The notes below the pieces were generated by a model. It did not search any database. It worked only from the letters and a program-made list of their open reading frames with translations, and had not been told where the DNA came from. A DNA stretch of 64,000 nucleotides from Propionivibrio dicarboxylicus (GTDB lineage: Bacteria; Pseudomonadota; Gammaproteobacteria; Burkholderiales; Rhodocyclaceae), in NCBI GenBank assembly GCA_945902805.1, contig CAMDMZ010000010.1, forward strand, positions 1 to 64,000. The letters are read 5' to 3'. The position numbers and the translations under genes were made by a program. Shown here in pieces: positions 1-64,000 of the stretch. The stretch's first letter is position 1; each line of letters begins with the position of its first letter.

Positions 1-119
1 GAAAAGTCGGTTCTGGCGGGACGGCGAAAGCCCCCCGGCCGGCTGCATCTTCTGCCCCCCGCGCCAGTGCCAAGTCCTTCAAGGCATCCGCTGACGAGCA
101 GGATTTCGAACGCTTCTGA
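1..119 (+). CDS. C-terminal end of a methyl-accepting chemotaxis protein (partial at window edge)
   Basis: Frame starting at base 3 reads KVGSGGTAKAPRPAASSAPRASAKSFKASADEQDFERF then TGA at 117-119; Pro/Ala-rich tail with acidic-aromatic terminus resembles an MCP C-terminal tether; lies directly upstream of cheW. Confidence 0.55.
   Translation, partial: KVGSGGTAKAPRPAASSAPRASAKSFKASADEQDFERF
2..28 (+). repeat. 26-bp dispersed repeat, copy 1
   Basis: aaaagtcggttctggcgggacggcgaa; within the MCP tail, read as KVGSGGTA. Confidence 0.85.
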
Positions 120-129
120 GGAGCTTGCC

Positions 130-690
130 ATGAGCCAACTCGTCAAAGCACCCAATAGTGCCGCCGCAAAAACTGGTGGAGGCAACACCGGCGGCGGCGA
201 TACCCACCAATACCTGACCTTCACGCTCGGTAGCGAGATGTTCGCCGTCGGCATTCTCAACGTGAAGGAAATCATCGAATACGGCAATCTCACCGAAATC
301 CCGATGATGCCGGCCTTCATCCGTGGCGTCATCAACCTGCGCGGCGCAGTCGTTCCCGTCGTCGATCTGGCCGCCCGCTTCGGCGGCAAGATCAGTGACG
401 TGCAGCGCCGTACCTGCATCGTCATCGTTGAGGTGACGCAGGAAGACGCCAAGCACGATATCGGCATCATGGTCGATGCGGTTTCCGAAGTGCTGGAGAT
501 CCAGGCTGGCGAGATCGAGCCACCGCCCTCCTTCGGTGCCCGCATCCGCGCCGATTTCATCGCCGGCATGGGCAAGGTCGGCGGTAAATTCGTCATCATC
601 CTGCAGATCGACCGGGTTCTCTCGGTCGATGAAATGGCCTTGCTCGCCGATGTCACACAAGTCAATCCCGAAACGCTGGCGGTAGCCTAA
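130..690 (+). CDS. cheW: Chemotaxis coupling protein CheW
   Basis: YLTFTLGSEMFAVGILNVKEIIEY...PAFIRGVINLRGAVVPVVDLAARFG, classic CheW; ATG at 130 is the likely start. Confidence 0.93.
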   Translation: MSQLVKAPNSAAAKTGGGNTGGGDTHQYLTFTLGSEMFAVGILNVKEIIEYGNLTEIPMMPAFIRGVINLRGAVVPVVDLAARFGGKISDVQRRTCIVIVEVTQEDAKHDIGIMVDAVSEVLEIQAGEIEPPPSFGARIRADFIAGMGKVGGKFVIILQIDRVLSVDEMALLADVTQVNPETLAVA

Positions 691-711
691 GCAAAGAGCC
701 AGGGAATCATC

Positions 712-2244
712 ATGTTCAAAAACCTCAAAATCGGCGTCAGACTGATGGGGTTGATTTTCCTGCTGATCCTGACTCAGGTCGTCATCAGCCTGATGGCGCA
801 ACGCAACCTCAACGAGGCCAAGCTCAATCTTGAGGAAACCTACGCCGGCAAGCTGATTCCCACGCGCATGTCCTACCGCGCACAGCGCCTCGCCGACGAT
901 ACGCGAACCCAGCTCATGCTGAGCTTGCAGCACAATCCGACGTCAGCACACGCCAAATTGCACGACCACCCCTTGACGATGCACACCGATGCCATCGCCA
1001 AGGCGATCGCCGATGTGAATACGGCACTCAAGGAGATGACTGCCAGCCGGCAGATGAGTGATGCCGAAAAGCCGCTGGTCGCCGAGTTCGAGAAGACCTT
1101 GCAGGCCTACCTCAAAGAAGGGCTCGATCCGGCATTCAAGGCGCTACAAGCCGGCGACTTCGAACTCGCCAACGTCGAACTGCTCAAGAAGACCAACCCC
1201 AAGGCCAGGGAACTGACGGCGACGGGTGCCAAGCTGCGCGAGTTCTACTCCAAGAGCGCTGAGAACCTTTACAAGAATGCCGAAAAGCAGCAGTCAATGG
1301 CATCGACGGTGATGCTGGTGACCAGTATCGTGGTGACTATCCTGGCGGTCATGCTCGGTCTGTGGATCACCCATGGCATCACCCGCCCGCTCGGCGAAGC
1401 GGTTCAGGCGGCGAACAGTCTTGCCGAGGGCGATCTGACGGTGAAGATCGTTTCCGATTCAAAGGATGAAACCGGGCAGTTGATGCTCGCCATGAGCAAC
1501 ATGGTCGCCAAACTCGGCTCCATCATTACGGACGTCAACACCACCTCGAACGAGATTGGCAACGCCGCTCATCAAGTCTCGTCCACCGCCCAATTGCTGT
1601 CGCAGTCATCCAGCGAACAGGCGGCTTCAGTCGAACAAACCTCTGCCAGCGTGGCGCAGATGACCTCTTCGATCGCGCAGAACACAGAGAATTCGAAGGT
1701 GACCAACAACATGGCCAGCAACGCCTCGGTGCAAGCGGCAGACGGCGGGCAGGCGGTCAAGGAAACAGTCGCTGCCATGCAGCAGATCGCCGCCAAGATC
1801 GGCATCATCGACGACATCGCCTACCAGACCAACCTGCTGGCGCTCAACGCCGCCATCGAAGCCGCCCGCGCCGGCGATGCGGGCAAGGGTTTTGCGGTTG
1901 TTGCCGCCGAAGTGCGCAAACTGGCCGAAAGATCCCAAGTCGCGGCGCAGGAGATCAGCCAGGTCGCCGCTTCCTCGGTTTCTCTATCCGAAAAAGCCGG
2001 CAAATTGCTCGACGAGATGGTGCCGACCATCCGCAAGACAGCCGATCTGGTCGAAGAAATCGCGGCGGCATCGCATGAACAATCAAGTGGCGTCGCCCAG
2101 ATCAACGGCGCCATGGGCCAGGTAAATAAAGCGACCCAGCAGAACGCCTCCGCCTCCGAGGAATTGGCCGCGACGGCCGAGGAAATGAACGGGCAAGTGA
2201 ATCAGTTGCAGGATCTCATGTCATTTTTCAAACTAAAAGTATAG
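712..2244 (+). CDS. Methyl-accepting chemotaxis protein (4HB-type sensor, HAMP, signalling domain)
   Basis: TM helices, HAMP, and [43 protein letters not shown] hairpin tip. Confidence 0.95.
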
Positions 2245-2270
2245 AAAGTCGGCGCTGGCAGGGCGGCGCA
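2245..2270 (+). repeat. 26-bp dispersed repeat, copy 2
   Basis: aaagtcggcgctggcagggcggcgca, immediately after the MCP TAG stop. Confidence 0.85.
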
Positions 2271-2336
2271 GGAATGGTTTGCATTCTTTCGGGCATCGAT
2301 GGATCGTCGGCGCCTTGCTGGTAGAGGAGTATTTCC

Positions 2337-3842
2337 ATGTTGTCCCATCTCAAGGTAAGAACCCAGCTACTGGTACTAATTGGAAGCAGCTTCTTGCTCT
2401 TTCTGGCCGCTATTGCGATTGCCGTCATGGCCTTGCGCGACAATTCGGCGCGTTTTGCCAAGTTTATCGAACGCGATACCGCCCGCCTTGCGGCTTTCAA
2501 CGAGATGTACGCCCAAGGCCTGCAAAGTGGCCAGGCGCTGCGCAACATCATGCTCGACCCGGCTAACCGCAAGGCCTACGACAATCTCAAGCAGGCACTG
2601 GCCGATTTCGACACGGCCCAGGATAAAGCCAGAGTTCTCTCGACCGATCGCCCCGACCTCATCCAGTTGATCAGCACCATTACCAAGCTCTCCAAACAAC
2701 AGCAGGAGGCGCGTCAGGCCGTGCTGGCGGAGGTGGCTGCCAATCGGTTCGAAGAAGCCAAACAACCCCTCAACAAGAGCGAAACGCCGGCATGGCGAGC
2801 GCTCAAGAAGGAATTGCTGGACGGCATTGCGGCACTCTCGAAAGAAGCTGCCGCCACCGAGAAGCTTATCAATGAAGAGTGTTTCAGCAAGCAGCGGCAG
2901 ATCATCGTCGTCGCTAGCTTTGCCATGCTGGTGATGCTGGGTATTTCCTTCCTGATTGCACGCAATCTGCTGAAGCAGTTGGGCGGCGAGCCGACCTATG
3001 CCGTGAATGTGATGCACCGTATCTCAGAAGGCGACTTGTCCGATGAGATCGTTGTGGCTGAAAAGGATGAAGCCAGCCTGCTGTTCGCCATTGGCAAGAC
3101 CAACGCAAGCCTGGCGCATATCATTGCCGAAGTGCGCAATACCGCCGAGAAACTGGTTAATGCTGCTCAGCAGGTTTCCGTGACGGCGCAGAGCCTGTCG
3201 CAATCATCTTCCGAACAGGCATCGTCGGTGGAACGTACCATGGCAAGTGTCGAGCAGATGACCGACAGCATTACCCAGAACACCGGGAACGCGAAGGTTA
3301 CCGACAACATCGCGAGCAAGGCCGCCCAGCAAGCGGTTGAAGGCGGCCAAGCGGTCAAGGACACGGAAAATGCCATGCAGCAGATCGCTGCCAAAATCAG
3401 CATCATTGACGATATCGCCTACCAGACCAACCTGCTCGCCCTCAATGCGGCTATCGAGGCGGCCCGCGCCGGTGAGGCCGGCAAAGGCTTTGCGGTGGTG
3501 GCCGCCGAAGTGCGCAAGCTGGCCGAGCGCAGCCAGGTCGCAGCACAGGAAATCAGCCAGGTCGCCACGTCCTCCGTCAAGTTGGCAGAGAGAGCTGGCC
3601 ACCTGTTGGATGAGATGGTGCCATCAATCAAGAAGACCTCCGATCTGGTGCAGGACATCGCCGCAACCTCACAGGAACAAACCAGCAGCGTCAGTCAGAT
3701 CAATAGTGCGATGGGCCAACTCAACAAGGCGACCCAGCAAAACGCATCCGCCTCCGAAGAATTGGCAGCGACAGCGGCCGAAATGGGCGGTCAGGTCGAA
3801 CAGCTTCATGAGTTGATGGATTTCTTTAAGCTCAAGTCATGA
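2337..3842 (+). CDS. Methyl-accepting chemotaxis protein, paralogue of the preceding gene
   Basis: Same signalling-domain sequence; ends FFKLKS like FFKLKV of the upstream MCP. Confidence 0.95.
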
Positions 3843-3866
3843 AAGTCGGCGCTGGCACGACGAGCG
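3842..3866 (+). repeat. 26-bp dispersed repeat, copy 3 (degenerate)
   Basis: aaagtcggcgctggcacgacgagcg, overlapping the MCP TGA stop. Confidence 0.7.
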
Positions 3867-3905
3867 AGATAGACTATCTTCCTGCATCGAAAATGTGCAA
3901 TACAC

Positions 3906-4727
3906 ATGGCTACCAGCGATAACTCCAGCATCACCGACGCCGAATTCGCGCAATTCCAGCGCCTGATCTACCAGATCGCCGGCATCAGCCTGGCCGACTC
4001 GAAGAAAGTGCTGCTCGTCGGCCGCCTCGGCAAGCGACTGAAGGCGCTCAACCTGGCCACCTTCGGTGCCTATTACAAATACGTTTCCAGCGGCAATGAT
4101 CCTGGCGAACGGCAAACCATGGTGGATCTGCTGACCACCAACGAGACCTACTTCTTTCGCGAAGAAGCGCATTTCGATTTCCTGCGTAAGGTCGTCATTC
4201 CCCAGCATCCGCCAGGGCAATCGCTCGATATCTGGAGCGGCGCTTCATCAACCGGTGAAGAAATCTATACCTTGTGCATGGTGCTGGCCGATGAGATGGG
4301 CGCCACAGGCCAATGGACCATCCTCGGCTCTGACATCAGCACCCATGTGCTGGGTATTGCCCAGCGCGGCCAATACTGGCTTGAGCGCACGCGCGGTCTG
4401 CCGCAGGAATACTTACGCAAGTATTGCCTCAAGGGCGTGCGCGCCCAGGAAGGTAGCTTCATCATCGACCCAGCCTTGCGCAAACACACCCGCTTCATGC
4501 AGGTCAACCTCAACACCACGCTGCCCGAATTCGGCAAGTTTCATGTGATTTTTCTGCGCAACGTGATGATCTATTTCGACAACGAGACCAAGCGCAAAGT
4601 GGTCGCTCGTCTCGTCGAAAAGCTGCGCCCCGGCGGCTATTTCATCGTCGGCCACTCCGAAAGTCTCAACGGAATCAATGAGACCGTAAAACCGGTGAAG
4701 CCGACTATTTATCGCCTGCCCATTTGA
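3906..4727 (+). CDS. cheR: Chemotaxis protein methyltransferase CheR
   Basis: TTNETYFFREEAHFDFL, DIWSGASSTGEEIYTLCM, VIFLRNVMIYFDNETKRKV, GYFIVGHSESL. Confidence 0.95.
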   Translation: MATSDNSSITDAEFAQFQRLIYQIAGISLADSKKVLLVGRLGKRLKALNLATFGAYYKYVSSGNDPGERQTMVDLLTTNETYFFREEAHFDFLRKVVIPQHPPGQSLDIWSGASSTGEEIYTLCMVLADEMGATGQWTILGSDISTHVLGIAQRGQYWLERTRGLPQEYLRKYCLKGVRAQEGSFIIDPALRKHTRFMQVNLNTTLPEFGKFHVIFLRNVMIYFDNETKRKVVARLVEKLRPGGYFIVGHSESLNGINETVKPVKPTIYRLPI

Positions 4728-4756
4728 CACCTTCATCCTTGCAAATTCGCCACGGT

Positions 4757-4775
4757 ATGGCTAATATTTAGCCAT
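4757..4775. promoter_or_regulatory. Perfect inverted repeat overlapping the start codon of the AAA_14/DUF4143 gene
   Basis: atggctaa-tat-ttagccat; right arm ends inside the ATG at 4774. Confidence 0.5.
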
Positions 4776-6039
4776 GTATCAGCGAATACTTTCTGAAAAG
4801 CTTGCGGCTGCGCTGAGCGATACGCGGGTCGTACTACTGAATGGTGCCCGCCAGACCGGGAAAAGCACCCTCGCGCAGTTAATTGCCAAGCAACACCGTG
4901 GCCGTTATCTCAGCCTCGATGATCCGACGATCCTTGCCTTGGCACGCTCCGATCCTGGCGCTCTGGTCACGGCGAGCGACGAACTGGCCGTGATCGACGA
5001 GGTGCAACTTGCTCCCGATCTGTTTCCCGCCATCAAGCAGGTAGTGGATCGTGACCCGCGACCCGGTCGGTTCTTGCTGACCGGCTCGGCAAACGTGTTT
5101 CTCCTTCCACGGGTATCGGAATCGCTTGCCGGGCGAATCGAAATTCTGCCGCTGGCGCCCTTGGCACAACTCGAACTGACCGCCAATACCAATACAGAGA
5201 AAAACGGCACCTGGGTCGACAAATTGTTCAGTGGTCTCCCCTGGCAAGCCCGACATATCGCCCTGGATCGTGTGGATATATGTTCCCGCGTGATTGCCGG
5301 AGGTTTTCCTGAAGCACTGACACGCAAGACAGGCGAGCGCCGCGATGCCTGGTTTCGCAGTTATATCGCCAGCCTGCTACAACGCGATATTCGCGATCTG
5401 GCACAAATTGATGGCCTCACCGACCTGCCGCGCTTGCTTGGCTTACTGGCCGCGCGCAGCAGCGCCCTGATGAATATTTCAGAAATATCACGCTCCTCTG
5501 GCTTGCCACATAGCACGCTGCGGCGCTATCTGGCCTTGCTTGAAGCCGTCTTCATGCTGCAACCCTTGCCGGCATGGTCTGCCAATATCGGCAAACGTGT
5601 CGTCAAGGCTCCCAAGATTCATCTTCTCGACTCAGGCTTGGCGGCTCACCTGCGGGGCGACACCGATGCCAAAGCATTGGCGCAATCGCACAATCTCGGC
5701 CCAGTGCTGGAAACCTTTGCCATTCAGGAAATCCGTCGCCTGCTGGCCGCCAGCCAGATTTCCGCCGCACCCTACCATTTCCGCAGTGCAGCGGGTCAAG
5801 AAGTCGATCTGGTGCTGGAGCAACCCGGGCAATATATCGCTGGAATTGAAATCAAGGCGGCAGCAAAACTGGATACGCGCGACTTCGATGGCCTGCGCAC
5901 CCTGGCCGCCGCCTCTGGCGACAAGTTCATTCGTGGCGTGGTACTTTATCTTGGTGAGCATCGCCTGCAATTCGCCGACAAACTTTGGGCTGAACCGATG
6001 AGTTCGCTCTGGCTAAACCCGTCTTCAGCACTAAACTGA
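4774..6039 (+). CDS. AAA_14 / DUF4143 family ATPase
   Basis: Walker A LNGARQTGKSTLAQ, ELAVIDEVQLAPDLFPAIKQVVD, LTGSANVFLLPRVSESLAGR, C-terminal DUF4143-type region. Confidence 0.85.
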   Translation: MYQRILSEKLAAALSDTRVVLLNGARQTGKSTLAQLIAKQHRGRYLSLDDPTILALARSDPGALVTASDELAVIDEVQLAPDLFPAIKQVVDRDPRPGRFLLTGSANVFLLPRVSESLAGRIEILPLAPLAQLELTANTNTEKNGTWVDKLFSGLPWQARHIALDRVDICSRVIAGGFPEALTRKTGERRDAWFRSYIASLLQRDIRDLAQIDGLTDLPRLLGLLAARSSALMNISEISRSSGLPHSTLRRYLALLEAVFMLQPLPAWSANIGKRVVKAPKIHLLDSGLAAHLRGDTDAKALAQSHNLGPVLETFAIQEIRRLLAASQISAAPYHFRSAAGQEVDLVLEQPGQYIAGIEIKAAAKLDTRDFDGLRTLAAASGDKFIRGVVLYLGEHRLQFADKLWAEPMSSLWLNPSSALN

Positions 6040-6046
6040 CATTTGC

Positions 6047-6973
6047 ATGCGCATCCGGGTACTCGCCTTAATCGCTGTCGCTGTTGCGGCGTTTTCCTGG
6101 CTGCTGGCAGGCTGCGAACCCGCGCCAGCGCCGGCTGGTCCGCAATACGCGAAAACCACCACAGCCGACAAAACTTATTACCTGGCGATTCATCCGCTCT
6201 ACAACCCACGCAAACTGGCCGAGGCCTATGAGCCCTTGATCGCGCGACTGAATGCCGAGATTCCGGGGGCGCACTTTCATCTCGAGGCATCGCGTGATTA
6301 CCATGTCTATGAAGCCAAGTTCCGCGCCCGTCAGCCGGAGTTTCTGTTGCCCAATCCATGGCAAACCCTGGAGGCGATCAAGGTCGGTTATGTGGTGATC
6401 GCCATGGCCGGCGATGCCGAGGACTTCAAAGGCATCCTGATCGTTCGCCGCGATAGCGCGGTCAACAACCCGCGCGACCTCATTGGCAAAACCGTCAGTT
6501 ATCCCTCGCCGACGGCACTGGCGGCGGCCATGCTGCCGCAGATGTATTTGCAGGAGCACGGCGTCAATGTGTTGCATGATCTGCAGAATCGGTATGTCGG
6601 TTCGCAGGAATCCTCGATATTGAGCGTCTATCGCGGTGACGCCGACGCCGGGGCTACCTGGCCCCCACCCTGGCGTTCGTTTCAACAAAGCCACCCGACC
6701 GAGGCTTCTGCCTTGAAGGTGATCTGGGAAACGCCGCACTTGCTGAACAACTCGGTGATGGTGCGTGATGACGTACCACCGTCGATACGCGACAAGGTTC
6801 GCGACATACTCATCGACTTGAGAACCGCACCGGGTGGTGCCAGCATCCTCGCCGCCTCACAAACGGCGCAGTTCCATCCGGCCACCAATGCCAGCTATCA
6901 ACCGGTCGCCGAATTCATCCAACGCTTTGAACGCACGGTTCGCCCGGTGGAAAGTAAATTGGAAAACAAGTGA
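6047..6973 (+). CDS. PhnD-like phosphate/phosphonate periplasmic binding protein (lipoprotein)
   Basis: Lipobox WLLAGC; YYLAIHPLYNPRKLAEAYEPLIARL; DLIGKTVSYPSPTALAAAMLPQMYL; DADAGATW. Confidence 0.8.
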   Translation: MRIRVLALIAVAVAAFSWLLAGCEPAPAPAGPQYAKTTTADKTYYLAIHPLYNPRKLAEAYEPLIARLNAEIPGAHFHLEASRDYHVYEAKFRARQPEFLLPNPWQTLEAIKVGYVVIAMAGDAEDFKGILIVRRDSAVNNPRDLIGKTVSYPSPTALAAAMLPQMYLQEHGVNVLHDLQNRYVGSQESSILSVYRGDADAGATWPPPWRSFQQSHPTEASALKVIWETPHLLNNSVMVRDDVPPSIRDKVRDILIDLRTAPGGASILAASQTAQFHPATNASYQPVAEFIQRFERTVRPVESKLENK

Positions 6974-9069
6974 TGCGAGCCATCTACCACTGGCTATTTT
7001 CCGGTCCGCTACGACGCCAGTTGATTCTCGCCGTCGCCACCGTGCATGCCGTGATGATGGCCTTGTTGGTGTGGGATCTGGTCAGCCGACAACAGAGCGT
7101 GGTGCTCACCCAACAGATCGAAAAAGCCCGCGCCGTCACCAACAGCATGGCCGTCTCATCGGCGGGCTGGGTACTGGCACGCGACGTGGTCGGCCTGCAG
7201 GAAATCGTCGATGCACAACAACGCTTCCCCGAACTGGGCTTTGCCATGATCTGCGACGTCCATGGCAAGGTGCTGGCGCATACCGACCCGACCCGCATCC
7301 ACCAGGACGTAACCGACCTGCCCACCACGCCGGTGGAAACCACGCTCAGCAAAAACCCGGCGCTGGTGGATGTCGCCGTGCCCGTGATGCTGGGGCAAAA
7401 ACACGTGGGCTGGGCGCGGATCGGCCTTGGTCATGATCGTATGGCAGCGGAAATTGACGCCATCACCCGCGATGGCATCATCTATATCTTCGGTGCCGTG
7501 CTCGCCGGCAGCCTCCTGGCGGCTCTGATGGCGGGCCGCATTACGCGGCGCCTGTATCGCGTCAAGGATGTTGCCGACCTGGTGCGTGCCGGCAATTACG
7601 ACCAACGTGTCGAGGTGGGTGGCGACGACGAGTTGACGGCGGTCGGCGCCGGGCTCAACACCATGCTCGACGAACTGCAACGTCACACCGCCGAACTGAA
7701 AGCCTCCAACGAGGAAATTCGCACGCTGGCCTTTTATGATCCACTGACCCAGTTGCCCAACCGGCGCCTGTTGCATGATCGCCTGCAGCGCAGCCGCAAC
7801 TCGCGCAGCGCCAGCAGTCACCACGGTGCGCTGCTGTTTATCGATCTGGATAACTTCAAGAATCTGAACGACACCCTTGGCCACGATATCGGCGACCTGT
7901 TGTTGCAGGAATGCGCGCGTCGATTGCAGTTGTGCATCCGCGAAGCCGATACGGTGGCGCGGCTGGGCGGCGACGAATTCGTCATCATCCTCAACGAGCT
8001 CGCCGAACAGCCCGACGAAGCAGCCATGCAAGCCGAGGCCGTGGGTAACAAGGTCATCGATGAACTCAACCGCATCTACGATGTCGCCGGCCATGAATTG
8101 CGCAGTTCACCCAGCATCGGGGTAGTCGTTTTTCGCGGTCACGAGCTGGAAAGCGACGAGTTGCTGAAGCGCGCCGACATGGCGATGTACCAATCCAAGG
8201 CCGCCGGACGCAATACGCTGCGCTTCTTCGATCCGGCGATGCAGGCCACGGTCAATGCCCGCTCCGAGATGGAAAGCGCGCTGCTGGTGGCGATCCAGAC
8301 CAACGAATTCGAGCTCTTCTATCAACCGCAAGTCGATGGTAACGATCACGCCATCGGAGCCGAAGCTCTGATCCGCTGGCGTCATCCGCAGCGCGGCATG
8401 GTGTCACCGGCAGAGTTCATCCCGGTGGCGGAAGAATCCGGCCTGATCGTGCCGATTGGCCACTGGGTACTGCGTGAGGCCTGCCAACGACTGGCGATCT
8501 GGGCCAATCAACCGGAAACGGCGCATCTGGTGCTGGCCGTCAATGTCAGTGCGCGCCAGTTCCGCATGCCAACCATCGTCCAGGAAGTGAAGGATCTGAT
8601 GGCCTACACCGGCATCGATCCTTCGCGTTTGAAACTTGAGTTGACGGAAGGTCTGCTACTGGACAACATCGACGATGCGATCGACAAGATGACACAGTTG
8701 CGTGCGCTGGGCGTGAGCCTCGCTCTGGATGACTTTGGCACCGGGTATTCTTCGCTTAATTACCTGAAGAAACTGCCGCTCGACCAGTTGAAGATTGATC
8801 AGTCCTTCGTGCGTGATCTGCTCGACAATTCGGAAGATGAAACCATCTGCCGTGCGATCATTGCCCTGGGCAATAGCCTGGGCCTCGCGGTGATCGCCGA
8901 GGGCGTCGAAACCGAAGCGCAACGGCAGTTTCTGCTCAAGCAACATTGCCTGTTGGCGCAAGGCTACCTTTACTCCCGGCCCTTGCCGGAAAATGATTTC
9001 CGCGACTGGCTTATCCGACGCCAGCCGCAGGCAAGCGAAAAAGTCGGCTATGGCGGGACGGCGGTATGA
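6973..9069 (+). CDS. Membrane GGDEF-EAL diguanylate cyclase/phosphodiesterase with HAMP-like region
   Basis: GGDEF motif [15 protein letters not shown] motif [12 protein letters not shown]-terminus KVGYGGTAV derives from the repeat. Confidence 0.92.
9038..9064 (+). repeat. 26-bp dispersed repeat, copy 4
   Basis: aaaaagtcggctatggcgggacggcgg, encodes the C-terminus of the GGDEF-EAL protein. Confidence 0.85.
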
Positions 9070-10139
9070 ACAAAATCAAGGTCATCATCATTGACGATTC
9101 GGCGGTCGTGCGCCAGGTCAATCGCGAAACGCTGGAAAAGGAAGCCGACATCGAGGTGATTGCGGTCGCCGCCGATCCGCTCTATGCGCTGGATAAAATG
9201 AAAACGACGTGGCCGGATGTCATCGTCACCGACATCGAAATGCCGCGCATGGATGGCATTACCTTTCTCAAGAAGATCATGGCCGAGCGGCCGACGCCCG
9301 TGGTGGTCTGTTCCTCGCTGGCCGAGAAGGGCGCGGCAACCACCATGGAAGCTCTGGCTGCCGGTGCCTTATCGATCATCACCAAGCCCAAACTGGGAGT
9401 AAAGCAGTTTTTGCAGGAGTCCGGCAACGATATCGTCAGCGCCGTGCGCGCGGCGGCCCGGGCCAACATGCGGCGCGTGCATCCCGGCGCCGTGGCCCCG
9501 GTGATCAGCCCCAAACTGACCACCGATGCGGTGCTTGCGGCGCGGGCTGCAGGCTCGGTGGCGATGGCCAATACCACCGACAAGGTCATCGCCATCGGCA
9601 CCTCCACCGGCGGCACCCAGGCCCTTGAAGCCGTGCTGACCAAACTGCCGGCGGTCTGCAGCGGCATCGTCGTGGTGCAGCACATGCCGGAGAAATTCAC
9701 CGCCATGTTTGCCGAACGGCTCAACACCTTGTGCAAGATCGAGGTCCGTGAAGCCCGTGATGGCGATCGTGTCATGCCCGGGCGCGCCTTGATCGCCCCC
9801 GGCGGACGCCACATGATGCTGAAACGCAGCGGCGCGCAGTATTACGTCGAAGTTGTCGACGGCCCGGTGGTGAATCGGCACAAGCCGTCGGTCGATGTAC
9901 TGTTCCGCTCCGTGGCACAGGTCGCCGGACGCAACGCGCTGGGTGTGATCATGACCGGCATGGGCGACGACGGCGCACGCGGCATGAAGGAAATGCACGA
10001 TGCCGGCGCCAGAACCGTGGCCGAGGATGAATCCACCTGCGTCGTTTTCGGCATGCCCAAGGTGGCCATCGACATGGGTGGCGTGGACAAGATTCTGCCG
10101 CTCGACCGTATTCCGCAGGAAATCATTTCCTACGGCTGA
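9066..10139 (+). CDS. cheB: Chemotaxis response regulator methylesterase CheB
   Basis: [11 protein letters not shown] receiver; [49 protein letters not shown]. Confidence 0.95.
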
Positions 10140-10294
10140 TTTCCCTTGGCAGATTTTTTTTGGCTTCCCTTCGCCGGCCACGGGAAGTGGTACACGCCAT
10201 GCCACGTAAATTGATCCCGGATAAGAAAAGCGGCTAGACTGGGCAACACTCGCTGATCAATGTGGTGTTGCAATCAACCGCTCCGGCATTTCTC

Positions 10295-12520
10295 ATGTTC
10301 CGCTCATTGCGCGGCAAGCTCATTGCCGCCACCTTGCTGATCCAGACTCTGGTGATCGTCCTGCTGGCATGGAACAGCCAGCGTTTGCTCGAAGACCGCC
10401 TGTTGATCCAGTTTGAAAACCGGATTAGCACCATGACTCCGCTGCTGTCAGCCGCGTTGATCACACCGATGATCCAGCGCGACTTCGCCGTAGCGGCAGA
10501 AACCCTCACCGCGATGCAGGCCAATGAGGACTTTGCCTATCTGGTTCTCGTCGATGCCACCGGGCGCCGCGTTGCCAGCAGCCACTGGCCCGACGATGCC
10601 GAGGTGCCACCTCCCTCGGCCACGCTCACACCCGCTCTGGCAACCCAGTTCGAACGTATCGATCAACGGGTAACGATCGAATTCGGCGGCCAGCGTTATG
10701 GCGAACTGGCGCTCGGTATCCGATTGGACTTCCTGCACCGTGCCCTACGCGAGCATCTGCTGCAAACGATCAGCATCGCCCTAGCTGGAACGTTCTTGTC
10801 GGCGGCGCTGGTCGTCCTGATGGCCCACTGGCTGACACGCCACCTGGCGCACCTGACGCGCGCCAGCGAAGCCTTGGCCAATGGCGAGCCGCATCAGCCG
10901 CTGGTGATCCCGACCACCGACGAAATCGCCACGCTGGCACGAAGTTTTGAAAGCATGGCGAGCGCTCTGCAAAGCCGTATGACGGCGCTGAGGGAATCGG
11001 AGAAGGCTGCTGCCGCACAAAGCCTGCGTTATCAGACCCTGTTGCAGACCGCCAGTGATGGCTTGCACGTCGTCGATCCAGACGGTCATCTAGTCGAAGC
11101 CAGCGACTCTTTCTACCGCATGCTCGGTTATCCCGTGGGGACGGCCCTTGAGATCAGCGACTGGGATGTGCAATGGACCCGCGAGGAGCTGCAGGATGTG
11201 GTACGACGCCTGATCGCCAAACCGGAACTGCTGGAAACCCGCCATCGCCGCGCGGATGGCAGTCCCATCGATGTCGAAATCAGCGCCCATGGCATCGGGA
11301 TCGACGGTCAGCCACTGCTGTATGCCTCATCACGCGACATTACAGCGCGCAAGGCAGCCGATCTGCAATTAAAAACCCTGGCCAGTGACCAACAAGCCAT
11401 GTTGATCGAACTCAAGCAGGCGATGGCCGCAGCGGAGGCGGCAAACCGGGCCAAGAGCCAGTTTCTAGGCAATATGAGCCACGAACTCCGCACACCGATG
11501 AATGGTGTGCTGGGAATGACGCAACTGCTGGCCACCACAACGCTGACCAGCGAACAAAGCGACTATGTCGCGCAGATCGAGCACAGCACGGGAGACCTGC
11601 TGCGCGTGATCAACGATATCCTCGACTACTCGAAAATTGACACGGGACGCTTGCAGCTCGACGACATGGAATTCGAACTGGGCGACGTCGTCGCGACCCG
11701 GCTGGAGTCGCTGCAACGGGAGGCCGCCGCAAAGCGCCTCGCGCTGACGACGGAAATCGACCCGCTAATCCCCAACAGCTTGCGCGGCGACCCGGAACGA
11801 CTGGGCCAGATCATCGTCAATCTGGTGGGCAATGCGATCAAATTCACATTGACTGGCGAGGTTCAACTACGACTGACACTTGGCGAGCACACGGATCATG
11901 TCCTGACACTGCGTAGCGACGTTGTCGACACCGGTATTGGAATTCCCGCCGATCACCTGCCGACACTGTTTTCACCCTTCAACCAGGTCGATGCATCAAC
12001 AACCCGACGCTTCGGCGGCAGTGGCCTGGGCTTATCGATCTGCAAGCGACTCGTTGACAAGATGGGGGGCCACATCGGCGTAGAGAGTCGCGAAGGCGAA
12101 GGCTCAAGGTTTTGGTTCACCGTGGTGTGTGGTCGCGCGGCAAATACCAAGCACAGGGCGCGAGCGGATGATGCGCCCTTGTTCGATCAGGGCGTCATGC
12201 TCTCGAACCTGGGCGGCGATCCCGACTTGGCCGCCATATTGATCGACAACCTGCTGGTGGATGTACCGGCGTTGTTCGGACGCCTGACGACCGCGATGAC
12301 CGAAGCCGATCCGGACAATTTGCACCGCGAGATCGAAACCTTGCGTGGATTGGCTGACACCGGAGGCTCGCCCCAGTTACACAACGCCGCCACCACACTG
12401 CACACGCAACTTGAACGCGCTGGCGTCGCCGGCGTCACCGCCGCCTTACCAGGCTGCATCCTGATCATGGAGCAGGTGCTTTCCGCCTGGCGTGGCTTCC
12501 GCGACAAGGTCACCACATAG
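10295..12520 (+). CDS. Membrane PAS sensor histidine kinase with degenerate C-terminal Hpt-like region
   Basis: HELRTPMNGVLGMTQ H-box, HATPase motifs; C-terminal helical region with ETLRG where HxLKG is expected. Confidence 0.85.
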   Translation: MFRSLRGKLIAATLLIQTLVIVLLAWNSQRLLEDRLLIQFENRISTMTPLLSAALITPMIQRDFAVAAETLTAMQANEDFAYLVLVDATGRRVASSHWPDDAEVPPPSATLTPALATQFERIDQRVTIEFGGQRYGELALGIRLDFLHRALREHLLQTISIALAGTFLSAALVVLMAHWLTRHLAHLTRASEALANGEPHQPLVIPTTDEIATLARSFESMASALQSRMTALRESEKAAAAQSLRYQTLLQTASDGLHVVDPDGHLVEASDSFYRMLGYPVGTALEISDWDVQWTREELQDVVRRLIAKPELLETRHRRADGSPIDVEISAHGIGIDGQPLLYASSRDITARKAADLQLKTLASDQQAMLIELKQAMAAAEAANRAKSQFLGNMSHELRTPMNGVLGMTQLLATTTLTSEQSDYVAQIEHSTGDLLRVINDILDYSKIDTGRLQLDDMEFELGDVVATRLESLQREAAAKRLALTTEIDPLIPNSLRGDPERLGQIIVNLVGNAIKFTLTGEVQLRLTLGEHTDHVLTLRSDVVDTGIGIPADHLPTLFSPFNQVDASTTRRFGGSGLGLSICKRLVDKMGGHIGVESREGEGSRFWFTVVCGRAANTKHRARADDAPLFDQGVMLSNLGGDPDLAAILIDNLLVDVPALFGRLTTAMTEADPDNLHREIETLRGLADTGGSPQLHNAATTLHTQLERAGVAGVTAALPGCILIMEQVLSAWRGFRDKVTT

Positions 12521-12533
12521 CTCACGTCCGAAA

Positions 12534-12650
12534 CGGCTCCACCTGTGTCACCTTCGGCATCCCCAAGATAGCTTAGCTATCGACATGGGCGCCGGGGACA
12601 AAACTCTCCCGCTTACCCGAGCTCCGCAGGAAATCGTTTCTAACGACGGA
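12534..12650 (+). pseudogene. Degraded remnant of a cheB 3' end
   Basis: STCVTFGIPKIA...SIDMGAGDKTLPLTRAPQEIVSNDG parallels Che[36 protein letters not shown]; frame broken by a short extra TAGCT. Confidence 0.75.
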
Positions 12651-12657
12651 ATGTATG

Positions 12658-12671
12658 TTGACCTATATCAA
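12658..12671. promoter_or_regulatory. FNR/ANR-like box upstream of hoxF
   Basis: TTGAC-CTAT-ATCAA, 9/10 to TTGAT-N4-ATCAA, about 70 bp before the hoxF start. Confidence 0.5.
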
Positions 12672-12741
12672 GAGTTACTAATGCACAAGTGCTAGGGTCT
12701 GCCTGTTTCCCGCGTTTGCATACTTCGATTGGAGTCATTCC

Positions 12742-14628
12742 GTGTCTGAAACCTCACCGCCTCTCAATTCCGAGACCTTGGCTGTTTTATTGGCGCGCCA
12801 TCGCCACAATCCCACCCGCCTGATGCAAATTCTGCGCGAGGCACAAGAAGCCTTGGGCTGGCTCTCACCACAAACGTTATCTGTCATCGCCAAGGGCGTC
12901 GATCTGCCGCTCGCCCGCATCACCGGCGTGGCCGGTTTCTACAGTTTCTTCCACACCGAGCCGCGCGGCCGCTACCGGGTACTGTGGAGCGACAATATTA
13001 CCGACCGCATGCTCGGCAACCAGGATCTGATGCAGGCCATGTGCAAGAGCCTGTGGCTCGAACCGGGCCATCTTTCCGAAGACGGCCTGGTCAGCGTAAC
13101 GACCACTTCCTGCACCGGCATGTGCGATCAAGGCCCGGCGATTCTGGTCAATTACCGCGCGATCACCCGCATGACGGCACAGCGTGTCGCCGAAGTCTGT
13201 GAATTGATCCGTAACGAGGTACCGCTCGACGACTGGCCGAAAGATTTCTTCGTGGTGGACAACAACATTCGCCGCCGCGACATCCTGCTGCGCAACGACA
13301 TGACACCCGGCGACGCCCTGCGTGCTTCGATTGCACGCGGTGCCGAGGCGATCAAGGAAGAAGCCTCGAACGCCCGTTCCTGGCGTGAGGGCGCCCACGG
13401 TGCAGCCGCCGGCCCAGCGCTCACGCTGGACGAAATCAAGCGTTCCAACCTGCGCGGCCGTGGCGGTGCGGGCTTTACCACCGGCCTGAAATGGGAAGCC
13501 TGTCGCAACGCCCAGGGCAGCGGCCCCGACCCGGCACGCTATGTGGTCTGTAACGCTGACGAAGGCGAACCCGGCACCTTCAAGGATCGTGTGCTGCTGA
13601 CTGAACAGGCTGATCTGGTTTTCGAAGGCATGACGGTGGCCGGCTATGTCGTCGGCGCCCGCAAAGGCATGCTCTATTTGCGTGGCGAATACCGCTACCT
13701 GCTGGATGCGCTGGAGTCGGTGCTGGCGAGACGGCGTGCCGATGGTTTGCTCGGTAACAACATCCTGCAACAGGCCGGATTCCAGTTCGATATCGAAATC
13801 CATCTCGGTATGGGCGCGTATGTGTGCGGCGAGGAATCGGCGCTACTCGAGTCACTCGAAGGCAAGCGCGGCGTGCCACGCAACCGGCCGCCCTTCCCCG
13901 TCACCCACGGCTACCTTAATCAGCCGACCACGGTAAATAACGTCGAAACCCTCGCCGCAGCGGCCCTGATCGCCAAGAATGGCGGCGACTGGTTCCGTAC
14001 CGTGGGCACTGAACGATCGGCCGGAACCAAGGTCATGTCGGTCTCGGGTGATTGCGAACGGCCCGGCATTTACGAATATCCGTTTGGTGTCAGCATCGCT
14101 GAAGTGCTTGCCGATTGCGGCGCGAAAGACGTGCAGGCGGTGCAGGTTTCCGGCCCGTCAGGCGTTTGTGTGGCGCCGAATGAATTCAAACGCCGGATCG
14201 GCTTCGAAGATCTGGCCACGGCGGGCGCCTTCATGGTCTTTGATGAATCGCGCGACATGTTTGAGGTGGCGCGCAATTTCTCGCACTTCTTTGCTCACGA
14301 GTCCTGCGGCTTCTGCACCCCGTGCCGCGTTGGCACCACGTTGTTGAAGAATTGCATGGACAAGATTCACGCCGGGCATGGTACCGAGTATGACATCAAG
14401 GAAATCATGACCATCAACCAGCTCTTGCAGACGGCCAGTCACTGCGGCCTCGGCCACACGGCCTGCAACCCGACGTTCGATACCTTGAAGAAGTTCCGCC
14501 CGGCTTATGAGCGACGTCTCAAGTCGCTTGCCTTCGAGCCGGCCTTTGATCTCGACAACGCGTTGGCACAAGCACGGCAGATGACCGGCCGCGACGACGC
14601 CGGCGCCCACCTCGCTACTTCGGAATGA
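12742..14628 (+). CDS. hoxF: NAD-reducing hydrogenase diaphorase subunit HoxF
   Basis: NuoE-like N-terminus plus NuoF-like LRGRGGAGFTTGLKWE, NADEGEPGTFKDR, ESCGFCTPCRVGT; GTG start. Confidence 0.92.
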   Translation: MSETSPPLNSETLAVLLARHRHNPTRLMQILREAQEALGWLSPQTLSVIAKGVDLPLARITGVAGFYSFFHTEPRGRYRVLWSDNITDRMLGNQDLMQAMCKSLWLEPGHLSEDGLVSVTTTSCTGMCDQGPAILVNYRAITRMTAQRVAEVCELIRNEVPLDDWPKDFFVVDNNIRRRDILLRNDMTPGDALRASIARGAEAIKEEASNARSWREGAHGAAAGPALTLDEIKRSNLRGRGGAGFTTGLKWEACRNAQGSGPDPARYVVCNADEGEPGTFKDRVLLTEQADLVFEGMTVAGYVVGARKGMLYLRGEYRYLLDALESVLARRRADGLLGNNILQQAGFQFDIEIHLGMGAYVCGEESALLESLEGKRGVPRNRPPFPVTHGYLNQPTTVNNVETLAAAALIAKNGGDWFRTVGTERSAGTKVMSVSGDCERPGIYEYPFGVSIAEVLADCGAKDVQAVQVSGPSGVCVAPNEFKRRIGFEDLATAGAFMVFDESRDMFEVARNFSHFFAHESCGFCTPCRVGTTLLKNCMDKIHAGHGTEYDIKEIMTINQLLQTASHCGLGHTACNPTFDTLKKFRPAYERRLKSLAFEPAFDLDNALAQARQMTGRDDAGAHLATSE

Positions 14629-15362
14629 GTCCAACCATGAGCGAAAAGAAAACCTTTACCCTCGACGGCGACGACGTTGCCTTCGAACCCGGCCAAACCA
14701 TCATTCAGGCCGCACTCGCCGCCGGCAAGTACATCCCGCACTTGTGCTATCACCCGGAATTCAAACCGCACGGTTCCTGCAAGCTGTGCACGGTCAAGAT
14801 CAACGGCCGCCCGGCAGCATCCTGCACCACGGCGGCACAACCGGGACTGAGCGTTGAAAGCGAAATCCCGGAAATCCAGGACCAGCGCCGCACCATGGTG
14901 CAAATGCTGCTGGTGGAAGGCAATCACTTCTGCCCGTCGTGCGAGAAAAGTGGCAACTGCATGCTGCAAGGCCTGGCCTACGATTTGGGCATCATGTCGC
15001 CGCACTTCCCGCAGATCTTCCCGACCCGCCCGCTCGACGCCTCGCACGCCGATGTATTCCTCGATTTCGACCGTTGCATCCTGTGTGAACTTTGCGTACG
15101 GGCCAGCACCGAGGTTGACCACAAAGGCGTCTTCGCGCTTTCCGGGCGCGGCATCAACAAGCACCTGATCGTGAATGCCGAATCCGGCAAACTGGCCGAT
15201 ACCGATTTCGCCCTGACCGACAAGGCCGCTCAGGTTTGTCCGGTCGGCGTGATCCTCAAAAAACGCGTCGGCTTCGCGGTTCCGATCGGCAAACGTCGAT
15301 TCGATGCCACGCCGATGAGCGTGGTGATCGCCGAAGAATCCAAAACGAAGGAGACCGTGTGA
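14625..15362 (+). CDS. hoxU: NAD-reducing hydrogenase diaphorase subunit HoxU
   Basis: 2Fe-2S HLCYHPEFKPHGSCKLC, HFCPSCEKSGNC, DRCILCELCVR. Confidence 0.92.
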   Translation: MSPTMSEKKTFTLDGDDVAFEPGQTIIQAALAAGKYIPHLCYHPEFKPHGSCKLCTVKINGRPAASCTTAAQPGLSVESEIPEIQDQRRTMVQMLLVEGNHFCPSCEKSGNCMLQGLAYDLGIMSPHFPQIFPTRPLDASHADVFLDFDRCILCELCVRASTEVDHKGVFALSGRGINKHLIVNAESGKLADTDFALTDKAAQVCPVGVILKKRVGFAVPIGKRRFDATPMSVVIAEESKTKETV

Positions 15363-15904
15363 TGGCCGCCAAACTTAAAGTTGCCACCACCTCGCTCGCC
15401 GGCTGCTTCGGCTGCCACATGAGCATTCTGGATATCGACGAACGCATCCTGCAACTGGTGGAAATCATCGAGTTCGACCGTTCGCCCCTGACCGATATCA
15501 AGCACTGTGGCCCGTGTGACATCGGCATCATTGAGGGCGGTGTCTGTAACGCAGAAAACGTGCACGTGCTGCGCGAGTTTCGCGCCAACTGCAAGATTCT
15601 GATTGCCTTGGGTGCCTGCGCCGTCAATGGCGGTCTGCCGGCACAGCGCAATCATCTCGATTTGCGTGACATTCTGGAAGAGGTTTACCACACCTCACCC
15701 GGTCTCGCACTCGGTAGCCAGATCCCCAACGATCCGGAATTGCCACTACCGCTGAACAAGGTGCATCCGATCCACGAAGTAGTGAAAGTCGACTACTTCC
15801 TGCCCGGTTGCCCACCTTCCGGCGACGCTATCTGGAAGTTCCTCACCGACCTGATTGCCGGCCGCACGCCGCATCTGGCCCATGAAATGATGCATTACGA
15901 TTGA
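15362..15904 (+). CDS. hoxY: [NiFe] hydrogenase small subunit HoxY
   Basis: TTSLAGCFGCHMSILDID, GACAVNGGLPAQRN, FLPGCPPSGDAIWKFL. Confidence 0.93.
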   Translation: MAAKLKVATTSLAGCFGCHMSILDIDERILQLVEIIEFDRSPLTDIKHCGPCDIGIIEGGVCNAENVHVLREFRANCKILIALGACAVNGGLPAQRNHLDLRDILEEVYHTSPGLALGSQIPNDPELPLPLNKVHPIHEVVKVDYFLPGCPPSGDAIWKFLTDLIAGRTPHLAHEMMHYD

Positions 15905-15914
15905 ACGGCCCATC

Positions 15915-17414
15915 ATGACCTACGAACTCGAAACTGCTGCCAACCCCGAACAACTTCGCCGCGTTGCGATTGATCCCGTCTCGCGCGTGGAAGGCCACGG
16001 CAAGGTCACCATCTTGCTTGACGAAAACAACCAGGTACATCAAGTGCGCCTGCACATCGTCGAATTCCGCGGCTTTGAACGCTTCATTCAGGGACGCCCC
16101 TACTGGGAAGTTCCGGTGATGGTGCAGCGTCTGTGCGGCATCTGCCCGGTCTCGCACCATCTGGCGGCCTCGAAGGCGCTGGACGTGATGCTGGGTATCA
16201 AGCAGGTCACGCCGACCGCCGACAAAATGCGGCGCCTGATGCATTACGGCCAGATGTTGCAATCGCACGCCCTGCACTTCTTCCATCTGTCATCGCCCGA
16301 CCTGCTATTTGGCTTCGATTCCGAAGTCGCCAAGCGCAACGTGGTCGGTGTCGCTGGAGCACATCCGGAAATTGCCAAGAAAGGCGTACTGCTGCGCAAG
16401 TACGGCCAGGAGGTGATTCGTCACACGGCCGGCAAGCGCGTGCATGGAACGGCCTCCGTTCCGGGCGGCGTCAATAAGTCGCTTTCGTCGGCCGAGCGTG
16501 CCGAACTGCTCAAGGACGCCTATCAAATGGTGGCCTGGAGCCGCGATGCCGTGCAGATCATCAAGCAGCTGCATACGGCGACGCCGGAGCTCTACGATGT
16601 CTTTGGTCACTTCGAGTCCAACATGATGGGCCTCGTCACCCCGACGGGCGACCTCGACTTCTACCACGGCGCGTTGCGCGCCAAAGACGCCGATGGCAAG
16701 ATCATATTTGACCAAGTCGATTACCAGGGTTACATGGACGTCGTCGAAGAAGAAGTGCGGCCATGGAGCTACATGAAGTTCCCCTTCCTCAAGCAACTGG
16801 GGCGCGAAAATGGCTGGTACAAAGTCGGCCCGCTGGCCCGCATCCAGAACTGCGACCAGATCCCGACCCCGCTGGCGGAAGGCGAGCGCAAGGAATTCGT
16901 CGCCTACGGCAATGGCAAACCGATACACGCCACGCTGGCTTACCACTGGGCGCGCATGATCGAAATGCTGTTTGCGGCTGAAATGATCAAGGATCTGCTG
17001 CACGACGACGACATCGAGGGCAAGGACTTGATGGTCACTGGCACCCGCAAACCGGGAACCGAAGCCGAAGGTGTCGGTGTCATTGAAGCCCCGCGTGGCA
17101 CGCTGTTCCACCATTATCGTGTTGGCGAAGACGACCTGGTGACCATGGCCAACCTGATCGTTTCAACCACCAACAACAATCAGGCAATGAACACCGCCGT
17201 GCGCGAAGTGGCAAAGAAATATCTCAATGGCAAGGAATTGACCGAAGGTCTGCTCAATCACATTGAGGTAGCGATTCGTGCCTATGACCCGTGCCTATCC
17301 TGCGCCACGCATGCCCTGGGTCAAATGCCGCTCGAAGTGTCATTAATCGATGCGGCCGGCACCGTGATCGATCAGGTCACACGCAACGCACAGGGCATTT
17401 GCCGGATCGAGTAG
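15915..17414 (+). CDS. hoxH: [NiFe] hydrogenase large subunit HoxH
   Basis: RVEGHGKV, RLCGICPVSHHLA, C-terminal DPCLSCATH followed by a cleavable extension. Confidence 0.95.
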   Translation: MTYELETAANPEQLRRVAIDPVSRVEGHGKVTILLDENNQVHQVRLHIVEFRGFERFIQGRPYWEVPVMVQRLCGICPVSHHLAASKALDVMLGIKQVTPTADKMRRLMHYGQMLQSHALHFFHLSSPDLLFGFDSEVAKRNVVGVAGAHPEIAKKGVLLRKYGQEVIRHTAGKRVHGTASVPGGVNKSLSSAERAELLKDAYQMVAWSRDAVQIIKQLHTATPELYDVFGHFESNMMGLVTPTGDLDFYHGALRAKDADGKIIFDQVDYQGYMDVVEEEVRPWSYMKFPFLKQLGRENGWYKVGPLARIQNCDQIPTPLAEGERKEFVAYGNGKPIHATLAYHWARMIEMLFAAEMIKDLLHDDDIEGKDLMVTGTRKPGTEAEGVGVIEAPRGTLFHHYRVGEDDLVTMANLIVSTTNNNQAMNTAVREVAKKYLNGKELTEGLLNHIEVAIRAYDPCLSCATHALGQMPLEVSLIDAAGTVIDQVTRNAQGICRIE

Positions 17415-17422
17415 ATCCGGCA
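17400..17422. terminator. Hairpin between convergent hoxH and galU
   Basis: tgccggatc-gagta-gatccggca, 9-bp perfect stem spanning the hoxH stop. Confidence 0.55.
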
Positions 17423-17430
17423 TTTCTGGA

Positions 17431-21636
<4,206 letters not shown>

Positions 21637-21640
<4 letters not shown>

Positions 21641-24600
21641 GCCGCTTCCTTATTGTCAGCGAGGCGCAGCGCCTCTTGCATATCCACTTCCACGATGCGC
21701 GACACACCTTGCTCCTGCATCGTGACACCAATCAATTGTTGCGCCATTTCCATGGCAATCTTGTTATGCGAAATGAAAACGAATTGCGTCTGCACCGACA
21801 TGCGCTTGACCATCTCGCAAAAGCGCACGGTGTTGGAATCGTCGAGCGGCGCATCGACCTCGTCAAGCATGCAGAACGGGGCCGGATTCAGGTTGAAAAT
21901 GGCGAACACCAAAGCAATCGCGGTGAGCGCCTTTTCCCCGCCCGACAACAGATGAATGGTCGAATTCTTCTTGCCCGGCGGTTGCGCCATGATCTGGATG
22001 CCAGCATCGAGAATCTCGTCACCGGTCAGAATCAGGCGCGCTTCGCCGCCACCGAAGAGTTGCGGGAACAGTGTGCCGAAGTGGCGATTCACCGTATCGT
22101 AGGTTTCCTGCAACTGGTCGCGCGTTTCGCGGTCGATGCGTCGAATCGCATCTTCCAGGGTGCCGATCGCCTGCGACAAGTCACCCGACTGCTCATCGAG
22201 ATAACCCTTGCGTTCGCGCGCCGTGGCCAGTTCGTCGAGCGCCGCCAGATTGACCGGCCCCAAGGCTTCGATCTCGTTACCGGTGCGGGTGATCTCGCTT
22301 TGCAGCACACTGTCGCGCACGCCCCTGGCGAGGTCCTCGGCAAACGGCACTTCGTCGGCTTCGCTGATGATATGCACTTCCAGCAAGCGCTCGCGGAACT
22401 GCTCTTCATTCAACTGCGACGCCTGCGCCTTGAGCCGTAGATCATTGATCTTCTCGCGCAGCGGATCAATGCCCTGTTCCAGCCGCAACCGCTGCTCGTC
22501 GAGCTCGCGCAGCTGGCCGGCGGCGGTTTCCAGCACATTGCGCCGTTCCGCCAGCGCCGACTCTTTGGCCGTCTTGGCATCAAGGGCCGAATGCAATTGT
22601 TCCTGCAGCACGGCATCGGAAATGCCGGCCACTTCGGTACGCGCTGATCCCAGATCGGTAGCTATACGCTGCAATTGGGTGGCGGCGGTCGTGGTCGCGC
22701 GTGCGTTGTCTTCCAGCTTGGACAAACATTCGCGTTCCGAGAATCCCGCTTCCTGCGCCTCGCGCGACAGCTGGTTTTCCAGCGCACGCACTTCACGCAA
22801 GGCCATGTCTTTCTGCCGTTGTGCATCCAGCGTCTGCTCAAGAACCAGCCGCACATCGCCCAGACGCTCGCTTTGGACGATCGCCTCTTCCTCGGCGCGT
22901 TCGCGGTTGGCGGTTTCATGATCGGCCTGGCGTACCAGTTCGGCCAGATCGGTATTGATCTGCGCCGAACGTTCTTCGAATCGTGCCTGGGCCTGAGTCA
23001 GTTTGAGGGCATCGACCTGGGCAGCATGAAAGGCCTGCTGTGCTTCCTGACTGGCACGGCGGGCGACGGTGAGTTGTGCCTGCTGTTCGGCCAGTGCGGT
23101 TTCGGCGTTCTGTTGCTGCTCGCGCGCCTGTTGCTCGGCGTCTTCGTGCGCCGCCAGCGTCAGCGCCAATTCGTCGATTTCCCTCTGGCGTTCGATGACG
23201 CCGTGAGTCTTGCTGTCCGGAACGTAGAGCGTGAGGCCAGCCGGGGTAAGGAGATGTCCGTTTCGGGAAACACGGCTGCCTTGATCCAGCGGCAAGGCGG
23301 CTGTCAGGTCCTCGGCCACGGTGACATCGTTCAACCACAGGTCGAGTATCGGTTTCCAGCGCGCATCGTCACACGAAACCTTGGCCCGCAAGCTGTCGCC
23401 AGCAAGGTTTGACGGCGGCGTGTCGGCACCTGCCAGCGCCAGCGTCAGAATCGCGGGCGGCGGTTCCTGCAATGCGCCACGCAGCGTATCGGCGTCCGTG
23501 GCGAGGGCCGAGAAACGCTCGCGCAACACGGCTTCGACGGCCGTTTCCCAGCCAGCTTCAACCCTGATGCTTTGCCACAGCGGCTTGGCCTCAGCCAGGC
23601 CATGGCGCCTGAGCCAGTCGCCGATTTCACCGCTTTGCGCCACCTTGGCCTGCAGTTGTTCAAGTGCTTGGTGCCGGGCGCGGGTTTCGGTGTAACGCCG
23701 GTGCGCGGCCTGCAAGGTCTCACGCGCCGCACGCAAGCGAGCTTCGGCTTCGGGAACCGCTGACTGCAAGGCGGCCAACCGCTCCTGCGCCACCGCCAGG
23801 GTTTCTTCACAGCGCGCCTCGGTTTCTTGCGCTGCCGCGAGCACCGCCGGGTCCGGCGCGCCAAGCGCCTGGCGGTCCGTTTCAAGACGTGCCTTGCGTT
23901 GATTGAGGCTGTCCAGGCTACGCTGGGCGTGACCCTTGTCGGCATCGGCCAAGCGCAACGCCTGTTCGGCTTCGTTCAGTCGCCGGCGCGCATCGGCAAC
24001 GGCGCTGCCAGCGGCCTGCACGGCGTCTTCGGCATCAGGCAAACGCGCAGCCACTTCCTCGTGCCGCGCCGACGCGGTCATGGAGCGATTGCGCGAGGTA
24101 TCGAGCAAGGCGGTCCAGCGTTCCTCGTCCTGCGCCAGCGCGCTCCGCTGGGCCGTCCAATGGGTTTCTTCGACAGCGAGTTGGGTCAGGCGCGTTTCCA
24201 GCCGATTGCGCGCATCGGCGAGATGGCGAATCTCGGATTCGAGACGACTGACTTCGGTATTCGCCGAATACATTTCCGACTGCGCCGCATGCAAAGTGTC
24301 CGACGCTGTGAAATGCGCCTCTCGCGCATGCTCGACGCGGGCTTCGGTTTCACGCAACTGCGCGGTCTCCGCCTCGACACGGTTGATCGCTTCCTCAACC
24401 TGGCGCGCCAGCCGGTCGGCGTCGGCGTGGGCATCGTTGCGCTTCTTGAGCCAGAGCAGGGTCTGCGCCCGACTCAGCTTGGCATGCAGTTCGCGATAGT
24501 TGCGCGCCACTTCGGCCTGGCCTTCGAGCCGGCCTACCTGCGCTTCCAGTTCATTGCGAATATCGTCGACGCGGGCGATGTTTTCGCGGGCATCTTCGAG

Positions 24601-25149
24601 CCGATGCTCGGTTTCCTTGCGCCGTTCCTTGTATTTGGTCACGCCGGCGGCTTCTTCGAGGAAGCCACGTAGTTCTTCGGGCTTGGATTCGATGATGCGC
24701 GAAATCATGCCCTGGCCGATGATCGCATAGGCGCGCGGACCGAGACCGGTGCCGAGGAACAGATCGATCACGTCACGCCGGCGGACGTGCAGATTGTTGA
24801 TGTAATAACTGGAATTGCCCTCGCGATCAAGAATGCGCTTGACCGTGATCTCGGCATATTGCGACCACTGCCCGGCCGATTTGCCCAGGGCATTGTCGAA
24901 AAACAGCTCGACGCTGGCGCGTGATACCTCTTTGCGGTTGCCCGAGCCCTTGAAAATCACGTCCTGAATCGATTCGCCACGTAATTCCGAGGCTTTGGAT
25001 TCGCCCAAGACCCAGCGCACGGCGTCAATGATGTTGGATTTGCCACAGCCATTAGGACCGACGACGCCCGCCAATTGGCCGGGGAATAGCACCGTCGTGG
25101 GCTCGACAAAGGACTTGAAGCCCGAAAGTTTCAGCTTGGTTAGACGCAC
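21637..25149 (-). CDS. smc: Chromosome segregation protein SMC
   Basis: LTKLKLSGFKSFVEPTTV, GPNGCGKSNIIDAVRWVLGE, LLSGGEKALTAIALVFAIF; likely GTG start. Confidence 0.96.
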
Positions 25150-25240
25150 AGCGAGGGGAACCGAATGGAAGAAGTATCTAGCGGCACCATTATAATGCAC
25201 GGCTAATATCCTCCCTTATTCCATCCCGCCGCCCGTCCGC

Positions 25241-25660
25241 ATGACCACCTCGCCTACCAAGAGCCTCGAAACCTTCCCCAACCCGGCCCCACATCGCGAT
25301 TACCAGATCCACATGGAAATCCCGGAATTCACCTGCCTGTGTCCGATGACGGGGCAACCGGACTTCGCCGTGCTAACTCTCGACTACATCGCGGACAAGA
25401 CCTGCGTCGAATTGAAGAGCCTGAAGCTCTACGTCTGGAGCTTTCGCGATGAAGGGCATTACCACGAGGATGTCACCAACCGCATACTTGACGATCTGGT
25501 CAAGGCCATCAAACCGCGTTTCATGCGCCTGACCGCTCGCTTCTACGTGCGCGGCGGCATCTTCACCAATGTGGTTGCCGAACATCGCAAGAAGGGCTGG
25601 AAGCCGGCGCCGCGCGTTGAGCTGGTCGAATTCGCCTCACAGTCCAACACGCGCGGCTGA
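25241..25660 (+). CDS. queF: NADPH-dependent 7-cyano-7-deazaguanine reductase
   Basis: [52 protein letters not shown]. Confidence 0.95.
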
Positions 25661-25670
25661 TCGATTCGCC

Positions 25671-26864
25671 ATGAACCGCGACCTCTCTCTCTTGCAGCCC
25701 TACCCGTTCGAAAAGCTGCGCCAACTATTCAGCGCCGTCTCGCCAGCACCGACTTTTCGCGAAATCAAGCTCTCAATCGGCGAACCCCAGCACGCCACGC
25801 CGCCCTTCATTCAGAAGGCGCTGGCCGACAATCTGGCTGGACTCGCCAACTACCCGACCACGCAAGGCAGCGACGCCCTGCGCCAAGCCATCGCCACCTG
25901 GGCGACCCGGCGCTACGCCATTCCAGCGCTGGATTTTGCGACCCAGGTGCTGCCGGTCAACGGTTCGCGCGAAGCCTTGTTCTCGTTCGCCCAGACCGTC
26001 ATTGACCGCACCCGAGCCAACGCCAAGGTCGTCTGTCCCAATCCCTTTTATCAAATCTACGAAGGCGCCGCCTTTCTCGCCGGTGCCGAGCCGGTCTTCC
26101 TCAATAATCTGCCCGAACACGATTTCGAAATGGAATGGGCCACGCTGCCCGAATCGGTCTGGCGCGACGTGCAACTGGTCTACGTCTGCTCGCCGGGCAA
26201 CCCGACGGGCAAGGTGCTGGGGCTTGAATCGTGGAAAACCCTGTTCGAGCTCTCCGACCGTCACGGCTTCGTTATCGCCTCGGACGAGTGCTACTCCGAA
26301 ATCTACTTCGATGAAGCGCATCCACCTCTGGGCGGTCTGACGGCGGCGAAACTACTCGGACGCGATGACTATCGCAACCTGGTCATGTTCTCCAGCCTGT
26401 CCAAGCGCTCGAACGTACCGGGCATGCGTTCCGGTTTTGTCGCCGGAGATGCCCGGCTGATCAAACAGTTCCTGCTTTATCGCACCTATCATGGCAGCGC
26501 GATGTGCCCGTCGGTCCAAGCGGCCAGCGTCGCCGCCTGGCAAGACGAAAGCCATGTGCGCGACAATCGTCGCATGTATGTCGAAAAGTTTCACCATGTC
26601 ACGCCGGTCATCGCCCGCCACCTCGATACCCGGATTCCTGACGCCGGTTTTTATCTGTGGGCAAAAACACCGATTCCAGACACCGAGTTTGCCGCGCGTT
26701 TGTTGGCCGAAAAAAACGTCATCGTCCTGCCCGGCAGCTTTCTGGCCCGTGAAGCCAACGGCGTCAATCCGGGCAGCAGCTTCATCCGCGTTGCCCTGGT
26801 CGCCAATCACGACGAATGCCGCGAGGCCGCCACCCGTATTGCCGACTTCTGCCTGTCCCTTTAA
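25671..26864 (+). CDS. dapC: Succinyldiaminopimelate aminotransferase (DapC-type)
   Basis: LQPYPFEKLRQLF, LSIGEPQHATP, CSPGNPTGKV, SSLSKRSNVPGMRSGF; next to dapD. Confidence 0.9.
   Translation: MNRDLSLLQPYPFEKLRQLFSAVSPAPTFREIKLSIGEPQHATPPFIQKALADNLAGLANYPTTQGSDALRQAIATWATRRYAIPALDFATQVLPVNGSREALFSFAQTVIDRTRANAKVVCPNPFYQIYEGAAFLAGAEPVFLNNLPEHDFEMEWATLPESVWRDVQLVYVCSPGNPTGKVLGLESWKTLFELSDRHGFVIASDECYSEIYFDEAHPPLGGLTAAKLLGRDDYRNLVMFSSLSKRSNVPGMRSGFVAGDARLIKQFLLYRTYHGSAMCPSVQAASVAAWQDESHVRDNRRMYVEKFHHVTPVIARHLDTRIPDAGFYLWAKTPIPDTEFAARLLAEKNVIVLPGSFLAREANGVNPGSSFIRVALVANHDECREAATRIADFCLSL
25732..25758 (-). repeat. 26-bp dispersed repeat, copy 6
   Basis: gcgccgtctcgccagcaccgacttttc inside dapC, read as AVSPAPTF. 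Confidence 0.9.
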
Positions 26865-26891
26865 CTTCATTTTTCCGAGAAAGACCATCAC

Positions 26892-27710
26892 ATGTCCGAC
26901 ATCCAGCAGATCATCGACCAAGCGTGGGAAGATCGCGCCAACCTGAAACCCGGTACCGCGCCGGCTCGCGTCGGTGATGCCGTCGACCACGTGCTCGCCG
27001 GATTGGACGCCGGAACCCTGCGGGTTGCGGAACGCATCGATGGTGACTGGGTCACGCACCAGTGGATCAAGAAGGCCGTCCTGCTCTCGTTCCGCCTCGA
27101 AGACAACCGCGTCATGGACGGCGGTGCGCTGCGCTACTTCGACAAGGTGCCCACCAAGTTTGCCGATTACGACACGCATCGCTTCAACAACGGTGGCTTT
27201 CGTGTCGTGCCGGGCGCCGTGGTGCGTCGCGGTAGCTTCATCGCCCCTAGCGTTGTCCTGATGCCCAGCTTCGTAAATATCGGTGCCTATGTCGGCGAAG
27301 GCACCATGGTTGACACCTGGGCCACCGTCGGCTCTTGTGCGCAAATCGGCAAACATGTGCACCTTTCTGGCGGTGTCGGCATTGGCGGCGTGCTCGAACC
27401 GCTGCAGGCCAACCCGACCATCATTGGCGACAACTGCTTCGTCGGTGCGCGCTCCGAAGTCGTCGAAGGCGTCATCGTGGAAGACAACTGCGTCATTTCG
27501 ATGGGCGTGTTTATCGGCCAGAGCACGAAAATTTTCGACCGCGCCACCGGTGAAATTAGCTATGGCCGCGTACCCGCCGGATCGGTCGTTGTCAGCGGCA
27601 GCCTGCCCTCCAAGGACGGCAGCTACAGCCTCAATTGCGCGGTAATTGTGAAGAAGGTCGACGCGCAAACCCGATCCAAGACCAGCATCAACGAGCTGCT
27701 GCGCGACTAA
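26892..27710 (+). CDS. dapD: Tetrahydrodipicolinate N-succinyltransferase
   Basis: Hexapeptide repeats: [46 protein letters not shown]. Confidence 0.96.
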
Positions 27711-27735
27711 GCACAACACTCGACAGGAGATTGCC

Positions 27736-28902
27736 ATGGGTACGATGGAAAAGCTGTTCACGCTGATGTCGGAAAAGAACGCGACGGACCTTTTTCTGTC
27801 GTGTGGCGCGCCGATTACCATCAAAATCAACGGCAACTCGATCCCGGTCAATCCGACGCTCCTCGATTCCAGCACCGTTCATAGCCTGCTAACCGAGATC
27901 CTGAATGAAAAGCAATTGGCAGAACTGCTGGAAACCAAGGAGCTGCAGGCCCGCGCGGTGGTGCCCAATGTCGGCGTATTCCGGCTGTCCTGTTTTTTCC
28001 AGCGCGGCACGGAAGCCATGGTTGCTCGTTATATCCCGACCGAAATTCCGAAGTTCGACACGCTAGGTCTACCGCCAGTGCTCAAGGACGTGATCATGGA
28101 GAAGCGCGGGCTGGTGCTCATGGTGGGCGCCACTGGCTCGGGCAAGTCCACCACGCTCACCTCCATGCTGGACTACCGTAACGAGAACGTATCCGGGCAC
28201 ATACTTACGCTGGAAGATCCGCTGGAGTTTCTGTTCAAAAACAAGAAATCCATCGTCAACCAGCGTGAAATTGGCAACGATACCAAGGCCTACCAGATTG
28301 GGTTGAAAAACGCCCTTCGGCAGGCTCCGGATGTCATTTTCATCGGCGAAATTCGTGACAAGGAAACCATGTCGCAGGCGATTGCCTACGCCCAGTCTGG
28401 TCACCTCTGTATCGCCACTCTGCACGCCAACAACAGTTACCACGCCATGAGCCGGGTCATCAGCTTTTATCCCCTCGACAACCGCCCAGCACTGTTGGCC
28501 GACCTCTCCGTGACCTTGAAATGTGTGATCTCGCAACGCCTAGTCAAAAAGCCCAACGGCTCGCGGATACCGGCCGTGGAAGTGTTGCTCAACTCACGCC
28601 ATATCGCCGAACTGATCGAAAAAGGCGAAATCAGCGAAATTAAGGACGCCATGGAAAAGTCCATGGTTCCAGGTGCGCAAACCTTTGAGCAATCGCTGGT
28701 CGATCTCTATCGCAAGGGTTTGATCACGCTCGACGAGGCGCTGAGCAATGCCGACTCAGCCAACAATCTGCAACAGGTCATCAACAATACCGCTGCAGCT
28801 GCCGATCCGGCAACGAGCACTGCGCCCGCCGAACAAACCCGCTCCGTGGCGCCGGGCACCTCGTTCAGCGAATTCACGCTCAAGCTGGACGCGGATCAAT
28901 AA
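27736..28902 (+). CDS. pilU: Type IV pilus retraction ATPase PilU-like
   Basis: [54 protein letters not shown]. Confidence 0.88.
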
Positions 28903-30029
28903 TGTCGGTCCTTGCACTTGCCCGGGAACTGATCGCCCGCCCCTCGGTCACGCCGACAGATGCCGGCTGCCTGGATTTTCTCGCCCAACGCTTGGCACCG
29001 CTGGGTTTTGACATCGAACGCATCGATGCCGGCGGCGTCTCCAATCTCTGGGCTCGTCGCGGACAAACGGGGCGACTGATCTGCTTTGCCGGCCACACCG
29101 ACGTCGTCCCGACCGGGCCGCTCGACGCATGGACCTCGCCTCCGTTCGAACCCACACTACGCGACGGCTACCTCTATGGACGCGGTGCGGCCGACATGAA
29201 AAGTTCGATTGCCGCGTTCGTCGTAGCAATCGAACGCCTGCTCGCCCGCTACCCGGTTAGCACCGACTCCCTGGCCCTGCTTCTGACCTCCGATGAAGAA
29301 GGCGATGCGGTTGATGGCACGGTGCGCGTCGTCGAAGCGCTCAAAGCGCGCAACCAAATCATCGACTTCTGCATCGTTGGCGAACCCACCTGCGTCGATC
29401 GCCTGGGCGATACGGTCAAGAACGGTCGCCGAGGCTCGCTTTCCGCGACCCTGATCGTCAAAGGTGTCCAGGGCCACGTTGCCTACCCCCATCTGGTCAA
29501 AAATCCGGTCCATCTCGCCGCCCCCGCCCTGGCTGAACTGGCGGCAACCGAATGGGACCAGGGCAACGAATTTTTCCCGCCGACCAGCTTTCAGATTTCG
29601 AATGCCCACGCCGGCACCGGTGCTGGCAATGTCGTGCCCGGCAACTTCGAAATCATGTTCAATTTCCGCTTCTCGACCGCCAGTACAGTCGATGGCCTGC
29701 AATCCCGCGTGCATACCCTGCTCGACCGCCACGGCCTTGAATACGAGATTCGCTGGACCCTCGGCGCCAAGCCATTTCTTACCTCACGCGGTGAGCTTTC
29801 CAACGCGATTGCCGGGGCGATTCAAGAGGTAACGACCATCAGCACCGAACTTTCGACCACCGGTGGCACCTCTGATGGCCGTTTCATTGCGGATATCTGC
29901 CCGCAATTGGTCGAATTCGGCCCAGTCAATGCCAGCATCCACAAGATCGACGAATGCGTTGCGGTTGCCGACTTGGAACCACTGGCAAAAATCTACGAAC
30001 TCACTGTCGAACGCCTGCTTTCAGCATGA
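28902..30029 (+). CDS. dapE: Succinyl-diaminopimelate desuccinylase
   Basis: [50 protein letters not shown]. Confidence 0.96.
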
Positions 30030-30925
30030 ACAACGCCATCGATGAATTACTGACCGTCCGCGACTGGCTGCGCTGGGCCGTCAGTCGCTTTGAAGAAGCG
30101 CAGTTGTTCTACGGCCACGGCACCGACAACGTTTACGATGAAGCAGTGTGGTTGATTCTCGCCACCCTGAAACTCCCCCGCGATCGTCTGGAGCCCTTTC
30201 TCGATGCCCGCCTGACGCGCAACGAACGGCTCGCGGTCCTGAACGTAGTCCAGCAACGCACCGCCCGCCGTCTTCCCACCGCCTACCTGACACAAGAAGC
30301 CTGGCTCGGCCCGTTTCGCTTTTATGTCGACGAACGCGTGATTGTCCCGCGCTCCTATTTCGCCGAACTGCTCGAAAACGGCTTTTCACCCTGGATTGAC
30401 GATGCCGCAGATGTCACGACCGCGCTCGATCTGTGTACCGGCTCGGGCTGCCTGGCCATCATCATGGCGCATGTATTTCCCCATGCCCGCATCGACGCCA
30501 TCGACTTGTCACCCGACGCCTTGTCCATCGCACAACGCAATATCGCCGACTACGACCTCGACGACCAGATCGAGGCGATTCAATCTGATCTATTCGCCGG
30601 CGTACCCGACCGACGTTACGACCTAATCATCAGCAACCCGCCTTACGTCACCGCCGAGGCCATGGCCGCACTACCGCCCGAATATCGGCATGAACCGGTG
30701 CTGGCGCTGGCCGCCGGAGCCGATGGACTGGATGTGGTGCGGCGAATTTTGGCCGCTGCTCCGGATCATCTGCAACCCGGTGGCGTGCTCGCCATCGAGG
30801 TGGGACACAATCGCGACATCGTCGATGCCGCATTTCCCGACTTGCCGCTCACCTGGGTAGATACCGAATCCGCCGAAGGCAAGATTTTCCTGGTCAGGCG
30901 CGAGGATTTATTGGCTTTGTCGTAA
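30026..30925 (+). CDS. prmB: Ribosomal protein L3 glutamine methyltransferase
   Basis: [40 protein letters not shown]. Confidence 0.93.
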
Positions 30926-31091
30926 ACCGGCTCGCTGACGTTTATGAATCGGCACCGCTGATGATGAAGCAATGCGAAGGTGCAAATGGGTCCGCCACTT
31001 CTAATTCGTCACTCAACGCGGACAGCCCAACAGCTGCGCCCTTGACGATAAATCCATCTTCACAAAACCACCGCTAAGAAGGGAAACCGAC

Positions 31092-31793
31092 ATGACACTC
31101 AAAGCATGGCTATGCAACCTAATAAACTATCAGCCAGGTCGGGACGAGCACCGCGATCACAAGATTGAGATGCGTGGAAAATTTGCCGAAATCCGTGAAA
31201 TGGGCGGCAAGTTTGCCGATATCAGAAAAATGAGCGCCAAGTTCGACACATGCAAGATCGATCCGTTCGCACCGCCGCAGCGAGAGGCGGCTACCACTGA
31301 CAAGAATTCGGCAGAGCAACGATTTTCCCGCCGTGCCACACCCGAATCGGACACCCATCAGCTCGCCGCGATCATGGAGGCGCTGGCCCGCGAAAGCCGG
31401 ATGTACATGGCCGAATATACCGAAGTAATGCGGATGGAACGGGAGTTCGACGATCGTCTGGCCAAGCGCACGACCTCCATCATTCGCATCAGTGTGTTTG
31501 CCTTGGTGATGCTGGGCGCGGCCATGCTGTTACTGATCTATTCCTTGACCTCCAATTTGAATGCCATCACCGGGCACACAAAGGAAATGTCCGAGAATAT
31601 GGTCAGCATGCGCGCAGACATGACGGAAATGACCAAATACATGGGCGGAGTGGGCCAAGACCTGACGCTCGTAACCCGGAATCTGGAGAACATGAACCAG
31701 CAAATCTGGGTCATGAATGGGCAGATGAATCATATGACAAAGGATGTCAATACGATGTCCGCGCCTATGCGGATGTTCCCCTTCCGACCCTGA
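31092..31793 (+). CDS. Hypothetical membrane protein with N-terminal decapeptide repeat and Met-rich coiled coil
   Basis: One strong TM (IIRISVFALVMLGAAMLLLIYSL); repeated GKFA(E/D)IR(E/K)MG. Confidence 0.7.
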   Translation: MTLKAWLCNLINYQPGRDEHRDHKIEMRGKFAEIREMGGKFADIRKMSAKFDTCKIDPFAPPQREAATTDKNSAEQRFSRRATPESDTHQLAAIMEALARESRMYMAEYTEVMRMEREFDDRLAKRTTSIIRISVFALVMLGAAMLLLIYSLTSNLNAITGHTKEMSENMVSMRADMTEMTKYMGGVGQDLTLVTRNLENMNQQIWVMNGQMNHMTKDVNTMSAPMRMFPFRP

Positions 31794-31936
31794 GAACGTG
31801 TTTTGAAAGTTACTGCGCGGCCGAATAGCGGCGTTGCGCGGTGCTCGGAATCCTCATGTACTCAAGTACATTCCGGTTCCTGTGCTCCGTGCGCCTTGCT
31901 CTTCGGCCTGCTCGCTACACTTTCAAAACACGTTCT
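31793..31936. repeat. 144-bp imperfect palindromic element with 18-bp perfect terminal inverted repeats (MITE/REP-like)
   Basis: agaacgtgttttgaaagt ... actttcaaaacacgttct; centre tgtact-ca-agtaca. Confidence 0.75.
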
Positions 31937-32009
31937 GAGCGGATTCATAACGCAGCGTTTGAAAAAGTATCGGGCGTGATCCGGTATTTTCGCTCGGTGA
32001 CTGGTCCGC

Positions 32010-32038
32010 AAAAAAGTCGGTGCTGGCGAGACGGCGAA
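32010..32038 (+). repeat. 26-bp dispersed repeat, copy 7 (intergenic)
   Basis: aaaaaagtcggtgctggcgagacggcgaa. Confidence 0.9.
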
Positions 32039-32162
32039 GTGTCGGTGGTTTCGATGATGCACCTTGTGCTTGGCGAGGTATTGCCTGTTATCTCGCGCCC
32101 GGCTTAATGGAACCCCCGAACCTACGACCTGACTCAGTCAGCAATGCCCTATCTACTCGCCG

Positions 32163-32217
32163 CTACCCTTCCGGCTGAAGCTGTTTTCGGTACTCAAACA
32201 GCTACGCCGAAGGGTAG
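32163..32217. terminator. Imperfect hairpin downstream of the diheme cytochrome gene
   Basis: ctacccttccggctgaagctgttt ... aaacagctacgccgaagggtag. Confidence 0.45.
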
Positions 32218-32231
32218 ATGATGTGAAGAGG

Positions 32232-32864
32232 TCAGCGTTGAGGTTTCGCCTGTTGTTTTGCGAATGACGTTGAGGCTTTCGAAATCATGAACTCGATCGC
32301 CAGTTTGACTTCTGCGTCGCTGATCGTGGCCAGACCACCCCGAGACGGCATTTTGTTGTGGCCGTTGACTGCGCTCGCAATCAGTCCATCCATACCCTTT
32401 TCCATCCGGGCTCCCCAAGCCTTGGCATCACCCGTCTTGGGGGCACCGTCCTTGCCTGTCGCATGACACTCCTGGCAACGCTTGGCATACAAATCCTTGC
32501 CTGTGAATTTTGGAATGGCCATTGATGTATTCATCCCCTCACTCGCTGCACTCTTGGGCGTGATCATGTAAATGATGGCCCGGCTAAGCTCGATGTCGGT
32601 CGCCTTTATCTCGCCGCCGTGGGCGGGCATACCACGGTATCCCTGAACCGCATGGGTTGTCAGTGTCTTGATGCCTTGCGCCATCCTTGGGCCCCAAGCT
32701 GCCAGATCACCAATCTTCGGTGCGCCATCCTTACCTGTTTCATGGCACGAAGTACAGACTGCTTTGACCACCTCGGCACCGGTCCGATCTTTTGCCGCAA
32801 AAGCGCTGCTTGTCATGATCACGAGAACAGAGCTCATAGCAACCATACAGAAGGACTTATTCAT
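32232..32864 (-). CDS. Diheme c-type cytochrome (two cytochrome c5-like domains)
   Basis: Signal peptide MNKSFCMVAMSSVLVIMTSSAFA; CTSCH and CQECH in duplicated domains. Confidence 0.88.
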   Translation of the reverse strand: MNKSFCMVAMSSVLVIMTSSAFAAKDRTGAEVVKAVCTSCHETGKDGAPKIGDLAAWGPRMAQGIKTLTTHAVQGYRGMPAHGGEIKATDIELSRAIIYMITPKSAASEGMNTSMAIPKFTGKDLYAKRCQECHATGKDGAPKTGDAKAWGARMEKGMDGLIASAVNGHNKMPSRGGLATISDAEVKLAIEFMISKASTSFAKQQAKPQR

Positions 32865-33070
32865 ATTCCATACCTCATAAAGTGATCGCGGCTTGCGATA
32901 CCTGAAGCCGCCAGATCGACCTGTGTAGGTGATGATCTGCCGACCGCAAGACCGGTACAACAAGCAACATAAAAAATCCCAATGGCACCATACCGCCAAC
33001 TCGATTTGTATCCATCGGTTGGAGAATGACTCCGACGAGGACAAGATAATCACAGCTTGAACGGTATGTT

Positions 33071-33084
33071 TTGATCCCGGTCAA
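33071..33084. promoter_or_regulatory. FNR/ANR-like box in divergent cytochrome/ferredoxin promoter region
   Basis: TTGAT-CCCG-GTCAA, 9/10 to TTGAT-N4-ATCAA. Confidence 0.45.
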
Positions 33085-33181
33085 CAGTTGTGTTGTTCAT
33101 GTGTGGCAGCATCCACAGTCAAGTCTTTTGGGCCACCTGCCCAGCCTAGACGCAATTCATTATCCATACAGGAGAACGACT

Positions 33182-34276
33182 GTGGCCAGCAACGAGAAAA
33201 CCTCTACCGATCCGGGCAGGCAGGCCGAATCCGAATGTCCGGTGCAACCGGCATCGGCCGACCCGTCCAAGGCAGTTATGACAACAACCCGGCGCGACTT
33301 TCTCAAGCAGGGCGGCATGCTCAGCATGTCGTCGCTGATGGGCACCGCAGCGCTGATGACCCAGTCGGACGATGCCCATGCGTCCATTGAGTGGGCCGAG
33401 CACTTCCAGAAAAACTATCGCCTGATGACTCAGGAAGAAAAAGCGGAAGCCAAGGCGCGGCTCGAGCGGCGATATTCCGGCGAATACGGCAAGCAGGTGA
33501 CGGTCGATACCACCGAGGCACAGCCTGGTGTGCTCATGGGCTACGCCCTGAATATCCGCAAGTGTATCGGCTGCCGCCGTTGCGTACATGCCTGCGTTGC
33601 CGAGAACAACCAGTCGCGCGGCAAGAATCGACCCGGCGAAAAGATCGAATGGATCCAGGTGCTACGCATGGAGCGCGGCAAGTTCGAAAAAGAGAAGATG
33701 GATCATGGCTATCCTGAAGGGCTGGGCATTCAGGTCGGCGGCAATGCTTACACCCCGGCCGGCCAGGTGCTCGAAGGCCAGTACCACTACAACCCGGAAA
33801 AGGTTCCCGAGGAAGATGCCAACTACATGCCGATCGCCTGCATGCAGTGCGAAAAGCCGCCTTGCGTCAAGGTTTGCCCGGTACGTACCACGTATCGTGA
33901 AGGCGACGGCGTGGTCGTCATCGACTACAACTGGTGCATCGGTTGCAAGATGTGTATGAATGCCTGCCCCTACTGGGCGCGCCGCTTCAATCTCACCACG
34001 CCGGTGCTACCGAAAGAAGAGATGAACCCGGTCACTCACTATCTGGGTAACCGGCCGCGATTCCGTGGTGTGGTCGAGAAATGCCATTGGTGCCTGCAAC
34101 GCAGCCGCCATGGCCGTTATCCGGCCTGCGTCGAGGTATGCCCGGTGGGTGCTCGCAAGTTCGGCAACCTGCTCGACCCGGAAAGCGAAGTGAGCAAGAT
34201 CCTGCAGCGGAAGAACGTCTTCCGCCTCAAGGCCGAGCTCAATACCTTCCCGAAATTCTTTTACTTCTACGATTGA
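33182..34276 (+). CDS. TAT-exported 4x[4Fe-4S] ferredoxin subunit (NrfC/DsrO-like)
   Basis: TTRRDFLKQGG TAT motif; CIGCRRCVHAC, CMQCEKPPCVKVCP, CIGCKMCMNACP, CHWCLQRSRHGRYPACVEVCP; GTG start with RBS aggaga. Confidence 0.87.
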   Translation: MASNEKTSTDPGRQAESECPVQPASADPSKAVMTTTRRDFLKQGGMLSMSSLMGTAALMTQSDDAHASIEWAEHFQKNYRLMTQEEKAEAKARLERRYSGEYGKQVTVDTTEAQPGVLMGYALNIRKCIGCRRCVHACVAENNQSRGKNRPGEKIEWIQVLRMERGKFEKEKMDHGYPEGLGIQVGGNAYTPAGQVLEGQYHYNPEKVPEEDANYMPIACMQCEKPPCVKVCPVRTTYREGDGVVVIDYNWCIGCKMCMNACPYWARRFNLTTPVLPKEEMNPVTHYLGNRPRFRGVVEKCHWCLQRSRHGRYPACVEVCPVGARKFGNLLDPESEVSKILQRKNVFRLKAELNTFPKFFYFYD

Positions 34277-34287
34277 GGAGCCGGACC

Positions 34288-35508
<1,221 letters not shown>

Positions 35509-35518
35509 GGCCAAGATC

Positions 35519-36340
35519 ATGAAAAAACTAACTACTATTGCGACGGTCCTCGCCCTCTGTGCTGGCGGACTTTACGCCGTCATCGCCGCAGAAAAAGCGG
35601 CCGAACAACCGGCCCCCGAAGCCGCCAAGGAACCGTTGGTCTGTTTCGAGAGCCGCAAGGGCGCATCGGAAGTTACTCAGCGTGACATCAAGCCCGGCTG
35701 GCCCAACGTCAAGTGCTCGCCCACCACCGGAGCGGCGCTCTGGTACGGCGATCCGTTCGACGGCACCGTGCCGATGGGCAAGATGCCCCTGCTCGACAAG
35801 ATCCCGGAAGGGCACGCCCTCGTCAAGCCGCGCACCGAAAAACTTGCGCTGATGCCCATGTGCGGTACGGCTTGCCATAACGGCGTTGGTCCGACCTTCA
35901 CGCCGCCAACCCTGCCAAAGGACAAGAAGCCTACGCCGATTCCGACCATGGCTGCTATGGTTCCGGATCTTGCGAACTTCCAGCATGGCCGCGAACGAAT
36001 CTGGTGTCTCGATTGTCACCACGCCACCAAGCGCAACATGCTGATCGACAATTTCGGCGATCCGGTTAGCTTCGACCAGCCGCAGTTGTTGTGCGGCAAG
36101 TGTCACGGCGACAAACTGCGCGACTGGCGCGACGGCATCCACGGCAAGCGTATCGGCGAATTTGCCAGCGATGGCAAGAAGCGCTGGTTCACCTGTACCG
36201 AGTGCCATAACCCGCACAATGTTCAGGATGGTCACCGCAACAAGGGCTTCATCCAGCTGCAACCCGAGCCGTCGCCGCAGTTGCCGAGAGGCTTTGCGAA
36301 TGCGGATCACGAAAAGGTGCATCCGATTCCGCAGCACTGA
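35519..36340 (+). CDS. Tetraheme c-type cytochrome
   Basis: Signal peptide; CGTACH, CLDCH, CGKCH, CTECH. Confidence 0.85.
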   Translation: MKKLTTIATVLALCAGGLYAVIAAEKAAEQPAPEAAKEPLVCFESRKGASEVTQRDIKPGWPNVKCSPTTGAALWYGDPFDGTVPMGKMPLLDKIPEGHALVKPRTEKLALMPMCGTACHNGVGPTFTPPTLPKDKKPTPIPTMAAMVPDLANFQHGRERIWCLDCHHATKRNMLIDNFGDPVSFDQPQLLCGKCHGDKLRDWRDGIHGKRIGEFASDGKKRWFTCTECHNPHNVQDGHRNKGFIQLQPEPSPQLPRGFANADHEKVHPIPQH

Positions 36341-36371
36341 TGGCCGATTCGACTGAAAAGCCCAGTCCAGT

Positions 36372-36400
36372 CCGGGGCGACCCCACGTGGGTCGCCCCGG
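36372..36400. terminator. GC-rich 12-bp stem hairpin after the tetraheme cytochrome
   Basis: ccggggcgaccc-cacgt-gggtcgccccgg. Confidence 0.6.
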
Positions 36401-36495
36401 CGCTGACGCGGGATGAAAAAACCCGAAATGTCGGCAAAACCCCGGTTTTCTTTGGCCCACCGCTGGCGATTCTGACCGAAGGCCAGAAGAACACG

Positions 36496-36768
36496 ATGGA
36501 GATCAGCGGGGTGCTTAACCGTACCGCTGAGCGCTATCTGGAAATCCGCCGTCGCCACGGTATTGCACTCACCGAACCGGAACAAAAGTGCATCGCCCAC
36601 ATCTGCAACATCGGCTTTATGTCCGCCCTGGAAATTGAGGAATTACCCTTCGAGGTAAGTCTCACGAAATTCGAATGCGAAGGGCTGGACAAGGTGGCAC
36701 TCCAAAAGAAACTAGAAGCGGCCAGCTTCGTCGACCTCGTCGTCGTCGTCGAATCACTCGGCTTCTAA
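36496..36768 (+). CDS. Small hypothetical protein
   Basis: Internal start MEISGVLNRTAERYLEIRRRHG placed after the hairpin; upstream ORF extension spans the hairpin and is unlikely. Confidence 0.5.
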   Translation: MEISGVLNRTAERYLEIRRRHGIALTEPEQKCIAHICNIGFMSALEIEELPFEVSLTKFECEGLDKVALQKKLEAASFVDLVVVVESLGF

Positions 36769-36789
36769 ACAAAACAAAAGGAACAGAGC

Positions 36790-37191
36790 ATGACGCCCAA
36801 TCGCGTTGAATGGGGCCTGCATTTCGCCGTTGGCCACGAGATTCTGGATCAGCAGCACCAGCAAATCCTGGCGCAATGCAATGTCCTGGCCGACCTGTGC
36901 GCGGCCGATGGCGGCAACAGCAGCGCCGACCTGGAATTCACCCAAGCCTTTGAACGGGCGATGACCCTGGCGCGCGAGCATTTCGTCGCCGAAGAAGCCC
37001 TGCTTGTCGCCCGCGCCTATCCGGAAATTGAGGACTACCGCTTCGAGACCGAGGAATACGCCTACCTCGCCGCAGAGATCGCCACGACGGAAAACTTCGA
37101 CAAGATCGAACTGCAGCGATTCCTGTCGTTGTGGTGGGTTGGCCACATCCTCGATGCCGCCAAGCAGCAGTCGCCCTACTTCAGCGCCTGA
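36790..37191 (+). CDS. Hemerythrin-like protein with incomplete metal-ligand set
   Basis: WGLHFAVGHEILDQQHQQIL, REHFVAEEALL, WWVGHILDAAK. Confidence 0.8.
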   Translation: MTPNRVEWGLHFAVGHEILDQQHQQILAQCNVLADLCAADGGNSSADLEFTQAFERAMTLAREHFVAEEALLVARAYPEIEDYRFETEEYAYLAAEIATTENFDKIELQRFLSLWWVGHILDAAKQQSPYFSA

Positions 37192-37280
37192 TCAGCAAAC
37201 CTCGAATCTCGCTGAGTTCACTGACCGCCAATGTGTTTCCCGCCGAAACCGCGTTGTCGGCGCCACAACACTCAAACCCG

Positions 37281-38585
37281 TCACTTCATACTAAAGAAGG
37301 TCTGCAAAACCTTCGTCATATAGCCGTGATCGAGCACGCCGGCGCTTTCGCGGGCGCTGTGCATGGACCACATTGGGCAGCCGACATCCACGCTCGGCAC
37401 ACCTAACTGCGCCGCCAAAATCGGGCCGATGGTACTGCCGCAACCCAGATCGGTGCGATGGGCGTAGCGTTGATACGGCACCCCGGCGGTTTCGCACAAG
37501 GCAATAAAATGCGCTGCCGTATCGGCACCGGTGCTGTAGCGCTGGTTGGCGTTGATCTTGATCACCGGGCCGGCATTGACCAGCACGCGATGCGAAGGTT
37601 CGTACGCCGCCGGGAAATTCGGATGCCAGGCATGGGCCATATCGGCGCTGATGAAAAAGCTTCGCGCCATGACTCGCTGCCTCTGGTCATCTGCCGCACC
37701 GGGGTTTGAAACCAGGCGGGCGATCACATCAGAGAGAAAACTACCACCGGCCCCGGTGGCACTAGTGCTGCCCACTTCTTCATGATCAAACAGGCCGAGC
37801 ACACAGGTCGCATCGGGTTGCGTCGTCGCCAGCAGCGCGTTCAGTCCGGCGTGACACGAGGCCAGGTTATCCAGTCGGCCACTGGCGAGAAACTCGTGCT
37901 GCGGGCCCCACAGGCTGCCCGGCTGGACATCGAACACACCGATATCCCAAGCCAGGATACTTTCCCCCGCCACGCCCAACTGCTGCCCGAGGAAACTGGC
38001 GAAAACAGCATCCGGTGCCGCAGTATCGGCATCCACCGAAAACAGCAGTGGCAGTTCGGTTTGCTTGTTGAGTTTGAGCCCCGCCTCATTGACCTCGCGA
38101 TTCATGTGTATCGCCAGATTGGCTAGGCGCGCCACGGCACCATCGGTGCGCAGCAAGCGCGACTCGATGCCGCTTGTCGTGCGTACCATCACCCGTCCCG
38201 CCAGACCGAGGTCGCGATCGGCAAAACTGGCCAGGATCGGCCCGCCATAGATCTCGACGCCCAGCCGCAGCATGCCATCGGCGCGATGGGCGGCGTGCGG
38301 TTTCAAACGCAGACCCGGTGAATCAGTATGCGCGCCGAGCAGGCGCAGCCCGGTCGTCGCGACCGGCTTCTGGCCCATAACGAAAGCGATCAGCGATGAA
38401 CCGCCACGCACTACAAAATACTGACCACCGGGCTGCAGCGCCCAGCTTGCGGTTTCATCCAACGCGACAAACCCGGCCGCCTGCAAACGCGCAGCGACTT
38501 CTGCCACGGCATGCCACGGGCTCGAGCTGGCGTCGATGAAGGCGAGCAGGTCACGACCTGCCTGCTGTTGCTCAGCCGTCGGCAT
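37281..38585 (-). CDS. apeB: M18 family aminopeptidase (ApeB-like)
   Basis: LLGAHTDSPGLRLKP, LGLFDHEEVGSTSATGAGGSFL, DLGCGSTIGPILAAQLGVPSVDVG. Confidence 0.9.
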   Translation of the reverse strand: MPTAEQQQAGRDLLAFIDASSSPWHAVAEVAARLQAAGFVALDETASWALQPGGQYFVVRGGSSLIAFVMGQKPVATTGLRLLGAHTDSPGLRLKPHAAHRADGMLRLGVEIYGGPILASFADRDLGLAGRVMVRTTSGIESRLLRTDGAVARLANLAIHMNREVNEAGLKLNKQTELPLLFSVDADTAAPDAVFASFLGQQLGVAGESILAWDIGVFDVQPGSLWGPQHEFLASGRLDNLASCHAGLNALLATTQPDATCVLGLFDHEEVGSTSATGAGGSFLSDVIARLVSNPGAADDQRQRVMARSFFISADMAHAWHPNFPAAYEPSHRVLVNAGPVIKINANQRYSTGADTAAHFIALCETAGVPYQRYAHRTDLGCGSTIGPILAAQLGVPSVDVGCPMWSMHSARESAGVLDHGYMTKVLQTFFSMK

Positions 38586-39504
38586 TGATCTTGGCGACCA
38601 ATTCCTTCAATACCGCTTCGGCCTTGTCGTTCTCGATCTGGCAGGTTCCGGCATTTTCATGTCCGCCACCGCCATAGGCCAGCATCAACTCGCCGATGTT
38701 GGTCTTCGAGCTGCGGTTGGTGATCGATTTGCCAGTCGCGAACACTGTGTTCTGCTTCTGCACACCCCACAAAATGTGGATCGAAATGTTCGTCTCGGGG
38801 AACAACGCGTAAATCGTGAAACGATTGGTAGCGTAGATGGTTTCTTCGTTGCGCAGATCGAGCACGACCAGATTCTTATGCACCGTCGAGCAGCGCTTGA
38901 GCTGGTCCTTGGCCTTCTCGGCGTGATCGAAGTACAACTCGACGCGTTCCTTGACATCGGGCAACTGCAGAATGTCATTGATGCCGTGATCGCGACAATA
39001 CTTGATCAGGTCCATCATCAATTGATAGTTGCTGACGCGGAACTCGCGGAAACGACCGAGGCCTGTACGTGAATCCATGAGGTAATTGAGCAGCACCCAG
39101 TCTTTCGGGTTGAGGATTTCGTCTTGCGAAAACTGGGCGGAATCGCCCTTATCGACGGCGTCCATCATGTCCAGGAAGGCGGCCGGGAAACGTCCTTTGC
39201 CGCCGTAGTGCTCGAACACCACACGGGCAGCGGACGGAGCATCGGGATAAATCACGTGGTTGGCCCGCTCGCCCGGATTGCGCAAGGTCTCGGACGCATG
39301 GTGGTCAAAGGCCAGATGGACGCCGGGAACAAAGGGCAGATTGGTGGTGATATCGCGTTCGGTGATCTCGATCTTGCCATCCTGCATATCCTTGGGATGG
39401 ACAAACTTGATGTCGTCGATCATGTCGAGTTCGTTGAGCAGGACGGCGCAGACCAGACCATCGAAGTCGCTGCGGGTGACCAGGCGGTATTTCTGGACAG
39501 ACAT
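38572..39504 (-). CDS. DHH-family phosphoesterase (exopolyphosphatase-like)
   Basis: VTRSDFDGLVCAVLL, HLAFDHHASE, GGGHENAGTCQI. Confidence 0.85.
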   Translation of the reverse strand: MSVQKYRLVTRSDFDGLVCAVLLNELDMIDDIKFVHPKDMQDGKIEITERDITTNLPFVPGVHLAFDHHASETLRNPGERANHVIYPDAPSAARVVFEHYGGKGRFPAAFLDMMDAVDKGDSAQFSQDEILNPKDWVLLNYLMDSRTGLGRFREFRVSNYQLMMDLIKYCRDHGINDILQLPDVKERVELYFDHAEKAKDQLKRCSTVHKNLVVLDLRNEETIYATNRFTIYALFPETNISIHILWGVQKQNTVFATGKSITNRSSKTNIGELMLAYGGGGHENAGTCQIENDKAEAVLKELVAKINADG

Positions 39505-39554
39505 ATGAAATTCTCCGGGTTAAAAAGGCAGGCGATACGGGATTTGAAGACCCA

Positions 39555-42500
39555 CTATTCCAACACACTCAAGCGCCCGTAAGCAAGGTAAAACACCGCG
39601 AGCCGCTGCGGCAAACCCTCGCCGGCCAAAAGCGCGCCGTATTCCTCCAATTGTTCACGATAGCGCTCGGCGTGGATGGCGAGTTGCGGCTCGATTTCCG
39701 TGTCAGCAACAACGTTGGCCGCAATCCGCGCCGTCTTGTAGTCGACAATCCAGCGCACACCATCCTCGACGAAACAGCGATCAATGACGCGGGTTTGCGC
39801 CGTCCCGCCAGAGCCGACTTTTGACAAGACCAGTTCCGCCGCCATGTCGTCGCGCTGCCGCACCACCCAGCGCCCGAGCTCGCTTTCCAGGGTCGTGACC
39901 AGCATTTCCGCAGTCCGCGCCGCCCCGCTCTGCGCCTGAGCCGGCGCCCAGCCCCGGCTTGCCAGCCATTGCACGAAGGCCGGCAGCAAGGAATTCGCCC
40001 GCGCCGGTGACCAGCTCTCTGGCGCCGCAACGATCTGTTCGAGGCAGGCATGGGTCAAGGTTCCCACCGCTGCCGCCAGTGGATCCGCCGTGTCATCGTT
40101 GGGCGGCACTACGGGCTCGGACATGACTGGCGCGGCCCAGGCTGGCGGCACCGTGGGCGCCGCCTGACGCAGCAACTGCGGGACGAACAGCGCCAGATCT
40201 TCGACGTCGGAAAAAGTCGGTGTGACCGAAGGGAATCCCCTTTTCGGGACTGGCGGGACGGCGGCGGCAGCCAGAAACTTGGTTTCCAGCGCTGGCCATA
40301 AACGGCCCAAGGCCGACGCAGAGCGCGGTGACGTGATTTCCCCATCGTCTTTGCGCCACGCCACGCCGACCAAATGCAAACGTCGCACCGCGCGCGTCGC
40401 CGCGACATACAGCACGCGCGCCTCTTCGTTGCTGCTGCGCTCGCGCTCCATGCGCTGCAGGAAATCGTAGACCGTCGGCACCACCGATTTGCCCCGATGC
40501 GGATTGACCGGCGCCGCCACCAGCCGTTCGCCATCCGCCAGCGCAAAAGTGTCCCACGCCAGCAACGGCGTATCGCGGCCAGACGGTTCGCGGTGCAGGC
40601 CGGGCAAAATGACTGTATCGAATTCGAGCCCCTTCGACTTATGCACTGTCATCAGTTGCAAGCGGCCATCGGCCTGCGCATCGGCCGCCGCAAACAGGCG
40701 CCCCATGTCGTCGTCGAGGCTATCCACCGTAAAGCGAGCGGCGGCATCGAGCACATCCAGCCGATTGAAAAACGCACTGGCGTCGACGCTGCCGGCGGCA
40801 TCGGTACAGTGCGGCCCGCCGAGCTTTTTCCAGACATCCTCAACCCAGCGCCGCCGGGTCTGGCGCCCCTGCCCGGCCAGCGCCTCGGCCAGCACAGTTC
40901 GAACATGCGCCAGACGACTTTGACCATCGGTCGACAGCCGCGCCACGCGGGCCTCGTCATTCATCAACGACCACACGGTAGCCGCATGATCGTCGCCGGC
41001 CAGCGCATGCAGATCGGCCAGCGTCAAGCCGCACCACGGCGCGCGCAACACCGCCAGCCAATGCAGACGATCAGCCCGATGATGCAGCGCACGCGTCAGT
41101 GAAATCAGATCCTGCACCACCTGCCGCCCGGCCAGCGGTTCGATCTCGACCGCCGAAAAGCGCCACGCCGGCGCCTCGCGACGAATCGCCGCCACCAGTG
41201 CTGACAAGTGTCCGCGCGCGCGCACCAGCACGGCAATCTCGCGTTGCGGATCGGCACGCCATTCGGCGCCGATGATGTCGATCAGGGTGCGAGCTTCCAG
41301 AGCGTCCTTGCCTTCCCCTGCCTCATCAGCCAGCACCGGATGAATGCTGACGCCGGCATCGGCCAGCGGCTCGCGAGTGGCAACGAAGGGTCGGTAGCGA
41401 ATCTCGCCGCGCAGCGGTTCGTCGGTCGCCGGAAAGACGGCGAGGAAATGCGCGTTGATCCAATCCACGACCTCCGGATGCGAACGATTGTTGCGCGACA
41501 AGCGCAGCTGTTCCAGACGGAGCGCACCGATGCCCGACTCGGCAACGCGCAAAAACAAGCCGACGTCGGCCTTGCGAAAGCGATAGATCGACTGCATCGG
41601 ATCGCCCACGGCGAACAAAGTACGCCCATCGCCCGGCTGCCAGCCAGCGGTCAGCCGCGCCAACAGCTCGATCTGCAAGGGGCTGGTGTCCTGAAATTCA
41701 TCCACCAGCAGATGCCGAATGCGGTAATCGAGCCGCAACGCCAATTCCGATGGCGCCGACTCGTCGCCCAGGGCGGTAATGGCGCGCGCCGCCAGTTCGC
41801 CGAAATCCACCTCGCCGCGCTCGCGAAAGACCAACCAGAGTTCCGCCGCCGCGAGTTGCAACAACTGCACCAAAGCACGCACCACCGCATCGTCGCCCTG
41901 CGCCGGCGCCGGCAATTCGCGCAGCCGGCGCAGCCCAGCCACAGCGCTGTCATCAAGACTGGCGAGCAGTTCCAGCATTGCCGCCTTGGCGGCTTTGTCA
42001 GCCGGCGGAAAGCCGTTCTTGACCGTCACCTGTTTGCGCCGTTCGCCTTCCTTGGTCAGCAACAAATCAGCCAGCGCACGCCAGCGCGGCAAATCGGCGG
42101 GATCTTCGCCGAGTGCTTCGGTCCAGTCGCTGAGCAGGCTGCCGCCCAGATTGTCCGCCGCGTAACGTGCCAGCGGCATCGCCCGCTCCTGCACGCCAAA
42201 GCCGAGCGAATCGACGATACCAGCCAGGTCTTCGCTGACCAGCGCCGCCAGCGCCGACCCCAGCACCGATCCCATTGCCAACTCGGGATCATCGCAAGCG
42301 GCGTGCATTTGCCACAGCGAACGCCATTGCTCGCGTCGCGCAAGCATCTGTGCCAACAGCGTCGCCAAGCGTCCGCTGTCGTTGTCGAGATGGGCCAGCG
42401 CGATAGCCACGGCATCGCCCATTTCACCATCACTGTCGAGATGATCGAGCGCGCGCCGCGCCGCCTCTTCGTAATGCCGCTGCACATCCTCGGCCACTGC

Positions 42501-42926
42501 CGGCTGGGCGCCAAAGCGCGAGAGGTAGGGCATCTGCCGCGCCAGGCTGGCGCACAGCGCATCGATCGTGGTCAGACGCAAACGGCCCGGCTGGGTCTCG
42601 ATCTGCCAATCGAGTTCCTTTGCTCTGGCCAGCGCCGCAGTCGCCAGGCCAAAGGTTACGCGCTTGTGTTCCGCCGCCGGCAGCGCGCCAGAGCGCGCCA
42701 TCGCCAGGCTCTCGGCGATACGTTCGCGCATCTCGCCAGCGGCCTTGTTGGTGAAGGTAATGGCGATGATTTCTTCGGGCTCATCCACCGTTGCCAACAG
42801 GCGTAAATATCGCTGCGTCAGCAGTTCGGTCTTGCCGGCGCCGGCGGGGGCTTCGACGATGAACGACTCAAGCTCGAGCGCGTGCCGGCGATGCTCGGCA
42901 TCTTGCTGGAGCAGGCGATCCATCAT
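39555..42926 (-). CDS. addA: AddA-like UvrD/RecB-family helicase-nuclease
   Basis: FIVEAPAGAGKTELLTQRYL, ITFTNKAAGEMRERI, HLLVDEFQDTSPLQ, LMTVHKSKGLEFDTVILPG, WIVDYKTAR. Confidence 0.88.
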   Translation of the reverse strand: MMDRLLQQDAEHRRHALELESFIVEAPAGAGKTELLTQRYLRLLATVDEPEEIIAITFTNKAAGEMRERIAESLAMARSGALPAAEHKRVTFGLATAALARAKELDWQIETQPGRLRLTTIDALCASLARQMPYLSRFGAQPAVAEDVQRHYEEAARRALDHLDSDGEMGDAVAIALAHLDNDSGRLATLLAQMLARREQWRSLWQMHAACDDPELAMGSVLGSALAALVSEDLAGIVDSLGFGVQERAMPLARYAADNLGGSLLSDWTEALGEDPADLPRWRALADLLLTKEGERRKQVTVKNGFPPADKAAKAAMLELLASLDDSAVAGLRRLRELPAPAQGDDAVVRALVQLLQLAAAELWLVFRERGEVDFGELAARAITALGDESAPSELALRLDYRIRHLLVDEFQDTSPLQIELLARLTAGWQPGDGRTLFAVGDPMQSIYRFRKADVGLFLRVAESGIGALRLEQLRLSRNNRSHPEVVDWINAHFLAVFPATDEPLRGEIRYRPFVATREPLADAGVSIHPVLADEAGEGKDALEARTLIDIIGAEWRADPQREIAVLVRARGHLSALVAAIRREAPAWRFSAVEIEPLAGRQVVQDLISLTRALHHRADRLHWLAVLRAPWCGLTLADLHALAGDDHAATVWSLMNDEARVARLSTDGQSRLAHVRTVLAEALAGQGRQTRRRWVEDVWKKLGGPHCTDAAGSVDASAFFNRLDVLDAAARFTVDSLDDDMGRLFAAADAQADGRLQLMTVHKSKGLEFDTVILPGLHREPSGRDTPLLAWDTFALADGERLVAAPVNPHRGKSVVPTVYDFLQRMERERSSNEEARVLYVAATRAVRRLHLVGVAWRKDDGEITSPRSASALGRLWPALETKFLAAAAVPPVPKRGFPSVTPTFSDVEDLALFVPQLLRQAAPTVPPAWAAPVMSEPVVPPNDDTADPLAAAVGTLTHACLEQIVAAPESWSPARANSLLPAFVQWLASRGWAPAQAQSGAARTAEMLVTTLESELGRWVVRQRDDMAAELVLSKVGSGGTAQTRVIDRCFVEDGVRWIVDYKTARIAANVVADTEIEPQLAIHAERYREQLEEYGALLAGEGLPQRLAVFYLAYGRLSVLE
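39797..39823 (-). repeat. 26-bp dispersed repeat, copy 8
   Basis: tgcgccgtcccgccagagccgactttt inside addA, read as KVGSGGTA. Confidence 0.88.
40211..40264 (+). repeat. 26-bp dispersed repeat, copy 9, split by a 27-bp insert
   Basis: aaaaagtcggtg | tgaccgaagggaatccccttttcggga | ctggcgggacggcg. Confidence 0.88.
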
Positions 42927-45691
42927 CGCTCCTCCCACTGTGTGCGTCGCTCGGCCACCCGCAGCAGCGGCTTGACTTCGCAGTACTGGATGTCTTTTTC
43001 ATCGGCGAAAACCACCGCCGCGCAACCGTCGCGGACCTCGCGCGCCAGTTCGATGATGCGTTCCGCCCACAATTCGCGCAGCGCCGACCAATCGGGAAAT
43101 TCGTCCTCGGCATAACGTTTGCGCTGGTTCTCGAGCGTCTTCACGCCGGGCAGCAGGCCGTCACTTTCGGCAACGCCGAAAAACGCCGGTTCATCCTTCG
43201 TCACCCGCGCCAGGACGACGGCGGCGACCGCCTGATCGGGAAACGCCAGCGCGGCGTAGATCGGCAATTGTGGCTCGCTGGGGCGGGGATCAGCCCAGCT
43301 ATCGGCCGAGACCGAACGCCCGCTCTTGTAGTCGATCACCACCAGGCGACCGTCATTGAGTTCGTCGATGCGATCAACCACCACCCGCACCGACAGGCCT
43401 TCAATGTCGAGCGTGTATTTTTGCTCGCAGGCGATGACGCGAAAATCGGCGCGCGCACTTTCCACTTCCAGCCAGGTCGCCAACAGAGCACGGAGTCGTT
43501 CGCCTTCCAGCGCGGCCAGACGCGGCGACAGGGGTTCAATGGCGTGTTGATCGAATTCGGTCAGCGCCGTTGCAACGGCGGCGGCAATTGCCGCCTCACG
43601 TGCCAGCGCGTCGAGGCCAAGCAACCAGGCCAGATCGTGATCGCGCCAAAAAGCCTCCAGCGCGCCATGCAACAAGCCACCGCGCGCACGCGCATCGAGG
43701 CCAAAAGTCGGCGCTGGCAGGACGGCGGCACCCAGCCGATATTGGTAAAAACCCCAGGCCGGACACACCGCTTGCGCCTGCAACAGCGCCGTGCCACCGC
43801 GAAGGTGCTCGTCGGCACCAAGCGCTGGTGCGCGCGAATCATCGAGGCGTTCGAGGGTTTCGGATGGTTCGCTGCGTCCCCCATTGATCTGCCCGTTCGG
43901 CCTGATGGTGAGCACGGTCGAACCATCGAAGGCTGCGCTAGGCTTCGACAAGCTCAGCCCGAACGGGTCTTTTGCGTGCGCTGAAGCCAACGCTGCCAAC
44001 AACGGGCTCGGACGCAAAGTACGGTCGCCCTCGCTGCCTGCCCAGGAGAAGACCACCTCGTCCGCGCTCTGGCACCACAGCGTTTGCAAGGTACGCGCCT
44101 GTTCCGCCAGACTATCGACACGCGCCGCCGGGATACCCGCGCGACGTTGCAACTCGGCCGGCAACAGTGGATTCGGACGCGGTGCGGGCGGCCACGCGCC
44201 CTCGTTCATGCCCAGCAGCCAGAGTCCGTCAACCGGCCCGGCCAAGGCGTCGGTCAGCGCACACAGTTCGACACGGGGGGCGCTACGTCGCGGCACGACC
44301 AAGGACAGATCACGCGCCATTTGCTGCGCCAGGCGCAGTGCTGCTCCGGCATCGATGCGCCCGACTACCGCATCCAGCGTCGTCAGACCGGCCAGAAGTT
44401 CAATCAACTGGTCACGCGCGGCTCGCTCCCGCGCCAGCAGCGGACGTTGCCCCGGCCAGCCCAGGGCATCCAGCAGCGCAACAAAGCGACGTCCCCAGGC
44501 GCCCGGTAGTTGTCGTCCAGGCGCAGCGCGCGGCGCCTCAGAAAGAATATCAAGATGAATCGCTAGCTGCGGCACAGCGCACTCCACCGCCAGTCGCTGC
44601 ACGGTGCGCCGGAAGCGTTCCAGCGAGGCTTCCGGCGGCAGATGCTCGCGCAAGGCCGCCTCAAGCCGAGCACGGCCGTCGGCCTCGTCGATATCGGTCG
44701 ACCAGCCGGGCGCACACAGCAGTGCGCCGAAATCTGCCTGTGCCACTCGCTGCGGGTGCGCGAAAAATCCCAGCAGTTGCAAGGCCACCATCACCACCGG
44801 CTCATCCACCAGGGGCGTGCCCCCAACGGCGGCGAAGGCAGGTTCCAGCCCGGCCCAAGAGGCGCCGATGGCATCCGGATTGAGGCTCGCTGCCAGCGCC
44901 AATTCGAGCGAACGGCGACGCGCCGGCCAGTCAGCCACGGCGATGCGCAGCCGCGCTTGCGAGTTCTCCGCCAGCCGCTGGCTTGCCCACGCCGCCGCCG
45001 CGCGACATTCGGCGTCGACATCAGTAGCGCCGTGCACGGTGACCAGCGCCGCCTCGTCATTGCCGACTTTTACCTCGAATACCTCCACTCCACGTGCTTC
45101 CAGGGCCGCCAGCAACCGTAACAGCATGGGATCGGGAGCAACAAGACCAAAAATTCCGATCTGCGCCGGCAAACCGCCCATGCCGCGCGTGATGCAGTCG
45201 ATGCGCCAGGCCATGGCTGCCATCGCAGTGCGCCAAGCGTTCGTTTTGCACGCCGTCGCTACCCGTTCGCGCCAGCGCGAGAAGGCCTGAAACTCGTCGG
45301 TTTGCAGCGCCTCCGGAACATCGAGACGCCAAGCCAGGCGCAGGTTTTCAGCTTCCATCGCGGCCAGCGCCATGCCGGCCCGATCAAACAATTCGCCACC
45401 CGCGATCTCGTCATCCGCAGCGACGGCCTGCTCCCACAGGCAGCGTTCTTGCGGTCGGGTGAGGAAGGTGCCGGCCGCCGCCTGCGGCGGAATCTCGCCG
45501 CGCAGCAGCGCCGACGATACGGCATGATCCAGCCATTGCGCCGGCGTCGCACAGCCCAAAGCCGCCCACACCGCCAGCCCGCGCGCGGCCTGAATCTCGC
45601 CGTGGGCACGGCGCAAGCCAGCCGCCAGACGCGCCGTCGGACACAGCACGAGGGTTGTCGCACCGCCGGGAAGCTCGGCGAGGGAGCGCAT
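42923..45691 (-). CDS. addB: AddB-like PD-(D/E)XK nuclease
   Basis: VDGLWLLGMNEGAWPPAPRPNPLLP; C-terminal VVVDRIDELNDGRLVVIDYKSG; overlaps addA. Confidence 0.82.
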   Translation of the reverse strand: MRSLAELPGGATTLVLCPTARLAAGLRRAHGEIQAARGLAVWAALGCATPAQWLDHAVSSALLRGEIPPQAAAGTFLTRPQERCLWEQAVAADDEIAGGELFDRAGMALAAMEAENLRLAWRLDVPEALQTDEFQAFSRWRERVATACKTNAWRTAMAAMAWRIDCITRGMGGLPAQIGIFGLVAPDPMLLRLLAALEARGVEVFEVKVGNDEAALVTVHGATDVDAECRAAAAWASQRLAENSQARLRIAVADWPARRRSLELALAASLNPDAIGASWAGLEPAFAAVGGTPLVDEPVVMVALQLLGFFAHPQRVAQADFGALLCAPGWSTDIDEADGRARLEAALREHLPPEASLERFRRTVQRLAVECAVPQLAIHLDILSEAPRAAPGRQLPGAWGRRFVALLDALGWPGQRPLLARERAARDQLIELLAGLTTLDAVVGRIDAGAALRLAQQMARDLSLVVPRRSAPRVELCALTDALAGPVDGLWLLGMNEGAWPPAPRPNPLLPAELQRRAGIPAARVDSLAEQARTLQTLWCQSADEVVFSWAGSEGDRTLRPSPLLAALASAHAKDPFGLSLSKPSAAFDGSTVLTIRPNGQINGGRSEPSETLERLDDSRAPALGADEHLRGGTALLQAQAVCPAWGFYQYRLGAAVLPAPTFGLDARARGGLLHGALEAFWRDHDLAWLLGLDALAREAAIAAAVATALTEFDQHAIEPLSPRLAALEGERLRALLATWLEVESARADFRVIACEQKYTLDIEGLSVRVVVDRIDELNDGRLVVIDYKSGRSVSADSWADPRPSEPQLPIYAALAFPDQAVAAVVLARVTKDEPAFFGVAESDGLLPGVKTLENQRKRYAEDEFPDWSALRELWAERIIELAREVRDGCAAVVFADEKDIQYCEVKPLLRVAERRTQWEER
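43701..43726 (+). repeat. 26-bp dispersed repeat, copy 10
   Basis: aaaagtcggcgctggcaggacggcgg inside addB, read as AVLPAPTF. Confidence 0.88.
43892..43967. repeat. Paired inverted repeats encoding the DPFGLSLSKP motif (REP/BIME-like)
   Basis: cccgttcggcctgatggtgagcacggtcgaac ... ggcttcgacaagctcagcccgaacggg inside addB. Confidence 0.8.
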
Positions 45692-45789
45692 CACCCGGCC
45701 AGCGGCAGAATCAGGGCTCCCAGCGCGCACAGAACGGTTGTTCCCCAAAAAACGACGACATCGGCGAGATCGGCAAAATTGTCAGACAT
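45691..45789 (-). CDS. 32-aa single-TM microprotein overlapping the addB start
   Basis: MSDNFADLADVVVFWGTTVLCALGALILPLAG; RBS ggaggaat; ATGA overlap with addB. Confidence 0.6.
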   Translation of the reverse strand: MSDNFADLADVVVFWGTTVLCALGALILPLAG

Positions 45790-45835
45790 GGCATTCCTCC
45801 ATCAACGATGGAGTGCATTCTGTCTAGCACGAAGC

Positions 45836-47191
45836 TCATGGCGTGAGCCTGTCGACGGACAAATTCGTCTCTGCCGTCAGCAATTCGGGCGCCTGCGCAA
45901 CGCGCGGCAACGCATCGACCTGGTTCAGTTCGGCGATTTCCTTCTCCTCGCCGCCTGCGCCGGAAACCTTGAGCTCGCGGAACTTGCGCGCCGAGACCAG
46001 GACGCGGCTTTCCATCGACGCCACCGACTTGTTGTAAGCGCCCACGGCTTCGCCCAGATTCTTGCCGACGCGCGACCAATGTTCGGCAACCGTCCCGATC
46101 CGCTCGTAAAGCTCACGTCCGAGGGCGCTGATGCGCTCGGCGTTATCCGTCAGCGCCTGCTGGTTCCAGCCGTAAGCGACGGCTCGCAGCAAGGCGATCA
46201 GCGTGGTCGGCGTGGCCATGATCACGCGCTGGTCGACACCCTGCTCGATCAGGCTCGGGTCCGCTTCAAGCGCGGCGGCATAGAAGGTTTCGCCGGGCAG
46301 GAACAGGACAACGAAATCCGGCGAGGGCTGGAACTGTTCCCAATACGCCTTGCGCCCGAGCTTGACCAGATGGTCGCGCACCTGACGGGCGTGATCGGCC
46401 AGCTTGCGCTTCTTTTCCTGATCGTCGTCTGTCTCCAGCGCCTCCAGATAAGCGGCCAGCGGTGCCTTGGCGTCGACCACGATGTTCTTGCCGCCAGGCA
46501 ACTTGACGATCATGTCAGGCCGCAGGCGACCGTCTTCGGTGTTCGTGCTTTCCTGCTCGAAGAAATCGCAGTGATCGAGCATGCCGGCCATTTCGACCAC
46601 GCGCTTCAACTGCAGTTCGCCCCAGCGACCGCGCGTTTGCGGTGCGCGCAAGGCCTTGACCAGATTGCCGGTTTCCAGCCGCAACTGGCCCTGCCCTTCG
46701 GCCAGCGAACGTACTTGCTCGGTCAGTGTGGCGTAGGCATTTACCCGCGAGGCTTCGATACCCTGGATCTGCTGCTCGAACTTTTCCAGGCTGGCCTTGA
46801 CCGGCGCGATCATCTCGCCCACCGCCAGTTGACGCTTCTCCAGTTCGCCCTTGGCCGCCTGTTGCTGGGCGTCAAGCGTGGTACGCGCCAGTTCAAGAAA
46901 AGACTGATTGTTGCGCGCCAGAGCATCGGCCGAAAGGGCCTTGAAGGCATCGGAAAAGCTGACGCGGGCTTCTTCGAGCGCGGTCTGCCGCTCGGCGAAA
47001 CGCACGCGCTCGCCATCAAGCTCGGCTTCCAGGGCCGAGCGCCGTCCGACCAGCACCGACTTTTCTTCGCGCAGCTGGATCAATTCCGCAGTCGCTTCGC
47101 GCAGACGCGCACCCAGCAACCAGGCCGCGAAGCCGCCACCCAACAACAAACCCGCCACCAGCGCCAATGTCATTTCCACGTTATTCACCAC
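45836..47191 (-). CDS. rmuC: DNA recombination protein RmuC
   Basis: N-terminal TM, coiled coil, RGRWGELQLKRVVEMAGMLDHCDF, VVDAKAPLAAYLEA. Confidence 0.93.
   Translation of the reverse strand: MVNNVEMTLALVAGLLLGGGFAAWLLGARLREATAELIQLREEKSVLVGRRSALEAELDGERVRFAERQTALEEARVSFSDAFKALSADALARNNQSFLELARTTLDAQQQAAKGELEKRQLAVGEMIAPVKASLEKFEQQIQGIEASRVNAYATLTEQVRSLAEGQGQLRLETGNLVKALRAPQTRGRWGELQLKRVVEMAGMLDHCDFFEQESTNTEDGRLRPDMIVKLPGGKNIVVDAKAPLAAYLEALETDDDQEKKRKLADHARQVRDHLVKLGRKAYWEQFQPSPDFVVLFLPGETFYAAALEADPSLIEQGVDQRVIMATPTTLIALLRAVAYGWNQQALTDNAERISALGRELYERIGTVAEHWSRVGKNLGEAVGAYNKSVASMESRVLVSARKFRELKVSGAGGEEKEIAELNQVDALPRVAQAPELLTAETNLSVDRLTP
47039..47064 (-). repeat. 26-bp dispersed repeat, copy 11
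   Basis: gcgccgtccgaccagcaccgactttt inside rmuC, 2 mismatches to consensus, read as KSVLVGRR. Confidence 0.8.
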
Positions 47192-47590
47192 TCATTCGCC
47201 ACCAAAGCGTCGAATCATCCGCCCTGCCCGCTTGGTCGGCCGGCCATGCAGTTCTGCCCCCGGGGTGGGCGCCAGGGCGCGCAGTTCCATGGCTTGCTGA
47301 CGCAGTGCCGCACTGGCCGCCGTTTCTTCGTAGAGCAAGCGGGCCTCGGGCGCCGGCCGCCGTTGCGCATTGAGGCCGCGCACGATGATCGTCCAGCGCA
47401 AATCGCCCACAGTAATCTCCAACTCGTCGCCTATACGCACGTCGCGCGCCGGCTTCGGATGCGTGCCCTGCCAGCGCACCTTGCCGCCGGCTATCGCGGC
47501 GGCAGCGAGACTGCGGGTCTTGAAAAAGCGGGCAGCCCAGAGCCATTTATCGAGGCGCAGGGAATGGGTGGGGGTATCGTCAATCGGCAT
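47192..47590 (-). CDS. S4-domain RNA-binding protein (Hsp15-like)
   Basis: LRLDKWLWAARFFKTRSLAAAAIAGGKV. Confidence 0.85.
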   Translation of the reverse strand: MPIDDTPTHSLRLDKWLWAARFFKTRSLAAAAIAGGKVRWQGTHPKPARDVRIGDELEITVGDLRWTIIVRGLNAQRRPAPEARLLYEETAASAALRQQAMELRALAPTPGAELHGRPTKRAGRMIRRFGGE

Positions 47591-47654
47591 GGCGGGACTA
47601 TAGCAACTTACGACCAGCCACCCACTGCAGGGTTGGCGGAATGGGATTGCGCGG

Positions 47655-47915
47655 CTACTTCGCCCGATAACAGCTTGAATCGACGGTACCGTGCTGACAG
47701 GATGCATCCTTCGTATTCCGTCGATAGCCTTTCGTCACCATGCAGGCATCAATCTCGACGGCACGGTCAGCGATGGCTTCGGCTGATCTTCCTGGATTTT
47801 CCTTCTGCACCGCAAGCTGGCATTCCCACATGGGCGAATCCAGATTACTTTCGCAGGCTGAAAGCGTGAAAACTGCCAGCATCGCAATCCCGGATCGGCA
47901 ACCATGTTTTGCCAC
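47655..47915 (-). CDS. Small putative lipoprotein
   Basis: Signal peptide with lipobox-like FTLSAC. Confidence 0.55.
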   Translation of the reverse strand: MAKHGCRSGIAMLAVFTLSACESNLDSPMWECQLAVQKENPGRSAEAIADRAVEIDACMVTKGYRRNTKDASCQHGTVDSSCYRAK

Positions 47916-47919
47916 CTGA

Positions 47920-50793
47920 TCAGCTTGTTCCGGCCGACGATGCCAGCCACTTCAGCAGCGTCTCATACAGATATTGAGGCTTCACCGGCTTGCCGATGTG
48001 GTCGTTCATACCGGCGGCGAGGCAATCCACACGGTCCTGCTCATAGACGCTCGCCGTCATGGCCAGGATCGGGACATCGGCGCAACCGGGGAGCGTGCGA
48101 ATCACGCGTGCGGCCGAGGTGCCATCGAGTTTCGGAATATCCAGATCCATCAGGATCAAGGCATAGTGGTTCTGGCGCGCCATGGCGACCGCCTCTTCGC
48201 CATCCTCGGCCAGATCGACGACGAGGCCGGCCACTTCGAGCAGCATGCGCGACACTTCCTGATTCACCAGTTCATCTTCCGCCAGCAGAATGCGGGCGCC
48301 AGAGTATTCCTGTTTCAATTGCTCCTGCGGCTTCATCGGCGAAAAAGTCGGTGCTGGCGGGACGGCGCCCAGGCGCTCCGGCAAGCTATCCAGTTGCACC
48401 GTCAGGCGGAAAGTACTGCCGACTCCAATCACGCTACTGACTTCGATGTCGCCATCCATCATCTGCGCCAGGCGACGGCTGATCGCCAGCCCGAGTCCGG
48501 TGCCACCGTACCGGCGCGTCATCGATGCATCGCCTTGTTCAAAATACTTGAACAGACGTTTTTGCTCGTCCGCCGCGATCCCCACACCGCTGTCCTGCAC
48601 ATCGAACTGCAAGCGCGCGTTGCTTACATTTTTCTCGACCAGACGCACGCTCACCGCGATAGAACCGCGCTCGGTAAACTTGATCGCGTTGGCCGTGAGA
48701 TTGATCAGGATCTGCCCCAACCGCAAGGGATCGCCGACCAGCAGCAGGCGCGCCGCCTCAGGTGGCAAGTCGATCCGCAAAGACAGACCCTTATCCGTCG
48801 CTGACTGGCTAACCAGATCATTCAGATTGTCCAGCACCTTGCCCAGGCTGAACTCCGTCCGATCGAGCGGCAAGCGCTCGGCCTCGATTTTCGAAATATC
48901 GAGAATGTCGGTGATGATGCCCAGCAAGTGTTGCGAAGCCTTGTCGACCTTGTTCAACTGATTGATCTGCGCCGGATCGGTGGCCTTGCGCAGCGCCAGC
49001 GCCGTCATGCCCATGATGGCGTTCATCGGCGTCCGCAGTTCATGGCTCATGTTGGTAAGGAAACTGGTCTTGGCCCGGTTCGCATCTTCGGCTGCTTCCT
49101 TGGCAATCGAGAGCGCTACGGTGCGATCCGCCACCAGTTTTTCCAGATGATCACGGTAATTGCTCAACTCGGCTTCGGCTCGCTTGCGCTCGGTCACATC
49201 CTCGCCCGCCGCCAGCGTACCGGCCACCAGACCGTTCGCATCCAGGATCAAGCTATGGTGCCAGGCCATCAGGCGTTGCTGTCCCGCACGATTGACCACC
49301 GGCGATTCGATGTATTCGATCTGCGCCGCAACCCCGGTAACGCTGGCGCGGAAGGCCGGGTATTCGTGATCCATGCCTTGAGGTTGCGGCAAACAACGCT
49401 GGAACCAGTTGCAGCCGATTAGGTCCTTCGCTGCATAGCCCAGCAACTCGCAACCCTTGCGGTTGATGAGGGTGACGTAGCCATTGCGGTCCAGGGCCAC
49501 GATGACAGTTTCGATGGTGTCGAGATAGCGCTGGCTCCGATCACGTTCCAGACGCAGTTGGATTTCGGCTTCCTTGCGCTCGGTAATGTCGCGATTGACC
49601 CCGCGCCGGCCACGATATTCCCCGGCACTGCCGTTCACTTCCTGGCATTGATGTTCGAGCCAGCGGATGGCGCCCGTATCGGTGATGATGCGGAATTCAA
49701 AACAATAGTGCCCCTGTGCATCCGTTCGCGAACGGATGCAATTCATGTGCTGATCCCATCCGGCCAGATCGTCCAGATGCATGATGGACCGCAGCAAATC
49801 GGGATCGGCAAGAAAGTCTTCAGGCCGATAACCGCTGATTTTTTCGCAACCCGCCGAGACGTATCGATACTGGCCATCCGGCCCCAGCCAGTATTGCCAT
49901 TCCGGCGCGTAGTCCGCCAGGATGCGATAACGCTCTTCGCTTTCCAGCAAAGCCTTCTGCGCCGCCTTGCGCTCGCTGATATCCCGAGTGACGGTGATAA
50001 CCACCTTGCTGCCGTTGACGACAGCGCCGGAGGCACTCACCTCGACATCAAAAATGTGGCCATCACGCCGACGGTGCTTGGTTTCAAATGTCGTGTTGAT
50101 TGTCGACAGATCGCGAAAATTCTCACGCACATCCGCCTCACTGAGGTTTGCATCCCAGTCCCAGGTGCGCAAACCCAGCAACTCGCCCTGGCCGTAGCCC
50201 AGCATCTCGGCGAAGCGCCGGTTGGCTTCGATGATCCAGTGGTCCTGGTTGATGATGGCAATGCCGTCGCGCGACGCATCCATCAACTGCTGGCGGCGTA
50301 CCGAAGATTCGCGCAAGGCCGACTCTGCGGCGCGAGTCGCCGTGATGTCATGCGCAACACCCAGCACACCGAGCAAGCTGCCGTTCGCTGCGTAAATCGG
50401 CGTCTTGGTGACCTCGAACAGGCCACCATCGCTGCCATCGGCAAAATCCATCCATTCCTCGGTGCGGCGTACCTTGCCGGTCGTCATGACGCCAATGTCG
50501 TCGGCGAGGAAATTGTCTGCCCGTTCATGCGAGGCAAAGTCGTAATCGGTCTTGCCCACGAGTTCGCCTTCCGGCGCACCGCACAGGCGCTCAAACCGTG
50601 CGTTGCAGGCGAGAAAAATCCCTTTCGGGTCTTTCAGCCAGACCAAGCCCGGCATCGACCGGATAAGCGTTTTGTACAGAGCATGCTCATGTGCCAAACC
50701 CAGCGCCAAATCCCGCGCCGCATCGGCGCTGCCTGACGCGACATTTGCTTCTGGGGACAACACTTGGGTCGAAGAATGAATAAATTGATTCAT
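47920..50793 (-). CDS. Multi-PAS hybrid histidine kinase with C-terminal receiver
   Basis: PAS/PAC repeats, HELRTPMNAIMGMT, HATPase, receiver ALILMDLDIPKLDG. Confidence 0.93.
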   Translation of the reverse strand: MNQFIHSSTQVLSPEANVASGSADAARDLALGLAHEHALYKTLIRSMPGLVWLKDPKGIFLACNARFERLCGAPEGELVGKTDYDFASHERADNFLADDIGVMTTGKVRRTEEWMDFADGSDGGLFEVTKTPIYAANGSLLGVLGVAHDITATRAAESALRESSVRRQQLMDASRDGIAIINQDHWIIEANRRFAEMLGYGQGELLGLRTWDWDANLSEADVRENFRDLSTINTTFETKHRRRDGHIFDVEVSASGAVVNGSKVVITVTRDISERKAAQKALLESEERYRILADYAPEWQYWLGPDGQYRYVSAGCEKISGYRPEDFLADPDLLRSIMHLDDLAGWDQHMNCIRSRTDAQGHYCFEFRIITDTGAIRWLEHQCQEVNGSAGEYRGRRGVNRDITERKEAEIQLRLERDRSQRYLDTIETVIVALDRNGYVTLINRKGCELLGYAAKDLIGCNWFQRCLPQPQGMDHEYPAFRASVTGVAAQIEYIESPVVNRAGQQRLMAWHHSLILDANGLVAGTLAAGEDVTERKRAEAELSNYRDHLEKLVADRTVALSIAKEAAEDANRAKTSFLTNMSHELRTPMNAIMGMTALALRKATDPAQINQLNKVDKASQHLLGIITDILDISKIEAERLPLDRTEFSLGKVLDNLNDLVSQSATDKGLSLRIDLPPEAARLLLVGDPLRLGQILINLTANAIKFTERGSIAVSVRLVEKNVSNARLQFDVQDSGVGIAADEQKRLFKYFEQGDASMTRRYGGTGLGLAISRRLAQMMDGDIEVSSVIGVGSTFRLTVQLDSLPERLGAVPPAPTFSPMKPQEQLKQEYSGARILLAEDELVNQEVSRMLLEVAGLVVDLAEDGEEAVAMARQNHYALILMDLDIPKLDGTSAARVIRTLPGCADVPILAMTASVYEQDRVDCLAAGMNDHIGKPVKPQYLYETLLKWLASSAGTS
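48342..48368 (+). repeat. 26-bp dispersed repeat, copy 12
   Basis: aaaaagtcggtgctggcgggacggcgc in the kinase-receiver linker, read as AVPPAPTF. Confidence 0.9.
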
Positions 50794-50982
50794 GGAAATT
50801 TTCTGAGCTCTCAAACCCCTGCTTTCGGGTATCGCGCCGAGCACATCGGATGATTCTGACTAAGCGATTCGCTTGAATTTAAGCCCTTCGCCTACCTAGC
50901 TTGACTATACTACCAAAGCTGGAACGATGCCTTTATCACAATCATCATTCACATCCGTGGCCGAATTTGATCGGCGCCAAAA

Positions 50983-51750
50983 ATGGAAAAAAAACCTCAC
51001 GACTGCCTGAATTCGCTGACTCTGCTCTATGTCGAAGATGACGCTGATTCGCGCGAAGAACTCGCCCAGATACTGAAACTCTGGTTCGCCAATGTCTATG
51101 TCGCCGAAAATGGTCAGGCCGGTCTGGACCGCTTCAAATCGACGCCGGTCGACATTGTTCTGACCGACATCCAGATGCCGGTGCTCAACGGCCTGTCGAT
51201 GAGCGCCGAAATCCGCCGCCAGGTGCCCGACCAGGCCATCATCGTCTTGAGTGCCTATAACGACATGGAGTACCTGTTCCGCGCCATCGATATCGGGATT
51301 CACCAGTACATCACCAAACCGGTCAGCGTCGAGCGTCTGCTGGCCAAGATGGTCGACATGGCAGCGCTGATTCACGCCAAGCGCGAACAGCGCCGTAATC
51401 AACGCTTGCTCGAACAATACCGCGACTTGGTCGACGCCACGGCTTTGGTTTGCAAGCTCAATGTCGCCGGACGCATCACCTACGCCAACGACAAATTCTG
51501 CGAGCGCACCGGCTACAGCAAAAACGAGCTGATCGGCGCGCCGATGTCATTGGTGCGTGGCTCCACGGCGACCAACGCCTTCGCCGAAGCCGACTGGCAA
51601 GCCGTCCTCGGTGGAACCCCGTGGAGCGGCAAAGTCACCAACCAGACGCGTGACGGCACCGCCTATGTTATCGGCAACCGCCTGTTCCCCATTTTCAACG
51701 AAGACAATCAGGTCGAGGAAGTCGTCTGCCTGACTGTAGACGTTGCCTAA
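50983..51750 (+). CDS. Response regulator with receiver and PAS domains
   Basis: LTLLYVEDDADSREELAQIL, VLTDIQMPVLNGL, PAS-like region. Confidence 0.88.
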   Translation: MEKKPHDCLNSLTLLYVEDDADSREELAQILKLWFANVYVAENGQAGLDRFKSTPVDIVLTDIQMPVLNGLSMSAEIRRQVPDQAIIVLSAYNDMEYLFRAIDIGIHQYITKPVSVERLLAKMVDMAALIHAKREQRRNQRLLEQYRDLVDATALVCKLNVAGRITYANDKFCERTGYSKNELIGAPMSLVRGSTATNAFAEADWQAVLGGTPWSGKVTNQTRDGTAYVIGNRLFPIFNEDNQVEEVVCLTVDVA

Positions 51751-51798
51751 GCGTTGCTTAAACCTTGCTTGATCCTGACACTTTCCCGGACTATCCCG

Positions 51799-53211
51799 AT
51801 GAAAAAGCATTCTGCGATTCTGCTGGTCGCCGCCTGGTTTTGCGCCCCGACCCATGCCGAGCCACTCGACAAGTTGAGCCTCGAACAAAGCCTGCGCATC
51901 GCGCTGCAAAACCACCGGTCGATCCATGTTTCCCAAGCCGCTCTCGATATGGCCGAAGCCCAGTATCAGCAAGCCATGGCCGCGTTTGGACCCAAGCTGA
52001 GCCTGGAAGGTGGCTTTCAGCGCGCCGACCAGAATCGCACCTATAACTTCCAAGGGACCATACAACCGCCGCCGGTCGATGCCTCGATGCTGATGGGTGC
52101 GCCCCCTGGCACCATCGTCATGCCTGTCGCCCCGATTGCAATCGACCTGGACACCAAACTGTTCGACCGCGACCTCACCCGTGCCGGCCTGAATCTCAAC
52201 TATCCGCTCTACACCGGCGGCAAGCAGCAAGCCATGACCGGCATGGCCAAGAAGGGCGTCGATATCGCCCGTGAAGAGAAACGCAAAGCCGAGCTCGATA
52301 TCGTGCGCGATGTACACAAGTACTACCACGGCGCCCAACTGGCGAAAAAGATGGCGCAACTGGCCAACGATACCCTGGAACGCTTCCAGGCTCTGGAAGA
52401 CCTGACCGACCGCCTGTATCAAAACTCGTCACTCAAGGTCAAGAAGACGGACTATCTGCGCAGCAAGACCACCACCGCCATGACGCGCTCGATGGTACGT
52501 GAAACCGCCTACGCTACCGCCCTCACCCATGAAGCGCTGGCCAATGCGATGGGCTTGCCGGTCAATAGTCAGGTCGGTCTGGCACCGGAAGCCGGCCTGC
52601 CACGCTTTGATGCCGCCTTCGACCCCTTGCTGGCCAAGGCAATGCAGTTCAATCCCGACAAACAACGCCTCGAACTCGCGGTACAAGCGGCCGAGCACAA
52701 GATCGATGACGCACGCAGCAGCCTTTACCCGATGGTGGGTCTGGAGGCGACGGCGTATCGCGTCTGGAACGACTACGCCGGCGGCCTGGTGAACAAAGAC
52801 AACCGTGCCGGCTGGACCATTGGTATCGGCGTCAAGTGGGATCTATTTGACAGTGGTCTGACCAAAGCCTCGGTCGATGCGGCACGGGCCGGCAAGATCA
52901 AGCTGGAAAGCCAGCGCATCCTGCTCGACAATGGCCTCGCACTGCAGATCAAGAACCACTTCCTGCGTATCCAGAGTGCTCGCCAGCAAGTCGAGGACAG
53001 CGCCAAGGCGCGCGATTACGCCGAAGAAAATCGCAAACTTAACGTCCGCGCCTATCAAGAGGAAATGGTCGAAACCAAAGATGTGATCGAGGCGCAACTG
53101 ATCGAAACCTTCGCCAGCGCCAACCTGTATCGGGTCGAACATGACCTGCGCACAGCACTGGCCGATCTCGACTACCTGGTCGGCAAAGAACTGCGCCAGG
53201 GAAAACCCTGA
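51799..53211 (+). CDS. TolC-family outer membrane protein
   Basis: Signal peptide; LSLEQSLRIALQNHRSI; two-fold repeated OEP architecture. Confidence 0.85.
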   Translation: MKKHSAILLVAAWFCAPTHAEPLDKLSLEQSLRIALQNHRSIHVSQAALDMAEAQYQQAMAAFGPKLSLEGGFQRADQNRTYNFQGTIQPPPVDASMLMGAPPGTIVMPVAPIAIDLDTKLFDRDLTRAGLNLNYPLYTGGKQQAMTGMAKKGVDIAREEKRKAELDIVRDVHKYYHGAQLAKKMAQLANDTLERFQALEDLTDRLYQNSSLKVKKTDYLRSKTTTAMTRSMVRETAYATALTHEALANAMGLPVNSQVGLAPEAGLPRFDAAFDPLLAKAMQFNPDKQRLELAVQAAEHKIDDARSSLYPMVGLEATAYRVWNDYAGGLVNKDNRAGWTIGIGVKWDLFDSGLTKASVDAARAGKIKLESQRILLDNGLALQIKNHFLRIQSARQQVEDSAKARDYAEENRKLNVRAYQEEMVETKDVIEAQLIETFASANLYRVEHDLRTALADLDYLVGKELRQGKP

Positions 53212-53243
53212 ATCCTGGCCCTTCGCCCTTCAGCAAAATCCTA

Positions 53244-54152
53244 ATGACGTCGAAACACGTCCGTGCCTGGCTGGCTGTTGTCCTGCTCGCAATCAGTGCG
53301 GGCGGGCTTCATGCTGAACCGCCGCCACCCATGGCCATCGGCTTCTATACGCCGGTGATCCGCGACATTCCGCGTAAGGACGTTGAAGTCTCGCTGCGTT
53401 TCTGGATCGAAGAAATGGCGCGCAGCATGAAGTTGACGTACAAGCCGGTGCGGTTCTATGACGACTTCGCCAGCCTGCGCCGTGACTTTCTCGACGGCGA
53501 GATCAATTTCATGGTGGCCACGGCGATGGGCATCGTCCAGTACGTGCCCGCATCCGCGATCGCCGACGGCTTCTCGGGCTACAAACTGGCCGACGATCAT
53601 CTGGTCCTGGTCGTGCGCCGCGAATCTGGAATCCGCACCCCGGCCGATCTCGCCGGCAAGCGCGTGGGCTTGCTCGACGGCGATGAACTGAGTCACATTT
53701 ATCTCGAAACCCTGCTGATGCAGGCCAAGGGAAAACTTGACTGGAGTCGCCTGGGACCGATCAGTTACGAACAGCGTTCGAGCAAACTGACACATCGCTT
53801 GTTCTTTGGTCAGGACGACGCCGCACTGATCAATCGATCCGGCTACGAGGCGGCGCTGGCCTTGAACCCCCAGATCGGCCAAAAGCTGCAGATCCTCGAT
53901 GACTACAGTTTCAAATCCCGCTCGCCACATATCGGTCTGTTTTCGACGAGCATTTCACCCGAACATCGGGAACTGATTATTCAGGGCGGCCTGAGCCTCA
54001 ACGACACTGTTCGCGGCCAGCAAGTACTGGAGATCTATCACGCGGACCGGATGGTCCGCACCCCGGTCAGCGACCTGGAGCCCTATTGGGAATTGCTGAA
54101 GACCCATCGCGCGCTCAAGGCGGCCAGCGTCACGAAACGCGACAAACGATGA
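53244..54152 (+). CDS. PhnD-like periplasmic binding protein
   Basis: Signal peptide; GFYTPVIRDIPRKDVEVSLRFW; DLAGKRVGLLDGDELSHIYLETLLM. Confidence 0.78.
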   Translation: MTSKHVRAWLAVVLLAISAGGLHAEPPPPMAIGFYTPVIRDIPRKDVEVSLRFWIEEMARSMKLTYKPVRFYDDFASLRRDFLDGEINFMVATAMGIVQYVPASAIADGFSGYKLADDHLVLVVRRESGIRTPADLAGKRVGLLDGDELSHIYLETLLMQAKGKLDWSRLGPISYEQRSSKLTHRLFFGQDDAALINRSGYEAALALNPQIGQKLQILDDYSFKSRSPHIGLFSTSISPEHRELIIQGGLSLNDTVRGQQVLEIYHADRMVRTPVSDLEPYWELLKTHRALKAASVTKRDKR

Positions 54153-55105
54153 GCCAACCCGAACCTCATTCTCGTCGCACTGCACACCGACAGGGGCTAT
54201 TCGGCCGATTTGGTCTATCTGGCCTGTTTGGCTCGTTTGGCTTGATCGGGCTGCTTGTCTCTGCTGGCGCATGGGCCGAGGACTTGGTCAGTTTTGGTTT
54301 TTATCAAGCCTCACGGGCCGAGATGTCGCGCGCGGACGTTCGCACTGCTTTCGATCTATGGGCCCTGGAGTTGGGTGAACGTTTTCAGGTGCGCATCAAG
54401 GTGCGCTATTTTGAAGACCCTGCGTTGATGCACGAGGCCTTCCTGCGCGAGGAAATCAACGGCGTGACCGCCGATGCGACGACGCTGGCACGCCACTTCA
54501 AGCCCGACGAATTGGCCGAAGGCTATTCCGTCGCCATGCCAGGCGGCTTCAACCTGCAACTGCTCGCCGCGAAAGACAGCGCAATCACCGGAATCAAGGA
54601 TCTGGCGGGAAAACGGGTCACTCTCACCGAGGGCGACGGCACCGCCGAGCTGTATCTCGAAAGCCTGTGCCTGCGTCAATTCGGACGCGATTGCCATCAC
54701 GTCTTTGCCGAGGTGCAACGCGTGCCAAACAATCATCAGGCGATCATGCGCGTGTTCTTCGGCAAGGCTGACTTGGCGCTGAGTTACCGCTACAGCCTGG
54801 AGTTGGCCAAGGAAATGAATCCGCAACTGGACCGAAAGGTCGGTCGCGTGATTGCCGAAATGCCTATTGCAAGTATGTATTACGCTTTCTTCGGTGCCAA
54901 AGTGGACAAGGACTTTCGCCAACGCACCTTGCGCATGATTCCCACGCTGCACACCTACCCGCGCGGTCGCCAGTTGCTCGACCTGTTCAAGATGGATCAC
55001 CTCGAACTGGCGGAACCATCGGAACTGAAACCCTTCATCCAGCTCGAAAAAGAAGTGCGCGAAATGAAGGCACGCGGCAGCCGCAAGGAAGCGCGGCGTT
55101 CATGA
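54149..55105 (+). CDS. PhnD-like periplasmic binding protein
   Basis: GFYQASRAEMSRADVRTAFDLW; DLAGKRVTLTEGDGTAELYLESLCL. Confidence 0.78.
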   Translation: MSQPEPHSRRTAHRQGLFGRFGLSGLFGSFGLIGLLVSAGAWAEDLVSFGFYQASRAEMSRADVRTAFDLWALELGERFQVRIKVRYFEDPALMHEAFLREEINGVTADATTLARHFKPDELAEGYSVAMPGGFNLQLLAAKDSAITGIKDLAGKRVTLTEGDGTAELYLESLCLRQFGRDCHHVFAEVQRVPNNHQAIMRVFFGKADLALSYRYSLELAKEMNPQLDRKVGRVIAEMPIASMYYAFFGAKVDKDFRQRTLRMIPTLHTYPRGRQLLDLFKMDHLELAEPSELKPFIQLEKEVREMKARGSRKEARRS

Positions 55106-56004
55106 CATCGCGAATCGCACACTGCTTGTGCCGTCTTGTCGTCGTGATCGCCGCCATCCTGGCTTTTCCGGTACTGGCAGCAGAGACGCTAAGAATGGGC
55201 TATTTCCTGCCAGGCCTACGAAATGCCAACCAGGCCGACGTCAAAGCCTTTCTTCACTTGTGGTCCGATGAAGTCGCCAAACCTTACGGCATCGACGTGT
55301 CGATCCTGACCTACGACGACATGAATGCACTGTATCGCGACGCGCAACGGGGCATCATCAATATGGTCGTTGCACCCGGAATGGAACTGGCCGAGACCTT
55401 CACTGCGGATCAACTTGCCGATGGTTTCGCCGGATCACATCGTGACCAACACGGCGGGATCGCTTTGATCGTTCGCAACGACAGCGGTATCGAGGAATTC
55501 AAGGATCTCAAGGGCAAGAAAGTTCTTCGCCTGATCAATGATCGTCTTGGTGTCGTCTATCTTGAGATTCAATGCCGGAAGAAGGCCAGGTCAAGTTGTG
55601 CCGATCTTCTCAACATCAGCGAAGAAAAGCGTGACACGCAGTCAATCCACAAAGTATTTTTTGGTCAGGCCAATGCCGCACTCGTTACCCAGACGGCCTT
55701 GCAGGCGGCCGCTGACATGAACCCCCAAATCCGGCAACGGCTTCGTGTCATCGACGAATGGAAAACCGGGGCACGAAATTTTGGCATGATGCTCGCATCC
55801 GTACCGCCAAGTGATCGGGAACACGTCCTGTCAGCGGCGATCAGCATTCCGACGTCGGCACGAGGAAAGCAGATTCTGGAGTTATTCAAAGTCGACTCAA
55901 TGGGAAAAGTCACTCCCGACGACTTGAATTCCTACTGGATGTTGCAGCGACAGTATCGCGAACTGATCGGCAGCGCGCCGAGCAAACCCACCAAGAAGCC
56001 CTGA
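55102..56004 (+). CDS. PhnD-like periplasmic binding protein
   Basis: GYFLPGLRNANQADVKAFLHLW; DLKGKKVLRLINDRLGVVYLEIQCR. Confidence 0.78.
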   Translation: MTSRIAHCLCRLVVVIAAILAFPVLAAETLRMGYFLPGLRNANQADVKAFLHLWSDEVAKPYGIDVSILTYDDMNALYRDAQRGIINMVVAPGMELAETFTADQLADGFAGSHRDQHGGIALIVRNDSGIEEFKDLKGKKVLRLINDRLGVVYLEIQCRKKARSSCADLLNISEEKRDTQSIHKVFFGQANAALVTQTALQAAADMNPQIRQRLRVIDEWKTGARNFGMMLASVPPSDREHVLSAAISIPTSARGKQILELFKVDSMGKVTPDDLNSYWMLQRQYRELIGSAPSKPTKKP

Positions 56005-56006
56005 AC

Positions 56007-57644
56007 ATGCGCTGGAACACGTTTCGCCCTTTCCCCGCCAACCGGGTCTTCCTGCGCGTATTTGGGGTTTTCGGCAGCCTGTTGCTGGCGATGGCCGTGT
56101 TGTATGGCGCACTCATGGTTCCGCTACAACGCGATTCATTACTCAAAGTGCTGTATTCGCAGGCCAGCACGGTCTCGCGCTCGATCATCCAGGCCAGTTC
56201 GGACGCCATGCTCACCGACGATTTCGGCTTTGTGGTCGAGCACAACCTGCAGGTGCTGCAAAACAACAAAAGTATTCAGTCGGTGCTGATTGTGCCCCGG
56301 CGCGGCACCGCCATCAGCATTACCACCACCGGTTGGGAAATGCTCGAAAGCGACAAGGCACCGATCCAGCCCGGCGACTACGAGAACGAATCGTTTGGCA
56401 TTCGACAGATTCCGGGCACCGCATCGACCTATCGTTACATCACGCCGATCCGCTTTAGCGGCGTCAGTTGGGGCGTGATGCGCATTGATTTCGATACCAG
56501 CGACTACCTGGCGAACATCAACGAGATGATTCGCCAGATCGTCCTGATTTCGCTGCTATCGATCCTGATCATCTTGCCCGTCGGCTACTTTTTCGCCCTC
56601 TGGCTGACGCGACCGATCGCCATCATCAGCAACGCTGCCTCGCGCGTAGCCAATGGCGATCTCGATGCCCATGTCGATGTGCCGCGCGCCGACGAAATCG
56701 GCGACCTGTCACGCAGTTTTAACCAGATGGTCGACGCGCTCGCCGAGAACCGGCAACGGTTGGAGAACGTCAATCTCGACCTGGAAATCAAGGTTGCCGA
56801 ACGGACTCAGGCGCTCGACGAGCTGAACCGGACGCTCGACCAGCGGGTGCGCGACGAAATCGCCAAGCGCAAGGAGCAGGAGCAATTGCTGATCCACCAA
56901 TCACGCCTGGCGGCGATGGGTGAAATGATCGGCGCGATTGCCCACCAGTGGCGTCAACCGCTGAATGCGTTGAGTCTAGTGCTGCAAAACATTGCCTTGC
57001 AGTTCGAGATGGGACGACTCGACCAGGAATCGATGAAACGGCTGAAGGACAAAGGCGAGGTCATGGTGATGCGGATGTCGACCACCATCGATGACTTCCG
57101 CAACTTCTTTAAACCCAACAAGACGGCCAAGCTATTTGACCTGGATACCGCCTTGCGCAACGCGGCCGATCTACTCGATGGCTTGCTGCGCAATCACAAC
57201 ATCAGCGTCTCGATCCAGTCTGAACCGGGCATCCAGATCCTCGGCTTCGGCAACGAATTCTCGCAGGTGGTGCTGAATATTCTCGGCAATGCCAAGGACG
57301 CCCTGATTGCCCATCATCCCGCCCAGCCATCAATCCATATCAAGGTGGCACAAACAGCGCAACACATCGAAATCCGCTTCGAGGACAACGGTGGTGGCAT
57401 GGATGAAACCACGCTGAACAAGATTTTCGAGCCCTACTTCACCACCAAAGAGGAAGGCAAAGGTACCGGCATCGGTCTGTATATGTCGAAAATGATCATC
57501 CAGAACAGCATGCACGGCCAGTTACGCGCCGAAAACATCCCCGGCGGTGCCTGTTTTCGTGTCACCTTGCCGATACATGCTGCTGAAGAAGCCACGGCAG
57601 AAACCGATCGCACAAGCGCCGTCCCGCCAGCACCGACTTTTTAG
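56007..57644 (+). CDS. Membrane HAMP sensor histidine kinase
   Basis: HAMP region; GAIAHQWRQPLNALSLVLQN; GTGIGLYMSKMI; ends SAVPPAPTF from the repeat. Confidence 0.92.
   Translation: MRWNTFRPFPANRVFLRVFGVFGSLLLAMAVLYGALMVPLQRDSLLKVLYSQASTVSRSIIQASSDAMLTDDFGFVVEHNLQVLQNNKSIQSVLIVPRRGTAISITTTGWEMLESDKAPIQPGDYENESFGIRQIPGTASTYRYITPIRFSGVSWGVMRIDFDTSDYLANINEMIRQIVLISLLSILIILPVGYFFALWLTRPIAIISNAASRVANGDLDAHVDVPRADEIGDLSRSFNQMVDALAENRQRLENVNLDLEIKVAERTQALDELNRTLDQRVRDEIAKRKEQEQLLIHQSRLAAMGEMIGAIAHQWRQPLNALSLVLQNIALQFEMGRLDQESMKRLKDKGEVMVMRMSTTIDDFRNFFKPNKTAKLFDLDTALRNAADLLDGLLRNHNISVSIQSEPGIQILGFGNEFSQVVLNILGNAKDALIAHHPAQPSIHIKVAQTAQHIEIRFEDNGGGMDETTLNKIFEPYFTTKEEGKGTGIGLYMSKMIIQNSMHGQLRAENIPGGACFRVTLPIHAAEEATAETDRTSAVPPAPTF
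57616..57642 (-). repeat. 26-bp dispersed repeat, copy 13
   Basis: gcgccgtcccgccagcaccgacttttt, encodes the kinase C-terminus up to the stop. Confidence 0.9.
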
Positions 57645-57645
57645 C

Positions 57646-57668
57646 CGTGGGTGCTGGCGACACGGTGA
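57646..57668 (+). repeat. Degenerate copy 13b, inverted relative to copy 13
   Basis: ccgtgggtgctggcgacacggtg, 17/21 to the repeat core. Confidence 0.6.
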
Positions 57669-58364
57669 TCAGTCGTGGACGACGACAAACTCGTCCATTC
57701 GCGCCCGCTCGGTCACCAGCGCGTTCTCCGCTGCATCCTTATCGGCATAACCCAGCGCCATGCCGCAGACAAGTTGTTCGTGCTCGCCGAATGACAAGAG
57801 CGACGCAATGATGCGGTGATAGTCGGTCCAGGCCGCTTGCGGACAGGTATCGAGGCCATACGCACGCGCCGCCAGCATGATGTTCTGCAAGAACATGCCG
57901 TAGTCGAGCCAACTGCCCTGCCCCATACGGCGATCGATGCTGAACATGAGCCCGACCGGCGCGCCGAAGAACTCGAAGTTGCGCCGGTGTTGCGCTTTCA
58001 TGCGCGGCCCGTCACCCTTCTGGATCCCGAGCAGGCTGTAGAGATCCCAGCCCACCTTGCGCCGCCGACCAAGATAGGGCTCGAAGAAGCTGCTCGGATA
58101 GTAGCCGTATTCGGCCTGATGACTGCGATCGTCGGCATCGTAGGCGGCACAGACCTGTTCCACCAATTGTTGTCGCGTGCTGCCAGTGACAACATGTACG
58201 CGCCAAGGCTGGATATTGGTACCCGACGGCGCCCGCGCCGACAGAGCAAGGATTTCATCGAGGATTTCGCGCGGAACGGGACGCGCCAGGTAGGCGCGCG
58301 CCGAGTGGCGACCGCGCATGACGGCGGCGACGGCGTCCGCAATCGAATCAGGACTGGGGTTCAT
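57669..58364 (-). CDS. Nitroreductase family protein
   Basis: GRHSARAYLARPVPREILDEILALSARAPSGTNIQPWRVHVVTG. Confidence 0.9.
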   Translation of the reverse strand: MNPSPDSIADAVAAVMRGRHSARAYLARPVPREILDEILALSARAPSGTNIQPWRVHVVTGSTRQQLVEQVCAAYDADDRSHQAEYGYYPSSFFEPYLGRRRKVGWDLYSLLGIQKGDGPRMKAQHRRNFEFFGAPVGLMFSIDRRMGQGSWLDYGMFLQNIMLAARAYGLDTCPQAAWTDYHRIIASLLSFGEHEQLVCGMALGYADKDAAENALVTERARMDEFVVVHD

Positions 58365-58368
58365 GGGT

Positions 58369-59430
58369 TCAGCTTTCTATGTGGAAGCGACTCTTCAGCC
58401 GCTGCTGGAGACTGCGGGCCTGATGCAGCGCGGCAAGCAGAACCCGGCGATCGAAGTCGTTCAGCGACTTCGGCACGATCCGATTGTCACCATCGGGCGT
58501 ACCGCGCTGAACCCCAAAACGTATCTGCTGCAGTGCCGTGAACGCGTGGCGTGCGGCGCTAGCTTCGTCAGCACGCAAACCACCGCTCGTGGCAACGTCG
58601 CGCAGACGATCCAGGGTACCTGCGGCAGGGACGCCTTCAGCCAGCGCCAGGATGCGCGCGGCATCGACAAACAGACGGGCACCGTACTTCTTCAAGTCGA
58701 GGCGGTCCCCACCGCTGGGATCGGTGACAAAGTCCTTGATGCGCCCGATTGGCGGGACGGCCTTCAAGGCGTTCTGGGTCATCATGCGCAAAAAAATATC
58801 GTTGCCGCGCGCGGTCGGCGTCAGGTACTCGCGCAAAAGTGCGGCCAGCGTCGCATCGCCGGCCAGCGGCCGAAAATCAAAGAAGATGGTGGCATTGAGC
58901 AAGGCGTCCGGTTCCGGCGTGCGAATCCAGCGCCCGAAACAATCGCGCCATTCATCGAGCGACAGGCACCACTTCGGATTGCTGGCCATCACCTCGCCAT
59001 CGCACAGAGGAAACCCACACTCCGCCAGGGCCTCATTGACCGTGCGGGCAAAGGGCAACAGATGCTGGCGCAGGCTCTGCGCCTCGCGCACATCGTGCGC
59101 GGCAAACAGCAGTCCGTTGTCCTGATCGGTGCTCAGGGTCTGCTCGAGGCGTCCTTCGGAACCCAATCCGAGCCAGCACCAGTCGGCCGCTGGCAGACGG
59201 TAGCGTGCGGCGGCCCATACCAGCAGGCGCTGCACGATTCGGTCGTTATGCAGCGAAAGCGCCCGCGAAGCGGCTTCCGCACCGATGCCATGATCGAGCA
59301 TGGCGACCGCCAAGCTGCGGGCTTCTTTGGCGCAGAGGGCAAGCGCCGACGGATTCGCCGCACCGTCTATCCTTGCCGCCAGCGCCAGTGCATCGGCCGT
59401 TCCGGGGAGGATCTCCTCGGTCATCATCAA
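58369..59430 (-). CDS. DUF294-type putative nucleotidyltransferase
   Basis: WLGLGSEGRLEQTLSTDQDNGLLF. Confidence 0.82.
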   Translation of the reverse strand: MMMTEEILPGTADALALAARIDGAANPSALALCAKEARSLAVAMLDHGIGAEAASRALSLHNDRIVQRLLVWAAARYRLPAADWCWLGLGSEGRLEQTLSTDQDNGLLFAAHDVREAQSLRQHLLPFARTVNEALAECGFPLCDGEVMASNPKWCLSLDEWRDCFGRWIRTPEPDALLNATIFFDFRPLAGDATLAALLREYLTPTARGNDIFLRMMTQNALKAVPPIGRIKDFVTDPSGGDRLDLKKYGARLFVDAARILALAEGVPAAGTLDRLRDVATSGGLRADEASAARHAFTALQQIRFGVQRGTPDGDNRIVPKSLNDFDRRVLLAALHQARSLQQRLKSRFHIES

Positions 59431-59489
59431 TGTGAAATAACTTGTTCGAAGCGTCTAGTGATAGACGAGCGAAGCGAGCAAATTAGAAG

Positions 59490-59507
59490 CCTCCCCGCGA
59501 GGGGAGG
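59490..59507. terminator. GC-rich hairpin between two minus-strand genes
   Basis: cctcccc-gcga-ggggagg. Confidence 0.4.
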
Positions 59508-59584
59508 ACGGGAGGGGCGGGACCACTTGCTGCTTTTTCTTTGTTTCATCGTCGGGGGGCCATCGAAGATGGATCAAAGTTGGC

Positions 59585-61771
59585 TTAATACTTAACGCGG
59601 GCGAAGTAGGTTTTTTGCGCCGCGTCAAGCGCGTCGCGCAACGTGAAGATGCCTTTGTCGGCCAGTAACGCGATCATCTTGAGGAAGACTTCGCCGGTCA
59701 CAAAGGCATCGCCCAGTGCGGTGTGGCGACCGATGACATTGACGCCCAGACGTTCGGCAATGCTTTCCAGTTTGTGCGATTCCTGGTTGGGATGAATCAC
59801 TGCGGACAACAAGAGTGTGTCGAGCACCGGCTGCGCAAAGCGCACACCCAGGCTGTCTTCCTTCATCTGGAAGAAGCGCATGTCAAATGCGGCGTTATGC
59901 GCCACCAGCACCGTTTCGGCGCAGAACTCGTGGAAAGCCGGCAATACGACGTCAATAGTCGGCTGACCGCGCACCATGTCCTCGGTAATGCCGTGAATGG
60001 GGATGCCCTCGGGTTTCAACGGAATGCGTGGATCGACCAACTGATCGAAGACTTCCTGCCGCAGCAGGCGGCCATTGACGACGCGAACCGCACCAACCTG
60101 GATGATCTCGTCACCTTGCGACGGCTGCAAGCCGGTGGTCTCGGTATCGAAGACGGAAAAAGTGAGGTCGGACAACTTACGGTCGAGATCGATGCCGGAA
60201 CTGGCCGCATCGTGGGCGGCGAACAGATCGAAATCGTAATATTCCGGCCGGCTTTCACCACGCATATGGCCGACCTGTTCGTCGTGCTGCATTTCCGGCG
60301 TTGCGGCCACTGGCAGGACGAGGCGGAAGTACAAGCGATGGACCGCTGTTTCGCGCTGCAGCCAGACCTCGCCACCGTGCCGTTCAATCACATCGCGCAA
60401 CGTCATCGGCGTCGTGTCGCTACCGACCGTCATCGACTCGTATTCCCAGGTGTAGAGCGTTTCTGACGACATTGGCGTACCCGACCAGATCAGGTCGAGA
60501 AACGCCATCTTGCCTTCGGATGAAAGGCGGAACCGCAGCTCGCGGATGTCGTAATGATCCTGCAGGCGGGAAGCGAGAAAGGTAATCGCCTGGATCAGCG
60601 AAAAACTATCGGCTCGAATCCAGAGCGCGGGGTCCTGCGCTTCGTTCTTGATCGCCAGTTTGAGTTGGCTGGTAACGCGGCTGGTCGCTGCGGCAATGAT
60701 GTCGACACCCAACACGTCTTCGAGCGGCCAGCGCGTCTTGAGCGAGTCGGCAAACTCGTTCATGGTGCTCTCCAGGCGACGGCTCATGCTCTTGGCCTCG
60801 TCGGCGATCACATGCATGAAGCGGCCGCGATAGTCGGCTTCCATGTCCGGCGAATCGAGCAAGGTTTCGACGGCGGCGCGGATGTTGCCTAGTGCCGAGC
60901 GAGTGCCATCCGTGAGTTGTTGCAACACCTGATCGCGCTGCGACTCGCGCTCGAAATTGCGGGTGATGTTCTCGACCGTCAAAACGTAGCCGGAGATCGG
61001 ATTTTCGGCAGCGTTAGGATCAACGCTAGGCGCAATAACTGGCGCCATCTGGGCGCGCAGGAGTTGGCCGCTGCGGGTACTGGTGATGAAATTGGCGGTG
61101 GGCTCGGAGCTACCGCGCTTTAGGCGTTGCTGGATGTTGTCCAGCGCATGCGTGATTTGCGCCCGTTCAAGAATGGCGAAAATGGAACGGCCAAGACCGA
61201 TCAGGGCACCGCCGCTCATCGAGGTCGGGCCTTGCGCCAGCGCCTTGAACTGCAAGCGGGCGCGGTTGTTGTAGAGCAGGATGCGGCCGTCGAGATTGCA
61301 AACCACGACGCCCATGGCCAACTCCGACATCAATGCCGCCAAACGGTTTTTCTCTTCCTCGACCGAGGCCTTGGCATGATCGATCTGCGTCTCGACATCG
61401 GTCAGCAGTTCATCGCGCTGCTGGGCCAGATCATTGACCGCGCGGGCCAGCTCACGCACTTCCGGCGGACCTTCGGCGGCGACGCGAAAGTTGCGATTGG
61501 CACCCAGCATCAAGCGCATTTTTTCGGACATGCCAAGCAGCCCCTGCACATATTGCTTGAACAGGTTGCGCAGCACAGAAACGCCGACAATGAAACCCAG
61601 CGTGGTCAGCAGTGCGCCCAACGGCAGACGCGGCACCAGCAAGTCGGCCAGCGCCGCCCGTTCGGCTTCTTTGGCGTCGGCGAAGAGCAAGGTGCCGGTA
61701 AGGATGAAGGGCCCGGTCATCAACAGGCCGAGCACCACCACGGCCACAGCGAAGCGAAGTTTGGCGTTCAT
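59585..61771 (-). CDS. Membrane kinase-like module fused to a DnaQ-type 3'-5' exonuclease
   Basis: N-terminal TMs, PAS-like region, kinase-like region without H-box His, then FSVFDTETTGLQPSQGDEIIQVGAVRV exonuclease. Confidence 0.85.
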   Translation of the reverse strand: MNAKLRFAVAVVVLGLLMTGPFILTGTLLFADAKEAERAALADLLVPRLPLGALLTTLGFIVGVSVLRNLFKQYVQGLLGMSEKMRLMLGANRNFRVAAEGPPEVRELARAVNDLAQQRDELLTDVETQIDHAKASVEEEKNRLAALMSELAMGVVVCNLDGRILLYNNRARLQFKALAQGPTSMSGGALIGLGRSIFAILERAQITHALDNIQQRLKRGSSEPTANFITSTRSGQLLRAQMAPVIAPSVDPNAAENPISGYVLTVENITRNFERESQRDQVLQQLTDGTRSALGNIRAAVETLLDSPDMEADYRGRFMHVIADEAKSMSRRLESTMNEFADSLKTRWPLEDVLGVDIIAAATSRVTSQLKLAIKNEAQDPALWIRADSFSLIQAITFLASRLQDHYDIRELRFRLSSEGKMAFLDLIWSGTPMSSETLYTWEYESMTVGSDTTPMTLRDVIERHGGEVWLQRETAVHRLYFRLVLPVAATPEMQHDEQVGHMRGESRPEYYDFDLFAAHDAASSGIDLDRKLSDLTFSVFDTETTGLQPSQGDEIIQVGAVRVVNGRLLRQEVFDQLVDPRIPLKPEGIPIHGITEDMVRGQPTIDVVLPAFHEFCAETVLVAHNAAFDMRFFQMKEDSLGVRFAQPVLDTLLLSAVIHPNQESHKLESIAERLGVNVIGRHTALGDAFVTGEVFLKMIALLADKGIFTLRDALDAAQKTYFARVKY

Positions 61772-62133
61772 GCGAGCAAGGATTTCACCTGGGCCACCAG
61801 ATCCTTGGTGGCGAATGGCTTGGTCACGTAGGCATCAGCCCCGAGCGCCAGACCCTTGGCCACTTCGCTTTCGCGGCCCTTGGCAGTCAGCATCACCACC
61901 TTGGTGGCCGCCCGGGCCGGATCGGATCGGATCGCCTGACACACTTCGTAACCCGACTTTTTCGGCATCATGACATCGAGCAATACGAGATCCGGATTGA
62001 AGGCGGCGACCTGTTCCAGTGCGGCATCGCCATCGACGGCTATGGCGACGATGAAGCCTTCTTTCTTCATCAGAAACTCGAGTGAAATGACGATATTGGG
62101 TTCGTCGTCAACGATCAGAATCTTGTGGGACAT
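61768..62133 (-). CDS. Single-domain response regulator
   Basis: MSHKILIVDDEPNIVISLEFLM, LVLLDVMMPKKSGYEV, VVMLTAKG. Confidence 0.93.
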   Translation of the reverse strand: MSHKILIVDDEPNIVISLEFLMKKEGFIVAIAVDGDAALEQVAAFNPDLVLLDVMMPKKSGYEVCQAIRSDPARAATKVVMLTAKGRESEVAKGLALGADAYVTKPFATKDLVAQVKSLLA

Positions 62134-62225
62134 GCGTTCCTCCGCGATGGCATTTTTTATAGTGTATTGCGGCATATTATCGCCGTCTGGCGCGGCCTGG
62201 CCAGATCACTTTTTTGATCAAGCTA

Positions 62226-64000
62226 TCAACGTCTATTTTGAGCCGAATCGCGTGGCAACGTAAAGCGGAAACAGGCGCCTTTGCCGAGCTCGCTTTCCAC
62301 CCAGAGCTTGCCGCCAAAGTACTCGATGATCTGGCGACTGATCGGCAGGCCCAGCCCGGTCCCCTGCGGTTTGTCGGTCAGAGCACCGGCATCCCCGGTG
62401 CCCTGACGGAACTTCTCGAAAATCAGCTCGCGATCTTCAGCCCGGATACCGGGTCCATTGTCACAGACGCTGACGCTGACCTCATCCGCCGTCTCGCCAG
62501 CGCCGACTTTTACGTGCCCGCTGCCACTGGCGACGAATTTCACGGAATTGGACAGCAGATTGATCATGACTTGCGTCAGGCGATCGCGGTCGGCCAGCAC
62601 GATGGCGCCGGGCTCAGGAAGATCAAGCTGGAGAGTGATCTTCTTCTCTTTGGCCAGTGAACTGATGGAATCGACCGCTTCGCGGATCACCTCGGAAAGA
62701 TTGACCTCGGCACTGGTCCATTCGGCACGGCCGGATTCGAGTTTGGCGAGATCGAGTATCTGGTTGATCAGCCGCGAAAGGCGCTCGGTCTCGCTGACGA
62801 TGATGCCAAGGAAGCGGGTCCGTTCCACCAGATCAATCTTGGGATCTTCATGCAGCATTTCGGAAAAAGCCCGGATCGAGGTCAGGGGCGTCCGCAGCTC
62901 ATGGGTCACTGTCGAAATGAAGTCATCCTTCAAGCTGTCCAGTTCACGCAGACGCTCATTTGCGGCACGCAATTCCGCCGTTGCCTGGGTCAGCTCTTGC
63001 GACTTAATTTCCAACTCATGACTGTAGGCCCGCACTTGCGAAGCCTCGTCGAGAATGTTCATCACCTCGTCGAGCCCCAGCGGCTCTTCCTGCACCACCG
63101 AGGCGACCATAGCGCGCGCCGAGGCCGAGCCGATCGCACCGGCGAGCAAGGTTTCGGCGAAGTGCACCAACTCGGCATCCGATTTAACCCCATGTAAGGC
63201 CGCACTGCTGGTGAAACCACGGCTTCGGGCATGGCGATCAAATGCTTCCTGTGCCCGTTCTGGTCCGATAAAGCGCGCAGCCAGCGGCAACAAGTCATCC
63301 AGCTCGGCGCCGCCACGCCAATTGGGGGCCGCCGCGCCCGACTCTTCAACGAACAATTTAGCCTGCCGCGCCTCGCGTGCATCGGGAATTCGCATCAGCG
63401 AAACCCCGACGTAGCTGCCCAGATTGAACACCATGCTCCACACCAGGCAATGCGTAATTTCACTAAGCCCGGTAAGTCCGAACAATTGCTGCGGCCGAAG
63501 TAGCTCGATGCCCCATGGACCGTGCTGAAGAAAATCGGCCGGAAGCCAACCGGACTTGGCGAACGAAGGCAAGAGAAGTGTGTAGGTCCAGATAAAAAAT
63601 CCGGCCCCGAGTGCCGCCAGCGCACCCGACTGAGTGCCTCCCTTCCAGTACATCCCCCCCAGCACTACAGGTGCAAACTGTGCCATGGCAGCAAAGGAAA
63701 TCAGGCCAATACTGACCAACGCGTAGGCTTCGCCGGCAATACGGAAATAGAGATAACCGAGCGCCAGAATGATGGCAATCGCCCAGCGACGAATCCCCAG
63801 CAGCAAGCCCGTCAGGTCTTCACGTTGCTGCAAGCCAAGCGCCCGCCAGCGCAGAAGCACCGGCATCACCAGATCGTTGCAGACCATGGTGGACAAGGCG
63901 ATGGTCTCGACAATGACCATGCCGGTGGCGGCCGAAAGCCCGCCGACGAAAACCAGCAGGGTCAAACTCTGCTGCTGGAAGGCCATGGGCAGGGTCAAGA
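62226..64000 (-). CDS. Sodium:solute symporter-histidine kinase fusion (CrbS-like), N-terminus beyond window
   Basis: Polytopic SSS-like N-terminal region; HELRTPLTSIRAFSEML; GTGLGLPISRQI. Confidence 0.88.
   Translation of the reverse strand, partial: LTLPMAFQQQSLTLLVFVGGLSAATGMVIVETIALSTMVCNDLVMPVLLRWRALGLQQREDLTGLLLGIRRWAIAIILALGYLYFRIAGEAYALVSIGLISFAAMAQFAPVVLGGMYWKGGTQSGALAALGAGFFIWTYTLLLPSFAKSGWLPADFLQHGPWGIELLRPQQLFGLTGLSEITHCLVWSMVFNLGSYVGVSLMRIPDAREARQAKLFVEESGAAAPNWRGGAELDDLLPLAARFIGPERAQEAFDRHARSRGFTSSAALHGVKSDAELVHFAETLLAGAIGSASARAMVASVVQEEPLGLDEVMNILDEASQVRAYSHELEIKSQELTQATAELRAANERLRELDSLKDDFISTVTHELRTPLTSIRAFSEMLHEDPKIDLVERTRFLGIIVSETERLSRLINQILDLAKLESGRAEWTSAEVNLSEVIREAVDSISSLAKEKKITLQLDLPEPGAIVLADRDRLTQVMINLLSNSVKFVASGSGHVKVGAGETADEVSVSVCDNGPGIRAEDRELIFEKFRQGTGDAGALTDKPQGTGLGLPISRQIIEYFGGKLWVESELGKGACFRFTLPRDSAQNRR
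62486..62512 (-). repeat. 26-bp dispersed repeat, copy 14
   Basis: ccgccgtctcgccagcgccgactttta inside the kinase HATPase domain, read as KVGAGETA. Confidence 0.88.

Follow-up and report, generated by a model that had tools for sequence, protein, structure and literature searches.

The addA gene of an uncultured Rhodocyclaceae-like bacterium (draft genome of 4.86 Mb in 129 contigs; here G000) contains a copy of a 26-bp repeat that is split by 27 further base pairs, and the locus raises the question of how one very small sequence came to lie inside another within an open reading frame. We analyzed bases 1-64000 of contig 10, the whole 64-kb stretch being referred to here as the window. The composite, read directly from the sequence, occupies positions 40211-40263 of the plus strand as AAAAAGTCGGTG + TGACCGAAGGGAATCCCCTTTTCGGGA + CTGGCGGGACGGCG: the left part of the repeat lies at 40211-40222, the 27-bp unit at 40223-40249 and the right part at 40250-40263. 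An earlier note on this DNA had given the same left half, insert and right half, with letters that are as stated; its start coordinate stands, while its end, 40264, is one base past the last position of the composite. Excision of the 27 bp restores a perfect match (26/26) to the repeat consensus. The host gene, which encodes a UvrD-like helicase with a PD-(D/E)XK nuclease, is on the minus strand (39555-42938), and its frame is preserved through the insert (VPPVPKRGFPSVTPTF), which adds 9 codons at approximately residues 897-906, in the linker between the UvrD_C domain (ending at 856) and the PDDEXK_1 domain (starting at 954). A second repeat copy in addA, of the short form, is located at 39798-39823 on the minus strand, encodes KVGSGGTA and is common to the orthologues.

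With up to 3 mismatches allowed, the 26-bp repeat is found 12 times in the window, where shuffled sequences give an expectation of 0.00. Besides the second copy in addA, short copies are found on the plus strand at 1-26, 9038-9063, 19099-19124 (perfect), 32011-32036, 43702-43727 and 48342-48367 (perfect), and on the minus strand at 22541-22566, 25733-25758, 47040-47065, 57617-57642 (perfect) and 62487-62512. In the whole 4.86-Mb genome, the 25-mer of the repeat occurs 734 times, compared with 0 in the reversed control. The genome search for the 27 bp proposed in the earlier note, run with a 22-bp core of the unit, returned 20 copies in the 4.86 Mb (≤3 mismatches) and 0 in the control, with a single occurrence in the window. 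A unique or chance sequence is ruled out by these genomic copies of repeat and core against none in the controls, and the nested 27-bp insert in the 26-bp repeat is real.

The repeat is also present in relatives, all of the genomes compared being drafts: G041 (the genome of isolate GS19 14) has 401 copies and G001 has 210, and nine further genomes that contributed AddA orthologues have between 48 and 222. One of these nine, G043, yields counts identical to those of G001 and could be the same genome. The 26-bp form was found in 12 of 40 relatives from the family and order and in 10/10 genomes behind AddA orthologues, and it is almost missing from another 368 genomes belonging to the class. One genome related at class level only, G280, has two perfect copies (C2:238552 and C15:11870), which reflect either transfer or contamination. 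The exact 25-mer was also detected in 34 stretches of a viral collection (L303-L336), two of which hold it twice; these may be mis-binned host stretches or repeat-carrying phages, and a gap scan of them returned chance spacings only. No exact match to the 27-bp unit was found in viral contigs and no match to the 53-mer in a plasmid search, and a viral or plasmid origin of the unit was rejected on these results. An Rfam scan identified no known RNA family at the repeats; a match to sX9, a Xanthomonas sRNA, is located at 31856-31930 (+) of the window, about 80 bp before the repeat copy at 32011, and scores 44.7 against a cut-off of 44 bits. A search of the open-access literature returned unrelated papers and no published description of the 26-bp sequence.

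Nineteen of the 20 copies of the 27-bp unit lie inside a 26-bp repeat; the exception (L147) is a relative of the unit just past the stop of a gene, outside any repeat. The earlier note had asked whether other repeat copies carry the same insert at the same position. By best-scoring excision they do in 15 of the 19 nested copies, where the unit (TGACCG...CGGGA) sits at repeat offset 12, a set that includes L027 and L028, for which other offsets score equally, and L146, whose unit is 26 bp long, whereas three copies show registers shifted by -3, -2 and +1 (offset 9 in L015, 10 in L018 and 13 in L026) and one (L025) is too strongly decayed for its unit to be placed. Once the unit is excised, 16/19 copies match the repeat consensus at 24-26 positions, and the decayed L025, L027 and L028 match it at 21. 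Target duplications are absent from the nested copies and the registers are confined to a 5-bp central zone. The differing registers show that the 27-bp unit entered repeats on more than one occasion. In an alignment of 15 long copies, pi is lower in the inner 27 bp (0.087) than in the outer 26 bp (0.147); one inner sequence occurs within differing outer variants, and outer variants are also found in short copies.

Orthologues indicate the direction of the change at the two long-copy sites where such a comparison was possible, addA and an HpnC-like gene. In the named collection, the AddA closest to that of G000 comes from 'Rhodocyclaceae bacterium isolate GS19 14' (76% identity), and the best addA orthologue (L059, in G041) has a bare 26-bp copy at the insert site, GCCGTCCCACCAGAGCCGACTTTT, and lacks the 27 bp. 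The nine inserted residues were found in none of the AddA orthologues examined, and an ancestral AddA segment was rejected given these orthologues without them. The reading of the earlier note, in which a second, smaller element sits within the first and keeps the frame, is borne out by the 20 genomic copies and by these orthologues, and the outcome that it named as contrary, a unique 27-bp sequence with its residues conserved in AddA homologues free of the repeat, did not occur. The same linker of AddA holds different small repeats in other Rhodocyclales (L062, L066, L069 and L072), such as GGTAGGGCCGGCTTCAGCCGGCC units (L066) and units of the AAATAGGGGACAGACCCC type (L062), which points to a linker that tolerates such landings.

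The second site, at contig 3, 122320, lies in a gene that we take to be HpnC-like. G000 carries ILRRTASPEKGIPFGHTDF there, that is, the repeat plus the 27 bp, and the two closest orthologues, in G001 and G041, carry RVASADF, coded by the repeat without the 27 bp, while distant orthologues have native residues at a length equal to the bare-repeat form. The nine extra residues are present in 0/30 aligned orthologous sequences, and the alignment has no other gaps at the repeat. In these alignments, the gene displays a full three-state series, from native sequence to the 26-bp repeat to the repeat with the 27 bp. As the orthologues are either bare or native, the 27 bp are an in-frame gain into a pre-existing repeat rather than an ancestral segment that was lost.

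The opposite order, with an ancestral 53-bp composite and the 26-bp form as its deletion product, is extremely improbable. In its favor, one could see in the long form a more complete element with a weak hairpin inside it; however, a 29-mer of the insert has 0 matches in the 40 relatives and the nine further genomes behind AddA orthologues (49 in total), whereas the 26-bp form occurs there as counted above, the HpnC-like series polarizes the event as a gain, and registers vary among copies. The absence from 49 genomes together with the HpnC-like series contradicts a deletion from a long ancestor. It could also be supposed that the composite formed once and then spread as a unit onto native sequence, and the single register of 15/19 copies would agree with this. 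We consider such a history improbable, since the 26-bp repeat preceded the 27 bp at both testable sites, diversity is higher in the outer parts than in the inner one, with variants among the outer parts that are known from short copies, and three copies are in other registers.

The bare repeat often lies within genes. By greedy ORF calling on 1.18 Mb, 109/170 repeat copies lie inside ORFs, and the reading frames that they use are skewed to KVGAGGTA and AVPPAPTF, as expected if outcomes are sorted by selection. The window copy at 43702-43727 lies in addB, where the repeat is read antisense and codes AVLPAPTF within RLGAAVLPAPTFGLD; six outgroup genomes have different residues at identical length, for example RLGARALETPVDGLD. 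Likewise, the repeat-coded KKVGAGRTAV stands in place of ERLGVSKSAV in DUF167 and ALKVGAGETAGELHD in place of RLSIAPSETAGELHD in Fmt, with no change in length, and overwriting with zero net length was also seen in a SRAP-like protein, a prenyl-synthase-like protein and others (DUF167, Fmt, SRAP-like and related names being our presumptive assignments). Length is unchanged in 8/12 comparable protein pairs and small gaps occur in 4/12, counts that come from genes, where frameshifting insertions are hidden by selection. At the DNA level, the flanks agree with those of orthologues until the sequence changes abruptly for 25 bp. These alignments show for several genes that the 26-bp repeat replaces native sequence of equal length and is not inserted, a behavior absent from the earlier note. 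Native sites match the repeat at 9.1/23 positions, compared with 6.3/23 at neighboring offsets, in a sample of few and non-independent pairs. The DUF167 sequence in G018 is 5 mismatches from the repeat, so this site could be partly old.

A lineage-wide motif in hundreds of copies, on both strands and often within genes without indels, could alternatively be a signal for uptake or recognition (of the DUS, USS or Chi kind) that was built by point mutation under selection, the 27-bp insert being incidental. In the fine-scale sample (1.24 of the 4.86 Mb of G000, with 0.7 Mb of G041, alongside whole-genome pattern searches), however, the mismatch histogram of repeat copies is 43/66/46/15/6 with almost nothing beyond. 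This sharp distribution suggests that copies arise whole and speaks against a stepwise build-up. A signal of this kind is quite improbable, given also its ~25 well-conserved positions, the orthologue flanks that match to the edge of the abrupt change, and the 19 nested inserts that it leaves unexplained.

Taken together, we propose a two-layer nest, in which an overwriting 26-bp repeat was followed by a 27-bp unit that arrived through single-strand annealing with the repeat arms, and we give this proposal an even chance of being right. In the first layer, the repeat, which is spread across the Rhodocyclaceae-like lineage, replaces native sequence of the same length, as seen in several genes; in the second, the 27-bp unit (ends TGA...GGGA, 9 codons) was inserted centrally, and repeatedly, into existing 26-bp copies in the lineage of G000. 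Both steps may use short single-stranded copies of the repeat that anneal to matching or part-matching DNA and are built in, as in recombineering with an oligonucleotide or in short-patch illegitimate recombination. On annealing, the 26-bp form would overwrite its target, and in the 53-bp form the 12- and 14-bp halves would serve as homology arms on existing 26-bp copies, adding only the middle. Off-register copies may represent imperfect annealings or separate entries, and selection would remove out-of-frame outcomes and retain those in tolerant linkers such as that of AddA. Homology arms alone are an insufficient explanation for L147, which lies outside any repeat, and a site-specific enzyme would fit the constant register as well.

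An enzyme of this sort is the core of the principal alternative, which treats the 27-bp unit as a tiny mobile element in its own right, resembling REPs, moved by an IS200/RAYT-kind tyrosine transposase or another enzyme and landing preferentially in the repeat center. The unit is well defined (TGA...GGGA), it occurs in four registers with no target duplication, and L147 follows GTCG, the left neighbor of the unit in L015 too. A Y1_Tnp (RAYT-like) gene is also present in the genome (L242, G000 contig 3, ~128974), with a full 26-bp repeat copy ~640 bp upstream and a partial one ~95 bp downstream. It is, however, the single such gene found, the 27-bp unit was not found flanking it, and 19/20 sites within one repeat would imply extreme target specificity. 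Structural properties of the unit also argue against an independent element, as it has neither a strong hairpin nor a GTAG tag. The earlier note had called the insert hairpin-like: the arms, CCGAAGGG and CCCC..TTCGG, can pair (-6.2 kcal/mol as DNA), yet the predicted hairpin is weak and its gain over shuffles modest (z -1.55). It is weaker still in the GGA subfamily; the 53-nt composite shows no advantage over shuffles (z -0.60), and the 26-bp form has no fold. We therefore regard an independent element as rather unlikely, with a real minority chance. A GGGGACAGACC stretch was noted upstream of the Y1_Tnp gene.

The repeat center accommodates other sequences as well. A 60-bp unit (TGATGAAGC...GTAGCGGA) occupies this central hole in four repeat copies of G000 (L238-L241) and in one of G041 (L182), and G041 has in addition three copies with a unit of a 21-bp type and one with a 24-bp unit related to the 27-bp one (L177, L199, L204 and L200). 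Several unit types, the 27 bp among them, use the same hole, a point absent from the earlier note, and the lengths of these units (21, 24, 27 and 60 bp) are all multiples of 3. A broader formulation of the two-layer proposal is that the 26-bp family spreads by length-neutral overwriting and serves as a landing pad that exchanges 21/24/27/60-bp in-frame units, outside transposition; we hold this to be possible, with the balance somewhat against it.

Very small repeats are common in bacteria, and the movement of units of ~25 bp is an old question. The polarized three-state series in one gene and the many orthologous sites make the spreading step directly testable. If overwriting is confirmed, selfish DNA could move through coding sequence at little cost, and such replacements would supply proteins with new linker peptides; if the landing-pad reading is true, length-neutral spread of selfish DNA would be distinct from transposition.

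Several known systems share part of this behavior. In short-patch double illegitimate recombination, short single-stranded fragments replace equal patches of the chromosome at microhomologies; the known cases are rare and involve arbitrary sequence, whereas here one sequence is found ~700 times. The DUS and USS of Neisseriaceae and Pasteurellaceae occur in hundreds of copies, on both strands and in genes, with length unchanged. The 26-bp repeat resembles them in all of these respects, and differs in its ~25 highly conserved positions and few intermediates. GTAG/CGTC-tagged REPs are short and of high copy number, some being coding or in DNA repair genes (recB) and some nested in repeats (PMC3733652), and those of the CGTC type carry CGTC at the terminus, next to a stem of 8-9 bp that closes a loop of 4-5 nt (PMC3733652). 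The minus strand of the 26-bp repeat contains CGTC, but an 8-9 bp stem beside it forms in neither the 26-mer nor the 53-mer, and the GTAG that marks the other class at the base of a hairpin occurs in neither the 26-bp nor the 27-bp unit. Moreover, most copies of the 26-bp repeat are in ORFs and not intergenic. Rickettsia palindromic elements are short in-frame repeats within open reading frames (PMC3733652). They are palindromic and add residues, whereas residues are replaced by the 26-bp repeat and added by the nested unit alone; that unit lengthens the protein in frame, with a hairpin that barely exceeds shuffles. The small dispersed repeats (SDRs) of cyanobacteria, reportedly described by Elhai and colleagues in 2008, are said to be ~21-27 nt long, of high copy number and apparently mobile, and to lie in genes and in repeats. 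The likeness to SDRs is one of size and behavior, comprising the unit size, the high copy number (734) and the presence or absence at orthologous sites (HpnC-like, DUF167 and AddB). The differences are the lineage and the sequence, together with the equal-length overwriting and the nested in-frame 27-bp unit documented here. In conclusion, these elements otherwise resemble known small dispersed repeats, and the overwriting is their novel part.
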